From contig RPFO01000156.1 of assembly GCA_009746045.1 (NCBI GenBank), positions 2,840,452 to 2,904,451 of the forward strand: DNA of 64,000 nucleotides, given 5' to 3'. A program made the translations under genes and the position numbers. This document shows positions 1 to 64,000 of this stretch, piece after piece. The notes under the pieces were generated by a model. That model saw only the letters and a program-made list of their open reading frames with translations. It had not been told where the DNA came from and searched no databases. Positions within the stretch are counted from its first letter, which is position 1, and each line of letters starts with the position of its first letter. Source of the DNA: Mesostigma viride (taxonomy: Eukaryota; Streptophyta; Mesostigmatophyceae; Mesostigmatales; Mesostigmataceae).

Positions 1-1235
1 CGCCTGCCGCATAAGAAAACAAGACAACCATCCCTATACTTCCTAGTTAATTGTCACTGGAAGCTTATCAACAAATCTCATTCATATGAACAAGTCCCCA
101 TCCAGCTCCTTCTTGAGCCGCTACTCAAGTGGGGTCACCCTGGTCGTGTGCCAGTAAAAAGTGCCCCAGGCAACTCCCCAAAACGAAAGAATGCAATTAC
201 AAACCTACGGAATCTACGACAACGTGACTTCAGGCAGCCGCCAAGTCAGCAGGGGGTGAAGGACGTCTTCACGGCCCCATTTCAAACAAGGGTATGAGCC
301 TGTCGACTTGATCCACTCTGTCCGGCATGCCTTAAACGAGCCACTCTCCCACGCGCAGGCTCGGAAACAAGAACGGAAGGAGCGCCTCTATTTCTGGCAA
401 TCTTTCTTGCCCTTGCTGAAGCGATAAACAGGCATTTGCAAGTAAACCCCAACGGCTGCATTCCTACATCCTCTGCATCCACATAGGACGCCCTGTCACT
501 TGTTCCAGTTCCAGCCACACTGGAGAGCTTCCTGACTGTCCCGTGAGCGATAGGTTCGACTACTCTTTCATGCCATGGTTGCCATTGACTTGCCTCCAAT
601 GTCCATTGCATGCGAGCCCGCCTTCCCCTCGAAGGCCTCGCCCTGAGTGTCGACCTTTCTGTTGGCTTCGACCCTCTCATCCGGGAAAAAAAATTAATTG
701 CTTTGGTCCCTGCATTTCATCGCCTGCAGCCCTTCGTACGGCATCCAACCTTCAATTAGTGCCAACCCTACAACTGGGTATCAGCCCCACCTACCACCAC
801 TTGCCTCGTTTCGGCGCAGGGACCCTACAGTCTCAAAAATGAGGCAACCACCTGTTGAATCTTCAGCGTGCTGCAACGAGAGTACCACAGTCGATTTGCG
901 TCCCTTTATAATTACTGGGCATCCCCTTATCGCCACTAGGCTTCCCTTCGATCATCGTCAGCAGCCCCGTGTTCCGAGCCACGCCCGCTTCGGAATAATT
1001 CACGCATTGGACAGCAGTCAGTCCTCTGCAAGGGGCATTGAAAAAGAAGCCTGTTTCTTGAACTCATGACTCCTTGCGATACCTTCATGCCTTGCGGCCT
1101 CATCAGATCCTGCCATGGCCTAACCCCATCACCTCAGTCGACGTTTTCCCCCTTCAAGAGCCGATTTCCCACTTGAGGCCTCCCCCTTGCCACCAAGTTC
1201 TTCCCACTTGAGGCCTCCCCCTTGGTCGCAAGGCC

Positions 1236-1450
1236 GCCGCATCAGGCCTTGATCTCAGTAGCAGTAGGTAGCCCTTGGTGGTGCACTCATACTGCAGTAT
1301 CCCCCGCTTGAGGCCTTGTATATCTCGATTCAGGACCTTGCATACGACAGGCCATGATCTAGGCAGCAAGGTGTTCCCGCTCACGCCTTGATCTCGGCAG
1401 CGAGTTTTGCCCGCTCATGCCTTGATCTCGGTGGCGAGTTTTGATCGGTG
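1236..1450 (-). repeat. Echoes of the PLGG1-like stop-codon region
   Basis: The last codons of the PLGG1-like gene read on the plus strand as ttacgccttgatcttggg at 1453. Just downstream in the transcript, near-copies recur at about 1415 (tcatgccttgatctcggt), 1381 (tcacgccttgatctcggc) and, more diverged, 1240. Spacing of the closest copies is about 34-37 bp. They form a decaying tandem array seeded by the coding end. Confidence 0.6.
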
Positions 1451-1452
1451 GC

Positions 1453-4400
1453 TTACGCCTTGATCTTGGGCTTGGCCCCCCCCCGCGCGATGCCGATGAG
1501 GAAGTTGCGGCACCCCGAGTGGCTCAGCGCGGCCGAGACAAAGACGCCCACGAGGGCGAGCGCGACGGCAGAGACGGAGGCGGAGGCGGGCTCCTTGGCG
1601 ACGAGGGCGGCGGTGCCCAGGCCTGTGGGGTGGTGGACGGTGTGCCAGCATTACGCGGAGTGGGGCATTAGGGCAAATGGTCATTATAGCCTTATGTGGG
1701 GATAGAGTAGCCAGCACGGTGCCCAGGCCTGTGGGGTGGTTGATGGTGTGGTAGCATAACGTGGATTGGCATGCAGGCACTTGGTGAGTGTGTGATGGGC
1801 AATGGTGATGGGGAACGAGTAGCTAGCACAGGCAGTGCCTAGGCCTGTGTGGTCGACTGGTGGCTGAGGTTGTGCCAGCATTGTTGTCCAAGGAATGGGG
1901 CCATCGTTAATTGTGTGGGAAACAGCAAGGAGGGCAGGCGTCTTAGCACTTTTGGGAAATCGTGAGTGTGTCGGGACACTGTAGCTAGCGCGAACAGTGC
2001 CAAGCTCTGTCGGGTGGCCCACCCTACATGCATGCCAGAGAGATCTGCGCACGGCTACTAGTCCGTGTGATCTAATCTGATGAGAGCAGAGAAAACCAAA
2101 AGACACCCATGAGAGAAATGCCAGCGCACACACGTACGAGGGCGGGGCCCAGGACGGAAGAGTGGTAGCATAAGCCAGAGTACACGTCGTTGGGACATTG
2201 TCGATTGTGTGGGAAACAGCGACAAGGGCAGGCCATGCACAGGGCTCCATGCAGGTGATGTGTATTGATGATCACGAATACCAAGAATCTAGATCATGCA
2301 CACCTAGCATAGGCTACGCGTGCGATTATCGCGGATGGATGGCCGTAATCATTGGGTGGCACGGATTGTATCCAGATTTCTGGCCTGCGCGGGAAAGGAT
2401 TGTCTCATGGACAGAAACCATGTGTGCTAAAAATAGACAAGGGCGGGGTTGTGTAGGCAGGTGTGTGTGCGAGGATGGTGATGGGTGTCAGCATATATAT
2501 ACATATATATATATTAAAAAATATAACTACAGCAGAGTAAAGGCGCCCACGTAAAAATAAACAAAGCACACGCTAAAAAGAGATACCACGACAAAACAAC
2601 TATACAGCCGGCATGGGACACTCAATCCACACTGCGGAATGAAGTAAAACAGCCTAATAACCGTGCTGCGCTGCAAAGTCAGCTCGTGTGCGGCGGAGCA
2701 AGATGTCAGCCATAGCCCGGGTAATAGCATATATATACCAAGGCTGTGTATGTGGTGTAAGATAGCCACAACCATGATAGCCACGGCGGCCTTTGGTTTG
2801 TGCACGCCCCATGTCCGCAACGTCTTGACCCGCATGCCTTGCGCAAGCCCACTGCTTCTCTGTACTAATACCTTGAACCCTAATATCATGACATGCGTGG
2901 ACAGCACAACAGGTTATGACAGCAAGACCTTGTGCACCGTCCAAGGCGCTGCCCATGGCCAGTCGTAATAGAAAACAAGTACTGTAATTACAGATTACAC
3001 AGAGTTAACACAGAGTTACAAGGATCTGAACCCAACGCAGATACACTGCCTTCGCATTCATGTACTAGTCATATCTTGGTCATATTAGTATTATTCTTTC
3101 TAGCCGTGTTATCAGTTCTATTGTTATTGGTTGTGTCATTACCGTGCGAGACGCTGCCCACAGCCACCCCCCGCACCACCGGGTTGGTCACGCCAAACTT
3201 GTTCAGGACAGAGGCACCGAAATTGGCGCCCAGCAGGCCTGCGGCAAACAAGAATCCATTATTTTGCGGCATACCACTTGGATGTAGAGTCAGCAAACGT
3301 GCGTGGATGGGTCAGACGTCATGCAGGCCTGCCTTTGGCATCAAGTAGAAAAACATGTGTGAAAAGCGCGCAAGTAAAAGGCGTATCATGCGCCAACGTG
3401 TCGCCATCACGTCATCATAACCAAGGGTTGAACCCAACTGTGGGAAACCCAACTCAAGGCGTAAATGGCTGTACGTGTGCTGATGGCTGGCAAACTGTGA
3501 TACCATAAAACTCTAAACTAGAATAGCTATAACCTGGAAATAGCTATAACCTGGAAATAGCTATAACCTGGAAATAGCTATAACCTGGAAAAAATAACTA
3601 GAAAAGCGATAACAAAAATACAAAAATAATCAATAAAATACCTATAACTAGAATAGCTAGAATAGCTGGTAAGCAATAACTAAAATATAATAGCTAGACT
3701 AGCTATAACTAGAATATAATAACTAGAATATAACGTGCACATTATACGATGAAAGAGTGTCCATAGGAACAACTGGTCGGCCCTAGTTAACAAAGCTCAC
3801 AGCCGCTCGAGGAGCGAACCCGACTGCCAACAAGGACTTCTACAGACACTTCTACACACAAGCCCCAAAGCACACTCAGACACCTGCCTGCCAGGGTGTA
3901 ACCACACACCTTGATGCACACAGAAAATACAGTACACCCCTAGAACGAGAAATTTATTTAAAAAGTTTTAAAATGGGGCATGGCGGAGCCTCATTCGCTT
4001 GTCTATTTTAAGGTGGGATGCTTAACTCAGATGCAGGGCGAACATTCCTTGACAACATGACCCAAAAACACACATATCCAAACCAAAGAAGGCGCCCTGC
4101 AGTCAATGGCAGCCGTGCAGCCACAGGCTCTGCGAGGTTGCCACTGCTAGCACTGGTTGTTCATGTTCTGTTCAATTAATTTCGTTCTAACCCCCCAGAA
4201 AACGACCAGCCAGGGGGAGTTCTCCATTATCCGGATGTAAGCATAACAGCAGGTAAGTATAGTATGCATAACAGCAGGTAAGTATAGTAAGCATAACAGC
4301 AGGTAAGTATAGTATGCATAACAGCAGGTAAGTATAGTAAGCATAACAGCAGGTAAGTATAGTATGCATAACAGCAGGTAAGTATAGTATGCATAACAGC

Positions 4401-7400
4401 AGGTAAGTATAGTATGCATAACAGCAGGTAAGTATAGTATGCATAACAGCAGGTAAGTATAGTAAGCATAACAGCAGGTAAGTATAGTATGCATAACAGC
4501 AGGTAAGTATAGTAAGCATAACAGCAGGTAAGTATAGTATGCATAACAGCAGGTAAGTATAGTATGCATAACAGCAGGTAAGTATAGTATGCATAACAGC
4601 AGGTAAGTATAGTCAACAGCAACCAGAGATGATGTCACCTGTGAGGGTGGGCCCGACCACCGAGGTTCCTCTGTGCTACTACAATACTGTAGTAGATTAC
4701 TGTAGATTACCGTAGAGTACCGTAGATTACAGTAGATTACCGTAGAGTACCGTAGATTACTGTAGATGATACTGCGTCGGTCACGACGCACTATGCTTGC
4801 TATGTACTAGAAATACTATAATCTTACCGGAGATGACGACGCCCGTGAGGGTGAGCGACATGTCGGCGCCCACGGTGGCTGAGATGGGGACGGCCAGCGC
4901 GCTGAGGGGAAACAAAACATCAATCGGTTGCAAATAGAGGCAGGAGGGGTATGGGGAGTGGGTGAGGGTGGGTGAGGGGGGAGAGGTTGTTTGGTTGATT
5001 GGTTGATTGCGGGGCCGATATGAGGGACCGCCAGCGCGCTGTGGGAACAGAACGGCAGGGGTGGCCAGGGACGCAAGAGGGGCACGGACATGGGTGCTGG
5101 GGCAGGTGTATGGAGGGACAACAGAGTGGGGGGGTGGGGGTGGGGCGGTGGCCGGAATGGGGACGGAAGGTGCTCAGAAAATAACAAATGCTGGTAGATA
5201 AAGCCGGAGAGCGGGGGCCAAGGGTTGGGGGGGTTCTGCTCACAGCAACAAGCAGATAACAAAGTAACATATAACCAATTTTCTGCACTAGTACAAAGTA
5301 GTATAGAAGGCATGCACTTTAGGGGTGTCCAGGCAGAACCAGTGCAGGACTCTGTGGAAATAACTGCACTCTCCCGTGGCGTCGGGGGGGGAGGGAGCAG
5401 GTTGCCTCCAGCCTCACGAGCTTGCTTATGGATAACAATCAGCACTAATATGGTTTGCATCACGTGCTTGCTTAAATTATTTAGTAGCATTTACTTATAG
5501 ATACACAATTGTATGGATATTAATACCTGCCGACGGAGACATGGCCATGACAACGCGACCAAAGCCACATGGCCTATAGTACATACATAACAAGAACATG
5601 ATAAAATGCATAATATAATAATGCTACAGGGCTACCGGTGGCCGGAGCCTCATAAAACTGTCATCCGCCACCCACCTCATGAGCACACGTGGCAGGGGCA
5701 CCACCGCCATGTCCGGCGACAGCTTGAGGAGGCGGGCCTGGGGGCGCACGCGGTCATTCCAAACAAAGGAAGGCACATTGTGATGGTACATTTAGGAGCC
5801 AGGGGACGTGATAGACAGCACATTGTGATAGTACAGTAAGTGCCAGGGGACGTAAAGGCAGCAGTTTCAGCAGGCGGGCCTGCGGGCGCACGCAGGTGCC
5901 CAAGTGAGGGGAAGAGACGCGCATAAACTTGGGGTACCATCCACTGTTTATCCGACATATTCGATATCGTTCAAGTATAGCTATGTCTGATATTCGTTTA
6001 GAATCAGACTGCATGCAGGGGCATTGAAAGGAGGGGAAACGGCAAGGCGAACTAACACGCCAGAGCACACAATCACGCAAGCTAACCAGCAGCGGCTAAG
6101 CAACCATCACTAGTTCCGCAGGCTCCCCTGCGGACGCAAGCAGGCAGTCGTCTCAAGCGATGCGAGCCTGGCGTCATCGCATCAGTAGCACGCCAGGGCA
6201 CTGTTGTACAGTACTTACATATCATCTGCACAAGTGACATGCAAAGGCGAGCCTGAACTGAAAGGCTGAGCACCTACCAGGATGGGCGGCCAGGCGAGAT
6301 GCCGGCATACATATACCTGATGGGCGGCCAGGCGAGATGCCAGCATACATACACCGCAGCAGACAACAAGCCAAGCGTTGCGTTCGCCAGCGCCGTACCA
6401 CGATGGACGACCAGGCGAGGGAGAGCACCGACGATCCCAGGGTCCCCCCGACGATGGGGAGGAACTTTTGGGCGAGGAGCGCGCGCTGGTTGTAGAGAGA
6501 GATGGCGAGCGCGATGAGGCCGCAGGGGAGGATCTCCTGGTGGAATAGAGGGGGAATAGAGGGGGATGAAAAAGGAGGTGGAATAGAGGTGGAATAGAGG
6601 TGGAATAGAGGTGGAATAGAGGTGGAATAGAGGTGGAATAGAGGGGGATGAAAAAGGAGGTGGAATAGAGGTGGAATAGAGGTGGAATAGAGGTGGAATA
6701 GAGGTGGAATAGAGGTGGAATAGAGGTGGAATAAAGGTGGAATAGAGGTGGAATAGAGGTGGAATAGAGGTGGAATAGAGGTGGAATAGAGGTGGAATAG
6801 AGGGGGATGAAAAAGGGGGGGGGGGGGTGGGGGGGGGGGGGGATGGCGATGAGGCAACAGGTGAGGGTCTGCTGTAATGAGTGATGTACCCCTGTGCTGT
6901 AGTGATGTACCCCAGGGAGGAGGGGTAGGGGTGGGGGTGGAACTGGGTGAGGTGGCAGTGGGGGAAACAGGGTGAGGCCGCAGGGGAGGATCTGCTGGTG
7001 GATGGATAATGATGGGTTGTGTGGGAAGGGGGGGGGGGTGATGCGGTGAGCCCGCCACTATATTAGGCCCACCACCATAGTGAACACACCACCCGCCACT
7101 ACAGTGGACCCACCCCCACCACTATCTAATAGTGAACCTGCCAGAAAGATGTCGCACGGTGAGCGTGCACTTCTGGCACGCGCACGGGACTATGGTGAAC
7201 CCAATGCTAGCCCAGCGTCATAACGAACCCACCACAAGTATAGGGGTATACTAGACCACGCTCCTACACAAGCGCAGAGAACCCACCAGGAAGATGTCCC
7301 CGGCGCCCGGTCGCGAGAGGGTACCCTTCTTGTAGGTGCGCAGGAACTCGACCGAGCGCACGCCCTTGACCAGGGACCCCAGCGCCGCCATGGTGGCGGA

Positions 7401-10400
7401 CGACAGCACCGCGCAGGACAGCAGGGGGTGCAACACAGTCTGGAACCGAGCCGGAACTTTCCGTCCGGCTGCATACGCACGCACGCAAGTGGCAAACATG
7501 GCGCATCATTACATGAGGCCAAAGGAATACATATTAAAGTTGAGTACACACGTTGCATACACCGGTACAATTCCTTGATTGCGCAGATAAGATAATTAAT
7601 CGTGAAGATAGAGAAGAAAAAGTTTACTGTGCAGATAAGACAATTAGTTGTGTAGATAAGATAACTAATTGTGCAGATAAGAGATAGGTCAGAACCGTGC
7701 TAGCACTTCCCACCCGGCCGCTCGGCGCAGCTCTGGCACTTTCCACGCGTGTGAACAATCACTGGCACAAAACACGCATGCACAGGACACTATCACGATG
7801 CAATAGGATATAGACACTGTTACAATAGAAGGTGGGAATAAAGAACAGGTCAGAAGCCAAAGAACTTACCCCCTCATGCGGCATCATCATGGCAAATATT
7901 CTCCACTGCACGGGCTGTATCTACGGGCAGTATTTACTAGCACACTAGGTCAGCGCCTTGCCCCGAAACCACTACTTCAAGAAGCAGCTCAAAACCAGGC
8001 AACGGCCTCTTTGTATTACTCTTCTGCATTACTTTCCTGCATACTTTTCTGCATCATTTTCCTGCATACTTTTCTGCACTATATTTGTGCATACTTTTCT
8101 GCAGCATTTTCCTGCACACTTTCTGCAATGACTTCTTTACCAAGTGCGCCTGAGATATTGACAAACCACATTTACAAGCATGTCGCAGTCTTTAGCACCC
8201 CGCGCCCTATAGCAGATCAGGGCCAAGGTCCTCCCGCAGTGCCTTCACGGTGCATGCTGAAAGGACCCGCGTGTAGGCAAATCTTAGACAGGGCCACGAT
8301 GGCCACTATGGCACTCTCTGTCTGCACCGGGGTATCCTCCTTGTGCAGACACATAAAACGTACTCGCTCATGCGCAGGTGCGCAGGAACAGGCGTAGCCA
8401 CGGCTAAACAAAAACAGCCAAGTGGCAAACATCCCTCCCCAAGTTATCGCTGCCGCCTCCAAGTGCCACCAGCCATAACATGGACAGTCAGGGTGCACGT
8501 ACCCAGGAAATAGAACACCTGCGGGCGTGCCAAAGGAGTGTGCGCCGAATGCGTCCGTGTAGAAAGCACGCCAAGGCAGAGAGGGCGTGGGGGTGGGGTC
8601 GGCACCACGGCAGCCACACGCGCACACATGAGTAATCTTTTGGGGGGGGGACGCACCGAAAGACATGGTTTAAACTCGAGGCAAGGCAGAGACAATCATA
8701 AGGAATGTATGGATGTCATAAGAACCGAATTTGGGCTATTTTAGGCAACGCCGGTGGCGAAGTGCGGGCAAGAGGCACCATGAAAGAGGGCAGACACTGA
8801 ACTTACATTTTTTAGTATACTTAAAAGCTACTTAAACTTTTTTACTATCCTTAGAAGTAACTTACACTTTTTAACTTTTTTAGTACACTTAGTTAAAAGT
8901 TACTCATACTTTTTGACATTTTTACTATACTTGGAAGTTACTTTGACTTGCAGCGGGTGCTGCCCAGTCTTGGTATACCCAGCCAGGTCAAGGTATTCTG
9001 TATTGCTTGGCTGGTTCCAAGTATCCCTGGGCCGACCTTATCAACTTGTTCAGCGTCTAGGGCCTAGGGGCCTGATAGTTAGGGCGTGGGGTTCCACGTT
9101 GAACCAAACAAGCAGAGAGACATCCATTAATTAATTAGAAACATAAGCAGAGAGACATCCATTAATTAATTAGAAACATAAGCAGAGAGACATCCATTAA
9201 TTAATTAGAACCAAACAAGCAGAGAGACATCCATTAATTAATTAGAACCAAACAAGCAGAGAGACATCCATACTATACTATAATACTGAATATATGTCAT
9301 ATATGCTGTATGTATTACATATATAACTGCTGCATTGAACATCCACTGATGCTTACCGTCAGGGCGAGCATGGCGACGGCATCGATCGCTGCCACAAGGG
9401 ACGGTAGAGAAGGTAACAAATAACTATGAACAGCACTTCACATAGGGACGGTAGAGAAGGTAACAAATAACTATGAACAGCACTTCACATAGGGACGGTA
9501 GAGAAGGTAACAAATAACTATTAACAGCACTTTACATACCGCACGTTAGGTAAACACAAGCACTTTGGTATCGCCGCATGAGATGGCAGATAAGATAACT
9601 ACAAACTATTACATACAAACAGCGACATACAAAAGCACTTTGTATCACCCCACCGACTGGGCGATCGTGGGGTGCGTGTGGCTATGCCCACACACCCGTA
9701 CACTACACTAGCACTAGATACTAGTTCACTGTAAATTTCCTGCTCACTATGGATCTGTTCTCGAAAATGTCACGACTCCGTACCGTGAGTGTGACGGGCG
9801 CCTCTCTCCGCTACATGTAGAACACACCCACACGCCCATCTAGCGCCCAATAGCCAGCACAACACTCAACACGCCGGGCCACCCACCCATCTGAGCCAGC
9901 GCGATGGGCGCCTCGCTCCACTAGTACTGCGATTGCTAGAGACTAAGTAAGTACTATTTACTGCTAAATAGAAACTAAGTACTATTTCCAGCTAAATAGA
10001 AACTATGTACTGTTAAAAAGTAACTAGGTACATACTATTTAGCACGTACTAGTTACTGCTAGATAGTGACTAAGCACGTGCATACAAATACAGTAGGGTG
10101 AGCCATACCGTGAGCGCCAGCGCGACGGGCGCCTCGCTCCAGGGCAGCAGCACTGCCGCGGCGCTGGCCACCGTGCCGGCGGCCAGCAACGAGGGGAACG
10201 TGGGCGGGGGCGCCGCGGGCTGAGCGGGGGCTGACTGCGTGCCCGACGCGGCCGACTGGCCCCTCGATGAGGAGGAGGAGGTGGCATTGACGATCGCGCC
10301 CGTGAGGCTTGCGGTCGTCAGCAGAGTCCAGAAGAAGCCGCCCACTGGATTGTAGGAGTGTTGTATGAAGAGGATGAAATAGGAGGGTAGCAATGAATCG

Positions 10401-13400
10401 TTAGGGTTAGAATTTATGACAGATGTCAGCAGCGTCCAGAGGAAACCGCCCACGGGTTTGTCGTCATGAAATAGGAGGGGAGTAAAAAGTGAATATAAAT
10501 ATGTTGGGAGTGAATATATATGACGACAATATATATCAGGGGGTTGGTGAATAATTATATGAGGGGTTTGGTGAATAATTATATGAGGGGTTTGGTCAAT
10601 ACTTAGGGTGTGGGCACAAATGGGCACACGGGCAGTAACCTCCCCAGACAGCCGGTGGCGAATGCTGACAGCTCCCCAGGCAGCCAGTGGCAGTGGCACC
10701 TCCCCACGATAACGCCCCCTCATGTATAGGCCAACCACCACCTTCATGCCCTGATGACATCGCCAAAACAGCCAAACCAGCCACACTTGGCGATCTACAA
10801 TGTGTAACATCCCTTATACAAGAACCGTGCATGGGCCGTACAAACACCCCGACGGCAAAAACAGGCCACATTGCACGCACCGATGAGGCGATCACGGCGT
10901 TAAAACTTGACGACCTTCATCCGATACGGTAACAACCTTCATACGGCATACCGCGCATGCTTACTTAATTAATATGGTTACTATAAACACACTCCAAACA
11001 AGGCCTTTGCAAACCCCCTAACACAAGCCTTAAACCAGGCGAACACAGGCCACACCCCACGCACCGATGACGGCGCCAAACTTGCCCGCCTCGGCCAGCG
11101 AAGGGATTTTGTTAACGGCGAGCGGCAGGACGACCTGCAGGGGGCAGAGCACGCAGAAGCGGAAGAGAAAGGAAACGCCTATCAGAGGTAAACAGAATCT
11201 AATCAGAGGTAAACAGAATCTAATCAGAGGTAAATAGAATCTAATCAGATGTAATAAAAAGGGCTGTGAGATGGGCAGAACGACATGTGGGGACCTAGCC
11301 CGGAAAACTGAAAAAAGCAAACAAAGGGCTGTCAGAAATAGATGTCAATACGCGGCCAGAGGCACAACTTGCAGGGGCAAGGGTGGAGACATGGAGGGAC
11401 GGACTTTGCATCAGAACAAAAGGATGATTAGAACACATGAACGTGCATGCACCGAGACTGATGGAGCTTAAGGGAGGAGAGGCGGGCGGGCGGGCGGGCG
11501 GGCGGGCGGGCGGGCGGGCGGGCGGGCGGGCGGGCGGGCAAGCAAGCGAGCGGGCAATCGTACCACTAGTACGAAATTAGTTTGAATATTTTAATGTATG
11601 TATGCAAAAACTATTAATATTATAACATTTATATTCAAAAAAATATTTATCATTACTAAAAGTTAGCATTATTTTTATATCTCATATTTACAAACATTAA
11701 AAATACTTCACTAATTAAGGCAAGTATAGTAACTTGAGTAAAACATTATTTATCTTATACATTCGCACGGACAAGTGTCTATAAAAACAAACACACCCCT
11801 TGTCACTATAGCTTTCGGCGGATTACGGACGAGTGTCTATAAAAACATACACACTCCTGGTCAGTGTAGCTTTCGACAGATTACGGACGAGTGTCTATAA
11901 AAACATACACACCCTGGTCACTATAGGCTTTGACAGATTACGGATGAGTGTCTATAAAAACATACACACTGTAGCTTTTGACAGATTACCGGCGAGTGTC
12001 TACAGAAACATACACACACTGGTCACTGTACCTTTTGACAGATTACGTACGAGTGTTAGTAATAAAAACATGCGCACCTTGGCCACTAGGGGCTTTAGTT
12101 AAGTATATAGGATTAATTAATATATTACCTTTTCTAAATAATTTTGAATAATGTACTAAGTATATATATATTTAGGGAGACATAATATTATTTATAAATA
12201 AAGTTACTAAAAAATATGAACTGGTCCGTGTGAAAAAACATGATCAATGTGACCAAGCCAATGCACGACCTAAATCTGCATCCTGTAATTGCCCTTACCG
12301 GCCGAATGGGACAGTCCAACAGGGTTAGGGTGCCCCCTTATGACCCTACATGTGGCTGCAAAAAACATATTTTTGTGGATTGTCCTAGGGCCGTGGCGTA
12401 CATCTCAAAGAAGTCGCCAACTTTGGGTGGGGCCATCGTAGAGTGTGGCTCTCGGGCGGGTGCCCTATCCTTTACAGGCGTTTCTCGCGGCGTCGGTGCC
12501 GCCTCTTCCTCTTCGGGCGCACCAGGTCAAAGCACGGCGTCGAGTCAGTTGTCGTGCGTGTCCAGCCAGTGACAGTCGAGTCCCCGCGTGACACAAGGTC
12601 AGACGCTGAGAAGTAGTGTTTTGGCCGTATTTATCCCACGGAGCTGGCGCCTGAATGCCGCCCAACAAGAGGACAGGGTTGATCAACTTTACCAAGAAAA
12701 AGTCCAGGGTGGCCAAGCGAATTGGGGAGATGATGGAGGTCGACCTTACAAAGGTACCCTTTACCAATAACGTCCACAGCTCCTTGAAGGGTCGTTATTT
12801 CCCACCAGATACCGCACTCGTGCTGGCATGCAAGTTGTACCCCACGCTGGCAGCATTTGTGATTTGAATCGGCAACGATTTGCTGATCAACGACCCCGCC
12901 CAGACTTCAGCAACGGGTAGACGTTAGCAGTCTCTGGGCGGGGTCGTTGATCAGGAAATCGTTGCCGATTCGAATCACAAATGCTGCCAGCGTGGGGTAC
13001 AACTTGCATGCCAGCACGAGTGCGATATCTGGTGGGAAATAACGACCCTTCAAGCAGTTGTGGACGTTATTGGTAAAGGGTACCTTTGTAAGGTCGACCT
13101 CCATCATCTCCTCGATTCGTTTGGCCACCCTGGTCTTCAGCAATACGTGGACGATAGCAGTCTCGGGGCAAATCTTCGTAAAGTTGATCAACCATGTCCT
13201 CTTATTGCGCGGCACGGTCCTACCGAAGACGTTGAAAAATTCGTATTCATCCAGAAACGCCCGGCATTCAGGCGCCAGCTCCGTGGGATAAATACGGCCA
13301 AAACACTACTTCTCAGCGTCTGACCTTGTGTCAAGCGGGGACTCGACTTTCGCCGGCTGGACACGCACGACAACTGACTCGACGCCGTGCTTTGACCTGG

Positions 13401-16400
13401 TGCGCCGGAAGAGGAAGAGGCGGCACCGACGCCGCGAGAAACGCCTGTAAAGGATAGGACACCCGCTCGAGAGTCACACTCTACGATGGCCCCACCCAAA
13501 GTTGGCGACTTCTTTGAGATGTAAGCCACGGCCCTAGGACAATCCACAAAAATGTTTTTTGCAGCTACATGTAGGGTCATAAGGGGGCACCCTAACCCTG
13601 TTGAACTGTCCCATTCGGCCGGTAAGGGCAATTACAGGATGCAGATTAAGGTCGTGAAGTGCCTTGGTCACATCGATCATTGGCGGATGGGTAGGATTCT
13701 CTTCGGATGGCATGACATGATAAAGCGAATCTGTCAGCTTTGGATTTTCGCACGAAACCTTAAATGACAGAACTAGGCTCTGAGACGCCATAGTTCTCGG
13801 CAGAGCGTGCAGGCCTACAGGTGAGAAATTTTGCAGGCTGGTGCGCACTTTGCACTTGTACCACCAGTAAATGGAAGGTTTTGGCTCGCGGCCCCCCGTG
13901 TTTGTCCTTCCAACCAAAGCCCTAGCCGTCTCGCGGTAACCAAGGTAACGGTCGGGTCCGTGTGGAAAAACAATGTTAAATTACAGATGGGGGCAGGTGG
14001 CACCTTTCTGTTGCTTACTGAATCACAATCTGGCTGCGTCGGGGAGTGAGAAGATGGATTTTTGAGCTTTGGATGGGGGCCCCCCGCATTAACCGCGTGC
14101 TGATACAACACCACCTTCGAGTTCAGCACTAGCCCTTGGCTAGAATGTCATCATATGGGCATCGCCCTTCTATCTTAAGTGGAGAGTCCTAGGGGAATTC
14201 CCACTTAACCCAGACATAATGGAATAACATGCGTTGTTGACATCGTGCCACCCTGAAACTTGGTGAAGGTCATAATAAGAAGAAAAGAAAATTTTTCAGC
14301 CATTGTGCACGTATATGTGGGGTGTATATTGACAGTTATGACAGTATACACGCCCCAAATCCCTATCTACAGTGTATTTTCCACAGGGCAAGGGGGGTAC
14401 AATTTAAGAGGGTCCTAGCTAATTTATGATTCTATGGTCCATGCACATTGTTTCTAGCCAACTGGGGTAGCAAAATACTGTCAAATGTGAAAGGAGATAA
14501 TTTTGGAAATGAAAATACGCTCTCTTTTGCTAGGGGGGGACATTATTTACCAACCCGCATCAGATGGCACCGAATGAGCAAATATCAATTACTATACGGA
14601 CCAAAGCATACACCCTCGAGGTTTTTTACCATTCTGAGCACAAATGAGGGAGAGAAAGCATTTGGCACAAGGCCACCTGAGCGTGCCAAACATGGCTGGA
14701 CACTCCAAACTTCACATCATCAGCAGTGCCTGAACCACCTAGACACGTCAAATATGGCCAAATGACTTATTACCTGCTATGCCAAGGCACGGTTGCCACC
14801 AAATCGTGCTGCATTCTAACCACAAATGAGTATGGAGTAGCCTTTGCCTGCACGGCACATGGATAGCACGTAGCTAAGTAGCTGTAAGCCAATGACACCT
14901 ACAAATTATAGATCTCCCCAGATTATATGAACTCAGAAGCTACACCTTTCAATGCATGTTGGCACCAATCAGAACTGCACTCTGACCAACTGCCAGCAGC
15001 CCGCCTAGCAGGGGCCATGAACCACTCAATCATCTCACTGTCGCCATCGTCTCCGTCACACGAAGGGCAAAAGTAGCCAGCCTCATGATTACGCGGGTGA
15101 GGGGGGTGCCAAATGCCCATGCATTGCAAGTGCACACCCCACGAGCACTCATCGCCAAATAGCACAAATGGGTTGGCCACCCCTGCAACTGTGTGCTTAG
15201 TGAACAAGGCTGGTAGCTTTACACGTAGATGCCAAGAATGAACCAGGTCTAAGGTCATCCTACCAAACCATGGACGTCACCGCACCCTAGAAAGCTCTAT
15301 CCACAATGCCTAACCATCAGGGAGAACCCATGGTCCATAGACAAAGAATCATCATACATTCTGCACACCACGGCTTCTTACCATGGTTACCTTGCGTTGG
15401 TAGCATACTTTCTCACCCATATGCTTGGGCCGTCCCACAATGCAGTGAGAGATGCTTTCATAGAACAATGGCAACCCTTGAATAATTGATGTGCCACCCG
15501 TGCAACATGTCCGTTAGAAACACCACTGTAACCTTCCTTTCAAGCAAGAGCATTTGCTTATAAACAGCCTCTAGCTCGTCGGCCTTTCAATACTAATTTA
15601 ATTTTAGTATAACATTATTCAATTACGTCCTCTTAGTTTAACATTATATTAGTTACATATTTGACTAGATCTTAGTTTTACTAATTTATTCTAAATGAGT
15701 ACTTAGCCTTAGGGTTTGAGTCTTTGGCTGGCGCGGGAAGAATGTTGAACTTACCCTGGGGAAATCGGTTATCTCACCGTTTTTTTGGCGGGCGTGGGAA
15801 ATAAACGATTCCTAACCGAAAGCCAAGTAGTCATCTGATAGTTTATAGCCGAAAGCCAGGCGGGCGGGCGGGCGGGCGGGCGGGCGGGCGGGCGGGCGGG
15901 CGGGCGGGCGGGCGGGCGGGCGGGCGCGGGCGGGCGGGCGGGCGGGCGCGGGCGGGCGGGCGGGCGGGCGGGCGGGCGGGCGGGCGGGCGGGCGGGCGGG
16001 CGGGCGGGCGGGCGGGCGGCGGGCGGGCGGGCGGGCGGGCGGGCGGGCGGGCGGGCGGGCGGGTGGGTAGGTGGGCGGGTGGGTGGGTGGGTGGGTGGGT
16101 GGGTGGGTGGGTGGGTGGGCGGGCGGGCGGGCGGCGGGCGGGCGGGCGGGTGGGTGGGGTGACAGGGGCGCTCTTTACGGCTATCCAGCAGAGGCAAGAA
16201 GGCTCTATTTGTAGCTCTATTTACAGAAAAACAGTACTTCATCAGCGGCCTCGCCAAGAAGATCCATGCGTACCGGAGAGAAAGAACACAGAAAATGAGT
16301 TTCAGTAAGAGTTCTATTTATATCTCACCGGTGGCGACACGGAGCGAGAAAGGATACTGCATACGCGTTGATTTACAGCTTCACGCAATAGCTCACCAGC

Positions 16401-17784
16401 GGCGTCACGAAGAAGATGGGCAGCCACTTGACAAGCAGGTCCGTGCCAGGCTTCAGGAAGCTGCCACGTGGCGCGCAGAAATCATGCCACAACAAACGAG
16501 GCACGAATTGTAAGAGAAAGTGGAGGTATACCCCCCCCCACGCACTGCGTACATGGCGGCATTCGGTGCAGCGCAAATAGAGTGGTGGTGGCCAAGTTGA
16601 GCTCTCCCAACCCTCACAAGACGAAAGCATGTATATTTACCGCCACCAAGGGCCACCAAGCGCCACCAAGCGCCACCAAGCACTCACCTGATGATGGAGC
16701 GGGCCACAGGCGGGCTGACTGCGTTCAGGCCCGTGAGCGCGCCGAAGAGCGCAAACATGCCCACCAGGGGGGCCGGGAACTTGCCTTGCAGCCACTGGTG
16801 CACGACAACAGCAGCACGAAAAAATTCATCAATGAGACCGCCGGCGCAGGCCAGAAATCGGGAGAATCCGAACCATGGCAGCTCGAGCCTGCGGTGACCT
16901 TATCCGCGTTTGTCGAGTCCTCCAGGACGATGGAAATGAATTAAGGTGGAAATGTTTAGCCATGTACACTAAAAATAATAGCTGGCTGAATGCACATGGA
17001 AAAGTCAACCAACACATGGAAAACTCAAACAGTCCTGTTTAAAAAGTGCAAACGTGCTCACGGGGGACCCGGGGAACTTGCCGTCCTGCCACGGGCGGGC
17101 GGGCGGGCGGGCAGGCGGGCGGGCGGGCGGGCGGCGGGCGGGCGGGCGGGCGGGCGGGCGGGCGGGCGGGCGGGCGGGCGGCGGGCGGGCGGGCGGGCGG
17201 GCGGGCGGGCGGGCGGCGGGCGGGCGGGCGGGCGGGCGGGCGGGCGGGCGGGCGGGCGGGCGGCGGCGGGCGGCGGGCGGGCGGGCGGGCGGGCGGGCGG
17301 GCGGGCGGGCGGGCGGGCGGGCGGGCGGGCGGGCGGGCGGGCGGGCGGGCGGGCGGGCGGGTGGGCGGGTGGGCGGGCGGGCGGGCGGGCGGGCGGGCGG
17401 GCGGGCGAACGGGCGGGTGGGCGGGTGGATGGTTGGGTGGGTGGGGTCGGGGCACAGCACAGTGACGTTCTGAATGAAGGGGGTGTATGAATGAAGGTGG
17501 AAGGAAGCACCTGGCTCGCAGCGACTGGGGGTAGGGGACGACAGCACCATATTGCAGCCACTGGGGGTAGGGCAAAGGGGACGACAACACCATATTGCAG
17601 CCACTGGGGGTAGGGCAAAAGGGACGACAGCACCATACAATGCATCAAAAGGACAGCGATGCAGAAATTGCCTCGGGACCACTGCAAGTGCATGGCGACA
17701 CCATGATCCTTCACCTAAGATGCACTATTTCTTTAACTAACTTAAATAATGAACATAGTTTAAAAATATCTTCGTGGATTAACT

Positions 17785-17837
<53 letters not shown>

Positions 17838-18981
17838 GCCACCACCACCACCACCACCACCACCACCACCACATGAAACAAACAACGACAGCACAATACA
17901 CTAAGGGCGGGAGAGTTTATAGCTACTGGACCTGTCAACCTGTGATCTCGGTAAAAGAAAACGAGATTGGGAGTGACGTACGCCCTGGATTGACCTCCCA
18001 GAACTGTATGGCCAGATCCGTTCTGGGAGATGGATGATAAACTCTTGCTACAGTCAACGTTCTTGCCAGCACACAGTGTGCAAGCAGGAGACTTGAACAG
18101 GCGGTTTGTTGCTGAAAATCAAATTGCGGCTCGCATCTTATAAGCGAGCGTCATTGTAAAACAGCCCTAACCAAATTATCCAGGGGAGAGGGGAGGGGAG
18201 GGGGGCGGGGGAAGGGGGCGAGGGGTCAGTAACATGCTTCCTAGAATCACAGAGGGAATGGAACAGACCCAAAAGCAAATGGGCTGAAAGCGTGCCAAGG
18301 GCTAACAACGAGCTGGCTGTGTGCACTGGGTCGAAAGTATGTGGCACGTGTTTAAGGTTGATGGATCCCCCAATTATGGGTCTGAGCACTTCTGGACTCC
18401 GTACCACGTATTGCCAGACTCCGCATCCCAAGCCTTCAGGACCCCAGATCCCTGATCTGAGATCTCGGATCCAGATTTTCCCGATGTTCAAATTTTGGGA
18501 AAAGTCTTGACACTGGGATCCCAGGCCAAATGTCACCACTGCCATGCTCGCATACCGTCTGCTGTCCAGACGTGCCCATGTAAACGTGCCAGAAAACATA
18601 GAAAGCAACCCACCAGCGCAAGCCCGGCATGGATGGGAGATGCCCGGCGCAGCCAGCTGACCATTTAACTATTTATACCTGACCATCTATAGTGCCTACC
18701 CAGATCCACTGGGCGCACACGGACGTACCTTGGCCAGCATTCGGTTTCCTCCGTACAGCAGCGCGACCACGACCAGGGTTTGGATCTCTGCACCATGCCG
18801 TCGCCAGGTGCGGTGCGCAGGGATGCGAAATTAAATGTCATAAACATGATCACTTGATACACCGTCGGTATTGCTCACTCGACAAGAAGTCAGTGTTTAT
18901 CAAAGTCGAACTACATCCGAGGAGAACGAGACTGGGGGGGGGTGCGAACGATGACCTTCTGCACTGAAATATAACATGCAT
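1453..18981 (-). CDS. PLGG1: PLGG1-like plastid glycolate/glycerate translocator (13 exons)
   Basis: Inferred exons in transcription order: 18981-18879 (tentative first), 18787-18729, 16794-16688, 16460-16397, 11134-11065, 10344-10109, 8518-8503, 7468-7287, 6536-6399, 5737-5676, 4901-4828, 3238-3143, 1622-1453 (TAA). All have AG/GT borders and compatible phases, giving about 458 residues. The order of conserved blocks matches the plant PLGG1 family: LrgA-type GKFPAPLVGMFALF, VKWLPIFFVTPLVVLPLAV and VGGFFWTLL, then LrgB-type VLHPLLSCAV, RPGAGDIF, LLGANFGASVLNKFGV and GLGTAALVAKEP. Family knowledge: an inner-envelope multi-pass carrier that exports photorespiratory glycolate and imports glycerate. 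The first exon gives a short Arg/Ser-rich N-terminus that could be a transit peptide; this start is the weakest part. A Ser/Ala/Pro-rich linker joins the two halves. A further possible exon at 9388-9357 does not fit the phase and was left out. Introns reach 5.3 kb and are full of repeats. Confidence 0.82.
1719..2040 (-). repeat. Tandem echoes of the last-exon 3' splice site
   Basis: The exon start and acceptor at 1611-1665 (plus strand ggtgcccaggcctgtggggt) reappear almost unchanged at 1719-1773. More diverged copies occur near 1836 and 1996. Each repeat carries exon edge, splice acceptor and 50-100 bp of intron, so the intron contains three extra decaying acceptors of the same exon. Confidence 0.7.
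2041..3142. other. Intron sequence, PLGG1-like gene
   Basis: No exon was recognised here. The first 200 bp continue the decayed echo array (tgtgtgggaaacagc motif at 1914 and again at 2209). The rest has short AT dinucleotide runs near 2493-2520 and no coding signal I can support. Confidence 0.5.
3527..4230. repeat. AT-rich short tandem repeats in intron
   Basis: An 18-bp unit containing atagctataacctggaa is repeated about four times at 3525-3590, followed by related actagaatagct motifs to about 3735. The remainder to 4230 is unique intron-like sequence without coding potential. Confidence 0.6.
4236..4612. repeat. 24-bp minisatellite with embedded splice-donor consensus
   Basis: About 16 nearly identical 24-bp units each contain agcaggtaagtatag followed by ta(t/a)gcataac. 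The unit includes a perfect eukaryotic 5' splice-site match (CAG|GTAAGTAT) on the plus strand, antisense to the surrounding PLGG1-like gene. Long open frames on the minus strand across it (repeated CYAYYTYLLL-type peptides) are products of the repeat, not genes. Confidence 0.9.
4679..4770. repeat. Short tagattaccg/tagagtaccg tandem repeat
   Basis: Roughly 10-bp units gtagattac(c/t) and gtagagtacc alternate about eight times immediately upstream (plus-strand coordinates) of exon 4901-4828. No coding signal is present. Confidence 0.6.
5013..5193 (-). repeat. Two echoes of the 4828-4901 exon start
   Basis: The exon/intron border at about 4884-4912 (ggacggccagcgcgctgagg) reappears as ggaccgccagcgcgctgtgg at 5025-5045. 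A more diverged form with gaatggggacggaaggtgct occurs at 5154-5173. Both copies keep several bases of flanking intron. Confidence 0.6.
5840..5900 (-). repeat. Echo of exon 5737-5676
   Basis: The exon border aggcgggcctgggggcgcac at 5730 is copied as aggcgggcctgcgggcgcac at 5872. The upstream part aligns more weakly (gccaggggacg versus ggcaggggcac). On the coding strand both give an ARLLKL start after a cag acceptor, but the echo loses similarity after six codons and is unlikely to be spliced productively. Confidence 0.65.
6277..6352 (-). repeat. Two echoes of the 6399-6536 exon end
   Basis: The exon end and donor (acgatggacgaccaggcgag at 6400) are echoed twice as gatgggcggccaggcgagat at 6281 and 6319. 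The two echoes are nearly identical to each other, showing a second round of duplication. Confidence 0.6.
6541..6812. repeat. 11-bp GGAATAGAGGT minisatellite
   Basis: About 22 units of ggtggaataga occur, interrupted three times by a gggggatgaaaaag variant. The array starts directly at the 3' splice site of exon 6536-6399, so on the coding strand the acceptor is preceded by a CCTCTATTCCA pyrimidine-rich array. A poly-G run of about 26 bp follows at 6818-6842. Confidence 0.9.
6843..7006 (-). repeat. Echoes of the 6536 exon start
   Basis: The exon start with acceptor (gaggccgcaggggaggatct at 6515) recurs as gaggccgcaggggaggatct at 6973, followed in both by cctggtgg or gctggtgg. A more diverged copy lies at 6845-6875. 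The 11-bp minisatellite lies between exon and echoes. Confidence 0.7.
8503..8518 (-). other. 16-nt microexon of the PLGG1-like gene
   Basis: GTGTTCTATTTCCTGG sits between a cgcccgcag acceptor and a gtacgtg donor and encodes VFYFL plus the first base of the next codon. It joins the preceding exon (phase 0) and the next exon (phase 1), giving VFYFLAGRKVP. This aligns with the family's hydrophobic-glycine segment just before the conserved HP of VLHPLLSC. The size is unusual, but both splice sites and both phases fit. Confidence 0.65.
9098..9265. repeat. ~37-bp tandem repeat (ccattaattaattagaa)
   Basis: About four units of agcagagagacatccattaa with ttaattagaac(c/a) spacers. This is intronic for the PLGG1-like gene and has no coding signal. 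Confidence 0.85.
9404..9545. repeat. ~46-bp tandem repeat, three copies
   Basis: Three units begin with gggacggtagagaaggtaac and end with acagcacttcacata. The first unit starts in the acceptor-like segment of the 9357-9388 exon-like sequence, again linking an array to an exon edge. Confidence 0.85.
9780..9926 (-). repeat. Echoes of the 10109 exon end
   Basis: The exon end (gcgcgacgggcgcctcgctc at 10120) is repeated as gcgcgatgggcgcctcgctc at 9900 and as tgtgacgggcgcctctctcc at 9790. The latter also carries the splice-donor-side taccgtgag. The 9357-9388 exon-like segment may be a third, older copy. Confidence 0.65.
10418..10461 (-). repeat. Echo of the 10344 exon start
   Basis: The exon start (agagtccagaagaagccgcc at 10324) recurs as agcgtccagaggaaaccgcc at 10430. 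On the coding strand both read PVGGF(F/L)WTLLT. The copy lies upstream in the same intron. Confidence 0.7.
10749..10917 (-). repeat. Echoes of the 11065 exon end
   Basis: The exon end (cacgcaccgatgacggcgcc at 11058) is copied at 10873 as cacgcaccgatgaggcgatc, with aaacaggccacattg before it matching acacaggccacacc. A shorter, weaker copy occurs at 10749-10793 (ccctgatgacatcgcc). Confidence 0.55.
11474..11539. repeat. (GGGC)n microsatellite
   Basis: About 16 uninterrupted GGGC units. This is the first of several such arrays in the window, all in introns or just outside genes. Confidence 0.95.
11540..11765. other. AT-rich intron stretch
   Basis: Strongly AT-rich sequence between the GGGC array and the next tandem array. 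I see nothing coding in it. Confidence 0.5.
11766..12100. repeat. ~57-bp tandem repeat (gagtgtctataaaaacatac)
   Basis: Six diverged units share (c/g)gagtgtctataaaaacat, a tggtcact core and ttttgacagattac. The open frame across it (repeated SVYKNIHT peptides) is a by-product of the repeat. Confidence 0.85.
12240..13681. mobile_element. Inverted-repeat element carrying an unknown ORF
   Basis: Two inverted arms of about 660 and 750 bp (12240-12899 and 12931-13681) flank a ~30-bp loop. They share about 95 % of what can be compared by eye; the right arm has ~50 bp missing from the left. On the minus strand the right arm continues outward to about 14129 in coding-like sequence, so the left arm looks like a truncated inverted copy. 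It sits inside the 5.3-kb intron between exons 16397 and 11134 of the PLGG1-like gene. No terminal repeats or target duplication were identified. Confidence 0.6.
12907..14129 (-). pseudogene. Frameshifted unknown protein of the inverted-repeat element
   Basis: Minus-strand coding-like sequence can be followed through several frames. One piece around 14129-13815 contains NLTLFFHTDPTVTLVTARRL. Another at 13917-13534 contains HDLNLHPVIALTGRMGQ. A third at 13300-12931 contains GRYFPPDIALVLACKLYPTL. The left arm encodes the matching HDLNLHPVIALTGRMGQ on the plus strand at 12264. I do not recognise the family. Frame changes make it a pseudogene or a multi-exon gene; it is probably element-encoded. 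Confidence 0.4.
14923..15258 (-). CDS. PHD-like zinc-finger ORF (fragment)
   Basis: A 111-codon minus-strand frame contains GDECSWGVHLQCMGIW and, 15 residues later, GYFCPSCDGDDGDSE. The spacing C-x4-VHLQC ... FCPSC resembles the second half of a PHD-type zinc finger; no first Cys pair is clear. It lies in the large intron of the PLGG1-like gene on the same strand and may be a transposon or exon remnant. The start codon shown is not supported by context. Confidence 0.35.
   Translation of the reverse strand: MTLDLVHSWHLRVKLPALFTKHTVAGVANPFVLFGDECSWGVHLQCMGIWHPPHPRNHEAGYFCPSCDGDDGDSEMIEWFMAPARRAAGSWSECSSDWCQHALKGVASEFI
15580..15857. other. AT-rich to unique intron sequence
   Basis: TTAGT/TTAAT-rich sequence follows the PHD-like fragment. 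I see no gene or repeat beyond short imperfect attagttt motifs. Confidence 0.4.
15858..16158. repeat. (GGGC)n/(GGGT)n microsatellite
   Basis: About 300 bp of GGGC with occasional phase slips, passing through GGGT units at 16062-16118 and back to GGGC. Long PPARPPA or GGRAGGR frames across it are artefacts. Confidence 0.95.
16239..16356 (-). repeat. Two echoes of the 16397 exon end
   Basis: The exon end with its donor (gctcaccagcggcgtcacga at 16391) recurs as ttcatcagcggcctcgccaa at 16238 and as tctcaccggtggcgacacgg at 16322. Both copies lie downstream of the exon on the coding strand. Confidence 0.6.
16834..16985 (+). repeat. Dispersed short repeat, copy 1 (SINE-like)
   Basis: Contains gcgcaggccagaaatcggga and later gcagctcgagcctg. 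The same ~150-210 bp family is found at 25100-25320, 26010-26225 (inverted), 26435-26650 (inverted) and partly at 28505-28600. This copy ends 40 bp from the acceptor of exon 16794-16688. See the copy at 25100 for the possible tRNA-like boxes. Confidence 0.65.
17093..17446. repeat. (GGGC)n microsatellite
   Basis: About 350 bp of GGGC with phase slips, ending in GGGT variants. It starts directly at a cgtggcag|GACGGCAAGTTCCC segment (17060-17093, minus strand) that echoes the GKFP coding start of exon 16794-16688. Confidence 0.95.
17515..17640. repeat. ~43-bp tandem repeat (cagccactgggggtaggg)
   Basis: Three units of ccactgggggtagggcaaa followed by gggacgacagcaccat. This is intronic, with no coding signal. 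Confidence 0.8.
17787..17872. repeat. (GCC)n(CAC)n trinucleotide array
   Basis: About 16 GCC units pass into about 12 CCA/CAC units. The alanine/threonine frames across it are not genes. Confidence 0.95.
17873..18728. other. Intron sequence, PLGG1-like gene
   Basis: Unique sequence between the trinucleotide array and exon 18787-18729. A repeated gatctgagatctcggatcc motif at about 18440-18470 is the only structure noticed. Confidence 0.4.
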
Positions 18982-19103
18982 GCAAGAACGTATACATTGA
19001 TAATGCTTATTCTTGCCTGTCTCGCAGACAATTCCCGCACAGGCAACCGTCGCCTGCACTAAGCCATTGACTCAAATCCTTGAATGGTTAAAAGCCTGGT
19101 AAA

Positions 19104-19487
19104 TCACGAGAGGATCAGCAATATCTCATGCAACCTACTCTTTTGGATCGATCCCTCTTTGCGACTCTTCTCCTTGTCATCGGCAGAAGCCAGGCGGGCA
19201 TCGGTTGCCCACCGATGTCGCAACCGGTGCAGAAGGTAGACCGTAAGCGGAGCAGCCGCAATGCCAATTGCAGATCTTACAAGCCATTCCGCGGTTTTCT
19301 GCTGCCCGGCAGTCCTTGCCATACGGCCAGCTGCCATCCCCTTGCTGATGTTATCCTTAACAATTACGCCAACTTCGTGGCGAAGCTCGAAAATTTCACG
19401 CATCTTGGTTAATTTTCTAGTATTCCCAGCGATGAACTGCAAATCTTTGCCAAACAGGGTTTGTAACACTACCCACACAGCCTAAAT
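19104..19487 (-). CDS. Probable last exon of an unknown small membrane protein
   Basis: A minus-strand open frame after a gcgatttag acceptor-like site encodes about 124 residues and ends in TGA at 19104. It contains REIFELRHEVGVIVKDNISK, then a hydrophobic stretch WLVRSAIGIAAAPLTVYLL followed by a basic HRLRHRW, suggesting one membrane segment. An upstream minus-strand frame around 19735-19625 (MVRPLASILRQGFNNDTWRV) could be an earlier exon, but I could not find splice phases that join them. The gene would be divergent from DPH3 with its start near 19.7-20.0 kb. I do not recognise the family. Confidence 0.35.
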
Positions 19488-20088
19488 CGCATAAAACCTC
19501 CTTCGAAATCGGCACCAGGCGGGGACGTAACTCGTGCGGGGAAATGCAAACCGACAAGGCGAACAACTCCTGCGGGAACGCGCGCGCAGATAGGCCTGGT
19601 TACAGTCCGACTGACGCGTTGTTACGTGTGCCTGCTTGCATAGCTGATCAGCAACGTCGCCCCGAACACACGCCACGTGTCGTTGTTGAACCCCTGCCTC
19701 AGGATGCTAGCCAGTGGCCGTACCATTCATACGGCCACGACCGTTTCGCGTACCACCAAGCAGGCAAGCACCATTATTTTCGCCAGCCAGCTAGGCATAG
19801 GCGTCCGACCGAAACTTGCAGCCGCCCCCGCCGTAATAACATTCCGACAAAGGGACAACTCTCGTTGTTGTCACGCCATTTTTTTGCAGCTTGTCCGCCA
19901 TGTTTTGGCAGCTTCATCGGGGGCACGCGTAAGCTCGTTTGCTACAAAGCGTACGGCAGGAAGCAGCGCTGCTTTTGTTGTACGTTAGCGTCGGTATCTC
20001 ACCTGCGCTGGCTTTAAGGCGGATTGTGGGGCCCTAACCTTGCCAGGGAAACGACAGCTACGCCTAATTAAGTAGGAAAGTCCTCATC

Positions 20089-20728
20089 ATGTCGTACGAC
20101 GAGATTGAAATAGAGGACATGGAGTTCAACGAAGAGCTGAACATGTATACGTATCCATGCCCCTGCGGCGACTTCTTCCAGATTTCTGTGGTAAGCAATT
20201 TGCGCGCGTAACGTGCACATATCGTTAGGCGGCTAAGAGGCCCTTTCGGCCGGGAGGCGAGGGCGCGTGTAACTCACACAGCTCGTTTCTGTCTGTTTCT
20301 TATCTTTGCTTTCTCAGGAGGACCTTAAGATGGGAGAAGAGATTGCCAAGTGCCCCAGCTGCACGCTTTACATCACGGTTGTGTATTCGCAGGTAATGCT
20401 TGGGGAGGTTGGGGGTTTGGGCGACAATTCCCTGTTCCGCTCCTGCCGGTTATTGAACATCGCAAAATCTGTGGATTTGCGGTACTTTCCTACTAGATCT
20501 TGCCGATAACGTGACATCGTGTCGTGTTGCCAGCAAGGAATTTTAGGGCGTATGCCCTGCCTAACAAATCTTACGCGCCTTACATGCGCGGGTTTTACTG
20601 CGGGGGTGGGGCGGTGCATCTGAGTGTATGAAAATCGTTTTGCGTTTTCTTTAGCAGAAACTTTTTCAGCAGAATCGTTTCGTTTCATGTTGTAGAGGCA
20701 CGAGCTTGAGTCTAGTATCCTGGAATGA
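20089..20728 (+). CDS. DPH3: DPH3, CSL-type zinc protein of diphthamide synthesis
   Basis: Exons 20089-20190, 20318-20392 and 20696-20728 (all phase 0, GT-AG) encode 69 residues. The N-terminal block [20 protein letters not shown] followed by PCPCGDFF and [13 protein letters not shown] is the DPH3 signature. Four cysteines, C24, C26, C46 and C49, form the expected zinc/iron site. Family knowledge: DPH3 donates electrons to the DPH1-DPH2 radical enzyme that modifies a histidine of elongation factor 2, and also supports Elongator. The length is slightly below the usual ~80. The third exon ([10 protein letters not shown]) is the least certain; a read-through or another acceptor at about 20655 would give a different tail. 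Confidence 0.9.
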
Positions 20729-21050
20729 AGTTGCGATCATGCGGTGACTAAAAATAAATATCCACCTAGTACTAAGGCCCCTGCCATGGGCTTACTTAAT
20801 AAACACGTAGACCACGGGGTTGCACTGATGCAGCCAGCCATGTGTCCAAACACAAAAAACAAACTGTGCCCAGACCGAACCAAAGCAATGCTAGGCCAAG
20901 GATGAGTAAGGGAGGCTCGGTCGTGCTAGCATCTAGTATTGCAAGCCGGGAATATTGTGAGTACTTTTCGTTTCTATCGTTTTCCATATGTTTCCTTTTT
21001 CATGATTCTTCATTCGTGCTACGGGGAAGAGTGCAAGGATCCGCGTGAAC
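20729..21050. other. Spacer downstream of DPH3
   Basis: A possible AATAAA-like signal (aaaaataaatatcc at 20748) lies 20 bp after the DPH3 stop. No other feature was recognised. Confidence 0.4.
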
Positions 21051-21051
21051 A

Positions 21052-21450
21052 TGGTCTGTTCAGCATCGGGCACAGGTCATATGGGAGTGTACCTCTGAGA
21101 AACATAAGTTCCAGGGAGGGCATTAGCTTCATGGTCTATTCAGCATCGGGCACAGGTCATGTGGGAGTGTACCTCTGAGAAACATAAGTTCCAGGGAGGG
21201 CATTAGCTTCATGGTCTATTCAGCATCGGGCACAGGTCATGTGGGAGTGTACCACGGAGAGACATAAGTTCCAGGGGGGGCCATTAGCTTCATGGTATAT
21301 TCAGCATCGGGCACAGGTCATGTGGGAGTGTACCACGGAGAGACATAAGTTCCAGGGGGGGCCATTAGCTTCATGGTATATTCAGCATCGGGCACAGGTC
21401 ATGTGGGAGTGTACCACGGAGAGACATAAGTTCCAGGGGGGGCATTAGCT
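21052..21450. repeat. ~76-bp tandem repeat (gcatcgggcacaggtcat)
   Basis: Five to six units share ttcagcatcgggcacaggtc, then gggagtgtacc, then agacataagttccaggg. Later units are more alike (accacggagagacat) than the first two. The open frame across it is a by-product. Confidence 0.9.
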
Positions 21451-21780
21451 TCACTTTGTGCTTGTGTGTTCATTAGGATCAGTGACAGGGGGAGCATTAG
21501 TACAGTGTTATGCTTGTGTGTTGAATACGCCTGTTTGTTGCTGTCCTTTTACCTCTCAGCCGCTTGCCGGTACGTATCGAAGGCATGCGAAGACGCATGG
21601 AGACAGGAGTGAGGCACGGGAGAAGGGAAAAGGGAAGTGAAAGCACTGTTGACCGTCCCGGAATCGATCAGGTGTCGAAGGTACCTTAATTGGTACCCAC
21701 ATGACACAGTCACGCGCTTTTTAATTATTATTAATTAATTATTGTCATTCATTACTTTCAATTGTTATTTGTATGACTTT
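21451..21780. other. Unique spacer
   Basis: It contains ggtaccttaattggtaccca and nearby tgacacagtcacgcg. Related sequences recur at 31085 (ttcctttatcggtacctacg then tgacgcagtc) and at 40870 (ttcctttattggtgcccacg then tgacgcagtc). All three are followed by ttaattatt/attgattcatt. They look like the ends of a small dispersed element. Confidence 0.4.
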
Positions 21781-21989
21781 AATTGAAAGAAAACTTATAT
21801 CGTGGTTTGGTTTTCTGGACATCCCGGACCACCCCCTGGTTCGTTTCTATTCTCTCCGCCCCTCCCCTCCATGCTTTCATCCATTCCTTTGTATGGCCCC
21901 CTTTCTCTACCTTGGCCCCCTGTGAGCAGGAAGACTTCCAGGACCTGCCCCCCGCGCCACCCAAGCAAGAAGTGTTACCGCAGCCCATC

Positions 21990-22280
21990 GTGGCCGGTGG
22001 CTGAGCCATGCCCCACATAACATGCCCTGGTGGCTGAGCCCTGGCATGCCCCAAGTAAAGGTGGGCGGTCAGGCCATGCCCCACATTACGGCACGCGCTT
22101 GCGTGCAGCCGTTCAAGAAAAGGCCAGTGGCTGAACCGTGCCCTGCGCCACGGCACGCTTGCACACCGGCTCATGGAAAGCCTTACGGTTGAGCCATGGC
22201 CCACCCAGTTGAGCCGTGGCGTAAGCCAGCATCAGCATGGCCCCGCATTCTGACCAGCGGCTGAGCCATGCCCCACGTCT
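21990..22280. repeat. Diverged tandem repeat (ggctgagccatgccccac)
   Basis: Seven or more imperfect units around gtggctgag(c/a)c(a/g)tgcccca and ggcacgc(t/g) occur. No coding potential beyond the repeat is seen. Confidence 0.65.
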
Positions 22281-23209
22281 ACGTGTTCCTTAAGTGAATC
22301 CGGTTGACAAGTATGACCGGGGCTTGAGGCGCGGCCCACGTTGCGGCGTGTTTCGATGTCATAGCTCAAGGGTAGGGCGGCAGGCGGCGGGTGAGCCATG
22401 GCCCTGGCCGGGGTTTGCTGGGTTACCAAGTCAGCATGACCAGCGTGCCAATGATGTCCTGGGTAGGTGCCAAACGGCAGGGTGTCACTTACGCAGCGTG
22501 TCACTACAAAAGGTAGAACGAGGCCGAGGCAAGGAAAGCTATTTGGTCTGCGGCCGCCGCCAGGGGAGCCTGTGATATGCGCGATGTCTGCCAGGGACTC
22601 TCAAAGCTAAGGGAGGATCTCTTCTCGGCTCTTCACCCCCCCCCCCCCCCCTTCCCCATCCTTTGTCGCTGCCAACGCATCACGGAGAGGTCTTCTATTC
22701 CAGCTGTTCTCTGTGTGTGTGGTTGTGGGCGGCCATCATGGAGATAGGCCGGCAGGGCCACGGGAAGCAGGGCCAAGGGCAGCATGACAAGGGCAGCAGA
22801 TGTCCGTAGATGCCTACGCATCCCTCCCCATCGTATCATTACATGCAAAAGGTGAGAAGCGGTGCTTGAAGCGGCCAGTGCCACGCCGCTTTACAAGGGG
22901 GTGGCCCCCTTTTATTGCGGGAATGGTGGGTTAGTGCCGCATGTCCAGCTCAGTGTCAGCCCAGATTCAGCCCACCGTGATGACTCCGCGTCTGCCCGAC
23001 ACCCGCTCATTAGCAGGGTGAACCCATCACGTGCCCGTCAACATTGTGTTCGCCCTTTCGTGCCCATCGGCGGCGACAGCCCATCAGCGCTGCTGGGCAG
23101 CTCATCGTGGCCCCACGGGGGCGGCGGACAGCATAAGACTACTGTAAGGAGGCAGCCCGCATGAATGGGGAGATGGCCAGCCAGCGCGCCCCCTGGTGTC
23201 GGTTGGACA
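22281..23209. other. Spacer with a poly-C tract
   Basis: Only a 16-bp C run at 22636-22651 and diffuse GC-rich repeats are seen. No convincing gene is present on either strand. Confidence 0.4.
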
Positions 23210-23299
23210 GACGTTCAGGGACTGAGGTGGCCACGCGGGGAGGTGGCCGGTGAGCACCTGCCAGTGCAGCCAGGGGAGCCAGCATGGGGCCCACAGCAT

Positions 23300-23420
23300 G
23301 CGCCTTTCGAGGTTTGTTGGAGACGCAGGTGTAGTGGCCTGCCAGCACCTCTGGACAGCTGAGTGCAGGTGTAGTGGCCTGCCAGCCACGCGGGACAGCG
23401 GAGTGACAATGTGGTCGCAC
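23300..23420. repeat. Short tandem repeat (gtgtagtggcctgccagc)
   Basis: Two close copies of gcaggtgtagtggcctgcca at 23327 and 23365, and a related gtgtagtggccagggg at 23530. No gene was recognised. Confidence 0.6.
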
Positions 23421-24466
23421 GATTGCAGTCCGCCTGCCTTGCTTGCCGGGCCTTCCGTGTCAGTGTGCATGCCTCACAGCATTCGCCAGGCAGGCCCCTG
23501 GGTCCTTTTGGGGGGCTCATGGTGTGCTCGGTGTAGTGGCCAGGGGGGTGTGGGCAGCGGTAACTTGTGCCGGGAGCCTGGGCCAGCAGTGACCATGCAG
23601 TGGTCAGAGTGGCCCATGGAGAATGTTGCGAGCGGAAAAAACGGCTGAGCGCCATATCGACGTGAGCTGTGGCTGTTGGTAGCTGTAGGCGTGAAATTTA
23701 TGGCCATGGGATGTCTGAACCCAGTCTGGTATACCGTGGCGGTAACCAGCGGTATACCGTGGTTCATCTGGGACACGTCGGGTACAGTGGTTACTGGTTA
23801 GGCAACATTCATCTGGTACAAGTCTGGTACATTAGTGAGCCAACGGTACCGCTCCCATGCAGCCACGCAGTCCCATGTGGTAGCCGCTCCCATGGGGTGT
23901 GCCTGTGTGCCGTGTAAGAGGTAAAGCCACGTGGCTGCCTGGACAATGGGTCTTGCCGTCTCTGTGTGCAGGAGGGGCACAGGGCAGAGGCACGGGCGTG
24001 TTCACAGCGTGGTCAACACGTTATTTATAAGGGTCGCGTGGGAAACGTAATGGTCAGGACTGTGACATGGAGCACTGGTGAATTATGAATGCTGTCTGAA
24101 CCATGTCTTGGCATGTATGTATCTAACTGATCCCATTTTATTTATTTTTAATTCATGTTATTTTTATCTCCAATTTGAGTTCATTCATGCATGGTGAGTT
24201 ATACTTAGTACCGGCCATGATTAATCAAAAGCGCGTGTGACTGCGCATCGAGCGTGCACGGGTACCAATAATTATATTGCATGCATGGTAGAACCCTCGA
24301 TAAATCTCTATATCATGGGATTTAGTAAGTAAGCTTGAGCTTAAGTGACTGCTAAGGAAGTGCGCGTGAACATACACTAGAGGCATACACAGATCTCGAG
24401 TGATTTATCTAGTACCAAATCCGAAAGGCTTGCATCACTCCCCGGACAGGAGAACTTTTGCGGATG

Positions 24467-24575
24467 ACTGTAGGTGTAAGTTGGCGATGCCATGGTAACC
24501 GGAGACGTCCGTCCTATAGTCAGCAAAATTGGTGCGAGAGGTCCCCAGTTCGATTCCGGTCGGATTCATTTGCAG
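24467..24575 (+). other. tRNA-like B-box segment
   Basis: The stretch around 24525-24560 contains gtccccagttcgattccggt, which matches the TTCGATTCC internal promoter box of tRNA genes. The T-stem pairs poorly (CCCAG against CCGGT) and no matching acceptor stem is present, so this is not a functional tRNA. It may be part of a tRNA-derived retroposon. Confidence 0.3.
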
Positions 24576-25099
24576 ATCGCGTTTTCCGCGTTTTCCGCGG
24601 CCTGGCACTGAACGCAAAGGTTTTCACCTTTGCGGAGTGTCTGATCAGAATACACTAGAGGCATGCCACGGAGTATTGGAGTACCCGATGATGTACCGTT
24701 TTCTACGTGGATACTTCACCCGCGATCGAGGCAAGTACGTGGCGGGACTCACTCGCCCAGGTCTGGAGTCGCATATAGCAACTCCGCATCATCCGCACTA
24801 CCCAAGACTGAGATTAATTTCCTCCGACTAGGTTGTCTCCCATTTGCAACTTTGCAAATTAGCGGAGGGCGGGGCCCGAGATTAATTAAGAGGTACCTTG
24901 AAATAAAATAAGAGGCATGCCTCTATCCAGATAGTAGTATATTTTTGGAAGCGAGTTTCTATTGGCGTTAAGTTGTAGTATTGTACGACAACGTGTCAGG
25001 CCGTTTAATTTATTCCGACTTATACATTTTCACCGCTTGGTCAAAAAAGGATCACTTATATCAAGGAAACATGCAACAAAGATCACTTATATCAATTGG

Positions 25100-25320
25100 A
25101 GACAACCAGCGCAGGCCAGAAATCGGGAGAATCCGGACCATGGTAGCTCGAGCCTGCCGTTATCTTGTCCGCGTGTTCGAGTCGTTCAGGATGATGAAAA
25201 TGAATGGAGATGGAAATGTGTAGCCTTGTGCATTGAAATTATGGCTGGCTTACGTGTAGAGCGACTAGATGACCTAGACGGTGGGGCCGGAAACAGCATG
25301 CTTGATCAGGGTGTGTGTTT
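25100..25320 (+). repeat. Dispersed short repeat, copy 2 (SINE-like, longest)
   Basis: The family consensus is best seen here: gcgcaggccagaaatcggga, accatggtagctcgagcctg, then cgtgttcgagtcgttcagg and a tail reading aacagcatgcttgatcaggg. tagctcgag and gtgttcgagtc lie about 35 bp apart, like the A and B boxes of a tRNA-derived SINE, though the A-box match is weak. Confidence 0.6.
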
Positions 25321-25669
25321 CGAGCCTAACTGGCCGGGAGTGTCTAGTGGTGAGCACTTATATACCCGACTTCTCCGTAAAATCTCATCGACCGGCCGCC
25401 GGTTTCGAAACAACCCACGAACGCCGCAGATGCAGATCCAACGGAGCAAACAACGTCACGACCGACGCGGCGCCAAATAGTCGCCCAGGTTTCTTTTCTG
25501 CGAGCCATTTTACAACGTACGTCACGCCGCGGCGTGTACCCAAGCCCTTTTCTGCAAGAACGTGAGATCCAAAATCCGCTTGCCAGACCAGGAACTCCGT
25601 CCAATACCGGCGTCGTGCATCGAATTGAATTCCAAGGAACATAACTCCGTTGGGAGAATATGTAGCACA

Positions 25670-25985
25670 TATCCCTGGATGACCTACTGGTCCCAGCCCA
25701 CTTTGAATACCGCATCCACTCTCTCTCCCTTCTTTGGACTGCCATGCAGAACAAGACGCGGTGGCAGAAGATTGTCAAGGCTCACACGCCCGACCCTGTG
25801 GGCAAGCCCCCTCCCCCCAAGAGGAGGAGGCGTTTTGACGAGTAGGGCAGTTAGGATTTTTCTAGACTAGGTAGATTAGCGTTAGGATAGTTAGATTACG
25901 CGGCTCTCTCCTTTCCACCACCCATCAAGGAATATGTGCTACATGACTCCCAACGGAGGCATGTTATAATTTAATTTAATTTAAT
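25670..25985 (+). mobile_element. LINE 3' end, copy 1
   Basis: The plus strand ends an ORF with DDLLVPAHFEYRIHSLSLLW, then NKTRWQKIVKAHTPDPVGKP, then basic KRRRRFDE and a stop at about 25845. The following 3' UTR ends in ctacatgactcccaacgga and an ATTTA-rich tail at 25965-25985. Two minus-strand copies of the same 3' end exist at 51480-51860 and 52256-52530. A 5'-truncated copy with an irregular tail is typical of LINE insertion. Confidence 0.55.
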
Positions 25986-26009
25986 ATCCCTAAGAAGGCC
26001 GGGCATATG

Positions 26010-26225
26010 GCACACGCCCTGATCAAGCATGCTGTTTCCGGCCCCACCGTCTAGGTCATCTAGTCGCTCCACACGTAAGCCAGCCATAATTTCAATGCAC
26101 AAGGATACACATTTCCATCACCATTCATCTTCATCATCCTGAACGACTCGAAAACGCGGAAAAGATAACGGCAGGCTCGAGCTACCATGGTCCGGATTCT
26201 CCCGATTTCTGGCCTGCGCTGGTTG
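26010..26225 (-). repeat. Dispersed short repeat, copy 3 (SINE-like)
   Basis: Inverted copy of 25100-25320: gatcaagcatgctgtttccgg at the left and tctggcctgcgctggttgtc at the right edge. It forms an inverted pair with copy 2 about 700 bp away. Confidence 0.65.
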
Positions 26226-26434
26226 TCTCTTTGATATGGCTTTTAATACACTCTTGGCTACTTCCTGCAACTGAAGGGTAGGGTGTAAACTACATCTGCT
26301 CTGGGCCGGTGCATGCACAAAGTGCACCTGCACACCACTATGACTATCCGGCTAGCACCTACGGAAAGGCGCTGGCATAGGCCGGGGGAAGATCATCATG
26401 GCTATACAAAAGCTCCCGGCCTGCCACTTAGGCT

Positions 26435-26650
26435 CGAAACGCACGCCCTGATCAAGCAAGCTGTTTTCGGCCCCACCGACTAGGTCATCTAGTCGCTCTA
26501 CACGTAAGCCAGCCATAATTTCAATGCACAAGGCTACACACCATCACCATTCGATATTCATCATCCTGAACGACTCGAACACGCGGATGAGATAACGGCA
26601 GGCTCGAGCTACAATGGTCCAGATTCTCCCGATTTCTGGCCTGCACTGGT
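26435..26650 (-). repeat. Dispersed short repeat, copy 4 (SINE-like)
   Basis: Same orientation as copy 3 and about 90 % alike by eye, with gatcaagcaagctgttttcgg at the left and tctggcctgcactggttgtc at the right. Copies 3 and 4 are a direct repeat. Confidence 0.65.
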
Positions 26651-26866
26651 TGTCTCCTTGATACAAAGGCTAGGACATGGCCTCTCATCAGAGAGTGGCT
26701 CTCTGTATAGGCAGGGCTGAGCTAAATTCTTAATGCATCATCCGTGGGGGGACCGTCCCATTATAGGCAGGGCGTGGCTAAATTCGATCTTAATGCATCA
26801 TCCATGGGGGCCATTATGGGCGCACGTGCGTGTGGGCCACGTGGTAGGCTAAGTTAGTAATCTACA

Positions 26867-28018
26867 CTACTGATCGAGCACCATATTCCCTAGACTGGGG
26901 GTGCCTGCCATGCAGGGCTTGTGGTCGACGTGGATGACATCCCCCCGGCGCCAGTATACCGGTTTCCCTCCTGCTCTGTGCCGGAGCTGGAGGTAGGTCG
27001 GCCATAGCTCGCGTCGCCGTTGTTGCTGGACCAGGGTCAGGTCGTCGTCCAGCGTGTAGCGAGTCCTCGATCGGAGCTTCTTGCGGTTTTTAAGAAACAA
27101 CAGCTTGTCGATCCGCCATGTACTTAAAGGTGAGGAGCAGGGGAGCCGGGCCAGCTACCTTACCCCGCGCGCGAGAAAGGCGGGCAGCCGACATCCGCAG
27201 CTCACCAGTAATCAGTGCATGGGGGCAAGAATGTCGCGCCGTGAGAAGAGTTGCCGAGGTACGTCTCATCTGCCGGCTGGTCGAAGTGCTTGACGATGAC
27301 ATTGTGGCTGCGCTGGGTGCGGTCGGCCTCCTCGCGGAGGTCGAGGGCTTGTTGCTTGAGCTGTGCCGCGATGGTGGAGGTACGGTGGCCGGTGGAGGTG
27401 GTGTGGTGCTTGAGCAGGTCCGCCCAGGTCTGGATGGGAGGGGCGTCGCCGCGTGGGCCAGCGGCGGCTGGCCTGGCTGCAATGTCCTTCAACGCCTGGG
27501 CGGTGATGCCTGCGGTGTTTTGCATGCACTCGATGGCGATGGCGGTGTCTTTGAGGCGCTGGTCGAGGTCGAGGATCGAGCTGGGCCTTGAGGGCGGCGG
27601 TGGAGGTGGAGGTGGCAGTGGAGGTGGAGGCGAGGAGGGTGGAGGTGGTGACGGTGGTGGAAATGTGAGGGAGCTCAGTAGCCAGCGTGCCTCCCATTGC
27701 TGCCACATCGGTAGCAAGGGGGGTCACGTGCTGCTCGAAAGCTTCCTTAAGCAGGGTGCGGACGATGGTTTCTGTCACAACGGTGGGAGGGGGGGGGCAG
27801 ATCTCGGCGTCAGAGCGCCCGAGGAGGGAGCAGAGGGCGAAGCGCTGGAGCCGGGGGCGATTCGTGCGGAGAATAAGCGGGAGATCCTCGGCGGTGCAAG
27901 GAAGGCCGTTTGGCCAGCGGCCACGGTTGTGGGAGATGAGGTGCGACCACAGGGCTATACAAGCGAGGCGTGCGTGCCGAAAAAATACCGTCGTGCAGAA
28001 CCACCAATTTACTACCAT
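26867..28018 (-). pseudogene. LINE ORF1-like protein, copy 1 (broken)
   Basis: Minus-strand coding traces run from a Pro/Thr/Ser-rich start through TWADLLKHHTTSTGHR and AAQLKQQALDLREEADRTQR, the ORF1 core HNVIVKHFDQPADE, then LLTFKYMADRQ and finally TLDDDLTLVQQQRRRELWPT. The order coiled coil - RRM-like 'NVIVK' - 'LLTF' - 'DDLT...RRREL' is that of L1-type ORF1 proteins. Several frame changes are needed, so it is a pseudogene. A second copy lies at 53100-54130, minus strand. Confidence 0.5.
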
Positions 28019-28504
28019 TCAAATCACCGATATCGCTGGAGGGATACCTCTTATTTAATTTCGCCGCTGAGAAACATCTCTGCGACACTACCGCGACTTA
28101 GTTTAGATTTAGTACTTTCCGTCACCCTTGACATGTTTTCGTACAATACTACAAATTAACGCCAATAGAAATTCGCCTCCAAACATATAGTAGTGTATCG
28201 ATAGAGTCATGCCTCTTATTTACTTTCAAGGTACCTCTTAATTAATCTCGGCCCCCGCCCTCCGCTAATTTGCTCATTTGCAAAAAAGGAGCCAATTTTA
28301 CCCCGACTATCCAAGACGACTGAACGCTTGGCCATGGTGATGGGTGTGGGGGTAGGTTGCATGCTAACCCCCGATAGCCCAGGAGAATTTAAGGACCCCC
28401 AATAGCCCAGGAGGATAAATCAGACAACTATACAATCATCATGCACCTGATCGAGGCAGACAGGCCTTCACGTAGCACGTGTGCACTGGGTACGTATATC
28501 CATG

Positions 28505-28600
28505 AGACAACCAGTGTGCGCAGACCAGAAATCTTGAGCGGGGACTCGGACCAGGGTAGCTCGAGCCTGCTGTTATCATATCCGGACGCAGACAGCTGGC
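28505..28600 (+). repeat. Dispersed short repeat, copy 5 (partial)
   Basis: Partial, diverged copy of the 25100 family: gcgcagaccagaaatcttga, then ccagggtagctcgagcctgc. Confidence 0.5.
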
Positions 28601-28636
28601 AGCCACCACTGTCATTCATGTATCTTCCGCTTAGTT

Positions 28637-28720
28637 CAGGTTTCCCTGCTGGCCTGCAGAGCTATCACCAAGCGGTAACTCAAAGCTTGCCAGCACCCAA
28701 TCCTGGTTCTGCAGCTTTAG
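28637..28720 (-). repeat. Echo of the last coiled-coil exon end
   Basis: The exon end (tagccagtgcccggtccttg at 28768) recurs at 28685 as ttgccagcacccaatcctgg, then ttctgcagct in both. A further fragment tttccctgctggcc at 28641 matches gttcccctgctgccc at 28740. The echo lies just past the stop codon. Confidence 0.6.
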
Positions 28721-28733
28721 CATAATACATTGC

Positions 28734-29957
28734 TCAAGGGTTCCCCTGCTGCCCTACGAGTGCTCTAGCCAGTGCCCGGTCCTTGTTCTGCAGCTCCTCC
28801 CGCAACGCGCCGACAGTCGCCTCTACCTTCTGGACGTAGTTGGACGTGTACTCGTTCTCGGCGAGTGCCTCCTTGAGACCTGCGACGCAGATGCTGATCT
28901 TTTGCCGGAACATGAGTTGCTCCTGCGCAAGGGGATACGCACATACATGTGAGCACGCATGTCAGCCAGGTTAAGAGGTCACCGTCCATCCACCCACCCC
29001 CTCACCAACCCGCCCGCCCACCCGCCCGCCCTCCCGCCCTCCCGCCGCCCGCCCGCCCGCCCGCCCGCCCGCCCGCCCGCCCGCCCGCCCGCCCGCCCGC
29101 CCGCCCGCCCGCCGTCCGCCCGCCCGCCCGCCCGCCCGCCCGCCCGCCCGCCCGCCCGCCCGCCCGCCCGCCCGCCCGCCCGCCCGCCCGCCGCCCGCCC
29201 GCCCGCCCGCCCGCCCGCCCGCCCGCCCGCCCGCCCGCCCGCCCGCCCGCCCGCCCGCCCGCCCGCCCCCCCGCCCGCCCGCCCGCCCGCCCGCCCGCCC
29301 GCCCGCCCGCCCGCCCGCCCGCCCGCCCGCCCGCCCTCCCGCCCGCCTGCCCGCCTGCCCGCCCGCCTGCCCCGGCCCGCCTGCCCGCCCGCCCGCCCGC
29401 CCACCCACCCACACGCACACGCACGCGCAGATGCTCATGTCCTGCCAGAGCATGAGGTTTTGCAGCGCAGAGTATATTATATGGCTAATAAGTATGTCAT
29501 CCCGCCCAAAACACAGTTTTATCCCAGGTTGAAAGTCACACAATACCCATGCATGAAACATTACCCAAGCCTTTGCAGTGCACTCAATGGCGCAGCTGAG
29601 CTTCCCATGTCACTAAATCTTCCGCATACATCTTCCAGATTGCGCCCACCCCACTTGCTCCCTAGCAGTCAAGGTTTCTAAAGATTCTAGAGCTGTACCA
29701 GGAATAACCCATCCCCTCACCTCGGCGCACACCCCCTTGAGCTGCATCGTCCATTTTCTCTCCACCTCCACCTCACTCTCTAGCCCGTCCTTTACCACAT
29801 GCCTATCGCGCTATGTTGAACACCCACCTCGGCGCGCGCCTCCTTGAGCTGCCTCGATCGCTTCTTCTCCACCTCCACCTCGCTCTCCAGGCCGTCCTTG
29901 ACGGACGTAACGAGCATCAGCTGCTCCTCCAATGAGGCTACCGTATCGCGGCACGCC

Positions 29958-30037
<80 letters not shown>

Positions 30038-33000
30038 GGTTGGTTGGTTGGTTGGTTGGTTGGTTGGTTGGTTGGTTGGTTGGTTGGTTGGTTGGTTGGT
30101 TGGTTGGTTGGTTGGTTGGTTGGTTGGTTGGTTGGTTGGTTGGTTGGTTGGTTGGTTGGTTGGTTGGTTGGTTGGTTGGTTGGTTGGTTGGTTGGTTGGT
30201 TGGTTGGTTGGTTGGTTGGTAAGGGGGTTATGGTGGTGTGTGAGGGTTGTAGGGAAGAGAGGGTCACAACCGAGTATATAAAAGGCAGCTCCTATGCACT
30301 TGATTATTTATGATATTCCCAGAGACACGATCGCTGCTGCTGCTGCTGCTTAACGTTGTAAAGACAGTTGCCATTTAATCATGTAAGGACGGTTGCTATT
30401 TGATGATGTAAAGACGGTTGCTATTTGATGATGCAAAGACGGTTGCTATTTGATGATGTAAAGACGGTTGCTATTTGATGATGCAAAGACGGTTGCTATT
30501 TGATGATGTAAAGACGGTTGCTATTTGATGATGTAAAGACGGTTGCTATTTGACATGGTTGCGTGAGTCTAACGCCTCAAATTATCATCTCAGATAATGT
30601 GACCGTGGCGATGGTGGTGGGTGGATGCCAAAGGCAGATGTGAACCTCATGGGCCATTGTGAACCCAGACGGCCTGCGCATGGGCACGCGGCAGTGGAGG
30701 AGGATTGTGGGTGACGGTGCGTTGGTGTCCTATGGTACCTATGGCTCACAAGGCTGCCACTCGTAAGAGGCAGACCCTCTTGACAATTGTCAATCAGATG
30801 ACAACAGCATATGCCTATGGCTTCCAAGGGCAACCACTCTTGATCAGATGTCAATCAGCTATGGATTAGATAATAATAGAATGCATGCCTATGGCTTCCA
30901 AGGGCAACCACTCTTGATCAGATGTCAATCAGCTATGGATTAGATAATAATAGAATGCATGCCGTTGGCTTCCAAGGGCAACCACTCTTGATCAGATGTC
31001 AATCAGCTATGGATTAGATAATAATAGAATGCATGCCTATGGCTTTACAGGGTGCCCTCCTTCCTTCTTGTTGTGTATATGGGTCGAAGGTTCCTTTATC
31101 GGTACCTACGTGACGCAGTCAATGTGATTATTTATTGATTCATTCATGCCTTCGCAGGCCAACCACTCCTACCTAAGCGTACTTTTCCAATTAGGAAGGG
31201 GGGGGGGGGGGGGGGGGGGGGGGGGGGCGGCGGGCGGGCGGGCGGGCGGGCGGGCGGGCGGGCGGGCGGGCGGGCGGGCGGGCGGGTGCGTGGATGGGCG
31301 GGTGGGTGGGTGGGTGGGTGGGTGCGTGGGTGGGTACGGTGGGTTGGGGTGCGGGGGAGATCATGGATTTGGGGACCGGGGTTGCACATGGGCAGCGGGA
31401 GCGTGGAGATGTGGGCAGCAAGGCGCAGGCGCGTGATGATGCAGGGTCATGATGGCCTGCGGCCGGTCAATACAGATCACACCGTGATTGTGATTCATTG
31501 CGCTTTCCTGAGGGAACATACCGACTTCCACGCGATGGTTGCAGAGAATCAGGGATATCCCTTCAGTACATCAGAAAGATTTCTATACATACACTCCTAT
31601 GTATCAGGCAGAGAAACAAGAAAACAAGTCTACTAACTGAAGCCCTGTTGCACTGGCATCAGTGGCATGGCTTCAGCTCCATCCCTCACCTGCAGCTGCT
31701 GCTTGCAGGTGAGAGTTACAGAGAACCAATTTAAAAACTGTTCTGTTCTTTGCTAATTATCTCCATCCTTACCTGTAGCTGCGCTTGAAGGTGGCGGCAC
31801 CCCTTCTGGCAGCAGGCACATGTGCAGGGCACCGCCCCCTTGTCGCCCCCCTCTCCCCCTTCAAAGAATGTCCTCATCCCCTCGTCGACCCGCCCCCCCC
31901 CATCCTGCACCATGCCGCCGAACCCAGCCCCCACCGCGGTCCTTCCTGGTTGGCCAAGGGTGTTGGCCTCCCCGCGATCCCCGCTACTGCTAGCTGCCGT
32001 CACACCCAGTCGGCGCGCCAGATCAACCTGCTCCAACTGCTTGACTGAGGAGGTCCCTGAGGGGGGTGAACTGGTACTGCTATTATTGTTGGTGCCGGTA
32101 TTGGAGACATCAGGGCGGGCCCCCACTGGCATGTCCCCGCTCAGACTGGTGAAGGAGTTCTGGCGGGAAGGTGTCGTGCTGGCGGATGCCCGCGCACGCG
32201 CTTCATGCAGCTGCTTGGTGATGTCCGCCTGGGGGGGAGGCGGGGGGGCGGTCGGGAATGAGGGGACGCAGATTTAGACGGTTAGTCACGGGGCGGGCAA
32301 AGGGCAGGTCGGCCGGCTTGGTGATGGCCATTCGGGGTTGGGGCGGGGGTGAGAGAAGGAGAATGGATAGAGAGTTAAGTCAGGGGAAAGGGTGAGGGGA
32401 TGAGGTGGGGGAAGGTGAGGGAGGAAAGTGGGGGAGGGAGGAAGGGGAGGAAGGGGAGGAAGGGGAGGAAGGGGAGGAAGGGGAGGAAGGGGAGGAAGGG
32501 GAGGAAGGGGAGGAAGGGGAGGAAGGGGAGGAAGGGGAGGAAGGGGAGGAAGGGGAGGAAGGGGAGGAAGGGGAGGAAGGGGAGGAAGGGGAGGAAGGGG
32601 AGGAAGGGGGAAGGAAGGGGAGGAAGGGGAGGAAGGGGAGGAAGGGAGGAAGGGGAGGAAGGGGAGGAAGGGGAGGAAGGGGAGGAAGGGGAGGAAGGGG
32701 AGGAAGGGGAGGAAGGGGAGGAAGGGGAGGAAGGGGAGGAAGGGGAGGAAGGGGAGGAAGGGGAGGAAGGGGAGGAAGGGGAGGAAGGGGAGGAAGGGGA
32801 GGAAGGGGAGGAAGGGAGGAAGGGGAGGAAGGGGAGGAAGGGGAGGAAGGGGAGGAAGGGAGGAAGGGGAGGAAGGGGAGGAAGGGGAGGAAGGGGAGGA
32901 AGGGGAGGAAGGGGAGGAAGGGGAGGAAGGGGAGGAAGGGGAGGAAGGGGAGGAAGGGGAGGAAGGGGAGGAAGGGGAGGAAGGGGAGGAAGGGGAGGAA

Positions 33001-34934
33001 GGGGAGGAAGGGGAGGAAGGGGAGGAAGGGGAGGAAGGGGAGGAAGGGGAGGAAGGGGAGGAAGGGGAGGAAGGGGAGGAAGGGAGGAAGGGGAGGAAGG
33101 GGAGGAAGGGGAGGAAGGGGAGGAAGGGGAGGAAGGGAGGAAGGGGAGGAAGGGGAGGAAGGGGAGGAAGGGGAGGAAGGGGAGGAAGGGGAGGAAGGGG
33201 AGGAAGGGGAGGAAGGGGAGGAAGGGGAGGAAGGGGAGGAAGGGGAGGAAGGGGAGGAAGGGGAGGAAGGGAGGAAGGGGAGGAAGGGGAGGAAGGGGAG
33301 GAAGGGGAGGAAGGGGAGGAAGGGGAGGAAGGGAGGAAGGGGAGGAAGGGGAGGAAGGGAGGAAGGGGAGGAAGGGGAGGAAGGGGAGGAAGGGGAGGAA
33401 GGGGAGGAAGGGGAGGAAGGGGAGGAAGGGGAGGAAGGGGAGGAAGGGGAGGAAGGGGAGGAAGGGGAGGAAGGGGAGGAAGGGAGGAAGGGGAGGAAGG
33501 GGAGGAAGGGGAGGAAGGGGAGGAAGGGGAGGAAGGGAGGAAGGGGAGGAAGGGAGGAAGGGGAGGAAGGGGAGGAAGGGGAGGAAGGGAGGAAGGGGAG
33601 GAAGGGGAGGAAGGGGAGGAAGGGAGGAAGGGAAGGAAGGGAAGGAAGGGAGGAAGGGAAGGAAGGGAAGGAAGGGAAGGAAGGGAAGGAAGGGAAGGAA
33701 GGGAAGGAAGGGAAGGAAGGGAAGGAAGGGAAGGAAGGGAAGGAAGGGAAGGAAGGGAAGGAAGGGAAGGAAGGGAAGGAAGGGAAGGAAGGGAAGGAAG
33801 GGAAGGAAGGGAAGGAAGGGAAGGAAGGGAAGGAAGGGAAGGAAGGGAAGGAAGGGAAGGAAGGGAAGGAAGGGAAGGAAGGGAAGGAAGGGAAGGAAGG
33901 GAAGGAAGGGAAGGAAGGGAAGGAAGGGAAGGAAGGGAAGGAAGGGAAGGAAGGGAAGGAAGGGAAGGAAGGGAAGGAAGGGAAGGAAGGGAAGGAAGGG
34001 AAGGGGGAAAAGGGGAAAGACGTGGGGGGCGGGGGGGGGGGGATGGCAGGCGGGGGGGAAGGGGGAAAGGAAGGAAGGGGAGGGAGAGGAAGACAAGGGT
34101 TATTCAAAAATTGAAAATTTAGTAGAAAAGATGCATGGTTGGGTGGAGTGGGATGGAAGTCTCATCTACTCATCCACCTGCCGTCCACCTGCCAGCAACC
34201 TGCCAGCAACCTGCCAATAAGTTACAAGCCAACCCCTTAGATCGCTCCCGCAGGCTGATCGTGCTATTAGTCCAGGTGAGAGCGTGGGTATTCTACCACA
34301 CAAAAATGGTACGACAGACACCAGAGGTAATGGCCACGCGAGCACCACCTGCCTTGGACCGCTCCAGCAGGCCGATCGTGTGTTTCTGGGCGGTGGACAG
34401 GCTCTGCATTTGCAGACGCCAGCAGTACTCCTTGTGCAGGCGTGCCTGCAGCACCTTGACCTCCTCCTGCAGTATTTTTATCTCGGGCAGACTGGCCTCG
34501 ATCTGTGCCTTGGCCGCCACGGCCTGACGGACCGCGGGGATGGGCTCCTTCGTTGCGCGTTTGCTGGTGGTAGTCACGGTGTCCCTTGCAATTTTTGGAG
34601 CGGCGGGGCTGACCTCCTCCGGCGACGCCTTGCCTGTGGATGAGCTGGGTGCGCTCGCGGGCCGGGCGACCGGGCGAGCTGCCACGGAGAGCCTGCTGAA
34701 GACGTCGTTGACGTCCGGGTCGGACTCCCTCCTGGCCACCGGCTTCTTGCTTTCGTCGGACATTTTGGAAAGGGAGGGCTTGGGTTCGGATGCATCCCGA
34801 CCTCTGTAAGGGGATGGTGCCCTGACACGCACCGCGGCGCCATCTTTACTACCACTTGTTGTGCCCCATGGAGGTGGTGTGCCGCTTCGGCCCTTGGTCT
34901 CGCGTACGGGCTGCAAGTTGTGACGGTAGCGCAT
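28734..34934 (-). CDS. Coiled-coil protein of unknown function (4 exons)
   Basis: Inferred exons are 34934-34353, 32228-31773, 29956-29828 and 28922-28734 (TGA), all phase 0, 1356 nt in total (451 residues). Residues 1-120 are Ser/Pro-rich and likely disordered. About 125-194 form a first coiled coil ([20 protein letters not shown]). The second exon is a Ser/Thr/Gly-rich linker ending in a cysteine cluster, [10 protein letters not shown]. The last two exons are a heptad-rich coil ([35 protein letters not shown]). The first intron needs a GC-AG donor (AAG|gcaggt); the GT alternative 4 nt further breaks the frame unless an unseen exon exists. The start at 34934 is the first in-frame ATG and may be preceded by another exon. 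It is divergent from XRCC2. A structural or cytoskeletal role is possible but not shown. Confidence 0.6.
28995..29412. repeat. (CCCG)n microsatellite
   Basis: About 400 bp of CCCG with several phase slips, inside the intron 28923-29827 of the coiled-coil gene. Long ARPPARPP and GGRAGGRA frames are artefacts. Confidence 0.95.
29428..29470 (-). repeat. Echo of the 28922 exon start
   Basis: cagatgctcatgtcctgcca at 29428 then gagcatgaggtt and gcgcag matches the real exon start cagatgctgatcttttgccg at 28888. On the coding strand the echo would read [13 protein letters not shown] against [12 protein letters not shown]. The CCCG array separates the two. Confidence 0.65.
29715..29798 (-). repeat. 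Echo of the 29828 exon end, still open
   Basis: An 84-bp copy of the 3' two-thirds of exon 29956-29828 lies 25 bp downstream of it. The coding strand reads [20 protein letters not shown] and then GVCAE, followed by a gtgagg donor. The real exon reads [20 protein letters not shown] and then EARAE. It has kept the reading frame and the donor site, so it could act as an alternative exon end. Confidence 0.7.
29960..30035. repeat. (GT)n dinucleotide array
   Basis: About 36 GT units begin right at the 3' splice site of exon 29956-29828, so on the coding strand a CA array runs into cttgcag. Confidence 0.95.
30036..30220. repeat. (TTGG)n tetranucleotide array
   Basis: About 46 perfect TTGG units continue directly from the GT array. 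Confidence 0.95.
30359..30552. repeat. 25-bp tandem repeat (aaagacggttgctatttga)
   Basis: About eight units of gtaaagacggttgctatttg with a tgat spacer. This is intronic. Confidence 0.9.
30830..31045. repeat. ~73-bp tandem repeat, three copies
   Basis: Near-perfect units start cttccaagggcaaccactct and end taataatagaatgcatgcc. No coding signal. Confidence 0.9.
31196..31335. repeat. Poly-G, (GGGC)n and (GGGT)n arrays
   Basis: A 31-bp G run is followed by about 14 GGGC units and then GGGT variants. This is intronic for the coiled-coil gene. Confidence 0.95.
31683..31714 (-). repeat. Echo of the 31773 exon end
   Basis: The plus strand reads atccctcacctgcagctgct, then gcttgcaggtg. The true exon end reads atccttacctgtagctgcgc, then ttgaaggtgg (31765). 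The echo keeps a gtgaggg donor-like site. Confidence 0.6.
32428..34003. repeat. 1.57-kb purine array (GGAAGGGGA / GGAAGGGAA)
   Basis: About 175 units of a 9-bp purine repeat with scattered 1-bp deletions occur. They switch at about 33625 from aaggggagg to aagggaagg units. It lies in the first intron of the coiled-coil gene, where the transcript carries the pyrimidine strand. The five 560-600-codon frames across it encode only EEG/KGR/PFL/PSS repeats and are not genes. Confidence 0.97.
34235..34275 (-). repeat. Echo of the 34353 exon end
   Basis: ccttagatcgctcccgcagg then ctgatcgtgct copies gccttggaccgctccagcag then gccgatcgtgt of the first coiled-coil exon (34351-34382). The echo lies in the downstream intron. 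Confidence 0.6.
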
Positions 34935-35944
34935 ACACAAGCGGAGGGAAAGGACACAACGATTTTAAAGGTTACATGGCCCGTAGCGTTAGATAGATAA
35001 TTTTTCTGGCTTGATTTAAATTAAATCAGGGCTCTCCTATCGACTTGTCCCTTGGCGTAGTGTTGTGGCGTAGTGCTGGCCACGACGAACGAGGATGCTG
35101 ATCGAAAGAGATGTTTTACACCGTATCTAAGACACTGCAACAGTAAAAAAACTAAGATGGAGAAAGCACCGAAACCAACCTTATGCATGTGATGGTATTC
35201 AAAGGAAATCAACCAACTGGGATGGATAATTTGGCTTCAATGCTTACACACTACTATCATTGGAAACTTTGCTCTTCGCATCTCTGTCTAGATACCGTAA
35301 GCGCAAGCATAGGGACCTTTGTTTCATGATCTGCATTGACGTCATGTTGAGAACACGGCTAATGCGAACTGACTACAAGTCCGAGCCCAATGGACATGCG
35401 GCAGAGGTGATGGGTTCCAAAGTTTAGTTGTCGTGTCACATTCGCCATTGTTGTAATTTTAATTTCTTCGTTTTTTCTCATATGCGCGCACGGGGTTTTC
35501 CTTTTCCATGCGCTTTTCCGACCTTTCATGGTCTTGCGACTAGTGGCTAATCGCTAGTCGCTACTGAGAAAAAAGGATTGTTGTTTACTAGATTTTCCGT
35601 ATACTGTTACTAATTCGCGCGGGAGTGCTGGTTGACAGGTGGTGACCGAGCCAGCTGGTCAGCTGCACGTGACGCACGGCAGTGCGGTGATGGCAATGCC
35701 TGAATTTGAGGACAATCATGGTCGGTCGCCATTACGGTAGTGGTAGATAGATTCCTAGCGACATCGCGACGCGAAATTGGACAAGCACTTCTGAAAATAA
35801 GACATCCCAGCCATGATTCTGTAGCAGCGTTTCGACGCTCCATCTATTTCTAGCCGAGTTTTGCTAGGCAGTGCCGGATTGCTCTCCAGCTGTGTCGCGC
35901 GCTATGCTCTGCGAAGTCAAGTGTTTGCCTCGGATGACGGGCAC
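34935..35944. promoter_or_regulatory. Divergent intergenic spacer, coiled-coil gene / XRCC2
   Basis: About 1 kb separates the two divergent starts and should hold both promoters. No TATA box or other named element is convincing. A short inverted motif gcgactagtggctaatcgct at 35528 then agtcgct is present. Confidence 0.4.
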
Positions 35945-38900
35945 ATGACTCAATCCATTCTGCCTCCAGAGATCAAACAATTGTTATCATTTGATGAAAC
36001 CGCCAGTGAATTCCTGGCACGTACTCACGTGGAGCCTTTGAGGACGGGAGTTTTTTTTATCGACAAGTGTCGTGTCTTACGCGCTGGAGATGTTCTTGAG
36101 ATAACTGGGGACAGCGGGAGCGGGAAAACAGAGGTTCTAATTCAGGTACGTATTATCTGAAACATGTCATTATGTCTTTCAAACCCCTGTTGTAATCGTG
36201 TTTCGCAGTACCCTGCATAGAGGGATAAAATGTCTGTTGTCTGTCTGAATTTATGAGGTAATTAGCCGGTGTCAAAATTTTCGCGAGGCATGTTGCTTGC
36301 GAAGCGGTAACAGCCGGGACTTACTGTGGATGCAAGCTATCAAGCGAAAAGTCATGCAGGAAAGTGGAATTTCAGAGAGGATACTTGCAAGAGCACGCGA
36401 GAACCTCGGTGTCGTCAAGGATCCAACAATCTTGGGACCAACGTCCGTTGCCCTGTGTCACGCGCATCGGCTCTATGCAGGCAGCCGCGACTTGCGTGCT
36501 CCCAAATGCCATTAACGGTGTCACGTACGGAGGGAACAATGCATCCCTCGTCGTCTATGACCTGGAGCTCGGGTTCGACCTCGAGAGACTCTCGAATGTC
36601 CTTAAAGCTCGCATCCGCGCAGCAAGAGCCGCGCATACAGCGGGCGCTCCGAGCGGGCCTGCGGATACGGAGTCGGCCCTTGTCGCGGAGTGCCTGAGCC
36701 GGGTGCACGTTTACATTTGCAATGGGAGCTTTTCCTTCCTTGCGGCCCTCAAGGTACATTATGTCACCGTGCCGTTCTTGTGCTACATACCGTTCCAGAG
36801 ACTCGGATATGCCAGCAAGTGTGCTTGTTTTGCTGCACGCTATTATAGCTGTCTACTTTATGGCTGCGCGCTTTTGTTGCTGCGTGCAAGCGTTTTATTT
36901 TGCCCCATGTGCGCGCCCGAGGAGTTATGAATCAGTTCTTAGACATGCCCTCTTTCCCCACTGCCTGCCCTTAACTTACACCATCCTGAACAGCCTCGCT
37001 TGCATGGCGCACTCCAAAATCATCTGCTACCATTTGTGTGGCGTAATGCTATGCGCCTTCCCTCATGCGTGGTTCTCGAGCATGTCTCTGCTCTAATGCA
37101 GGCCTATGTCCTTCATGAAGGATTTTTTAAATAATATACGTTATATATATTTTAATATTATCATGTTGTTTCAGATGCATGTCTCTGCCCTCATACGCGA
37201 CTAATTCATATTTGTGCTCTAATGTTTGTTATAACGCATGGTGTTGGAACGCAAATCTCTACCCTAGTTAATGCCATGGATCCTCGCGTGGCCTGCATGC
37301 CTGAATGCGTGACGGGGGCCAGTCCTCCGAATTTGTGACTCTCGGCGTCATGCTGATGACCTACTGCAATGCTTGCCTTCTTTCTTTCTTTCTTTCCTTC
37401 CTTCCTTCATGCATGCCTTTTTTTGAATGCATTGAATGAATGCATGAATGCATGGACGAATGTGTGGCGGTGGCCAGTCCGCTGACTATGTACTTCGAGG
37501 CATCGCTCGCAATGCACCGCGTGGCGTACACCTGCGCATGTTGCTGATCAACGGGTGAGGGTGTACCGTGGCCCACCTTCCATGATTAATCGATGGGTAT
37601 ATGCAGCATGGCCGACGCATAAGTGCGCATGCTGCTGATCAAGCGGTGAGGGTGGATCGCATCTTTCTTACTAAGAGCTACCACTTTGGTAATATGTGCT
37701 GCCATTATGTTACTATGTCTGCCATTATTGTTACTATGTGCTGCCATTATTGCTACCATGTGCTGCCATTACTGTTACCAAGTGCTGCCATTATTGTTAC
37801 TATGGACTGCCATTATTGTTACTCTGTGCTGCCATTATTGTTACTATGTGCTGTCATCATTGTTACTATGTGCTGCCATTGCTGTTACTATGTGCTGCCA
37901 TCATTGTTACTATGTGCTGCCGTTATTGCTACTATGTGCTGCCATTCTTGTTACCATGTGCTGCCTGCCATTATTGTTGCTATGTGCTGCCATTATTGTT
38001 ACTCTGTGCTGCTATTATTGTTACTATGGACTGCCATCATTACTGGGTACCGCCCACTGCTTGTGATGTCAACAGGTACCGATGATAGCACGACCCGCCC
38101 CCCCCCCCCCCCCCCCCCCCCCCCTTCCCCTGTTAATGGCCAAAGCCTGTAGCTGCGGATCCAGTAACGAGGATGACAGAGTGTTGTATGCGTGCTATGT
38201 CCCGGTGGGTACGGCTGGTGGCATGACCTCGTGTGTTTCCGTGTGTGCGCGTTAGCATTACTTTGTGTACGTTCTCCACGCACACGTTATCATCTACCAC
38301 CATTCTTTAAACACAATGTCCCCCTATCTATCCATTGACCTAGCCTCCCTTAATTAAAGAACTCTGCAAACACCCCTTCTCATCCATGTGTCTGCATGAA
38401 CTCCTGCACGCTCTCTGTTAAAGCAGTGTTCGCGGACCCTTGGTGCAGACGCCGTCTCCCCCTAACACCCCTTTTCTTGAACACGTCAGCATGAGCACGT
38501 CTACTTTTTCTGACGCATCATGCCGTGCCCTTCCTGTGCGAACACCCCGCCCGTCCAACGCACCTCCCTGCCATCATCAGCATGAGCTCGTTTTACTTCA
38601 TGGACAAGGCTGGAGCGTTCGCGCTGGCGAGGAACACGGAGGGCAGGTACGTGCCGATTCCACAAGGGAGGAGTTGAAAGCCCTCCTTCAAAGATATCTT
38701 TCCATCCATTCCATTCCATTCCGCGTTGGCTGACCACTTGTGAATTGCGCATGTTTTATTCTATTTTAACGAATGGCCACCTGTGGCTTGGTGGGTGAGG
38801 ACCAAGGCACTTGTGGTTTTGGTGGGTGAGGACCGAAGCACTTGATTTGGTGGGGGAGGACCAAGGAATGTGTGGTTTGGTGGCGGAGGATGATGAGGGC

Positions 38901-41900
38901 GGCCCAGGCAGGTGTGGATTGAAACCTGAATGGAGGAGTGATGGCCATCCTGTGCCCATACATTGAAAAAATGCAATAGTCGATGACTCGATGTCATCAT
39001 TTGAGACTCATTGTCATACCACGCGGGGGTGAGTAAGGAGATACTGGAATGCACGCCAACCGTGTTGAATTTTTCGGTTGGGTGCAAAGGCTTCATGTTA
39101 CCCTCGTTCCGCCACCGTGACACTGGGGAAGGGCCGCCACCATGACACAAGCACTTTGCACGGCAGGCCCTAGTCTTTTAAGAGGGGTGGGATCGCTATT
39201 CAAATAAATAGCATTGCTGAAGCGGCTCCACGTGTGGGTAGACAAGCAACTTGTGTACCTTGTCTAAAAAGGTGAACCGCTGGTGTACCTCCTCTACCCA
39301 GCTGTGTTGATGTCCGACCGGCAAATGCACCATGTTATGTGATGGGGAGCTCTTTCTTCATAGTGCTGCGAGGGCAGGTTGGCAAGGCAAGGTGGACGAA
39401 TGTTCTCCCCATCTGTCACTGTATTTTACTAGTATGAAACCATTGGCGGGAACACAGACTATCATATACCATATTAAGTTAGCACATTTTGGCAAATCGT
39501 TTTTTTTTAAGAGCGGTAAACCGTAGACCCGCACTGGTCTGCCCGCAATCTGGCTTTAAAAGCTTGGCATTTTTTACCTCAACCTGACCATGCCCCGTAA
39601 TTGTTGGTTTGCCACCCATTTGCCTGCCCAATTGGGGTTTTGGGGTAGCTTCGACCAAACTTTCCTCCCAGAGCCTCCTTTTTTTTCAAGAGCCAACCAT
39701 GAACCAGCGCTTGACATTTAGCGCTAATCGTCCCGGAATGTGGAAAGGCCCTCAATTGGTCCCTGTTCATGATACTGGCGCTACACGTCAACGTGGCCAC
39801 CGTGCCGCCCTGCGCCCCGCGCTGGCCGACGGTGCCTTTGGCAGGGCCATGCTGTGTGCTGCTCATGCTCTACCACGTGGGCCAAGCGGCCTTCATTTCG
39901 TCACCCACACTCTACCACGCGGGCCACAATCCTCCCAAGTGAGACCCCGATGCTTCCTGTTGAGCCATGCACTTTCCAAGTACTATGTCTTAACGAACCA
40001 AACATAGGTAACAAATCTTGTGAACGCTTGGGTTGTCATGAAGCCCAGGTTTCCCGCCCTCTTCACCCTGCTGGTCATCATCTACCACTCATGCTCTTCC
40101 ACTCTGGCCATCGCCCTGTCTTTCCGGGCCATGTCGCTTCTTTGCATTGCCCTACCACGCTGGCCACCGCTCCGTTCTGTTCCGTCTTGTCGTATTGTGC
40201 CACACATATGGCGCCACGCAGGAGCGTCAGCGGTGTCTTGGGCGTGATGACGGTTGTCGCCCGAGAGCTGCGCTGCCTACTGCAGACGCACCGCCTGGTG
40301 GTGCTTGTGTCCACAAACTCCCTGTCCTACCAGGGGGGCAAGCTGGGCCCTGGAGGGGGCGGCGGCGGCGGCAAACCCAACTCGAGGGGCACTGCGCCGC
40401 CGCAGTTATACCAGCTGCCGGCGGTGTGGCGGGTAGGTGCCTAGTGTGGCCGCTGGTGGGGTTGAGCTTTGATGGGTCTCTGGTATTCTGACCACGTCGC
40501 TGGTGTTTCTTGGCAGGTTCTCTGGTATTGTGGTATCTGTTACCGTTGCGCGGTGTCACGGTGGTGGTGTCTATTACCGTCATCTCAAGCGCAGGATTCG
40601 TTTGTTTTACGTCAACTCGGCCTCTTTAGAGGCATAAATTCACAGTTGATGTCCGCCATCTGTCTGTCCCTTCAAATGCCACAACCACGAAGGAGTGACC
40701 AACGAAATACCAGAAATTGCTTGTCTACTACTACTACTACTACTAGTAGCTACCAGCTATCGCTACTAGCAGCAATCGCTTGTGTACTTCAGCCATAGTC
40801 GTTAGCCATGAGCCATGAACCACAAAGCTTGGTCGCCCTCTCTCTTTCTCATTGTGTACAGGGGTTGAAGTTTCCTTTATTGGTGCCCACGTGACGCAGT
40901 CTACGTGATAGTTCATTAATTGATTAATGAGCCACAAGCCAGGAGCCAGGAGCCAGGAGCCAGGAGCCAGGAGCCAGGAGCCAGGAGCCAGGAGCCAGGA
41001 GCCAGGAGCCAGGAGCCAGGAGCCAGGAGCCAGGAGCCAGGAGCCAGGAGCCAGGAGCAGGGATTATTTTACAGCCGGCGCCGGCGGCAAATGCCGCCGG
41101 CAAGGACCCGGCGCCGGCTGTTTTCCAAACTGGCCGGCACGGCGCCGGCTGGCCGGCTCGCCGTAGAATGGCCGGCCCGGCAAAGCGTATGGCATGGGGC
41201 TATGGGTAGTTGGGTACTGGGTAGTTGGGTACTAGCCTGCTAGGTAGTCCAGACTGCCCTCCAGCTGGCGCGTCTGTCCGACCATACGTGTCAAGTGTCA
41301 ACTGTCAAGACTCAAGACTCAAGACTCAAGAGAGTGACTAGTGACTACTGACAAGAGTCACGACTGACGAGTGTGACGACCTATCAGTTCGCACATCATG
41401 AAAAGACACGAACTCACGCAACATTTGCATTTTCAAGCTAGCCGCCAGCCGGGCTGCGGCTACCAAGTCCGCGCAGAAAAATAACGAAACAGGCATTCTA
41501 AAATGTCGAGCGCATCAAGCCATTCTGACCACTCTGATAACGATGGTGGCAATGGCACATCTGACACCGGCGCATCTGTCCCGAAAGTTTGGGATCATAA
41601 GAAAGATATTATCATCAAGGACCAGATGAAGGGGTTCCCAAGGATGGAGAGACAGGGAACAGGGCTAGCCACCCGCTTATTTTGCACCCTCTGCAAGGCG
41701 GCAGGAGAAAAGGGCACCGCCTACGGTAACAAAGGCAGCACGAGGATCAAGACACGGATTGGCAATGAACATGTCAAGAGAGCAGCCCATGCTAGGGCAG
41801 TACAGTTTGCTGCCTCTCAGCAGAGGCGTGCCACTGGAGCGGCCTTGGCTGGCCCTATCGTGAGTGGCTTTGCGAGGCAGCTGGCCAACAACGGGTTGTC

Positions 41901-44900
41901 CCTGAGTCAGAAGAAGCTCAAGAACCATTTCGCTGCTGCCTGGCCGATTGCGGTGAATGGGCGCCCGTTCACTGTCTATGGTGAGGCCATCTGTGGCCTC
42001 CGGTTTGCAGGTGATCTGCTGCCTCCTGGCGCTGATTCGCAGCTGGTGTCTCTGCAGGGCTATGACACCAATATTTTTGCCAAGGACTTCGTCGGCAGTA
42101 TGGCCACTGTCGAGATGCAGCGCGTTGTTGACAAGGTGAAGGCCTCCCCTGTTTACGCTCTGACATTTGACAAGACCACGGACGTGTCCAAGGTCAAGGC
42201 GATGATAATCTACGTCACCACAGTTGACCCGACAACGTGGGTGGCCGAAACTGATTTTCTTCGCTTGCTGGAGTGTGCCGGCAAGGATGCCCAGGCATTG
42301 CGGAGTACGTTCGTGGAAGGGCTAGTATCTGCAGATGTCGACGTGGATCTCGCATCATGTGTCTCTTACGGCAGCGACGGAGCTACCGTGATGCTTGCCG
42401 CGAATGGACTCACCAACCTGCTCAGGGAGGAGCACTCCCCCTTTGCAACTCGCAGCCACTGCGTTGCACATAAGCTCCCGTTGGGGATTGCTGACGCTGT
42501 CAAGGCATCACCGTGGGCAGAGAAGCTGGACACGCTCATGACGGAGGTTTACGTTGTCTTCAGCCACTCTGCGAAGCGGAAGCGGGAATTCCAGCAGCAA
42601 TCCCTTCCACGAACGTCCTCCGCAATGCCTGGGCATCCTCGCCGGCACACTCCAGCAAGCGAAGAAAATCAGTTTCGGCCACCCACGTTGTCGGGTCAAC
42701 TGTGGTGACGTAGATTATCATCGCCTTGACCTTGGACACGTCCGTGGTCTCGTCAAATGTCAGGGCGTAAACAGGATGGAGCAGCTGGAGCAGCAGGCCT
42801 TGGCAGCCAGGCGGTTCGCTCCCACAAGGTGGCTATCGCGTTCTGAGGTCGTGGACCGCATTCTGCACATCTTGCAGGGCATGCAGCTTTTCTGTGAAGA
42901 GCTGGGTAATCACGACTTGGCTAGGCGGCTGCGCCTTTACGACACGGTGTTTGCTCTTAATGGTTACGCAGACATCATCGGCAGGTGCGCAGAGCTCAGC
43001 AGGTTTTTCCAAAGGAAGGACCTGGACTTTACCCAGGTCATGCCGGCTGTGAATGGCTGCAAGGAGGCCCTGGAACTGTGGTTCGGGGACGTGGACAGCC
43101 CCAAGTTTGGTGGGCCCAAGCTGCGCGTTTTTCTGAAGCAGCTGGACCAGCAGCTGGATGAGCAGCTGGGCGACTTCAACGCCGGTATGCAGTTCGGGGA
43201 GGTGCGCTTGCTCCCCGGGGTTGGTGACTATGAGCAGAAGTGCAAGCAGGAGGCGCATGACTTCATGAGGAGCATGGTACAAAATATTGATGTGCGCTTT
43301 CCAGACTTGGGGGAACTGGATGCCTTCCGCGTCCTGGACCCAAAGAACATGGCCGGCCTTTCTGGGGCTGACCTGGGCGCTTACGGGGACCGCGAGATGG
43401 AGAGGTTCGCCGAGCGATACGGGAAACCCTCCAAAGGCCGCGACCCCCTCGTGAATGGGCCCAAGCTCCTGGAGGAGTGGGAGGTGGCTAAGAAGTCGTG
43501 GAAAGCTGTAGGTGAGGGCTGCAAGCGGCTTTTTGACCAAACCCGTGAGTCATTCTGCCTGCAGCACGCCAGCGTGTACCCGAACTTTGCTAAGTTGCTA
43601 TGCATTTCTCGCGTGCAGGCACTGACCACGGTGGACTGTGAGAGGGGTTTAAGTCGGCCGAACTTACTCAAGACCGATGTGCGCAGCCGGCTAGACCTGG
43701 ACACGTGCGAGGACCTCATGCGAATGACCATCAAGTACCACGACACTCCCGTTACCTCACCCGTGGCCAAGGAGTTGATAGACCAAGCGGTGGTGACGTA
43801 TGAGTTGGTCAACCCGCGCTTTAAATTCCACTTCAGGAGTATGCGGGAAGTTAACATTCATGTTCGGGACTGAGGAGCTTGGACGCAATACCGTTGTGGC
43901 AGAGTGACGTGCTTGCCTGCCTAAGGGATGAAATTAAGTGTAATGTTTTTAGCTGAGCCATTAGTTTATGCTGAGTTAATTTAATGTGGCGGGCATGCAC
44001 CAACATTAAAAACTGCACCAATTAATTAATTATTAACACACGACAATCAACGCAAATCATCCACTCCATTTGATGATTTATGAAAAGAGACAACAAACGT
44101 GGAAAATCTCAATTAATCAATGAGACATGAATTTATCGTGTTAATGTAAGTGAGACCATGATCTAATATTAAATAGTAGTATAAAGATATTCATTTTCAC
44201 ACTTAAAAAACATGAATCATGAAAATACCTTTTTGTCTCATGGATAATTAAAAGCCGTGTGGTTCAGTTTCCACCAATGTGACAACCTGGCCCCATTTCA
44301 TTTTTTTTGTGTAGCATTAAATCATCAAATCGTGTGAATTCGGTACTTAAGTGAGACAATACGGTGCCGTCATCATATGGCATTAAAAAATTAAATTAAA
44401 TTAATTCTCAGGCATGTTAATTAATTATCATCAGGCATGTTTGATGTTGGATGCCTGAGACTACTGTAGCATCTGCTGGCGTCAGCGGCTAGTGCCGGCG
44501 GCCGGCCAGGCCCCGGCGGCCGACCGGTACTAGTACCTAGCTGGGCGGCAAACGGCTGGCCAGTGGCCGGGACGCCGGCTGCTGCCCGGCATTTGCCGGC
44601 TGCCGGCGTCATAATTATTTTGCCGGCGTGGCGCCGGCCGTAAAAAAAAGTCAAAAATAATCCCTGGCCAGGAGCCAGGAGCCAGGAGCCAGGAGCCAGG
44701 AGCCAGGAGCCAGGAGCCAGGAGCCAGGAGCCAGGAGCCAGGAGCCAGGAGCCAGGAGCCAGGAGCCAGGAGCCAGGAGCCAGGAGCCAGGAGCCAAGAG
44801 CCAGGAGCCAGGAGCCAGGAGCCAGGAGCCAGCAGCCATGCGCCGGTGGTGTGCTATAATTAATGGATGTTGAGCCCCTATCCAGTATCTCTAACTTAAT

Positions 44901-46190
44901 CAACTGCCCGTTAGGCCCTGATGGCTAGTCCAGTGCTGGCCCATGTCTAGGTCGGTAACACCAGCTATTATAACATAGGGTCGGCTACCCTGGACTCACT
45001 CCGGTTTTAGGGCCAGTTAGGGACAACTTAGGGAGCAAGGTTAGTTGGATTCCTGGTGTGATGCGCGTGTGTGTTGTGGGCAAGTTTGGGAAGCTCAGGG
45101 CTCGGGTATCAAGGCTGGTCTTTAGGTTCCTGGTATGATGCGCATGTGCTTTGGTAATCTGATCAACATAGCTTGGTAACTTGGTAACTTGTAATCTGAT
45201 CAGCGTGCGTTGCATGCTCGGAACAATAGAGAAATTTCGTTAGGCGAGTCACTAGGCTGATTCCTTTATCCATGCACTGCGACACATTGCCCTTGTGCGT
45301 GTCACAGGATTTCCCAACCCACCGGGTCGTGCTGTCACCACCCACGGACCAAGGTACATGCGAAATGGGACATGGCTTTGCTGTGTTTTCATGCCCCTTG
45401 CCACAGATGTGCTCTGATGTGTGCAAAAGGGACTATTTCCATGGAGTTAGATCCATCTCGGACTCGTGAATGATGTCCTTATTGTGCAGCTGACTTCCAT
45501 GTGACTTCCCCCCTGACCCCTGACCCCTGACCCCTGACCCCTGACCCCTGACCCCTGACCCCTGACCCCTGACCCCTGACCCCTGACCCCTGACCCCTGA
45601 CTCCTGACCCCTGACCCCTGACCCCTGACCCCTGACCCCTGACCCCTGACCCCTGACCCCTGACCCCTGACCCCTGACCCCTGACCCCTGACCCCTGACC
45701 CCTGACCCCTGACCCCTGACTCCTGACCCCTGACCCCTGACCCCTGACCCCTGACCCCTGACCCCTGACCCCTGACCCCTGACCCCTGACCCCTGACCCC
45801 TGACCCCTGACCCCTGACCCCTGACCCCTGACCCCTGACCCCTGACCCCTGACCCCTGACCCCTGACCCCTGACCCCTGACCCCTGACCCCTGACCCCTG
45901 ACCCCTGACCCCTGACCCCTGACCCCTGACCCCTGACCCCTGACCCCTGACCCCTGACCCCTGACCCCTGACCCCTGACCCCTGACCCCTGACCCCTGAC
46001 CCCTGACCCCTGACCCCTGACCCCTGACCCCTGACCCCTGACCCCTGACCCCTGACTCCATGCAGCGGGCGTGTTTAGTTCGACGTGGGAGAACCCAAGC
46101 CGCAGCCGCGCAGACAGATTCACCATCACTGAGGTGAGTCGAGCCAATTTACCAGCGTATGTGGTGGGTAAGAGTCTCGTGGAGATTTGA
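35945..46190 (+). CDS. XRCC2: XRCC2, RAD51-paralogue recombination protein (7 exons)
   Basis: Exons 35945-36145, 36481-36753, 37478-37554, 38581-38646, 40222-40432, 45308-45353 and 46066-46190 (TGA) have matching phases and total 999 nt (332 residues). Residues 55-63 form the Walker A loop GDSGSGKTE, with the XRCC2-typical GKTE. Then come AATCVLP, VVYDLELGFDLERL, MLLINGMSSFYFMDK, THRLVVLVSTN, THRVVLSP and the terminal YVVGKSLVEI, all in the order of animal and plant XRCC2. Family knowledge: XRCC2 acts in the BCDX2 complex, loading RAD51 during homologous recombination. The Walker B aspartate position reads Asn (LLIN). A Gly-rich loop in exon 5 is lineage-specific. Intron 5 contains a complete hAT element and intron 6 a 550-bp heptamer array. 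Confidence 0.9.
36754..37302. other. XRCC2 intron 2 sequence
   Basis: It contains three diverged copies of a gcatgtctctgc(c/t)ct motif at about 37080, 37178 and 37250 (the last as caaatctctaccct). No exon is recognised. Confidence 0.4.
37303..37350 (+). repeat. Echo of XRCC2 exon 3 start
   Basis: gaatgcgtgacgggggccag then tcctccg matches the true acceptor and exon start gaatgtgtggcggtggccag then tccgctg at 37458-37484. The echo lies upstream in intron 2 and keeps the cag acceptor. Confidence 0.65.
37612..37658 (+). repeat. Echo of XRCC2 exon 3 end
   Basis: gtgcgcatgctgctgatcaa then gcggtgagggtgg repeats the real exon end cctgcgcatgttgctgatca then acgggtgagggtg (37541-37562), including the donor. 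Confidence 0.75.
37690..38050. repeat. ~21-bp tandem repeat (tgctgccattattgttacta)
   Basis: About 16 imperfect units occupy XRCC2 intron 3. All three plus frames are open because the unit lacks stops. They are not coding. Confidence 0.9.
38098..38124. repeat. Poly-C tract
   Basis: About 25 consecutive C residues in XRCC2 intron 3. Confidence 0.9.
38478..38522 (+). repeat. Echo of XRCC2 exon 4 start
   Basis: cgtcagcatgagcacgtcta then ctttttctga copies the real catcagcatgagctcgtttt then acttcatgga at 38575-38604, including the acceptor. It lies about 95 bp upstream in intron 3. Confidence 0.7.
38647..40221. other. XRCC2 intron 4
   Basis: It contains a diverged repeat of ggtgggtgaggaccaaggca at 38787-38885 and a scattered ~25-bp repeat around ctaccacg(t/c)gggcca at 39879, 39911 and 40150. 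No exon or element was recognised. Confidence 0.5.
40935..41057. repeat. 7-bp CCAGGAG minisatellite, left of hAT
   Basis: About 18 perfect ccaggag units run up to the first base of the hAT element. The same heptamer array continues on the other side of the element at 44667. Confidence 0.95.
41503..43873 (+). pseudogene. hAT transposase, interrupted by an internal inverted duplication
   Basis: The N-terminal part (41503-42601) has a zinc-finger-like FCTLCK...HVKRAAH. It then has RNase H-fold blocks (ALTFDKTTDVSKVKAMIIYV, SYGSDGATVML, HCVAHKL). At 42602-42775 lies a reverse-complement copy of 42148-42321, which adds a stop at 42708. The rest (42776-43873, another frame) has TRWLSR, then the C-terminal hAT dimerisation block VQALTTVDCERGLSRPN. 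Family knowledge: DDE enzyme for cut-and-paste transposition, close to the ZNF862/KIAA1586-type hATs. The catalytic-domain split means no full-length enzyme can be made from this copy. Confidence 0.85.
42148..42775. repeat. 174-bp inverted duplication within hAT transposase
   Basis: 42148-42321 and 42602-42775 are reverse complements over 174 bp with no mismatch seen by eye. 280 bp of unique transposase lies between them. The perfect match indicates a recent event. Confidence 0.9.
43880..44450. other. AT-rich 3' region of hAT element
   Basis: AT-rich non-coding sequence with repeated ttaattaatt and tgaaaa motifs lies between the transposase stop and the GC-rich terminal region. No gene was found. 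Confidence 0.5.
44667..44834. repeat. 7-bp CCAGGAG minisatellite, right of hAT
   Basis: About 23 ccaggag units, one of them ccaagag. The array starts with the hAT target duplication. Confidence 0.95.
44840..45307. other. XRCC2 intron 5, right part
   Basis: Two diverged repeats of ttcctggt(g/a)tgatgcgc(g/a)tgtg occur at 45048 and 45127. No gene was recognised. Confidence 0.4.
45509..46055. repeat. 7-bp TGACCCC minisatellite abutting XRCC2 exon 7
   Basis: About 78 units of tgacccc, three of them tgactcc, fill most of intron 6. They end as tgactccatgcag, the acceptor of exon 7. Each unit supplies a CTGAC branch-point-like motif followed by pyrimidines in the sense strand. Confidence 0.95.
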
Positions 46191-46230
46191 TGTTTCACTC
46201 CAAGAGAAGGACGTGTGACGTGTGTGTGTG

Positions 46231-46445
46231 CGGGCGGGCGGGCGGGCGGGCGGGCGGGCGGGCGGGCGGGCGGGCGGGCGGGCGGGCGGGCGGGCGGGCG
46301 GGCGGGCGGGCGGGCGGGCGGGCGGGCGGGCGGGCGGGCGGGCGGGCGGGCGGGCGGGCGGGCGGGTGGCGGGCGGGCGGGCGGGCAGGCGGGCAGGCGG
46401 GGGTGGGGGGTGGGGGGGGTGGGGGGCTGGGGGGGGGGGGGGGGA
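46231..46445. repeat. (GGGC)n and poly-G array
   Basis: About 38 GGGC units followed by G-rich sequence, starting 40 bp after the XRCC2 stop codon. Confidence 0.95.
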
Positions 46446-46499
46446 ACTGTAGACCGGTCAGCTGGGGGTAACCGAGGCAGGTCCTTAGATAGTACCCCA

Positions 46500-46990
46500 A
46501 CCTTTTGCCTACCCGTTTTTATCACTGCGGTGGATGCTGATGCTAATTTACCCCTATGTGGTAGACCCCTAATGTTTTTAAAGGGTGGCTTAACTGTTCC
46601 TTCTACCGTTGTAGATCCCTCATCACATCACAATGACCTTCTTACCGTCTCTGTTCTCGTAGACAGTGGGGCTGCCAGCTCCGTTGTGAGCGACGCTCTG
46701 GTTAGGCGATTAGGATTATCCTCTACCCCACATCCTACGCCTGCCACTGTTCAGGATGCTGACGGACGTCCTAATCACTCAACCGGTACACTTACCGTAC
46801 CCCTTATCATTCAAGGTCGCCCTATTGACTTGTCTCCGATGTCTCGTATGGGCCCAGCTGAATCAGTAGAGTTGAAGGAAATTCTTGTGTCTCTGTGGGA
46901 AGCAGGACTGATAGAACCTAGTAACTCCCCCTATTCTGCAGGTGTGCTACTTGTTCCCAAGCCTAATGGTAAGTTCTTGTGTCTCTGTGG
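46500..46990 (+). pseudogene. Ty3/Gypsy aspartic protease joined to start of reverse transcriptase
   Basis: The frame reads VLVDSGAASSVVSDALVRRL, a retropepsin active site (DSGA), then TVPLIIQGRPIDLSPMSRMG, then AESVELKEILVSLWEAGLIE and PSNSPYSAGVLLVPKPNGK, the conserved first motif of Ty3/Gypsy RT. The normal protease-RT linker is absent here but kept in the inverted copy. After NGK the sequence jumps back to the tandem array and stops, so no functional polymerase is encoded. Confidence 0.75.
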
Positions 46991-48007
46991 GAAGCAGGAC
47001 TGATAGAACCTAGTAACTCCCCCTATTCTGCAGGTGTGCTACTTGTTCCCAAGCCTAATGGTAAGTTCTTGTGTCTCTGTGGGAAGGACTGATAGAACCT
47101 AGTAACTCCCCCTATTCTGCAGGTGTGCTACTTGTTCCCAAGCCTAATGGTAAGTTCTTGTGTCTCTGTGGGAAGCAGGACTGATAGAACCTAGTAACTC
47201 CCCCTATTCTGCAGGTGTGCTACTTGTTCCCAAGCCTAATGGTAAATTCTTGTGTCTCTGTGGAGAGCAGGACTGATAGAACCTAGTAACTCCCCCTATT
47301 CTGCAGGTGTGCTACTTGTTCCCAAGCCTAATGGTAAATTCTTGTGTCTCTGTGGAGAGCAGGACTGATAGAACCTAGTAACTCCCCCTATTCTGCAGGT
47401 GTGCTACTTGTTCCCAAGCCTAATGGTAAATTCTTGTGCCTCTGTGGGAAGCAGGACTGATAGAACCTAGTAACTCCCCCTATTCTGCAGGTGTGCTACT
47501 TGTTCCCAAGCCTAATGGTAAATTCTTGTGTCTCTGTGGGAAGGACTGATAGAACCTAGTAACTCCCCCTATTCTGCAGGTGTGCTACTTGTTCCCAAGC
47601 CTAATGGTAAATTCTTGTGCCTCTGTGGGAAGCAGGACTGATAGAACCTAGTAACTCCCCCTATTCTGCAGGTGTGCTACTTGTTCCCAAGCCTAATGGT
47701 AAATTCTTGTGTCTCTGTGGGAAGCAGGACTGATAGAACCTAGTAACTCCCCCTATTCTGCAGGTGTGCTACTTGTTCCCAAGCCTAATGGTAAGTTCTT
47801 GTGTCTCTGTGGGAAGGACTGATAGAACCTAGTAACTCCCCCTATTCTGCAGGTGTGCTACTTGTTCCCAAGCCTAATGGTAAATTCTTGTGTCTCTGTG
47901 GGAAGCAGGACTGATAGAACCTAGTAACTCCCCCTATTCTGCAGGTGTGCTACTTGTTCCCAAGCCTAATGGTAAGTTCTTGTGTCTCTGTGGGAAGCAG
48001 GACTGAT
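46884..48007 (+). repeat. ~92-bp tandem array of a reverse-transcriptase segment
   Basis: About 12 units repeat the EILVSLWEAGLIEPSN...VLLVPKPNGK coding segment. Some lack 5 bp (gggaaggactg instead of gggaagcaggactg). Unit length is not a multiple of three, so frame is lost after the first. Each unit carries ctattctgcag and, 27 bp later, gtaagt or gtaaat, mimicking splice sites around a mini-exon. Confidence 0.92.
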
Positions 48008-48199
48008 AAGTAAGTAAGTAAGTACTTGCGTGTCATGCGCATGGGCATGCCACGGAGTACTATGCTAATCTCATGAGAAAAATAATTACACAAAAGTTAC
48101 AAATATCGTCTGCATCATGCCCCAACCATATAGTCACTACACAAGACTGATAGAACCTCGTAACTCCTAGTCTGCAGGTGTGCTACTTGTTCCCAAGCC

Positions 48200-48560
48200 T
48201 AATGGTTCCGTTTGGTTAATAGTTCCGTTGGTAAGAGACCACCAAAACTAAATGATATTAGTGAAAGGTCCAAGTATCCGCTACCCAGGATAGATGATGA
48301 TGAAGGTTAAAGGTTCTACCTGTTTTACTGTTTTAGTTTGAGCTGATGGTTTTTGGTAACTTCATGTAGCACCTGAAGACTCTTATGGTGCTTCACGAAG
48401 TTGCCAAAAACCATCGGCTCAAACTAAAACAGTAAAGCAGATAGAACCTTTAACCTTATTCAAAATATCATCTATCCTGGGTAGCGGATACTTGTACCTT
48501 TAACTAATGTGATTTATTTTTCGGTGGTCTCTTACCAAACGGAATTTACCATTAGGCTTG
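48200..48560. repeat. Hairpin at the centre of the Gypsy inverted structure
   Basis: Left arm ggttctacctgttttactgt then tttagtttgagctgatggtt (48310-48352) pairs with aaccatcggctcaaactaaa then acagtaaagcagatagaacc (48408-48447). Outer parts (gtatccgctacccaggatag at 48274; ctatcctgggtagcggatac at 48472) pair too. The loop is ~20 bp around 48375-48395. Confidence 0.85.
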
Positions 48561-48930
48561 GGAACAAGTAGCACACCTGCAGAATAGGGGGAGTTACTAG
48601 GTTCTATCAGTCCTGCTTCCCACAGAGACACAAGAACTTACCATTAGGCTTGGGAACAAGTAGCACACCTGCAGAATAGGTGGAGTTACTAGGTTCTATC
48701 AGTTCTGCTCTCCACAGAGACACAAGAACTTACCATTAGGCTTGGGAACAAGTAGCACACCTGCAGAATAGGGGGAGTTACTAGGTTCTATCAGTCCTGC
48801 TTCCCACAGAGACACAAGAACTTACCATTAGGCTTGGGAACAAGTAGCACACCTGCAGAATAGGGGGAGTTACTAGGTTCTATCAGTCCTGCTTCCCACA
48901 GAGACACAAGAATTTCCTTCAACTCTACTC
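48560..48930 (-). repeat. Minus-strand copies of the ~92-bp RT unit
   Basis: Four units in reverse orientation of the array at 46884-48007. The outermost connects to aatttccttcaactctactc, the inverted ELKEI coding part, with an in-frame stop (E-stop-VEL instead of ESVEL). Confidence 0.9.
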
Positions 48931-49084
48931 ATTCAGCTGGGCCCATACGAGACATCGGAGAATGGCTAGGGTGTGCACCGCCCATAATCACTACACAGTA
49001 CACAATGTAGGACGGAACGGGGAGGAGGGTAGGATGGAGTCTTTTCTTCAAAGCTTGACTCGTCTATGACGACCATATATCTGG

Positions 49085-49465
49085 CTAGCTCTCCTTTATC
49101 AAATCAATGCCTATCTCGTCATGGTCTACACATATAGCATTGGTAGGGTAGTCCACCTTTTCTATATCCAACTGCAGGAAGATTCTGAACAAATCATCAA
49201 ACTCCTTTAACTCAGTTGTTAATTCATCAACAGACATCAATACTTCACACGTTGGGCGTACAGTAGGTTCAGCAGGAGGCATATGAGTAATGTCAACCAA
49301 GGATAAATTTTCTACTTTAAAGTGGCGTTCATGTAGCCAGTAGATACCATCATGAAACCAGATCACCTTGGTGTCATGATTGATAGTAATTTTATTATCC
49401 TGGTCAGCGTTTTGATTAGTGGCGTTTGCTCGCCAAATGTGGCAGTGTAGCGCCAGCTTTAGCAC
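49085..49465 (-). pseudogene. Gypsy protease-RT linker fragment
   Basis: The 126-codon frame includes KVIWFHDGIYWLHERHFKV, ELTTELKEFDDLFRIF and CVDHDEIGIDLIKES. The 'LKEFDDLF ... VDHEI' pattern is typical of the linker just before RT in Ty3/Gypsy polyproteins. It lies between the minus-strand protease and RT pieces, the expected position. It is broken at both ends. Confidence 0.5.
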
Positions 49466-50059
49466 ATTGTGGCGATATCACCCCCACATGACAGTTCCCA
49501 AGGCGCCACAAAGTGGCGGTGCTGTGCTGCTTGGCGATTGCTGGTTGCCACATAATGGCCGTGTTGAATCCAAAGCTACTACCTAGGGACGCCACACTTG
49601 GCCGTGTCAACATGAGTTTCAGCCGGCTCTCCGCCGCAAGTCTCCCTCGTAGTACAATACTACTAGTAACTTCCGCCAGTCAACAATGGCCCAGTACCCC
49701 GCGGCTGCCGACTCACGTGCGTTGGTCTTCTGACGCTCACTAGCCTGACTGGCCCGCGCCACGCCTTGGTTGTACTTGAAGATTCTGCGCTTGGGGCTCA
49801 GTCACTCGGAAGGCCGCCTGCCAGTGGCAGGTGACAGGTTAAGAAGGGAGCATTGTGTGACCAGGGAATCCAGCTGACTCACCCGTCCCGTCCGCTCGCC
49901 AGCGCGAGTCGCCACACGTGGCCGTGCCTAGCCGAATATTAATTGGCTAAAAGCCAGGCATTGGCCGAGCCAAAGCTAGTTTCTGTAGTTCAATATGCCA
50001 CATGGCGCTTAGTGCAAAAAGCGAATCAGTGACCGTGGTGCCAATCCAGGACTCATAAC

Positions 50060-50300
50060 ACATCAGCGGTAGTAACAGGGCCTATAATGGCCACCAATTT
50101 AAGAGGGCGGCCTTGAATAATAAGAGGTAGAGAAGCTGTACCAGGTGAGTGACAAGTACGCCCGTCAGCATAATGCACAGTGACACGGGTAGGATGAGGG
50201 AAAGGGGCTAATCCTAACCGCCTAGCTAGGGCTTCGCTTACAAAGGAGCCAGCAGCCCCGCTATCTACGATGACAGAGACATACAGAGATCATACACAGA
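50060..50300 (-). pseudogene. Gypsy aspartic protease, inverted copy
   Basis: The minus strand gives SVIVDSGAAGSFVSEALARR, then LGLAPFPHPT and LPLIIQGRPLKLV. This is a diverged copy of the plus-strand protease at 46640-46830, keeping the DSGA active site. Up- and downstream frames are disrupted. Confidence 0.65.
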
Positions 50301-50515
50301 TAATTAAGTAGGTCATTGTGATGTAGGAAGGGGTCTAGAATGGTAGAAGGGACAGCTAAACCGCCATTTTGAATAATTAGGGGTAACACGTAGGGGTCAT
50401 TTAGCATAAGCATCCACAGCAGTGACAAAAACAGCTAGGCAAAAGGTTGAGGTACTATCTAAGGACCTGCCTCGGTTACCCCCAGCTGACTGGTCTACTG
50501 TTTCCCCTCCCCCTT

Positions 50516-50992
50516 TACATCACTAGGCACGAACCCTGGTAGAGTTCCTGGTGGAAAAGCCACTGGTGGAGAATCACGATGTAGCGAAGGGGAGGAGCTT
50601 ACCTGATCAAGGTAGGGAACCCCAGAGGGGTCTGTCTGCAAAGCATTGACCCTAAGGTTCGAGTATGCAGGGGAAGGACGACCTGGAGTAGGACGTATGA
50701 GTGGGGTGGGGTGGGGGGTGGGGTGGGGGTGGGGTGGGGGGAAGGAGTCTGCAGTGGCGGTAGTGGTGATCTGCAGTTGTGCGGTTGCACGGTCGTTCCG
50801 GTGAGGACTGAGAGGCTCTGAGCGCAGCAAGTGTAGGGCTGGCAGCACTGAGCACCTTGTTTCGTATGAAATCGCCAAGGCTGGCCTCACTTCTGAGCTT
50901 GTTGCACACCATTGTTTGTTCCTAGGACGTAATCCTTTGGCTGCGTCAGATCTTGCATGGGGCGGGATCAATCTGAGGAACGTTACTGACAA
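50516..50992 (-). other. Possible Gypsy gag-side sequence
   Basis: A Pro/Ser/His-rich minus-strand frame (165 codons) lies upstream of the protease in the element's reading direction. No capsid or zinc-knuckle motif is visible. It contains a GGGGT-rich tract at 50701-50740. Confidence 0.25.
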
Positions 50993-51199
50993 TGAAAGTG
51001 TCCAAGTACATCCGTATCAAGTGCTGCATTACTTACTTTTTCTCACTTTATGTCAAAATGCACTTTCGGTGTGTGCCTGCAGGGGTCTCTGCGGCCTTGC
51101 CTTTAAATTAAATGCCAGCTGCATGTGTGCAGGTCATGGCATGGCTTGATATGGCCTGCCAGGGGTAGCCGATGTGCATGGGCCAGAGAGCTCTGTGAA

Positions 51200-51479
51200 G
51201 GGATTCGGCTTTTGTGCTACTAGGCCAAGTCTGTCCTATCATGAAGTAGTAGAGTTAAATTTATTAACTATGTGGACCAGCGCCCACAAGGGACTCGAGG
51301 AACTGGAGTCAAGGAAGGCCAGCCATGGATGAAAGCTCGCTAATGTAAAAAGAAGTACATAAGAATCACTCACAGTTTACCAGGCAATGCATGAAAAGAT
51401 GACCTTGCTTGTGCCCCGTTTCGGTGATTGCCAATTGCATGTATTGTGAGACAACTAGATTATTTATTGATCAAGGGGC
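51200..51479. other. Spacer
   Basis: No gene or repeat was recognised on either strand. Confidence 0.4.
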
Positions 51480-51860
51480 TGCCCATGAAAAAATTAAATT
51501 ACATTATAACATGACTACGTTGGGAGATCATGTACCACGTATTCCCTTAATTAAGCTTGATGGATGGGGGTGAGCGAAGCCGCGAAACCTAACTAAGCTA
51601 ACTCTAAACTAAACTAAAAAATCCTAGCTACTCTACTCAGCAAAGCGCCCCTCTTCCTCCTTGGGGGGGGGGGGGCGGCTTGCCCACAGGGGCTGGCGTG
51701 TGGGCCTGGACAATGGTCAGCCACCTCTTCTTGTTCTGCACAGCAGTCCAATTAGCAAGAGAGAGGGAGGAAATGTGGTGTTCAAATTTGGCTGGGACCA
51801 CTAGGTCGCCCAGCAACTGCTGTGTATAGTTCATGCATGGCAGGTCTACCAAAACGGCCT
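51480..51860 (-). mobile_element. LINE 3' end, copy 2
   Basis: The minus strand encodes GDLVVPAKFEHHISSLSLAN, then NKKRWLTIVQAHTPAPVGKP, parallel to copy 1 at 25670. The 3' UTR (ccatccatcaagcttaatta ... atgatctcccaacg) runs to an ATTTAATTT tail at about 51490. Confidence 0.55.
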
Positions 51861-52255
51861 TCCAGATGGGTATGTCCTTGGGGCCAGGCCAGGTCAGGAT
51901 GTGCCACCCCGGCTGGCCAAGCCGCTGGGGGCCGGCCAGACCGAGGCCGGTGTCTACCTGACAGGTGCGGGCAAGATGCATGTCCTGAAAATGCTATCCC
52001 ACGCTGTCTAATTAATTAACTAACTAATTAATTAGACTCCAGCTCCCGTTGGGGAGTCACGGAGCACCGATGGATGGATGGGTGCAAACAGTCCTACCGG
52101 TCTAATCTATCGCTGTCTAATGTCGTCTGTTATGCGAGGCATACCCTTATACAAAGACGCTAATGACCTATGTGTGGAAACCCCTACATTCGTGCGCGCA
52201 TAACTGCATGCTACTTGCGTGCATTGCGCTCAAGCTGAATTTTTTTTAAGTAGCT

Positions 52256-52530
52256 CTGATAATATTAAAATGAAATTAAATTATAACATGACTCCGTTGG
52301 GAGATCATGTAGTACGTATTCCCTTGCTTGATGGATGGAGGTGGGCGAAGCCGCGGAACCTAATTAACTAAGCTAACTCTAAGCTAATCTAGAAAATCCT
52401 AATTACTCTGCTCAGCATTTGAAGCGCCCCTTCCTCATGGGGGGGGGGGGCTTGCCCACAGGCGGGCTGGCGTGTGAGCCTGGACCATCGTCTGCCACCT
52501 CTTCTTGTTCTGCATAGCAACCCAAGCAAA
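52256..52530 (-). mobile_element. LINE 3' end, copy 3
   Basis: The minus strand encodes AMQNKKRWQTMVQAHTPARL, then the same 3' UTR (gatctcccaacggagtcatg), ending near 52262 in an ATTTAATTT tail. It is shorter than copy 2 and in the same orientation, about 0.7 kb away. Confidence 0.55.
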
Positions 52531-52554
52531 AGAGATCGAGGGCCGGAGGAAATG

Positions 52555-52650
52555 CATTCATTCATTCATTCATTCATTCATTCATTAATTAATTAATTTA
52601 ATTAATTAATTAATTTAATTAATTAATTAATTTAATTTTAATTAATTAAT
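52555..52650. repeat. (ATTC)n and TTAA-type AT array
   Basis: About seven cattcatt units pass into attaattaattt repeats. Confidence 0.9.
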
Positions 52651-53099
52651 TAGAAACATAACTCCGTTGGGAGTACATATACTCCGTTGGGAGTATATGT
52701 AGCACATAGCCCAGAGAAGGGGCATATCATTGGCCTATATCAGAATATCATTGGCCTATAATACATTCTAAGCTACTTCTTGCAAGGGTGGGAATGTAAA
52801 CGACACTTGCTCTAGGTGCACCAGGGCACCTGCACCCTCATGATCTATCGATCACGCTATGCCCAGCTAAGGGGGAGCATGTCATGTGGGGGAAGATCAT
52901 CATAGCTATATACAAAAGCTAGAGCGTGGCATCTCAGCAGAGAGCAGCTCTCTGCATGGGCACAGCATAACTAAATAAAACTAGGCATCATCTGGAGTGT
53001 GGCACATCATAGGCACACATGTACATGGCTAAATAGTGCGCGTGGCTCAGCGGGTATAGTGCCTAGGTAGGAGGCGTTCATGTACATGGCCACGGTCTA

Positions 53100-54130
53100 T
53101 CTATTCTACACTACTACTGCTGTATTCCCCTAAGCTGGGGCGTCTGGAGTCGCTGGGGCCGCGGGGGTCGTCGCATGCCAGGGCTTGTGGCCGACGTAGA
53201 TGGCCGCCCCCTTCCAGTACACCGGCTGCCCCGCCTTGGTCTGCCGGAGCTGGAGGTAGGTCGGCCATAGCTCCCGTCGCCGTTGTTGCTGCGCCAGGGT
53301 ACGTCAAGTCGTCGTCAAGGGTGAAGTGAGTCTTCTCGAGCCGCTTGCGGCGTCGGAGAAAAGAAATCTTGTCAGCCGGGTTCTTAAAGGTTAGAAGGAG
53401 CGGGGGCGCCCCTGCTTTACCCCGCGCCCGGGGAAGGCGGTGGCCGGTGGGCGACCAGCTCAATCTCACTAGTAAGGCCCATCCGCCCATGCGACTAAGA
53501 ATTTCTCTCTCAAACGCACGTGCAAGCTTCTCGGAATTCTCACCTTCCTCCATGTCGAAGTTCTTGACAATGACGTTGAGGCTGCGCTTGGCGAGCTCGG
53601 CCTCCTCGCGGAGGTCAAGCGTCTGCTGCTGGAGCTGTGCTGCGACGGCGGAGGTGGTGGAGGTGGCATGCTGCTTAAGCATGTCCGCCCAGGTTGGGAT
53701 GGGAGGAGCATCGCCAGCGGCCAGGCCAGCCGGGGCTGGCTTGGCGGCAATGTCCTTCACCGGCCGCCTGGGCGGTGAGGCCTGCGGTGTTCTGCAGGAC
53801 CTCGATAGCGATGGCATTGTCCTTAAGACGCTGGTCGATGTCGCGGAGCTGGGCGGTGATGGAGTCGGTGGAGGCGGAGGGGCCGGGGGGGGGGGGTGGA
53901 GGCGAGGAGGGTGGCGGTGGCGGTGGGGATGGTGGGGAGGCAGGGGAGCTCAGCAGCCAGCGTGCGACTCACAGCTGCCACATCTGCAGCTAGGGGCGTC
54001 ACGTGCTGTGAGAGGGCTTCGTTGAGGTGGAGGAAGTTAACGCCAAGCGCATTGGCGTGTTCCTGATTCGGCATATCTCTGCGATTCCAGCGGCACCGGA
54101 ACGAGTTCATTCCGACAAGTATCAAGAAAG
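53100..54130 (-). pseudogene. LINE ORF1-like protein, copy 2 (broken)
   Basis: The minus strand gives PPIPTWADMLKQHATSTTSA, AAQLQQQTLDLREEAELAKR, SLNVIVKNFDMEEGENSEKL, ARAFEREILSRMG, then GAPPLLLTFKNPADKISFLR and HFTLDDDLT. This is more intact than copy 1, but an extra base near 53300 shifts the frame after DDLT. Order and motifs match L1-type ORF1 (coiled coil, RRM-like core, C-terminal domain). An RNA-binding role in retrotransposition is expected from the family. Confidence 0.6.
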
Positions 54131-54239
54131 TTATGGCGTTCCGACTTCCCGGTCGCGCGCGAGCGCGAGCCGGCTGTTCTTCTAAGTCGGACGTGAATAT
54201 TTGCCGACGACATATGGGGTCGACAGTAATTCCTGGGCT

Positions 54240-54520
54240 GACAGGAATTAGGTGCTGAACCTACGACGGTATTGGATTAATACGTCGTACGCAGGAAATA
54301 GGAACCTTAACCTGTGGTCTGTTGGTACCGCAGGTTTAGTCCTGGACTTTCTAGGTGCAGATGCAATAGTCACTGTGGACTGTGCTCTGTGGTCACTGTA
54401 CCTGTATGGCAGACCTACTGTATAGGAACTGGGCGCTGTACAGGTAGTGAATACTGTACCGGGAGTGTTATTACTGAGCACGCCTTCTAGGCTGCTCAGG
54501 ACTAGCAAGCACAGTGCACA
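54240..54520. repeat. Diverged direct repeats upstream of ORF 54826
   Basis: cctgtggtctgttggtaccg, ctgtggtcactgtacctgta and related ggaac and tgtaccggg motifs recur at irregular spacing. No coding signal is present. Confidence 0.4.
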
Positions 54521-54532
54521 AGTATATAAAGA
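54521..54532 (+). promoter_or_regulatory. Possible TATA box
   Basis: agtatataaaga lies about 300 bp upstream of the ORF at 54826, in unique sequence. The match to TATAAA is good; the distance would require a long leader. Confidence 0.3.
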
Positions 54533-54825
54533 ATAGGCCAGTGCCAATTGGGCATCTCTTGCGAGCCCGCCTCACGTGTGTTGCCTTGACTTGGCAAACT
54601 CGTGTACAAGCCTCAAGTGTGTGAGCGCTGTAACATTATCCAATTTTAACAAAGCTCCGTTTCCAACCATATTCACACATTGCTGCATTGCAACCATATC
54701 CTTATACATTGCGTTTTATAAAAACGTTAACTCAAATTACAAGCAGTCTCGACGGAACGGCCAGGAGGGTCGTTGCTGTTTGCTGCGTGCAGCGTTGACG
54801 ACGCGAGAAGCTCGTCAGATGTCGA

Positions 54826-55752
54826 ATGGTGCAGGAAGAACAACGGCAGCAGAATTTCCGGTTTCCTCGGCAGTCTGCTGGTGGTTCCATTTCGCCTGAA
54901 TTGCGTCGTGTGGTTCGAGATTTATCTTTATTGCTTGCAGATCGTCCACCTGTTAATCGCAACTTTGTGCAATTCGTCGACGACCAGGTCGAGGATTGGG
55001 AGCGCATTCTGCAGCACGTCCGAACCATCGTCATTCCGGAGCACCGGAGCGTCGACGACATCGAGCAAGAGCTGCACGGTTTGGTCGGGATCCAGACTGT
55101 GATTACAGCCTTAGCTGAGCGGGTGCGTGCGGAGTTGGCGGCCAGGCGAGGTGAAGCTGCGGAGCCAGCTGGTGCGGTGCGACACGAGTTCGTGCAGGCA
55201 GCAGCGGGTGCGGGTGCACAACGTACGTTCGCAGGCGTAATCGGCGACGAGGGTGTTGCAGCGGGACCAGTTCGACGTGAGCGACGCGGGGCGGAGCGCT
55301 ACAGGCGGCTGGCAGAGGTCGAGGCGGCTGCGGAAGCCATCACCGGAGGTCAGCGTGCGGCACGAGTCGGCAGGATTCCGGAGCGAGGAAGGGTTCCTTT
55401 TCAGGAACTGCCCCAACCTCTTCGCGTTCGTGTGACGCGTTGGGAGGAGTTCGCCCCTCTGGGTTACGACAGTGACCTTGAGGTGGGAGCTGTGGGGGTC
55501 GCTGGTCTAGTAGGCGACGAGGAGCTTGGCGACCGCAAAGTGCCAAGATACAATCCGCGGGGTGTTAACGACGGGTTGTCACCTGTCTACTACACTAACG
55601 GTGACGACGCTGTCATCGCGGGCCAACAGCGGGCCGACGACGGCGCAGCAGGTAGCAGGGTGCCAGAGCTTATCGTTGTGAGCGACAGCGACAGTGACAG
55701 CGACAAGGAGAACCAGGAAGCGCCCGCGGGTGACCGTGGTGGTCTTGACTGA
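54826..55752 (+). CDS. Unknown acidic/coiled ORF with a SUMO-interaction-like motif
   Basis: A 308-codon single-exon frame starting ATGGTGCAGGAAGAAC encodes an Arg/Glu/Ala-rich protein. About residues 25-110 (RRVVRDLSLLLADRPPVNRN, EDWERILQHVRTIVIPE) look helical. The C-terminus reads ELIVVSDSDSDSDKENQ, a hydrophobic core followed by acidic serines, as in SUMO-interacting motifs. Codon use is GC-rich, like the host genes and the piggyBac ORF. No domain family is recognised. It lies between a LINE ORF1 copy and piggyBac, so it may be a transposon-encoded or host orphan gene. Confidence 0.5.
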   Translation: MVQEEQRQQNFRFPRQSAGGSISPELRRVVRDLSLLLADRPPVNRNFVQFVDDQVEDWERILQHVRTIVIPEHRSVDDIEQELHGLVGIQTVITALAERVRAELAARRGEAAEPAGAVRHEFVQAAAGAGAQRTFAGVIGDEGVAAGPVRRERRGAERYRRLAEVEAAAEAITGGQRAARVGRIPERGRVPFQELPQPLRVRVTRWEEFAPLGYDSDLEVGAVGVAGLVGDEELGDRKVPRYNPRGVNDGLSPVYYTNGDDAVIAGQQRADDGAAGSRVPELIVVSDSDSDSDKENQEAPAGDRGGLD

Positions 55753-56443
55753 GTGGTAACACTTGTCATTTTCCTTTCGAGGGGTTGCGCTGGATTAAGA
55801 CAAATTGCGGTAGGCATCAGAAGTTTCTTAAATGACAAGTTGATAAACATGTTTTTTTTAACCAGGGGCATTGGCAAATAAGGTATGGAATGGTTTTCAC
55901 CATGTAACTGTATCGGCAGTGGCAATTTACCGTAAAAATACCGTGTTTCAGTACCAAACGCTATAAACGTTGTCACCACTCGGTGATGACACAATATTCC
56001 CAAGGTATTATACAACATGATACGGTATTCCCCAGGTATTATACAACAAGAATGGATCCACGGTGTGCCATTGTGTGGTCGAACACTATCTCATACGTGT
56101 GGTGTTGTCAATTCCGTGGCAGCGACCCTTAACCCTTAAACTGTACTGAGTCCGTTTTCGTGGCGCCAGTTGAACTGGCGCCACTCTAACGGACTGAGTT
56201 TGTGCGCCTTGCAGGCGCCGCGCCAAAAATAATTTAACGGTCAAACCTGGGGGAATCGAAAGATCTAGATCTCAGCTTTCCGTAGAGCACTTCAGACCGT
56301 ACTTTGGACACTTGGCCAGGGAGTACTGATCTGGCAAACCCAGGGGGGTACCCTGGTCCTGGGGTACTTTCGGCGGGAAAAAAATCTGCGTTTTTTGCAA
56401 AAAGACGTGCACGACGACGAAACGACGTTTGACCTCGACAGAC

Positions 56444-58829
56444 ATGGCGTCGCCTACTGGCCAGCTGCTGGCCACATTTCGACTGAAACTTGGAATCAAG
56501 GTGGCATTGCCTCCGGCCTACTTCGGGGAGGCATGGGCAGTGCAGGAATTCGGTGTAAATCATGCGCGCCACCGCGTAGACGGCAGGGTAGCGGAGTTGG
56601 TACGCGGCCAACATGCAGCATGGTGCAAGTTTCCCGGCGATCCATTAAGGTATAAGTTGACGAAAGACGAGATTTTTAAGTGGCAGAAGATAGGAGATGT
56701 CTCTAGGCCTGCGGAGGATGAGGTGGAGGAGGGAGGGGATGCAGGCGACGATGGGCAGGGGGCTGGGAGCGCAGATGACGACTCAGATGCCCCGGAGTCT
56801 TCATCGGAGCCCGACAGCGATGACGAGCAGGATAGCGAGGATATTTCCTCCTCCCCGCCCAAGAAACGTGCCAAGCGTCGTGCAGGCAACCCGAGGAAGA
56901 CTCCTGCCATCGCGCCTGCTGCAAGGAGGCGTCTGCAGCGGCTGCCCCCTCCGGATCAGCCCGACTCCGAGCCCAGCGACTCTTCTGATGACGACGACAT
57001 CGTTCCCGAGCTTGTGGACAGCGATGCTGAGTCGGAAGATGCGGGGGATGATGCTCCGGATGGTGGCGACGATGGCGGGGATGAGTGGGTGTTCGGCACT
57101 GGCAAGCCGGATCCTGCAGAGCTGCCCCGAGTTCCGCATGGTGCGCCGTTTGACCGTGAGCGCACGGCGATGTATCAGAACATCCCCGGTGTTCCGTGTT
57201 CCTCACAGGTTTTCTCCTCTCGACTTGTTCCTGCTGTTTTGGCAGCCTGCCCTCGTGCTGGAGCGGATTGTGACCGAGACAAACCGCTATGCCGAGGAGA
57301 AGCAGCGCTCGGCATCTGCTGGGGCACGGGAGTGGTCGCCTCTTTCCATGAACGAGCTGGGCAAGTGGCTTGGCATCCTCCTGACCATGTCACTCGTGGG
57401 CATGCCTGCCCGGGAGGATTATTTTTCTGGCCAGCCACTTGGTGCTGCTCATGCTGCCAACCTGCAGAACGTGATGCCCTTGCGCCGCTTCCAGCAGATT
57501 ACACGCTTCTTGCACTTCCAGGACTCTGCCCAGCGCCCTGCCAACACGCAGACACGCGAGTGGCGACTGTGGCAGTTCTTGTGGCTGGAGGACATCTTGA
57601 ACAAGGCATACAAGAGGTACTTCATCCCGGGCAGCGCGGCCGCCATCGACGAGAGAAGCATCGCGTCCAGGCACAAGTTGTGCCCGATCAGGTGCTTCAA
57701 CCCAAGCAAGCCTGCCCCCTTCCACGTGAAGCAGTATTGCCTGAACGACTGGCCCACCGGCTACCTCTACCATGCTAACACGTACGACAAGCTGCCCCAG
57801 GTCAACCACACCTTCCACGTGGTGAGTGAGCTCGCCAGCACGCTGCCACACGGGGTCCACATGGCCATGGACCGGTTCTACACCGGGCGTGAGGTGATTG
57901 AGACATGCCACCGCATGGGCCACCGCGTGGTGGGCACAGTGCTCCCCAACCGCCGTGGCATCCCCGTCGCCCAGGTCAAGGCCCGCATGCCCCGCAGGCC
58001 AGCCCAGGGGGACTACGCATGGGCTGTCAACAAGGATGGGCTGACCCTGTGCGCCTGGCAGGACCGCAAGCTCGTGTGGGTGCTGGGCAAGGGCATCCCC
58101 TTGGAGGAGGCGATGGTCAGCCGCCACGGTGGCCGTGACCAGCGCGTGATGGTGACTGCCCCGTCCCTCATCCCCGCGTATTGGAGCTGCTACAAGGCGG
58201 TCGACAAGTTTGACCAGCTGGCCAGCAATTACGACCTGCAGAAGGCCCTCGTCTCCCGGGTGTGGTGGCACCGGGCCGCCACAGGGCACCTGGCCAACTC
58301 AGTCGTCAACGCCTACATCCTGCAGACTCTCACCCGCGCCAACCGCCCCGACTGCCTCTCCCACGTGGGGTTCCTCAGCTTGCTCGCACAGCAGCTAGTG
58401 AACAACCAGTGGCATGGCGCCCGGCTGGACATGGATCGCATCCTGGGGGACCACCAGCCTGGGCTGGACAGGCGGTTCAGCGGCACCCACCTCAGGCCCG
58501 AGCGCATTCCGTGGACGGAGTCGGCGCAGTGCGTGGTGTGCGCCACGATCCCCGAGCGCAAGCGCACCAACTTCTGGTGCAAGGACTGCAACCAGGCACT
58601 GTGTACGGGCACGTGCTGGAACGTGTTCCACGCAGGGCCAGTGGCTGGCCTCGACGACGACGACCGCCGCCAGCGTGCCATGCAGCCCCTGTCAGCCCGC
58701 AGCCCGGCTGGCCGCGCGTGGGCTGAGGCCAATGGCCGCACGACCCGCACGCTGGCAGCTGGCACCCAGCTGACAGGGCCTCGTAGTAGGAGGCAGTACC
58801 TGCGCACCCAGAGGCGCAATCCGGCGTAG
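56444..58829 (+). pseudogene. piggyBac transposase with one frame change
   Basis: The N-terminal part from ATG 56444 is a long acidic region (SDSSDDDDIVPELVDSDAES). At about 57180-57215 the frame must change by one base. It then continues as FSPLDLFLLFW, NELGKWLGILLTMSLV, AAIDERSIASRHKL, HMAMDRFYTG and KAVDKFDQLASNY, which hold the three catalytic aspartates of the DDE_Tnp_1_7 family. It ends in a cysteine-rich finger CVVCATI...FWCKDCNQALCTGTC. The frame change is either a small mutation or an unrecognised short intron (a cctcacag acceptor-like site is there). Family role: TTAA-specific cut-and-paste transposition. Confidence 0.85.
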
Positions 58830-59410
58830 TTTGGCATATATAGCCAGGTAGCCTTGACAGTTAGCTACACCCTTGGCTAGTCATGCGCTACCACGCGCGC
58901 TAGTGCCATTTTGGCCCCTTGTGGCATGTTGGCATGTGTTATATGGCATGGTCTCTTGTTTTATCACCTGGGTATGGTGCATTATGCCCATTTGGGCATC
59001 CCTTGATGTTTTATGCCAACTGGAATAAAGTTTTGTGTTGTTAAGCTACCATTTATACCCCTGCCAGCTGGCACCGTTATAACGGTGCCAGCTGGCTTCG
59101 GCCATTTGGTAGCTAGCGTTCACAGTTTTGTGACATGTCATGTTGCCAATGCATTTTGGGCATGCCTGTGAATATATTTAACTCCTCTCAAAGGGCCAGG
59201 GCCAGCAGATTTGAAGAAATGGTCCATCATGCATTAATTATATGTGTCTCGAACCCCGTGGGCAGTGTACCCCCCTGAGGGGGGTGCTATTTTGAGCAGG
59301 TGTAGGGCATGGATATGTGACCAACCAAATTTCCTAAACATTATTTGATATAAAAGCATGCTTGGTTCCAAGGGTGGGCCAGAAAATGTTATTTGGCTAG
59401 TTACTCTCAG
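58830..59410. other. piggyBac 3' region
   Basis: Non-coding sequence contains the inverted repeat ccagctggcaccgttat then aacggtgccagctgg at 59067-59096 and a ggcatg-rich stretch at 58910-59000. Confidence 0.5.
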
Positions 59411-59801
59411 GCGCACAAAGATACCCAAACTCAGTCCGTTCTCGTGGTTCCAGTTATGACGGCATCAATGTGCGACGTTACCTGCGGGGCTTGGAACCCA
59501 GGCATCTCTGAACAATTTTTTACTAGATAATAAACATGCACCAGCAAGAAGTTGGGCAGGCCAGTGAATACCAGCTATGGCTGCATAGACAGTATGAGAA
59601 GAAGCAGCTTACGGAATGTGGCTGAATGGAAAAGGAGCAACCTCGAATGGAAAAGGAGCGACCTCGATCCGACCAGTCGTTAAGAAGTTATGACGACAGC
59701 AATGTCGGCAGGCCACAGTGTCATTAAGTTAGTCGTTTCCTATAGAACCTTCTAGAAGATATATTGCGACAGCCATGCTGAGTCAGAGAGTCTAGAGCCT
59801 T

Positions 59802-60197
59802 CTATATTGCGTCAATATATACCTGCTGAGTCAGATTGCGCTTTGCGCTATCAATCATGATATTTCTATGCAATATAAACGCGCGATGGCCTCTGGCCGG
59901 GCCACAGCCATCTTTACTAACGCAAACACTCACCTGTTTCACCTCAACGCAAGAGGCACTTTCCAAAAGTGCGCTGAGCATGCACCGGCCCCCCAACAAT
60001 TGGCTCGATTCCTCGAAACAAGCGGCTGCATGGAGCACAGAAGCGCCATCACCGGAACCAGCTACAAAAAATTGCCCGCTATGAAGCCTCAGCCTTGCAA
60101 CCCCACGTTTCTTCATCCAATACCCATTCCAGCGTCGAATATTAAGTGTAAAGCATGCAATGTTAGCCGCCACGTATTGCTGGCTTAGCTGCACCAT
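59802..60197 (-). other. Open frame of uncertain status
   Basis: A 131-codon minus-strand frame contains GQFFVAGSGDGASVLHAAAC. It overlaps a 106-codon plus frame, and neither shows a known domain. I cannot tell whether either is real. Confidence 0.15.
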
Positions 60198-60439
60198 GAA
60201 TCGGCCGCGGATGCCACCTATTTCCCCCTCGCGGGGCCGGGCGTGGAAATGGCAAAGGCATAGAGTTACTATCCCGCAGCCCTACCGCGAGGGAGATTTT
60301 TTTAAAAACTCAATGATATGCTAAAAATTAGCTCGAGCATTGATTAGTAACTCGTTGATTCCCCGACAATAATTTGGCCAGCCATAGCTCGGTAGGATGT
60401 CTGGCAATTACTGCGGTCGTGCTGCGTGCATAGCACCTC

Positions 60440-60990
60440 AGGCAGCCTTGTGTGGAATCGCCTGGCCATACCTTGTGTGGAATCGCCTGCATGGCAGCGC
60501 ATTCTAACCGTAGAGACTTGTTTCGAGTACCGGCGGGTGAAACTCTGGTGCCAGATACTCTGGGCCATACCACCTATACCTTGTGTGGAATCGCCTGGCA
60601 TCGCATTCTAACCGTAGATACTTGTTTCGAGTACCGGCGAGTGAAACTCCGGTGCCAGATACTCTGGGCCGTACCTTGTGTGGAATCGCCTTGGCATCGC
60701 ATTCTAACCGTAGATACTTTTTTCGAGTACCGGCGAGTGAAACTCCGGTGCCAGATCCTCTGGGCCATACCTTGTGTGGAATCGCCTTGGCATCGCATTC
60801 TAACCTAGATAGTTGTTTCGAGTACCGGCGAGTGAAACTCCAGTGCCAGATACTCTGGGCCATACCTTGTGTGGAATCGCCTTGGCATCGCATTCTAACC
60901 GTAGATACTTTTTTCGAGTACCGGCGAGTGAAACTCCGGTGCCAGATACTCGGGGCCATACCTTGTTTTAGAATGTGGAATCGCCTGGCA
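60440..60990. repeat. ~93-105-bp tandem repeat (ccttgtgtggaatcgcc)
   Basis: Five full units and a partial sixth share ccttgtgtggaatcgcct, gcattctaaccgtaga, ttcgagtaccggcg(a/g)gtg, then aaactccggtgccagatact. The last partial unit merges into unique sequence at about 61000. Long frames on both strands are by-products. Confidence 0.9.
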
Positions 60991-61171
60991 TCGCCTTCCA
61001 AGATACGCCAGGTCCCGCTTGAATTTTTGCCAGCGACCTCTGGGATTGTTGGCAGCGCAATGCCGAGAACTGACGATGGCGGATGACTATGTTGGATTTT
61101 AGTGGCTGGATGCATGAAAAATGTCGGGAGTTTCAACATAATGATAGGGGTTAACGATATAATTTATGTTA

Positions 61172-61347
61172 TGCAGGAGATTCCTGTCGACAGTGGGCAT
61201 TGGAAAAAAAAAGGATGATGCCAAGAAAGAGGACCTTTTGTTTGGGCGGAGCTAACCACCCGTGCCTCAAAAATTGCGGCAAGCAGGTGCATGGTTTCTG
61301 CACCGGAATGTTTCAAGAGCCGGATGCGGAAGAGGGAACGCGGGATG
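61172..61347 (+). pseudogene. Cys/His zinc-binding ORF fragment broken by the foldback element
   Basis: After a tatgcag acceptor-like site at 61171, the plus strand carries KRTFCLGGANHPCLKNCGKQ followed by VHGFCTGMFQEPDAEE. The Cys/His spacing suggests a small zinc finger. The frame is interrupted at GGATG (61343-61347), the likely target duplication of the foldback element. The parent protein is not recognised. Confidence 0.4.
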
Positions 61348-61479
61348 AGTTATATACAACGATTCCTGCCGGAATCGACACTAAGCGCTTAGTATCGATT
61401 CCGTCAGGAATCGTTGTATATAACTAAAACTTTTGCTTGCGCCGGCAAGGCTAAGGCCGATACTAGTCGGGTCATCGAA

Positions 61480-61580
61480 TTGGCTATTCGATTATCGAAG
61501 TTGCCTATTATTCGACCATCGAACTTTCCTATTCGATTATCGAATTTTCCTTATTCGATTGTCGAAATTTCCTATTCGAC
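61480..61580. repeat. attcgattatcgaa iterons in the foldback element
   Basis: Four to five copies of a palindromic cgattatcgaa-type motif spaced 21-24 bp, each followed by (a/t)ttcctatt. The mirror set is at 62463-62562. The layout resembles protein-binding iterons. Confidence 0.75.
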
Positions 61581-62107
61581 GGGGGGTCAGAGGCCAGCGG
61601 CCTATCATACTCGGTGCCCAGCGAGCCACCGAACTAGGCCTAGTCGATTATAGCGAGACATCGCGTGGAACTTAGCCGATTTCGGGGACTTAGCCGATTT
61701 TCGGAGCGACGTCGAACAACACAGATGATTAGCCGGTTGAGCACATCATATCAGTCGAATAGCTAGCGCTGGTACTCCGCCTAGTAAGCGGAGAGCACTT
61801 GCCTATTTCGATTGACATATTAGGCCGAACGATTAGCGTCCGCAACGTTATTCGCATTACTAGGCGAAAAATCCACCCCCGGAACGATCCTAGCGGGATT
61901 CGAACCCGGGATGCCGGCGTGTCGCAACAGTCTTAGTTATATTATACAACGATTCCTGACGGAATCGATACTAAGCGCTTAGTATCGAATCCGCAAGGAA
62001 TCGTTGTATATAACTAAAACTTTTGCTGTCTTAGTTATATACAACGATTCCTGACGGAATCGATACTAAGCGCTTAGTGTCGATCCCGTAAGGAATCGAT
62101 GTATATA

Positions 62108-62165
62108 ACTAAGACTGTTGCGACACGCCGGCATCCCGGGTTCGAATCCCGCTAGGATCGTTCCG
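62108..62165 (+). other. tRNA 3'-half-like sequence in the foldback arm
   Basis: cccgggttcgaatcccgcta has a T-loop GGTTCGAATCC and a four-pair T stem. The inverted copy is at 61889-61935. No D arm, anticodon arm or acceptor partner is found, so it is not a tRNA gene. Confidence 0.5.
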
Positions 62166-62719
62166 GGGGTGGATTTTTCGCCTAGTAATGCGAATAACGT
62201 TGCGGACGCTAATCGTTCGGCCTAATATGTCAATCGAAATAGGCAAGTGCTCTCCGCTTACTAGGCGGAGTACCAGCGCTAGCTATTCGACTGATATGAT
62301 GTGCTCAACCGGCTAATCATCTGTGTTGTTCGACGTCGCTCCGAAAATCGGCTAAGTCCCCGAAATCGGCTAAGTTCCACGCGATGTCTCGCTATAATCG
62401 ACTAGGCCTAGTTCGGTGGCTCGCTGGGCACCGAGTATGATAGGCCGCTGGCCTCTGACCCCCCGTCGAATAGGAAATTTCGACAATCGAATAAGGAAAA
62501 TTCGATAATCGAATAGGAAAGTTCGATGGTCGAATAGGCAACTTCGATAATCGAATAGCCAATTCGATGACCCGACTAGTATCGGCCTTAGCCTTGCCGG
62601 CGCAAGCAAAAGTTTTAGTTATATACAACGATTCCTGCCGGAATCGACACTAAGCGCTTAGTATCGATTCCGTCAGGAATCGTTGTATATAACTGGATGG
62701 ACTTGCCTGGAGTGTGGTG

Positions 62720-63235
62720 GGCCAGGGCGCCGTTCAGAACCAAACGATGATACCATGGCGGTAGATAACAAGCCCAGCGGCCCGGTCCTGCCAACCGACA
62801 ATCAAAGTTCTACCTTATACTATGGCCATAATGTGTGAAGCTAGCGTTTTCACGCTTGTTGCTTTCTGACGACAATACTGTGTGAAGTCATTATGTGTCC
62901 TGACATGACTTATTGCCCATGATGACTTAGAACTGTGGGAGAATCTCTCATGCATTATATGGACCATGCCACATAGAGCCGTAATCACGTCCATGTTCGT
63001 TTCACGGTTGGACAAGTTTGAGATTGAGAAAATTAATGTCCCCTACATTAGAATCAATGTTAGCCACACATAAGGAGACCAAATCAACTTATTTTCTTGA
63101 GTCGGCATCAAAAGTGTCCTAAATTTCGCAATTTGTCCTAATCCAGTGCAACACCTCTTCTTGTTCAGTAGCTTATATTGCTTTAATTACTGCTTGGCCA
63201 CTTGGCTGGCTGTAGCAGATCTGAACAGGGGCCAT
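62720..63235. other. Spacer
   Basis: No gene or repeat was recognised; AT-rich, unique-looking sequence. Confidence 0.4.
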
Positions 63236-63240
63236 AATGA

Positions 63241-64000
63241 GTGAGGGCACTATTGACCAACGAGGGCGCGGTATCGGCTTTGAGCGGCGCGGCGCTGGGA
63301 TGGATGGACGCGATGGACGCGATGGACGCGATGGACGCGATGGACGCGATGGACGCAGTGAAGGACAGGCGCTGGGAGACCAGGCTGCGCTGGCAGATGA
63401 TCAGAGCCAAGGATCTCGATCAGGGCGGTCAGAACGCGCCAGCTGCAGATCAAGCAGCACCTAGGCGGCCGACCGTGGCTGAAGGGTACGCGGTGCTAAG
63501 CCAGTTTCAGTCCATGCATCAAGGACAATTGGCAGCCCCGGGACGCCGAGAGGATGTTAGAGGACATGAACTTGTACACGGACATCTACACCGGTAACAA
63601 GCTTCGCATCCTGGCCTCTAGTGCCTACATAAGGCAGTCGGCGAGGCGGCTGTTCAAGTTTGTCCGGGAGCGACACACAGCTGGGGACACCTGGACTGCG
63701 TTTATGACGCGACTCAGGGTGTTCCTGAGTGACAAGAGGACCATAGATGGGTCCCACCTGAAGCAAGAATACCTGGACTACAAGCCCATCAAGGGGCAGC
63801 TAGTGGTCCACGCCTTTGAAGACTTCGTCAAGCTGAGGGAGGACGCCATGGCCAAGGGATTCTTCGTTGCAGATCGGATGGCCATGGGCGACTTTCTCAA
63901 GTCGCTGCAGCTGGATCCGGTCACCATGGATAATGTGACCATCCACATGCGACAGGTCCATGGCTGGGCAGCCATGACGGACCAGTTGTATGAGTGTTTC
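63241..64000 (+). pseudogene. Retrotransposon gag-like ORF (runs off the window)
   Basis: The plus strand begins with an MDA repeat (9-bp gatggacgc unit, 63301-63357), then RWETRLRWQMIRAKDLDQGG. A one-base frame change occurs near 63527, then WQPRDAERMLEDMNLYTD, KLRILASSAYIRQSARRLFK, WTAFMTRLRVFLSD, LKQEYLDYKPIKGQLVVHAF and FFVADRMAMGDFLKSLQLDP to the window end. The helical, Trp-containing layout with LKQEYLDY...FL.SL resembles Ty3/Gypsy-type gag (capsid). No zinc knuckle is reached within the window. The frame change suggests a dead copy. Confidence 0.5.

Follow-up and report, generated by a model that had tools for sequence, protein, structure and literature searches.

Exon edges in many of the Mesostigma viride genes analysed are accompanied, in the adjoining introns, by diverged partial copies of themselves (echoes), which are most probably relics of local tandem duplications across the exon-intron boundary, decaying neutrally. 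The copies are in direct orientation, lie next to their own edge, include intron sequence, occur in many genes and show neutral decay. They were noticed in an LrgA-LrgB (PLGG1-like) gene (Pfam matches: LrgB, 4e-32; LrgA, 5e-7) within a window of 64,000 nucleotides, the whole stretch of DNA that was analysed. The gene model lies on the minus strand and comprises 12 exons: E1 (18729-18787), where the model starts, E2 (16688-16794), E3 (16397-16460), E4 (11065-11134), E5 (10109-10344), E6 (9357-9388), E7 (7287-7439), E8 (6399-6536), E9 (5676-5737), E10 (4828-4901), E11 (3143-3238) and the last exon with the stop codon, E12 (1453-1622). The model is uncertain at E6, which shows a phase mismatch with E5.

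Exon edges of the PLGG1-like gene are copied into adjoining introns

A preliminary description of this DNA had listed ten intervals as diverged partial copies of the exon edge closest to them. Each of the ten holds a direct matching alignment, and all echoes of this gene lie on the minus strand. The interval 1719-2040 contains two copies of the E12 acceptor edge (1717-1768, with intron-side homology over 106/106 bp, and 1831-1882), and 5013-5193 contains two of the E10 acceptor (5010-5053, with 127 bp of intron-side homology at a distance of 137, and a weaker one at 5146-5203). Two echoes of the E8 donor (6269-6336), with a 38-bp tandem pair at 6281-6355, account for 6277-6352, while 6969-7006 corresponds to the E8 acceptor (6973-6996, 21/22 exon bases identical). 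The interval 9780-9926 represents the E5 donor (9876-9917, and a weaker second echo at 9778-9807), 10418-10461 the E5 acceptor (10425-10501, acceptor AG lost), and 16239-16356 the E3 donor, with a first echo at 16219-16263 that has lost the donor GT and a weaker second one at 16320-16344 that has kept it. The interval 5840-5900 holds an echo of the E9 acceptor (5857-5897) and 10858-10917 one of the E4 donor (10854-10916). The interval 17060-17093 is a copy of the E2 acceptor (17062-17091) beside a CGGG array, although the best match of this edge is at 17577-17648.

Five further echoes were absent from the earlier list: those of the E11 donor (2936-2961), E10 donor (4622-4652) and E7 donor (7131-7159), found by shuffle test and alignment, another, weaker copy of the E8 acceptor edge (6847-6873), and a marginal one of the E4 acceptor (11274-11320), whose score of 30 just exceeds the highest shuffle score, 29. 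The alignment list starts at a score of 29, and shuffle maxima range from 24 to 38; the weak second copies of the E8 donor (29), E3 donor (30), E5 donor (34) and E10 acceptor (35) are thus unproven singly, their scores being near these maxima.

When each edge was compared with 300 dinucleotide shuffles of its own intron, 15 of the 22 edges outscored all of them, which rules out chance similarity. Since the match of the E6 acceptor contains no exon bases, 14 edges with exon sequence remain; they come from 10/12 exons. For all 15 edges the own intron also outscored the non-adjacent chunks (4 to 38 per edge). In the two comparisons set in advance, therefore, matches were as good neither in other introns nor in shuffled ones. 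No match was found in 42 tests against non-adjacent introns within the set of introns compared (21/23 edges, the E1 acceptor being added). Reverse-complement queries gave 0/22 edges beating all shuffles and 0/22 below p = 0.05, and 0/21 edges reached a reverse-strand z > 4. When the gene region was compared with itself without reference to the gene model, 23 pairs in direct and 0 in inverted orientation, spaced <300 bp, had a score of at least 36, so that inverted or hairpin copies are ruled out as well. With intron and splice site copied together and each copy beside its own edge, the proposal of local direct serial duplication rather than retroposition is supported.

The echoes are concentrated at the edges. 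After removal of edges with >14 masked query bases or too little unmasked subject, 20/22 edges entered the interior comparison; echoes were found at 14/20 edges vs 91/633 interior windows. A control within the same intron gave 14/19 edges where 3.06 were expected, and none of 100,000 simulated sets exceeded 10; a GC-matched control gave 14/20 edges vs 2.05, excluding base composition as the cause in this gene. In a profile along the edges, the echo rate was 0.55-0.65 for 36-nt windows of 24-30 exon nt and 6-12 intron nt, and zero for windows beginning at least 24 nt inside the exon. The latter result, together with the non-adjacent test, rules out a general similarity of exons to introns.

Echoes are widespread in other genes

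Within the window, the coiled-coil gene has minus-strand echoes of the donors of exon 29956-29828 (29718-29749, with 75 nt of exon-side homology), exon 32229-31773 (31677-31711) and its first exon, which ends at 34349 (34227-34261); neither of its two acceptors has one, one of the two being masked by a microsatellite. In the XRCC2-like gene, 1/7 edges carries an echo, that of the donor of exon 38581-38646 (38881-38950, plus strand). Echoes were found at 15/51 edges of CCT genes and at 27/85 edges of ab initio exons; CCT edges with a splice score under 2.5 and, as multicopy, 16/60 ab initio exons had been dropped. At a score over 18 the exon finder yielded 36 exons on each strand vs 11 in the reversed and 5 in the complemented null, and given these null exons some of the 44 ab initio exons kept are false. 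A search for the proteasome family gave 11 matches, which were left out of the echo counts.

Overall, 43/145 edges outside the PLGG1-like gene (about 30%) have an echo, namely 30/76 donor and 13/69 acceptor edges elsewhere in the genome. Controls gave 557/2860 for intron-interior windows, which may include missed exons of CCT and ab initio genes, and 6/289 for non-adjacent introns of the set compared; interior rates differ widely among genes, from 0 to 0.64. At least one echo was present in 18 of the 29 other genes or exon clusters and none in the remaining 11. The echoes of the PLGG1-like gene are thus real but not peculiar to it: this gene is an extreme case, and echo rates are lower in other genes.

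Transposons are present in the window, as an origin by introner-like insertion or by retroposition of gene fragments would have it. We consider such an origin extremely improbable, and for the bulk of the echoes it is refuted by the near lack of non-adjacent matches among the introns compared, by reverse-strand z > 4 at 2/145 edges outside the PLGG1-like gene and none within it, and by the inclusion of intron in the copies. A search of viral contigs for relatives found none.

Edge enrichment depends on the age of the echoes

Outside the PLGG1-like gene, the edge/interior ratio for echoes of all ages was 1.55 (0.98-2.37), and that of acceptors 0.98 (0.48-1.71). Diverged echoes were enriched at edges 3.4-fold (2.3-4.8) relative to interiors, whereas near-identical echoes were rarer at edges, with a ratio of 0.29 (0.08-0.51) vs 0.4-1.4 in simulations and none at the 69 acceptors. 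Donors exceeded acceptors overall (p = 0.010) and, less clearly, for diverged echoes alone (25/76 vs 13/69, p = 0.061).

Steady uniform duplication was simulated and gave edge/interior ratios of 0.6-2.4, and of 0.4-1.5 for diverged pairs; intron length drifted in some simulations (2.9-4.0 kb). As modelled, uniform duplication can give the all-age ratio, but the steady uniform models do not fit the diverged class, the near-identical class or the PLGG1-like gene. The conserved exon copy makes an echo easier to see at an edge: the detection ratio rose from 1.2-1.9 (t = 0.2) to 3-7 (t = 0.3). As the sole cause of the enrichment this better visibility fails under the steady settings run, but may suffice if the ages are weighted to old duplicates.

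Two further readings would account for the enrichment. Boundaries, donors above all, might be true duplication hot spots or a refuge in which duplicates survive, with transcription, splicing or the step in base composition at exon edges as the link. The excess of diverged echoes and of donors speaks for this, a simulated 6- and 10-fold boundary bias gave edge rates of 0.67 and 0.84 with ratios of 2.5 and 3.4, and a GC effect is excluded in the PLGG1-like gene. We nevertheless regard it as unlikely, as the all-age ratio is low and that of acceptors is close to one, the donor excess weakens among diverged echoes, and the youngest class is depleted rather than enriched at edges. Moreover, a tandem array (1351-1443) whose unit, by eye, resembles the coding end adjoins the stop codon of the PLGG1-like gene, a boundary without a splice site; this one suggestive case hints that splicing is not necessarily the cause. 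In a stronger form of this reading, segmental duplication would prefer boundaries, and 5' splice sites in particular, through a transcription- or splicing-linked process; introns would then grow outward from the exons, each boundary keeping a dated record. We consider this form likewise unlikely.

Alternatively, the pattern may reflect history without any bias: if the duplications date from an era of short introns, a 100-bp unit could hardly have missed a boundary, and the introns would later have been filled by unrelated sequence and arrays. Simulations of this history gave ratios of 2.9-4.9 with interiors at 0.06-0.18, and an old-weighted age distribution would help it, as the visibility advantage of the conserved copy grows with age. 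The 11 introns of the PLGG1-like gene average ~1.5 kb by the model coordinates, vs mean lengths of 230-462 bp in a table of five green algae (PMC5966456). On the other hand, the exon-side identities of the 56 echoes cover the whole range 0.64-1.0 and form no narrow peak, and the simulated edge rates of 0.25-0.52 fall short of the 0.70 of the PLGG1-like gene. We regard this history as possible but rather unlikely.

Echoes vary in extent and decay neutrally

The distance from edge to echo had a median of 124 bp and a 10th-90th percentile range of 85-310 bp (n = 56), spacings below ~60-70 or above ~700 bp being invisible to the search. A preference for spacings around 95-107 bp had been suspected but was rejected, as interior pairs, too, are frequent at 90-110 bp. 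Most echo alignments cross the splice site into the intron, unlike a retroposed exon, which would be a spliced copy without intron. Intron-side homology was significant in 27/56 echoes and below significance in 29/56, for which decay, masking and a non-tandem origin are candidate explanations. In 20/56 echoes it met a length criterion of 60% or more of the unit expected; in 5 of these 20 the exon-side extension about equals the distance and the ratio is uninformative, leaving 15/56 clean cases. Examples are the E12 echo (106/106 bp), the E10 acceptor echo and a CCT donor echo with 96/96 bp of intron-side homology.

Mismatches fell on the three codon positions at 27/185, 23/189 and 32/183, and gaps occurred in 17/24 alignments; such near-equal mismatches and common gaps indicate that no coding constraint acts on the echoes. 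Splice dinucleotides were intact in 39/54 echoes (18/24 in the window set), in line with the neutral expectation of 0.855 squared = 0.73. The preliminary description had foreseen many decoy splice sites; judged from sequence, candidate decoys are indeed present, but only at the rate expected from neutral decay. That echoes are functional, as alternative or decoy splice sites under selection, is suggested by the many that retain GT or AG and by their presence at many edges. It is very unlikely, since dinucleotides are kept no better than identity predicts and neither splice signals nor reading frame are conserved as in a functional exon; coding or splice function as a rule was accordingly rejected.

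Detectable local duplications make up about 13-19% of the unmasked intron bases of the PLGG1-like gene, depending on the cut-off, so the large intron growth attributed to them is explained only in part. In one allele pair, otherwise nearly alike, the sole indel of at least 6 bp within aligned blocks is a 7-bp tandem copy; the same pair also differs by an insertion of about 3.1 kb.

Discussion

Intron lengthening has mostly been argued from transposons and intron gain. The copies described here, as debris of local duplication, may let intron growth be watched. We propose that a local tandem duplication whose unit spans the exon-intron boundary would leave one edge copy as the working exon and the other in the intron, where it is presumably spliced out with the intron and decays free of constraint. 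The tandem step could be slippage or microhomology repair, which are inseparable here. Duplication probably acts across the non-coding DNA of the genome, with some boundaries struck repeatedly. Copies that retain an intact acceptor or a long piece of exon would be purged more often, presumably because they disturb splicing.

As the exon side is held by selection, it provides a fixed reference: divergence along a single branch gives the age of an echo, and one can trace what becomes of a splice site once it is duplicated. With an echo at about 30% of the edges tested outside the PLGG1-like gene, one genome and RNA-seq would suffice to measure how often duplication occurs, what a second splice site costs and how donors differ from acceptors. 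The intact second GT at 28/86 donors tested, the PLGG1-like gene included, calls for caution in gene prediction.

The duplication mechanism behind the echoes is already known; among the literature matches listed there was no description of exon-edge echoes across a genome with their density and age pattern. Direct copies near their source, with inverted matches at 0/22 edges and a median distance of 124 bp, correspond to local tandem (internal gene) duplication. In potato, a new intron of the RdRp gene arose when a stretch of genomic DNA that spanned the junction of intron and exon was duplicated in tandem (Ma et al., 2016; PMC4974935). The echoes likewise span the boundary and carry splice signals along, but they sit in existing introns, sometimes serially, and in place of a single case they occur at ~1/5 of acceptors and ~2/5 of donors outside the PLGG1-like gene. 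The intragenic segmental duplications of earlier work, as later papers cite it, may also hold exon and intron; those segments create or multiply introns, whereas here partial exon edges form intronic debris, and their counts are compared with those for interior windows and non-adjacent introns. AGGT-type intron gain, as far as the Rogers model is set out in PMC3443670, also involves local tandem duplication near splice signals, but places exonic copies at opposite ends of a new intron, with the upstream exon end repeated at its 3' end and the downstream exon start at its 5' end; the echoes match beside their own edge, together with old intron, in a search that ran to within 40 bp of the far exon. 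Introners (PMC9860276) similarly alter introns across a genome. They form dispersed families with related copies in unrelated introns, whereas the echoes are private to each edge.

The LrgA-LrgB gene and echoes of its exon edges

The gene in which the exon-edge copies were noticed has 12 definable exons on the minus strand (E1, 18787-18729, to E12, 1622-1453), and its joined translation matches the Pfam families LrgB (4e-32) and LrgA (5e-7). We take it to be PLGG1-like; PLGG1 is the plastid glycolate/glycerate transporter, an LrgA-LrgB fusion. The E5/E6 junction (window 9357-10109) is out of reading frame, and a missing micro-exon or an assembly error is therefore likely at this position. Another gene is presumably IFT81-like, judging by its sequence, and together with the LrgA-LrgB gene it points to a probably flagellated alga. 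The window is C2:2840452-2904451 of the assembly (439,911,974 bases, 2243 contigs). A second LrgB match in this assembly lies at 811-2040 of a separate stretch, L001 (G000:C1:4892321 region, E 2.5e-35), in a single, apparently intronless open frame of 409 aa that was scanned for LrgB.

According to the preliminary description, the introns of this PLGG1-like gene (1611-17093) contain partial, diverged copies of the starts and ends of the adjoining exons, here called echoes, each of which matches only its nearest edge. Edge queries of 30 exon and 40 intron nucleotides were aligned to the adjoining intron, and 15 of 22 edges scored above all 300 dinucleotide shuffles; at one of these, the E6 acceptor, the match is an array that consists of intron sequence alone. 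For all 15 edges the own intron also outscored the non-adjacent chunks tried, and tests against non-adjacent introns gave no positives (0/42), so that both claims held. A matching alignment was found in each of the ten intervals originally listed, although several second copies are weak. Reverse-complement queries yielded 0/22 at p < 0.05. The signal was maximal for windows with 24-30 exon nucleotides and gone in exon interiors. When windows drawn at random from inside the same introns served as the control, 14/19 edges were positive (3.06 expected); with GC-matched windows the figure was 14/20 (2.05 expected). When at least 10 exon bases were required, 7/10 donors and 6/11 acceptors remained positive in this gene, which had been picked for being striking.

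Extent and decay of the copies

The search could see distances of about 60-700 bp, and in this range edge and echo lie a median of 124 bp apart. Intron-side homology was significant in 27/56 echoes. By the rule applied, 20/56 had homology over 60% or more of the tandem unit expected; 15 of these are clean, while in the other five the exon-side extension about equals the edge-echo distance. Clear tandem cases are E12 (106/106 bp), the E10 acceptor (127 bp at a distance of 137) and a CCT donor (96/96). The exon part is usually short (median 33.5 nt), exceeding 60% of the exon in 3/56 echoes.

Mismatches are nearly even by codon position (27/185, 23/189 and 32/183) and gaps occur in 17/24 echo alignments; the echoes are therefore not maintained as coding sequence. 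Their splice dinucleotides likewise undergo neutral decay: they are kept in 39/54 echoes (28/36 donors, 11/18 acceptors; two more were not scorable), close to the neutral expectation of 0.855 squared, or 0.73. Next to the stop codon lies a 34-bp array (1351-1443) with a unit that, on visual inspection, looks like the end of the coding sequence. Since the edge test matched the untranslated part only, this likeness is no more than suggestive of a copied coding end.

Echoes elsewhere in the genome

In the same window, a coiled-coil gene carries echoes at 3/3 donors and 0/2 acceptors, and an XRCC2-like gene (PDB match 6e-7) at 1/7 edges. Eight CCT/TCP1 genes whose exons were delimited with Pfam hits had 15/51 positive edges and 190/1154 positive interiors, as opposed to 0/51 for the reverse complement. 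An ab initio exon set from 200 kb beside the window gave 27/85 edges (donors 18/42, acceptors 9/43), 174/707 interiors and 2/85 in reverse complement. A uniform re-run, with three CCT loci added and at least 10 exon-side bases required, gave 30/76 donors, 13/69 acceptors, 557/2860 interiors and 6/289 non-adjacent controls outside the LrgA-LrgB gene; beyond the window, exon boundaries came from Pfam hits or from a simple finder that also produced some false exons. At least one echo was found in 18/29 genes or exon clusters and none in 11/29. As other genes of this one genome also carry echoes, at lower rates, the LrgA-LrgB gene is the extreme of a general pattern and not its sole carrier.

One young case is in locus L026, where the donor edge of the exon near C1702:1286018 has, ~96 bp downstream, a tandem copy that is near-identical to it (score 132 of 140). 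Two copies of one CCT gene region (L032 and L034), with aligned blocks 96-98% alike, are probably alleles; one has ~3.1 kb extra in an intron.

Repeats and mobile elements in the window

The 5.3-kb E3-E4 intron contains, by eye, a large inverted repeat (12300-13630) with arms of several hundred bp. Long CGGG/GGCG-type tetranucleotide arrays occur in introns and intergenic sequence (15859-16158, 17092-17425, 29009-29410, 46230-46401). A 92-bp piece, whose translation looks like part of a reverse-transcriptase polyprotein, is repeated in tandem about 12 times at 46879-48008 and about four times in opposite orientation at 48542-48912; the region adjoins a gag-type aspartyl protease domain. A long open frame (56694-58829) is presumably of piggyBac type and encodes the DDE_Tnp_1_7 transposase domain in full length (E 4e-50). 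Two overlapping frames at 41485-43873, of which the first contains a zinc finger of C17orf113 type, look to us like a hAT-type transposase. Related frames at 27274-27600 and 53548-53787, which recur several times among predicted exons of the stretches L003-L022, we presume to be a LINE-type first open frame.

Edges compared with intron interiors

Outside the LrgA-LrgB gene, the edge/interior ratio for echoes of all ages was 1.55 (0.98-2.37; bootstrap over genes), with 2.05 (1.29-3.14) for donors and 0.98 (0.48-1.71) for acceptors. Diverged echoes (under 95% exon-side identity) were enriched 3.43-fold (2.33-4.80) at edges, whereas near-identical ones occurred there at 0.29 times (0.08-0.51) the interior rate. 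Donors exceeded acceptors over all echoes (p = 0.010), and more weakly among diverged ones (25/76 vs 13/69, p = 0.061).

Edge echoes stay detectable for longer because the exon copy changes slowly. Integrated over uniform ages, this advantage is ~1.3-1.4; at single ages it is 1.2-1.9 for t = 0.2 and 3-7 for t = 0.3. Simulated introns that underwent steady uniform duplication along with deletion, insertion and the birth of minisatellites yielded ratios of 0.6-2.4 for all ages and 0.4-1.5 for the diverged class. Judged by these simulations, the all-age ratio would therefore need no special cause, whereas the diverged class and the LrgA-LrgB gene would. Ratios near 3 or above came from duplication in short introns followed by unrelated growth (2.9-4.9) and from a 10-fold boundary bias (3.4); a 6-fold bias gave 2.5. 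A loss of newly made copies that interfere with splicing would be consistent with the scarcity of near-identical edge copies, with the excess of donors and with the shortness of the exon parts; however, such removal leaves the surplus of old echoes unexplained. Near-identical minisatellite arrays dominating some interiors may cause part of the contrast between young and old.

Proposed origin and comparison with known duplications

The local serial duplication put forward at the outset agrees with the observed direction, place and neutral decay of the copies, with their extent where preserved and with their occurrence in many genes; its molecular step can be proposed as follows. A unit across the exon-intron boundary, mostly ~85-310 bp, would be duplicated in tandem, the outer edge copy continuing to serve the exon and the inner one being spliced out with the intron. 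Copies competing for splicing would be selected against and lost, and the remainder would decay neutrally, leaving a longer intron. Detectable local duplications make up ~13-19% of unmasked intron bases in the LrgA-LrgB gene.

PMC4974935 describes, for the single RdRp gene of potato, a tandem duplication crossing an intron-exon boundary, and calls internal gene duplication commonly observed, citing Gao and Lynch (2009). The potato case concerns one gene, whereas the echoes form a dense population over many genes of one genome. No dense genome-wide set of exon-edge copies in introns is described among the matches listed in our literature search, and this population may thus be new, while boundary-crossing tandem duplication itself is of a known kind.
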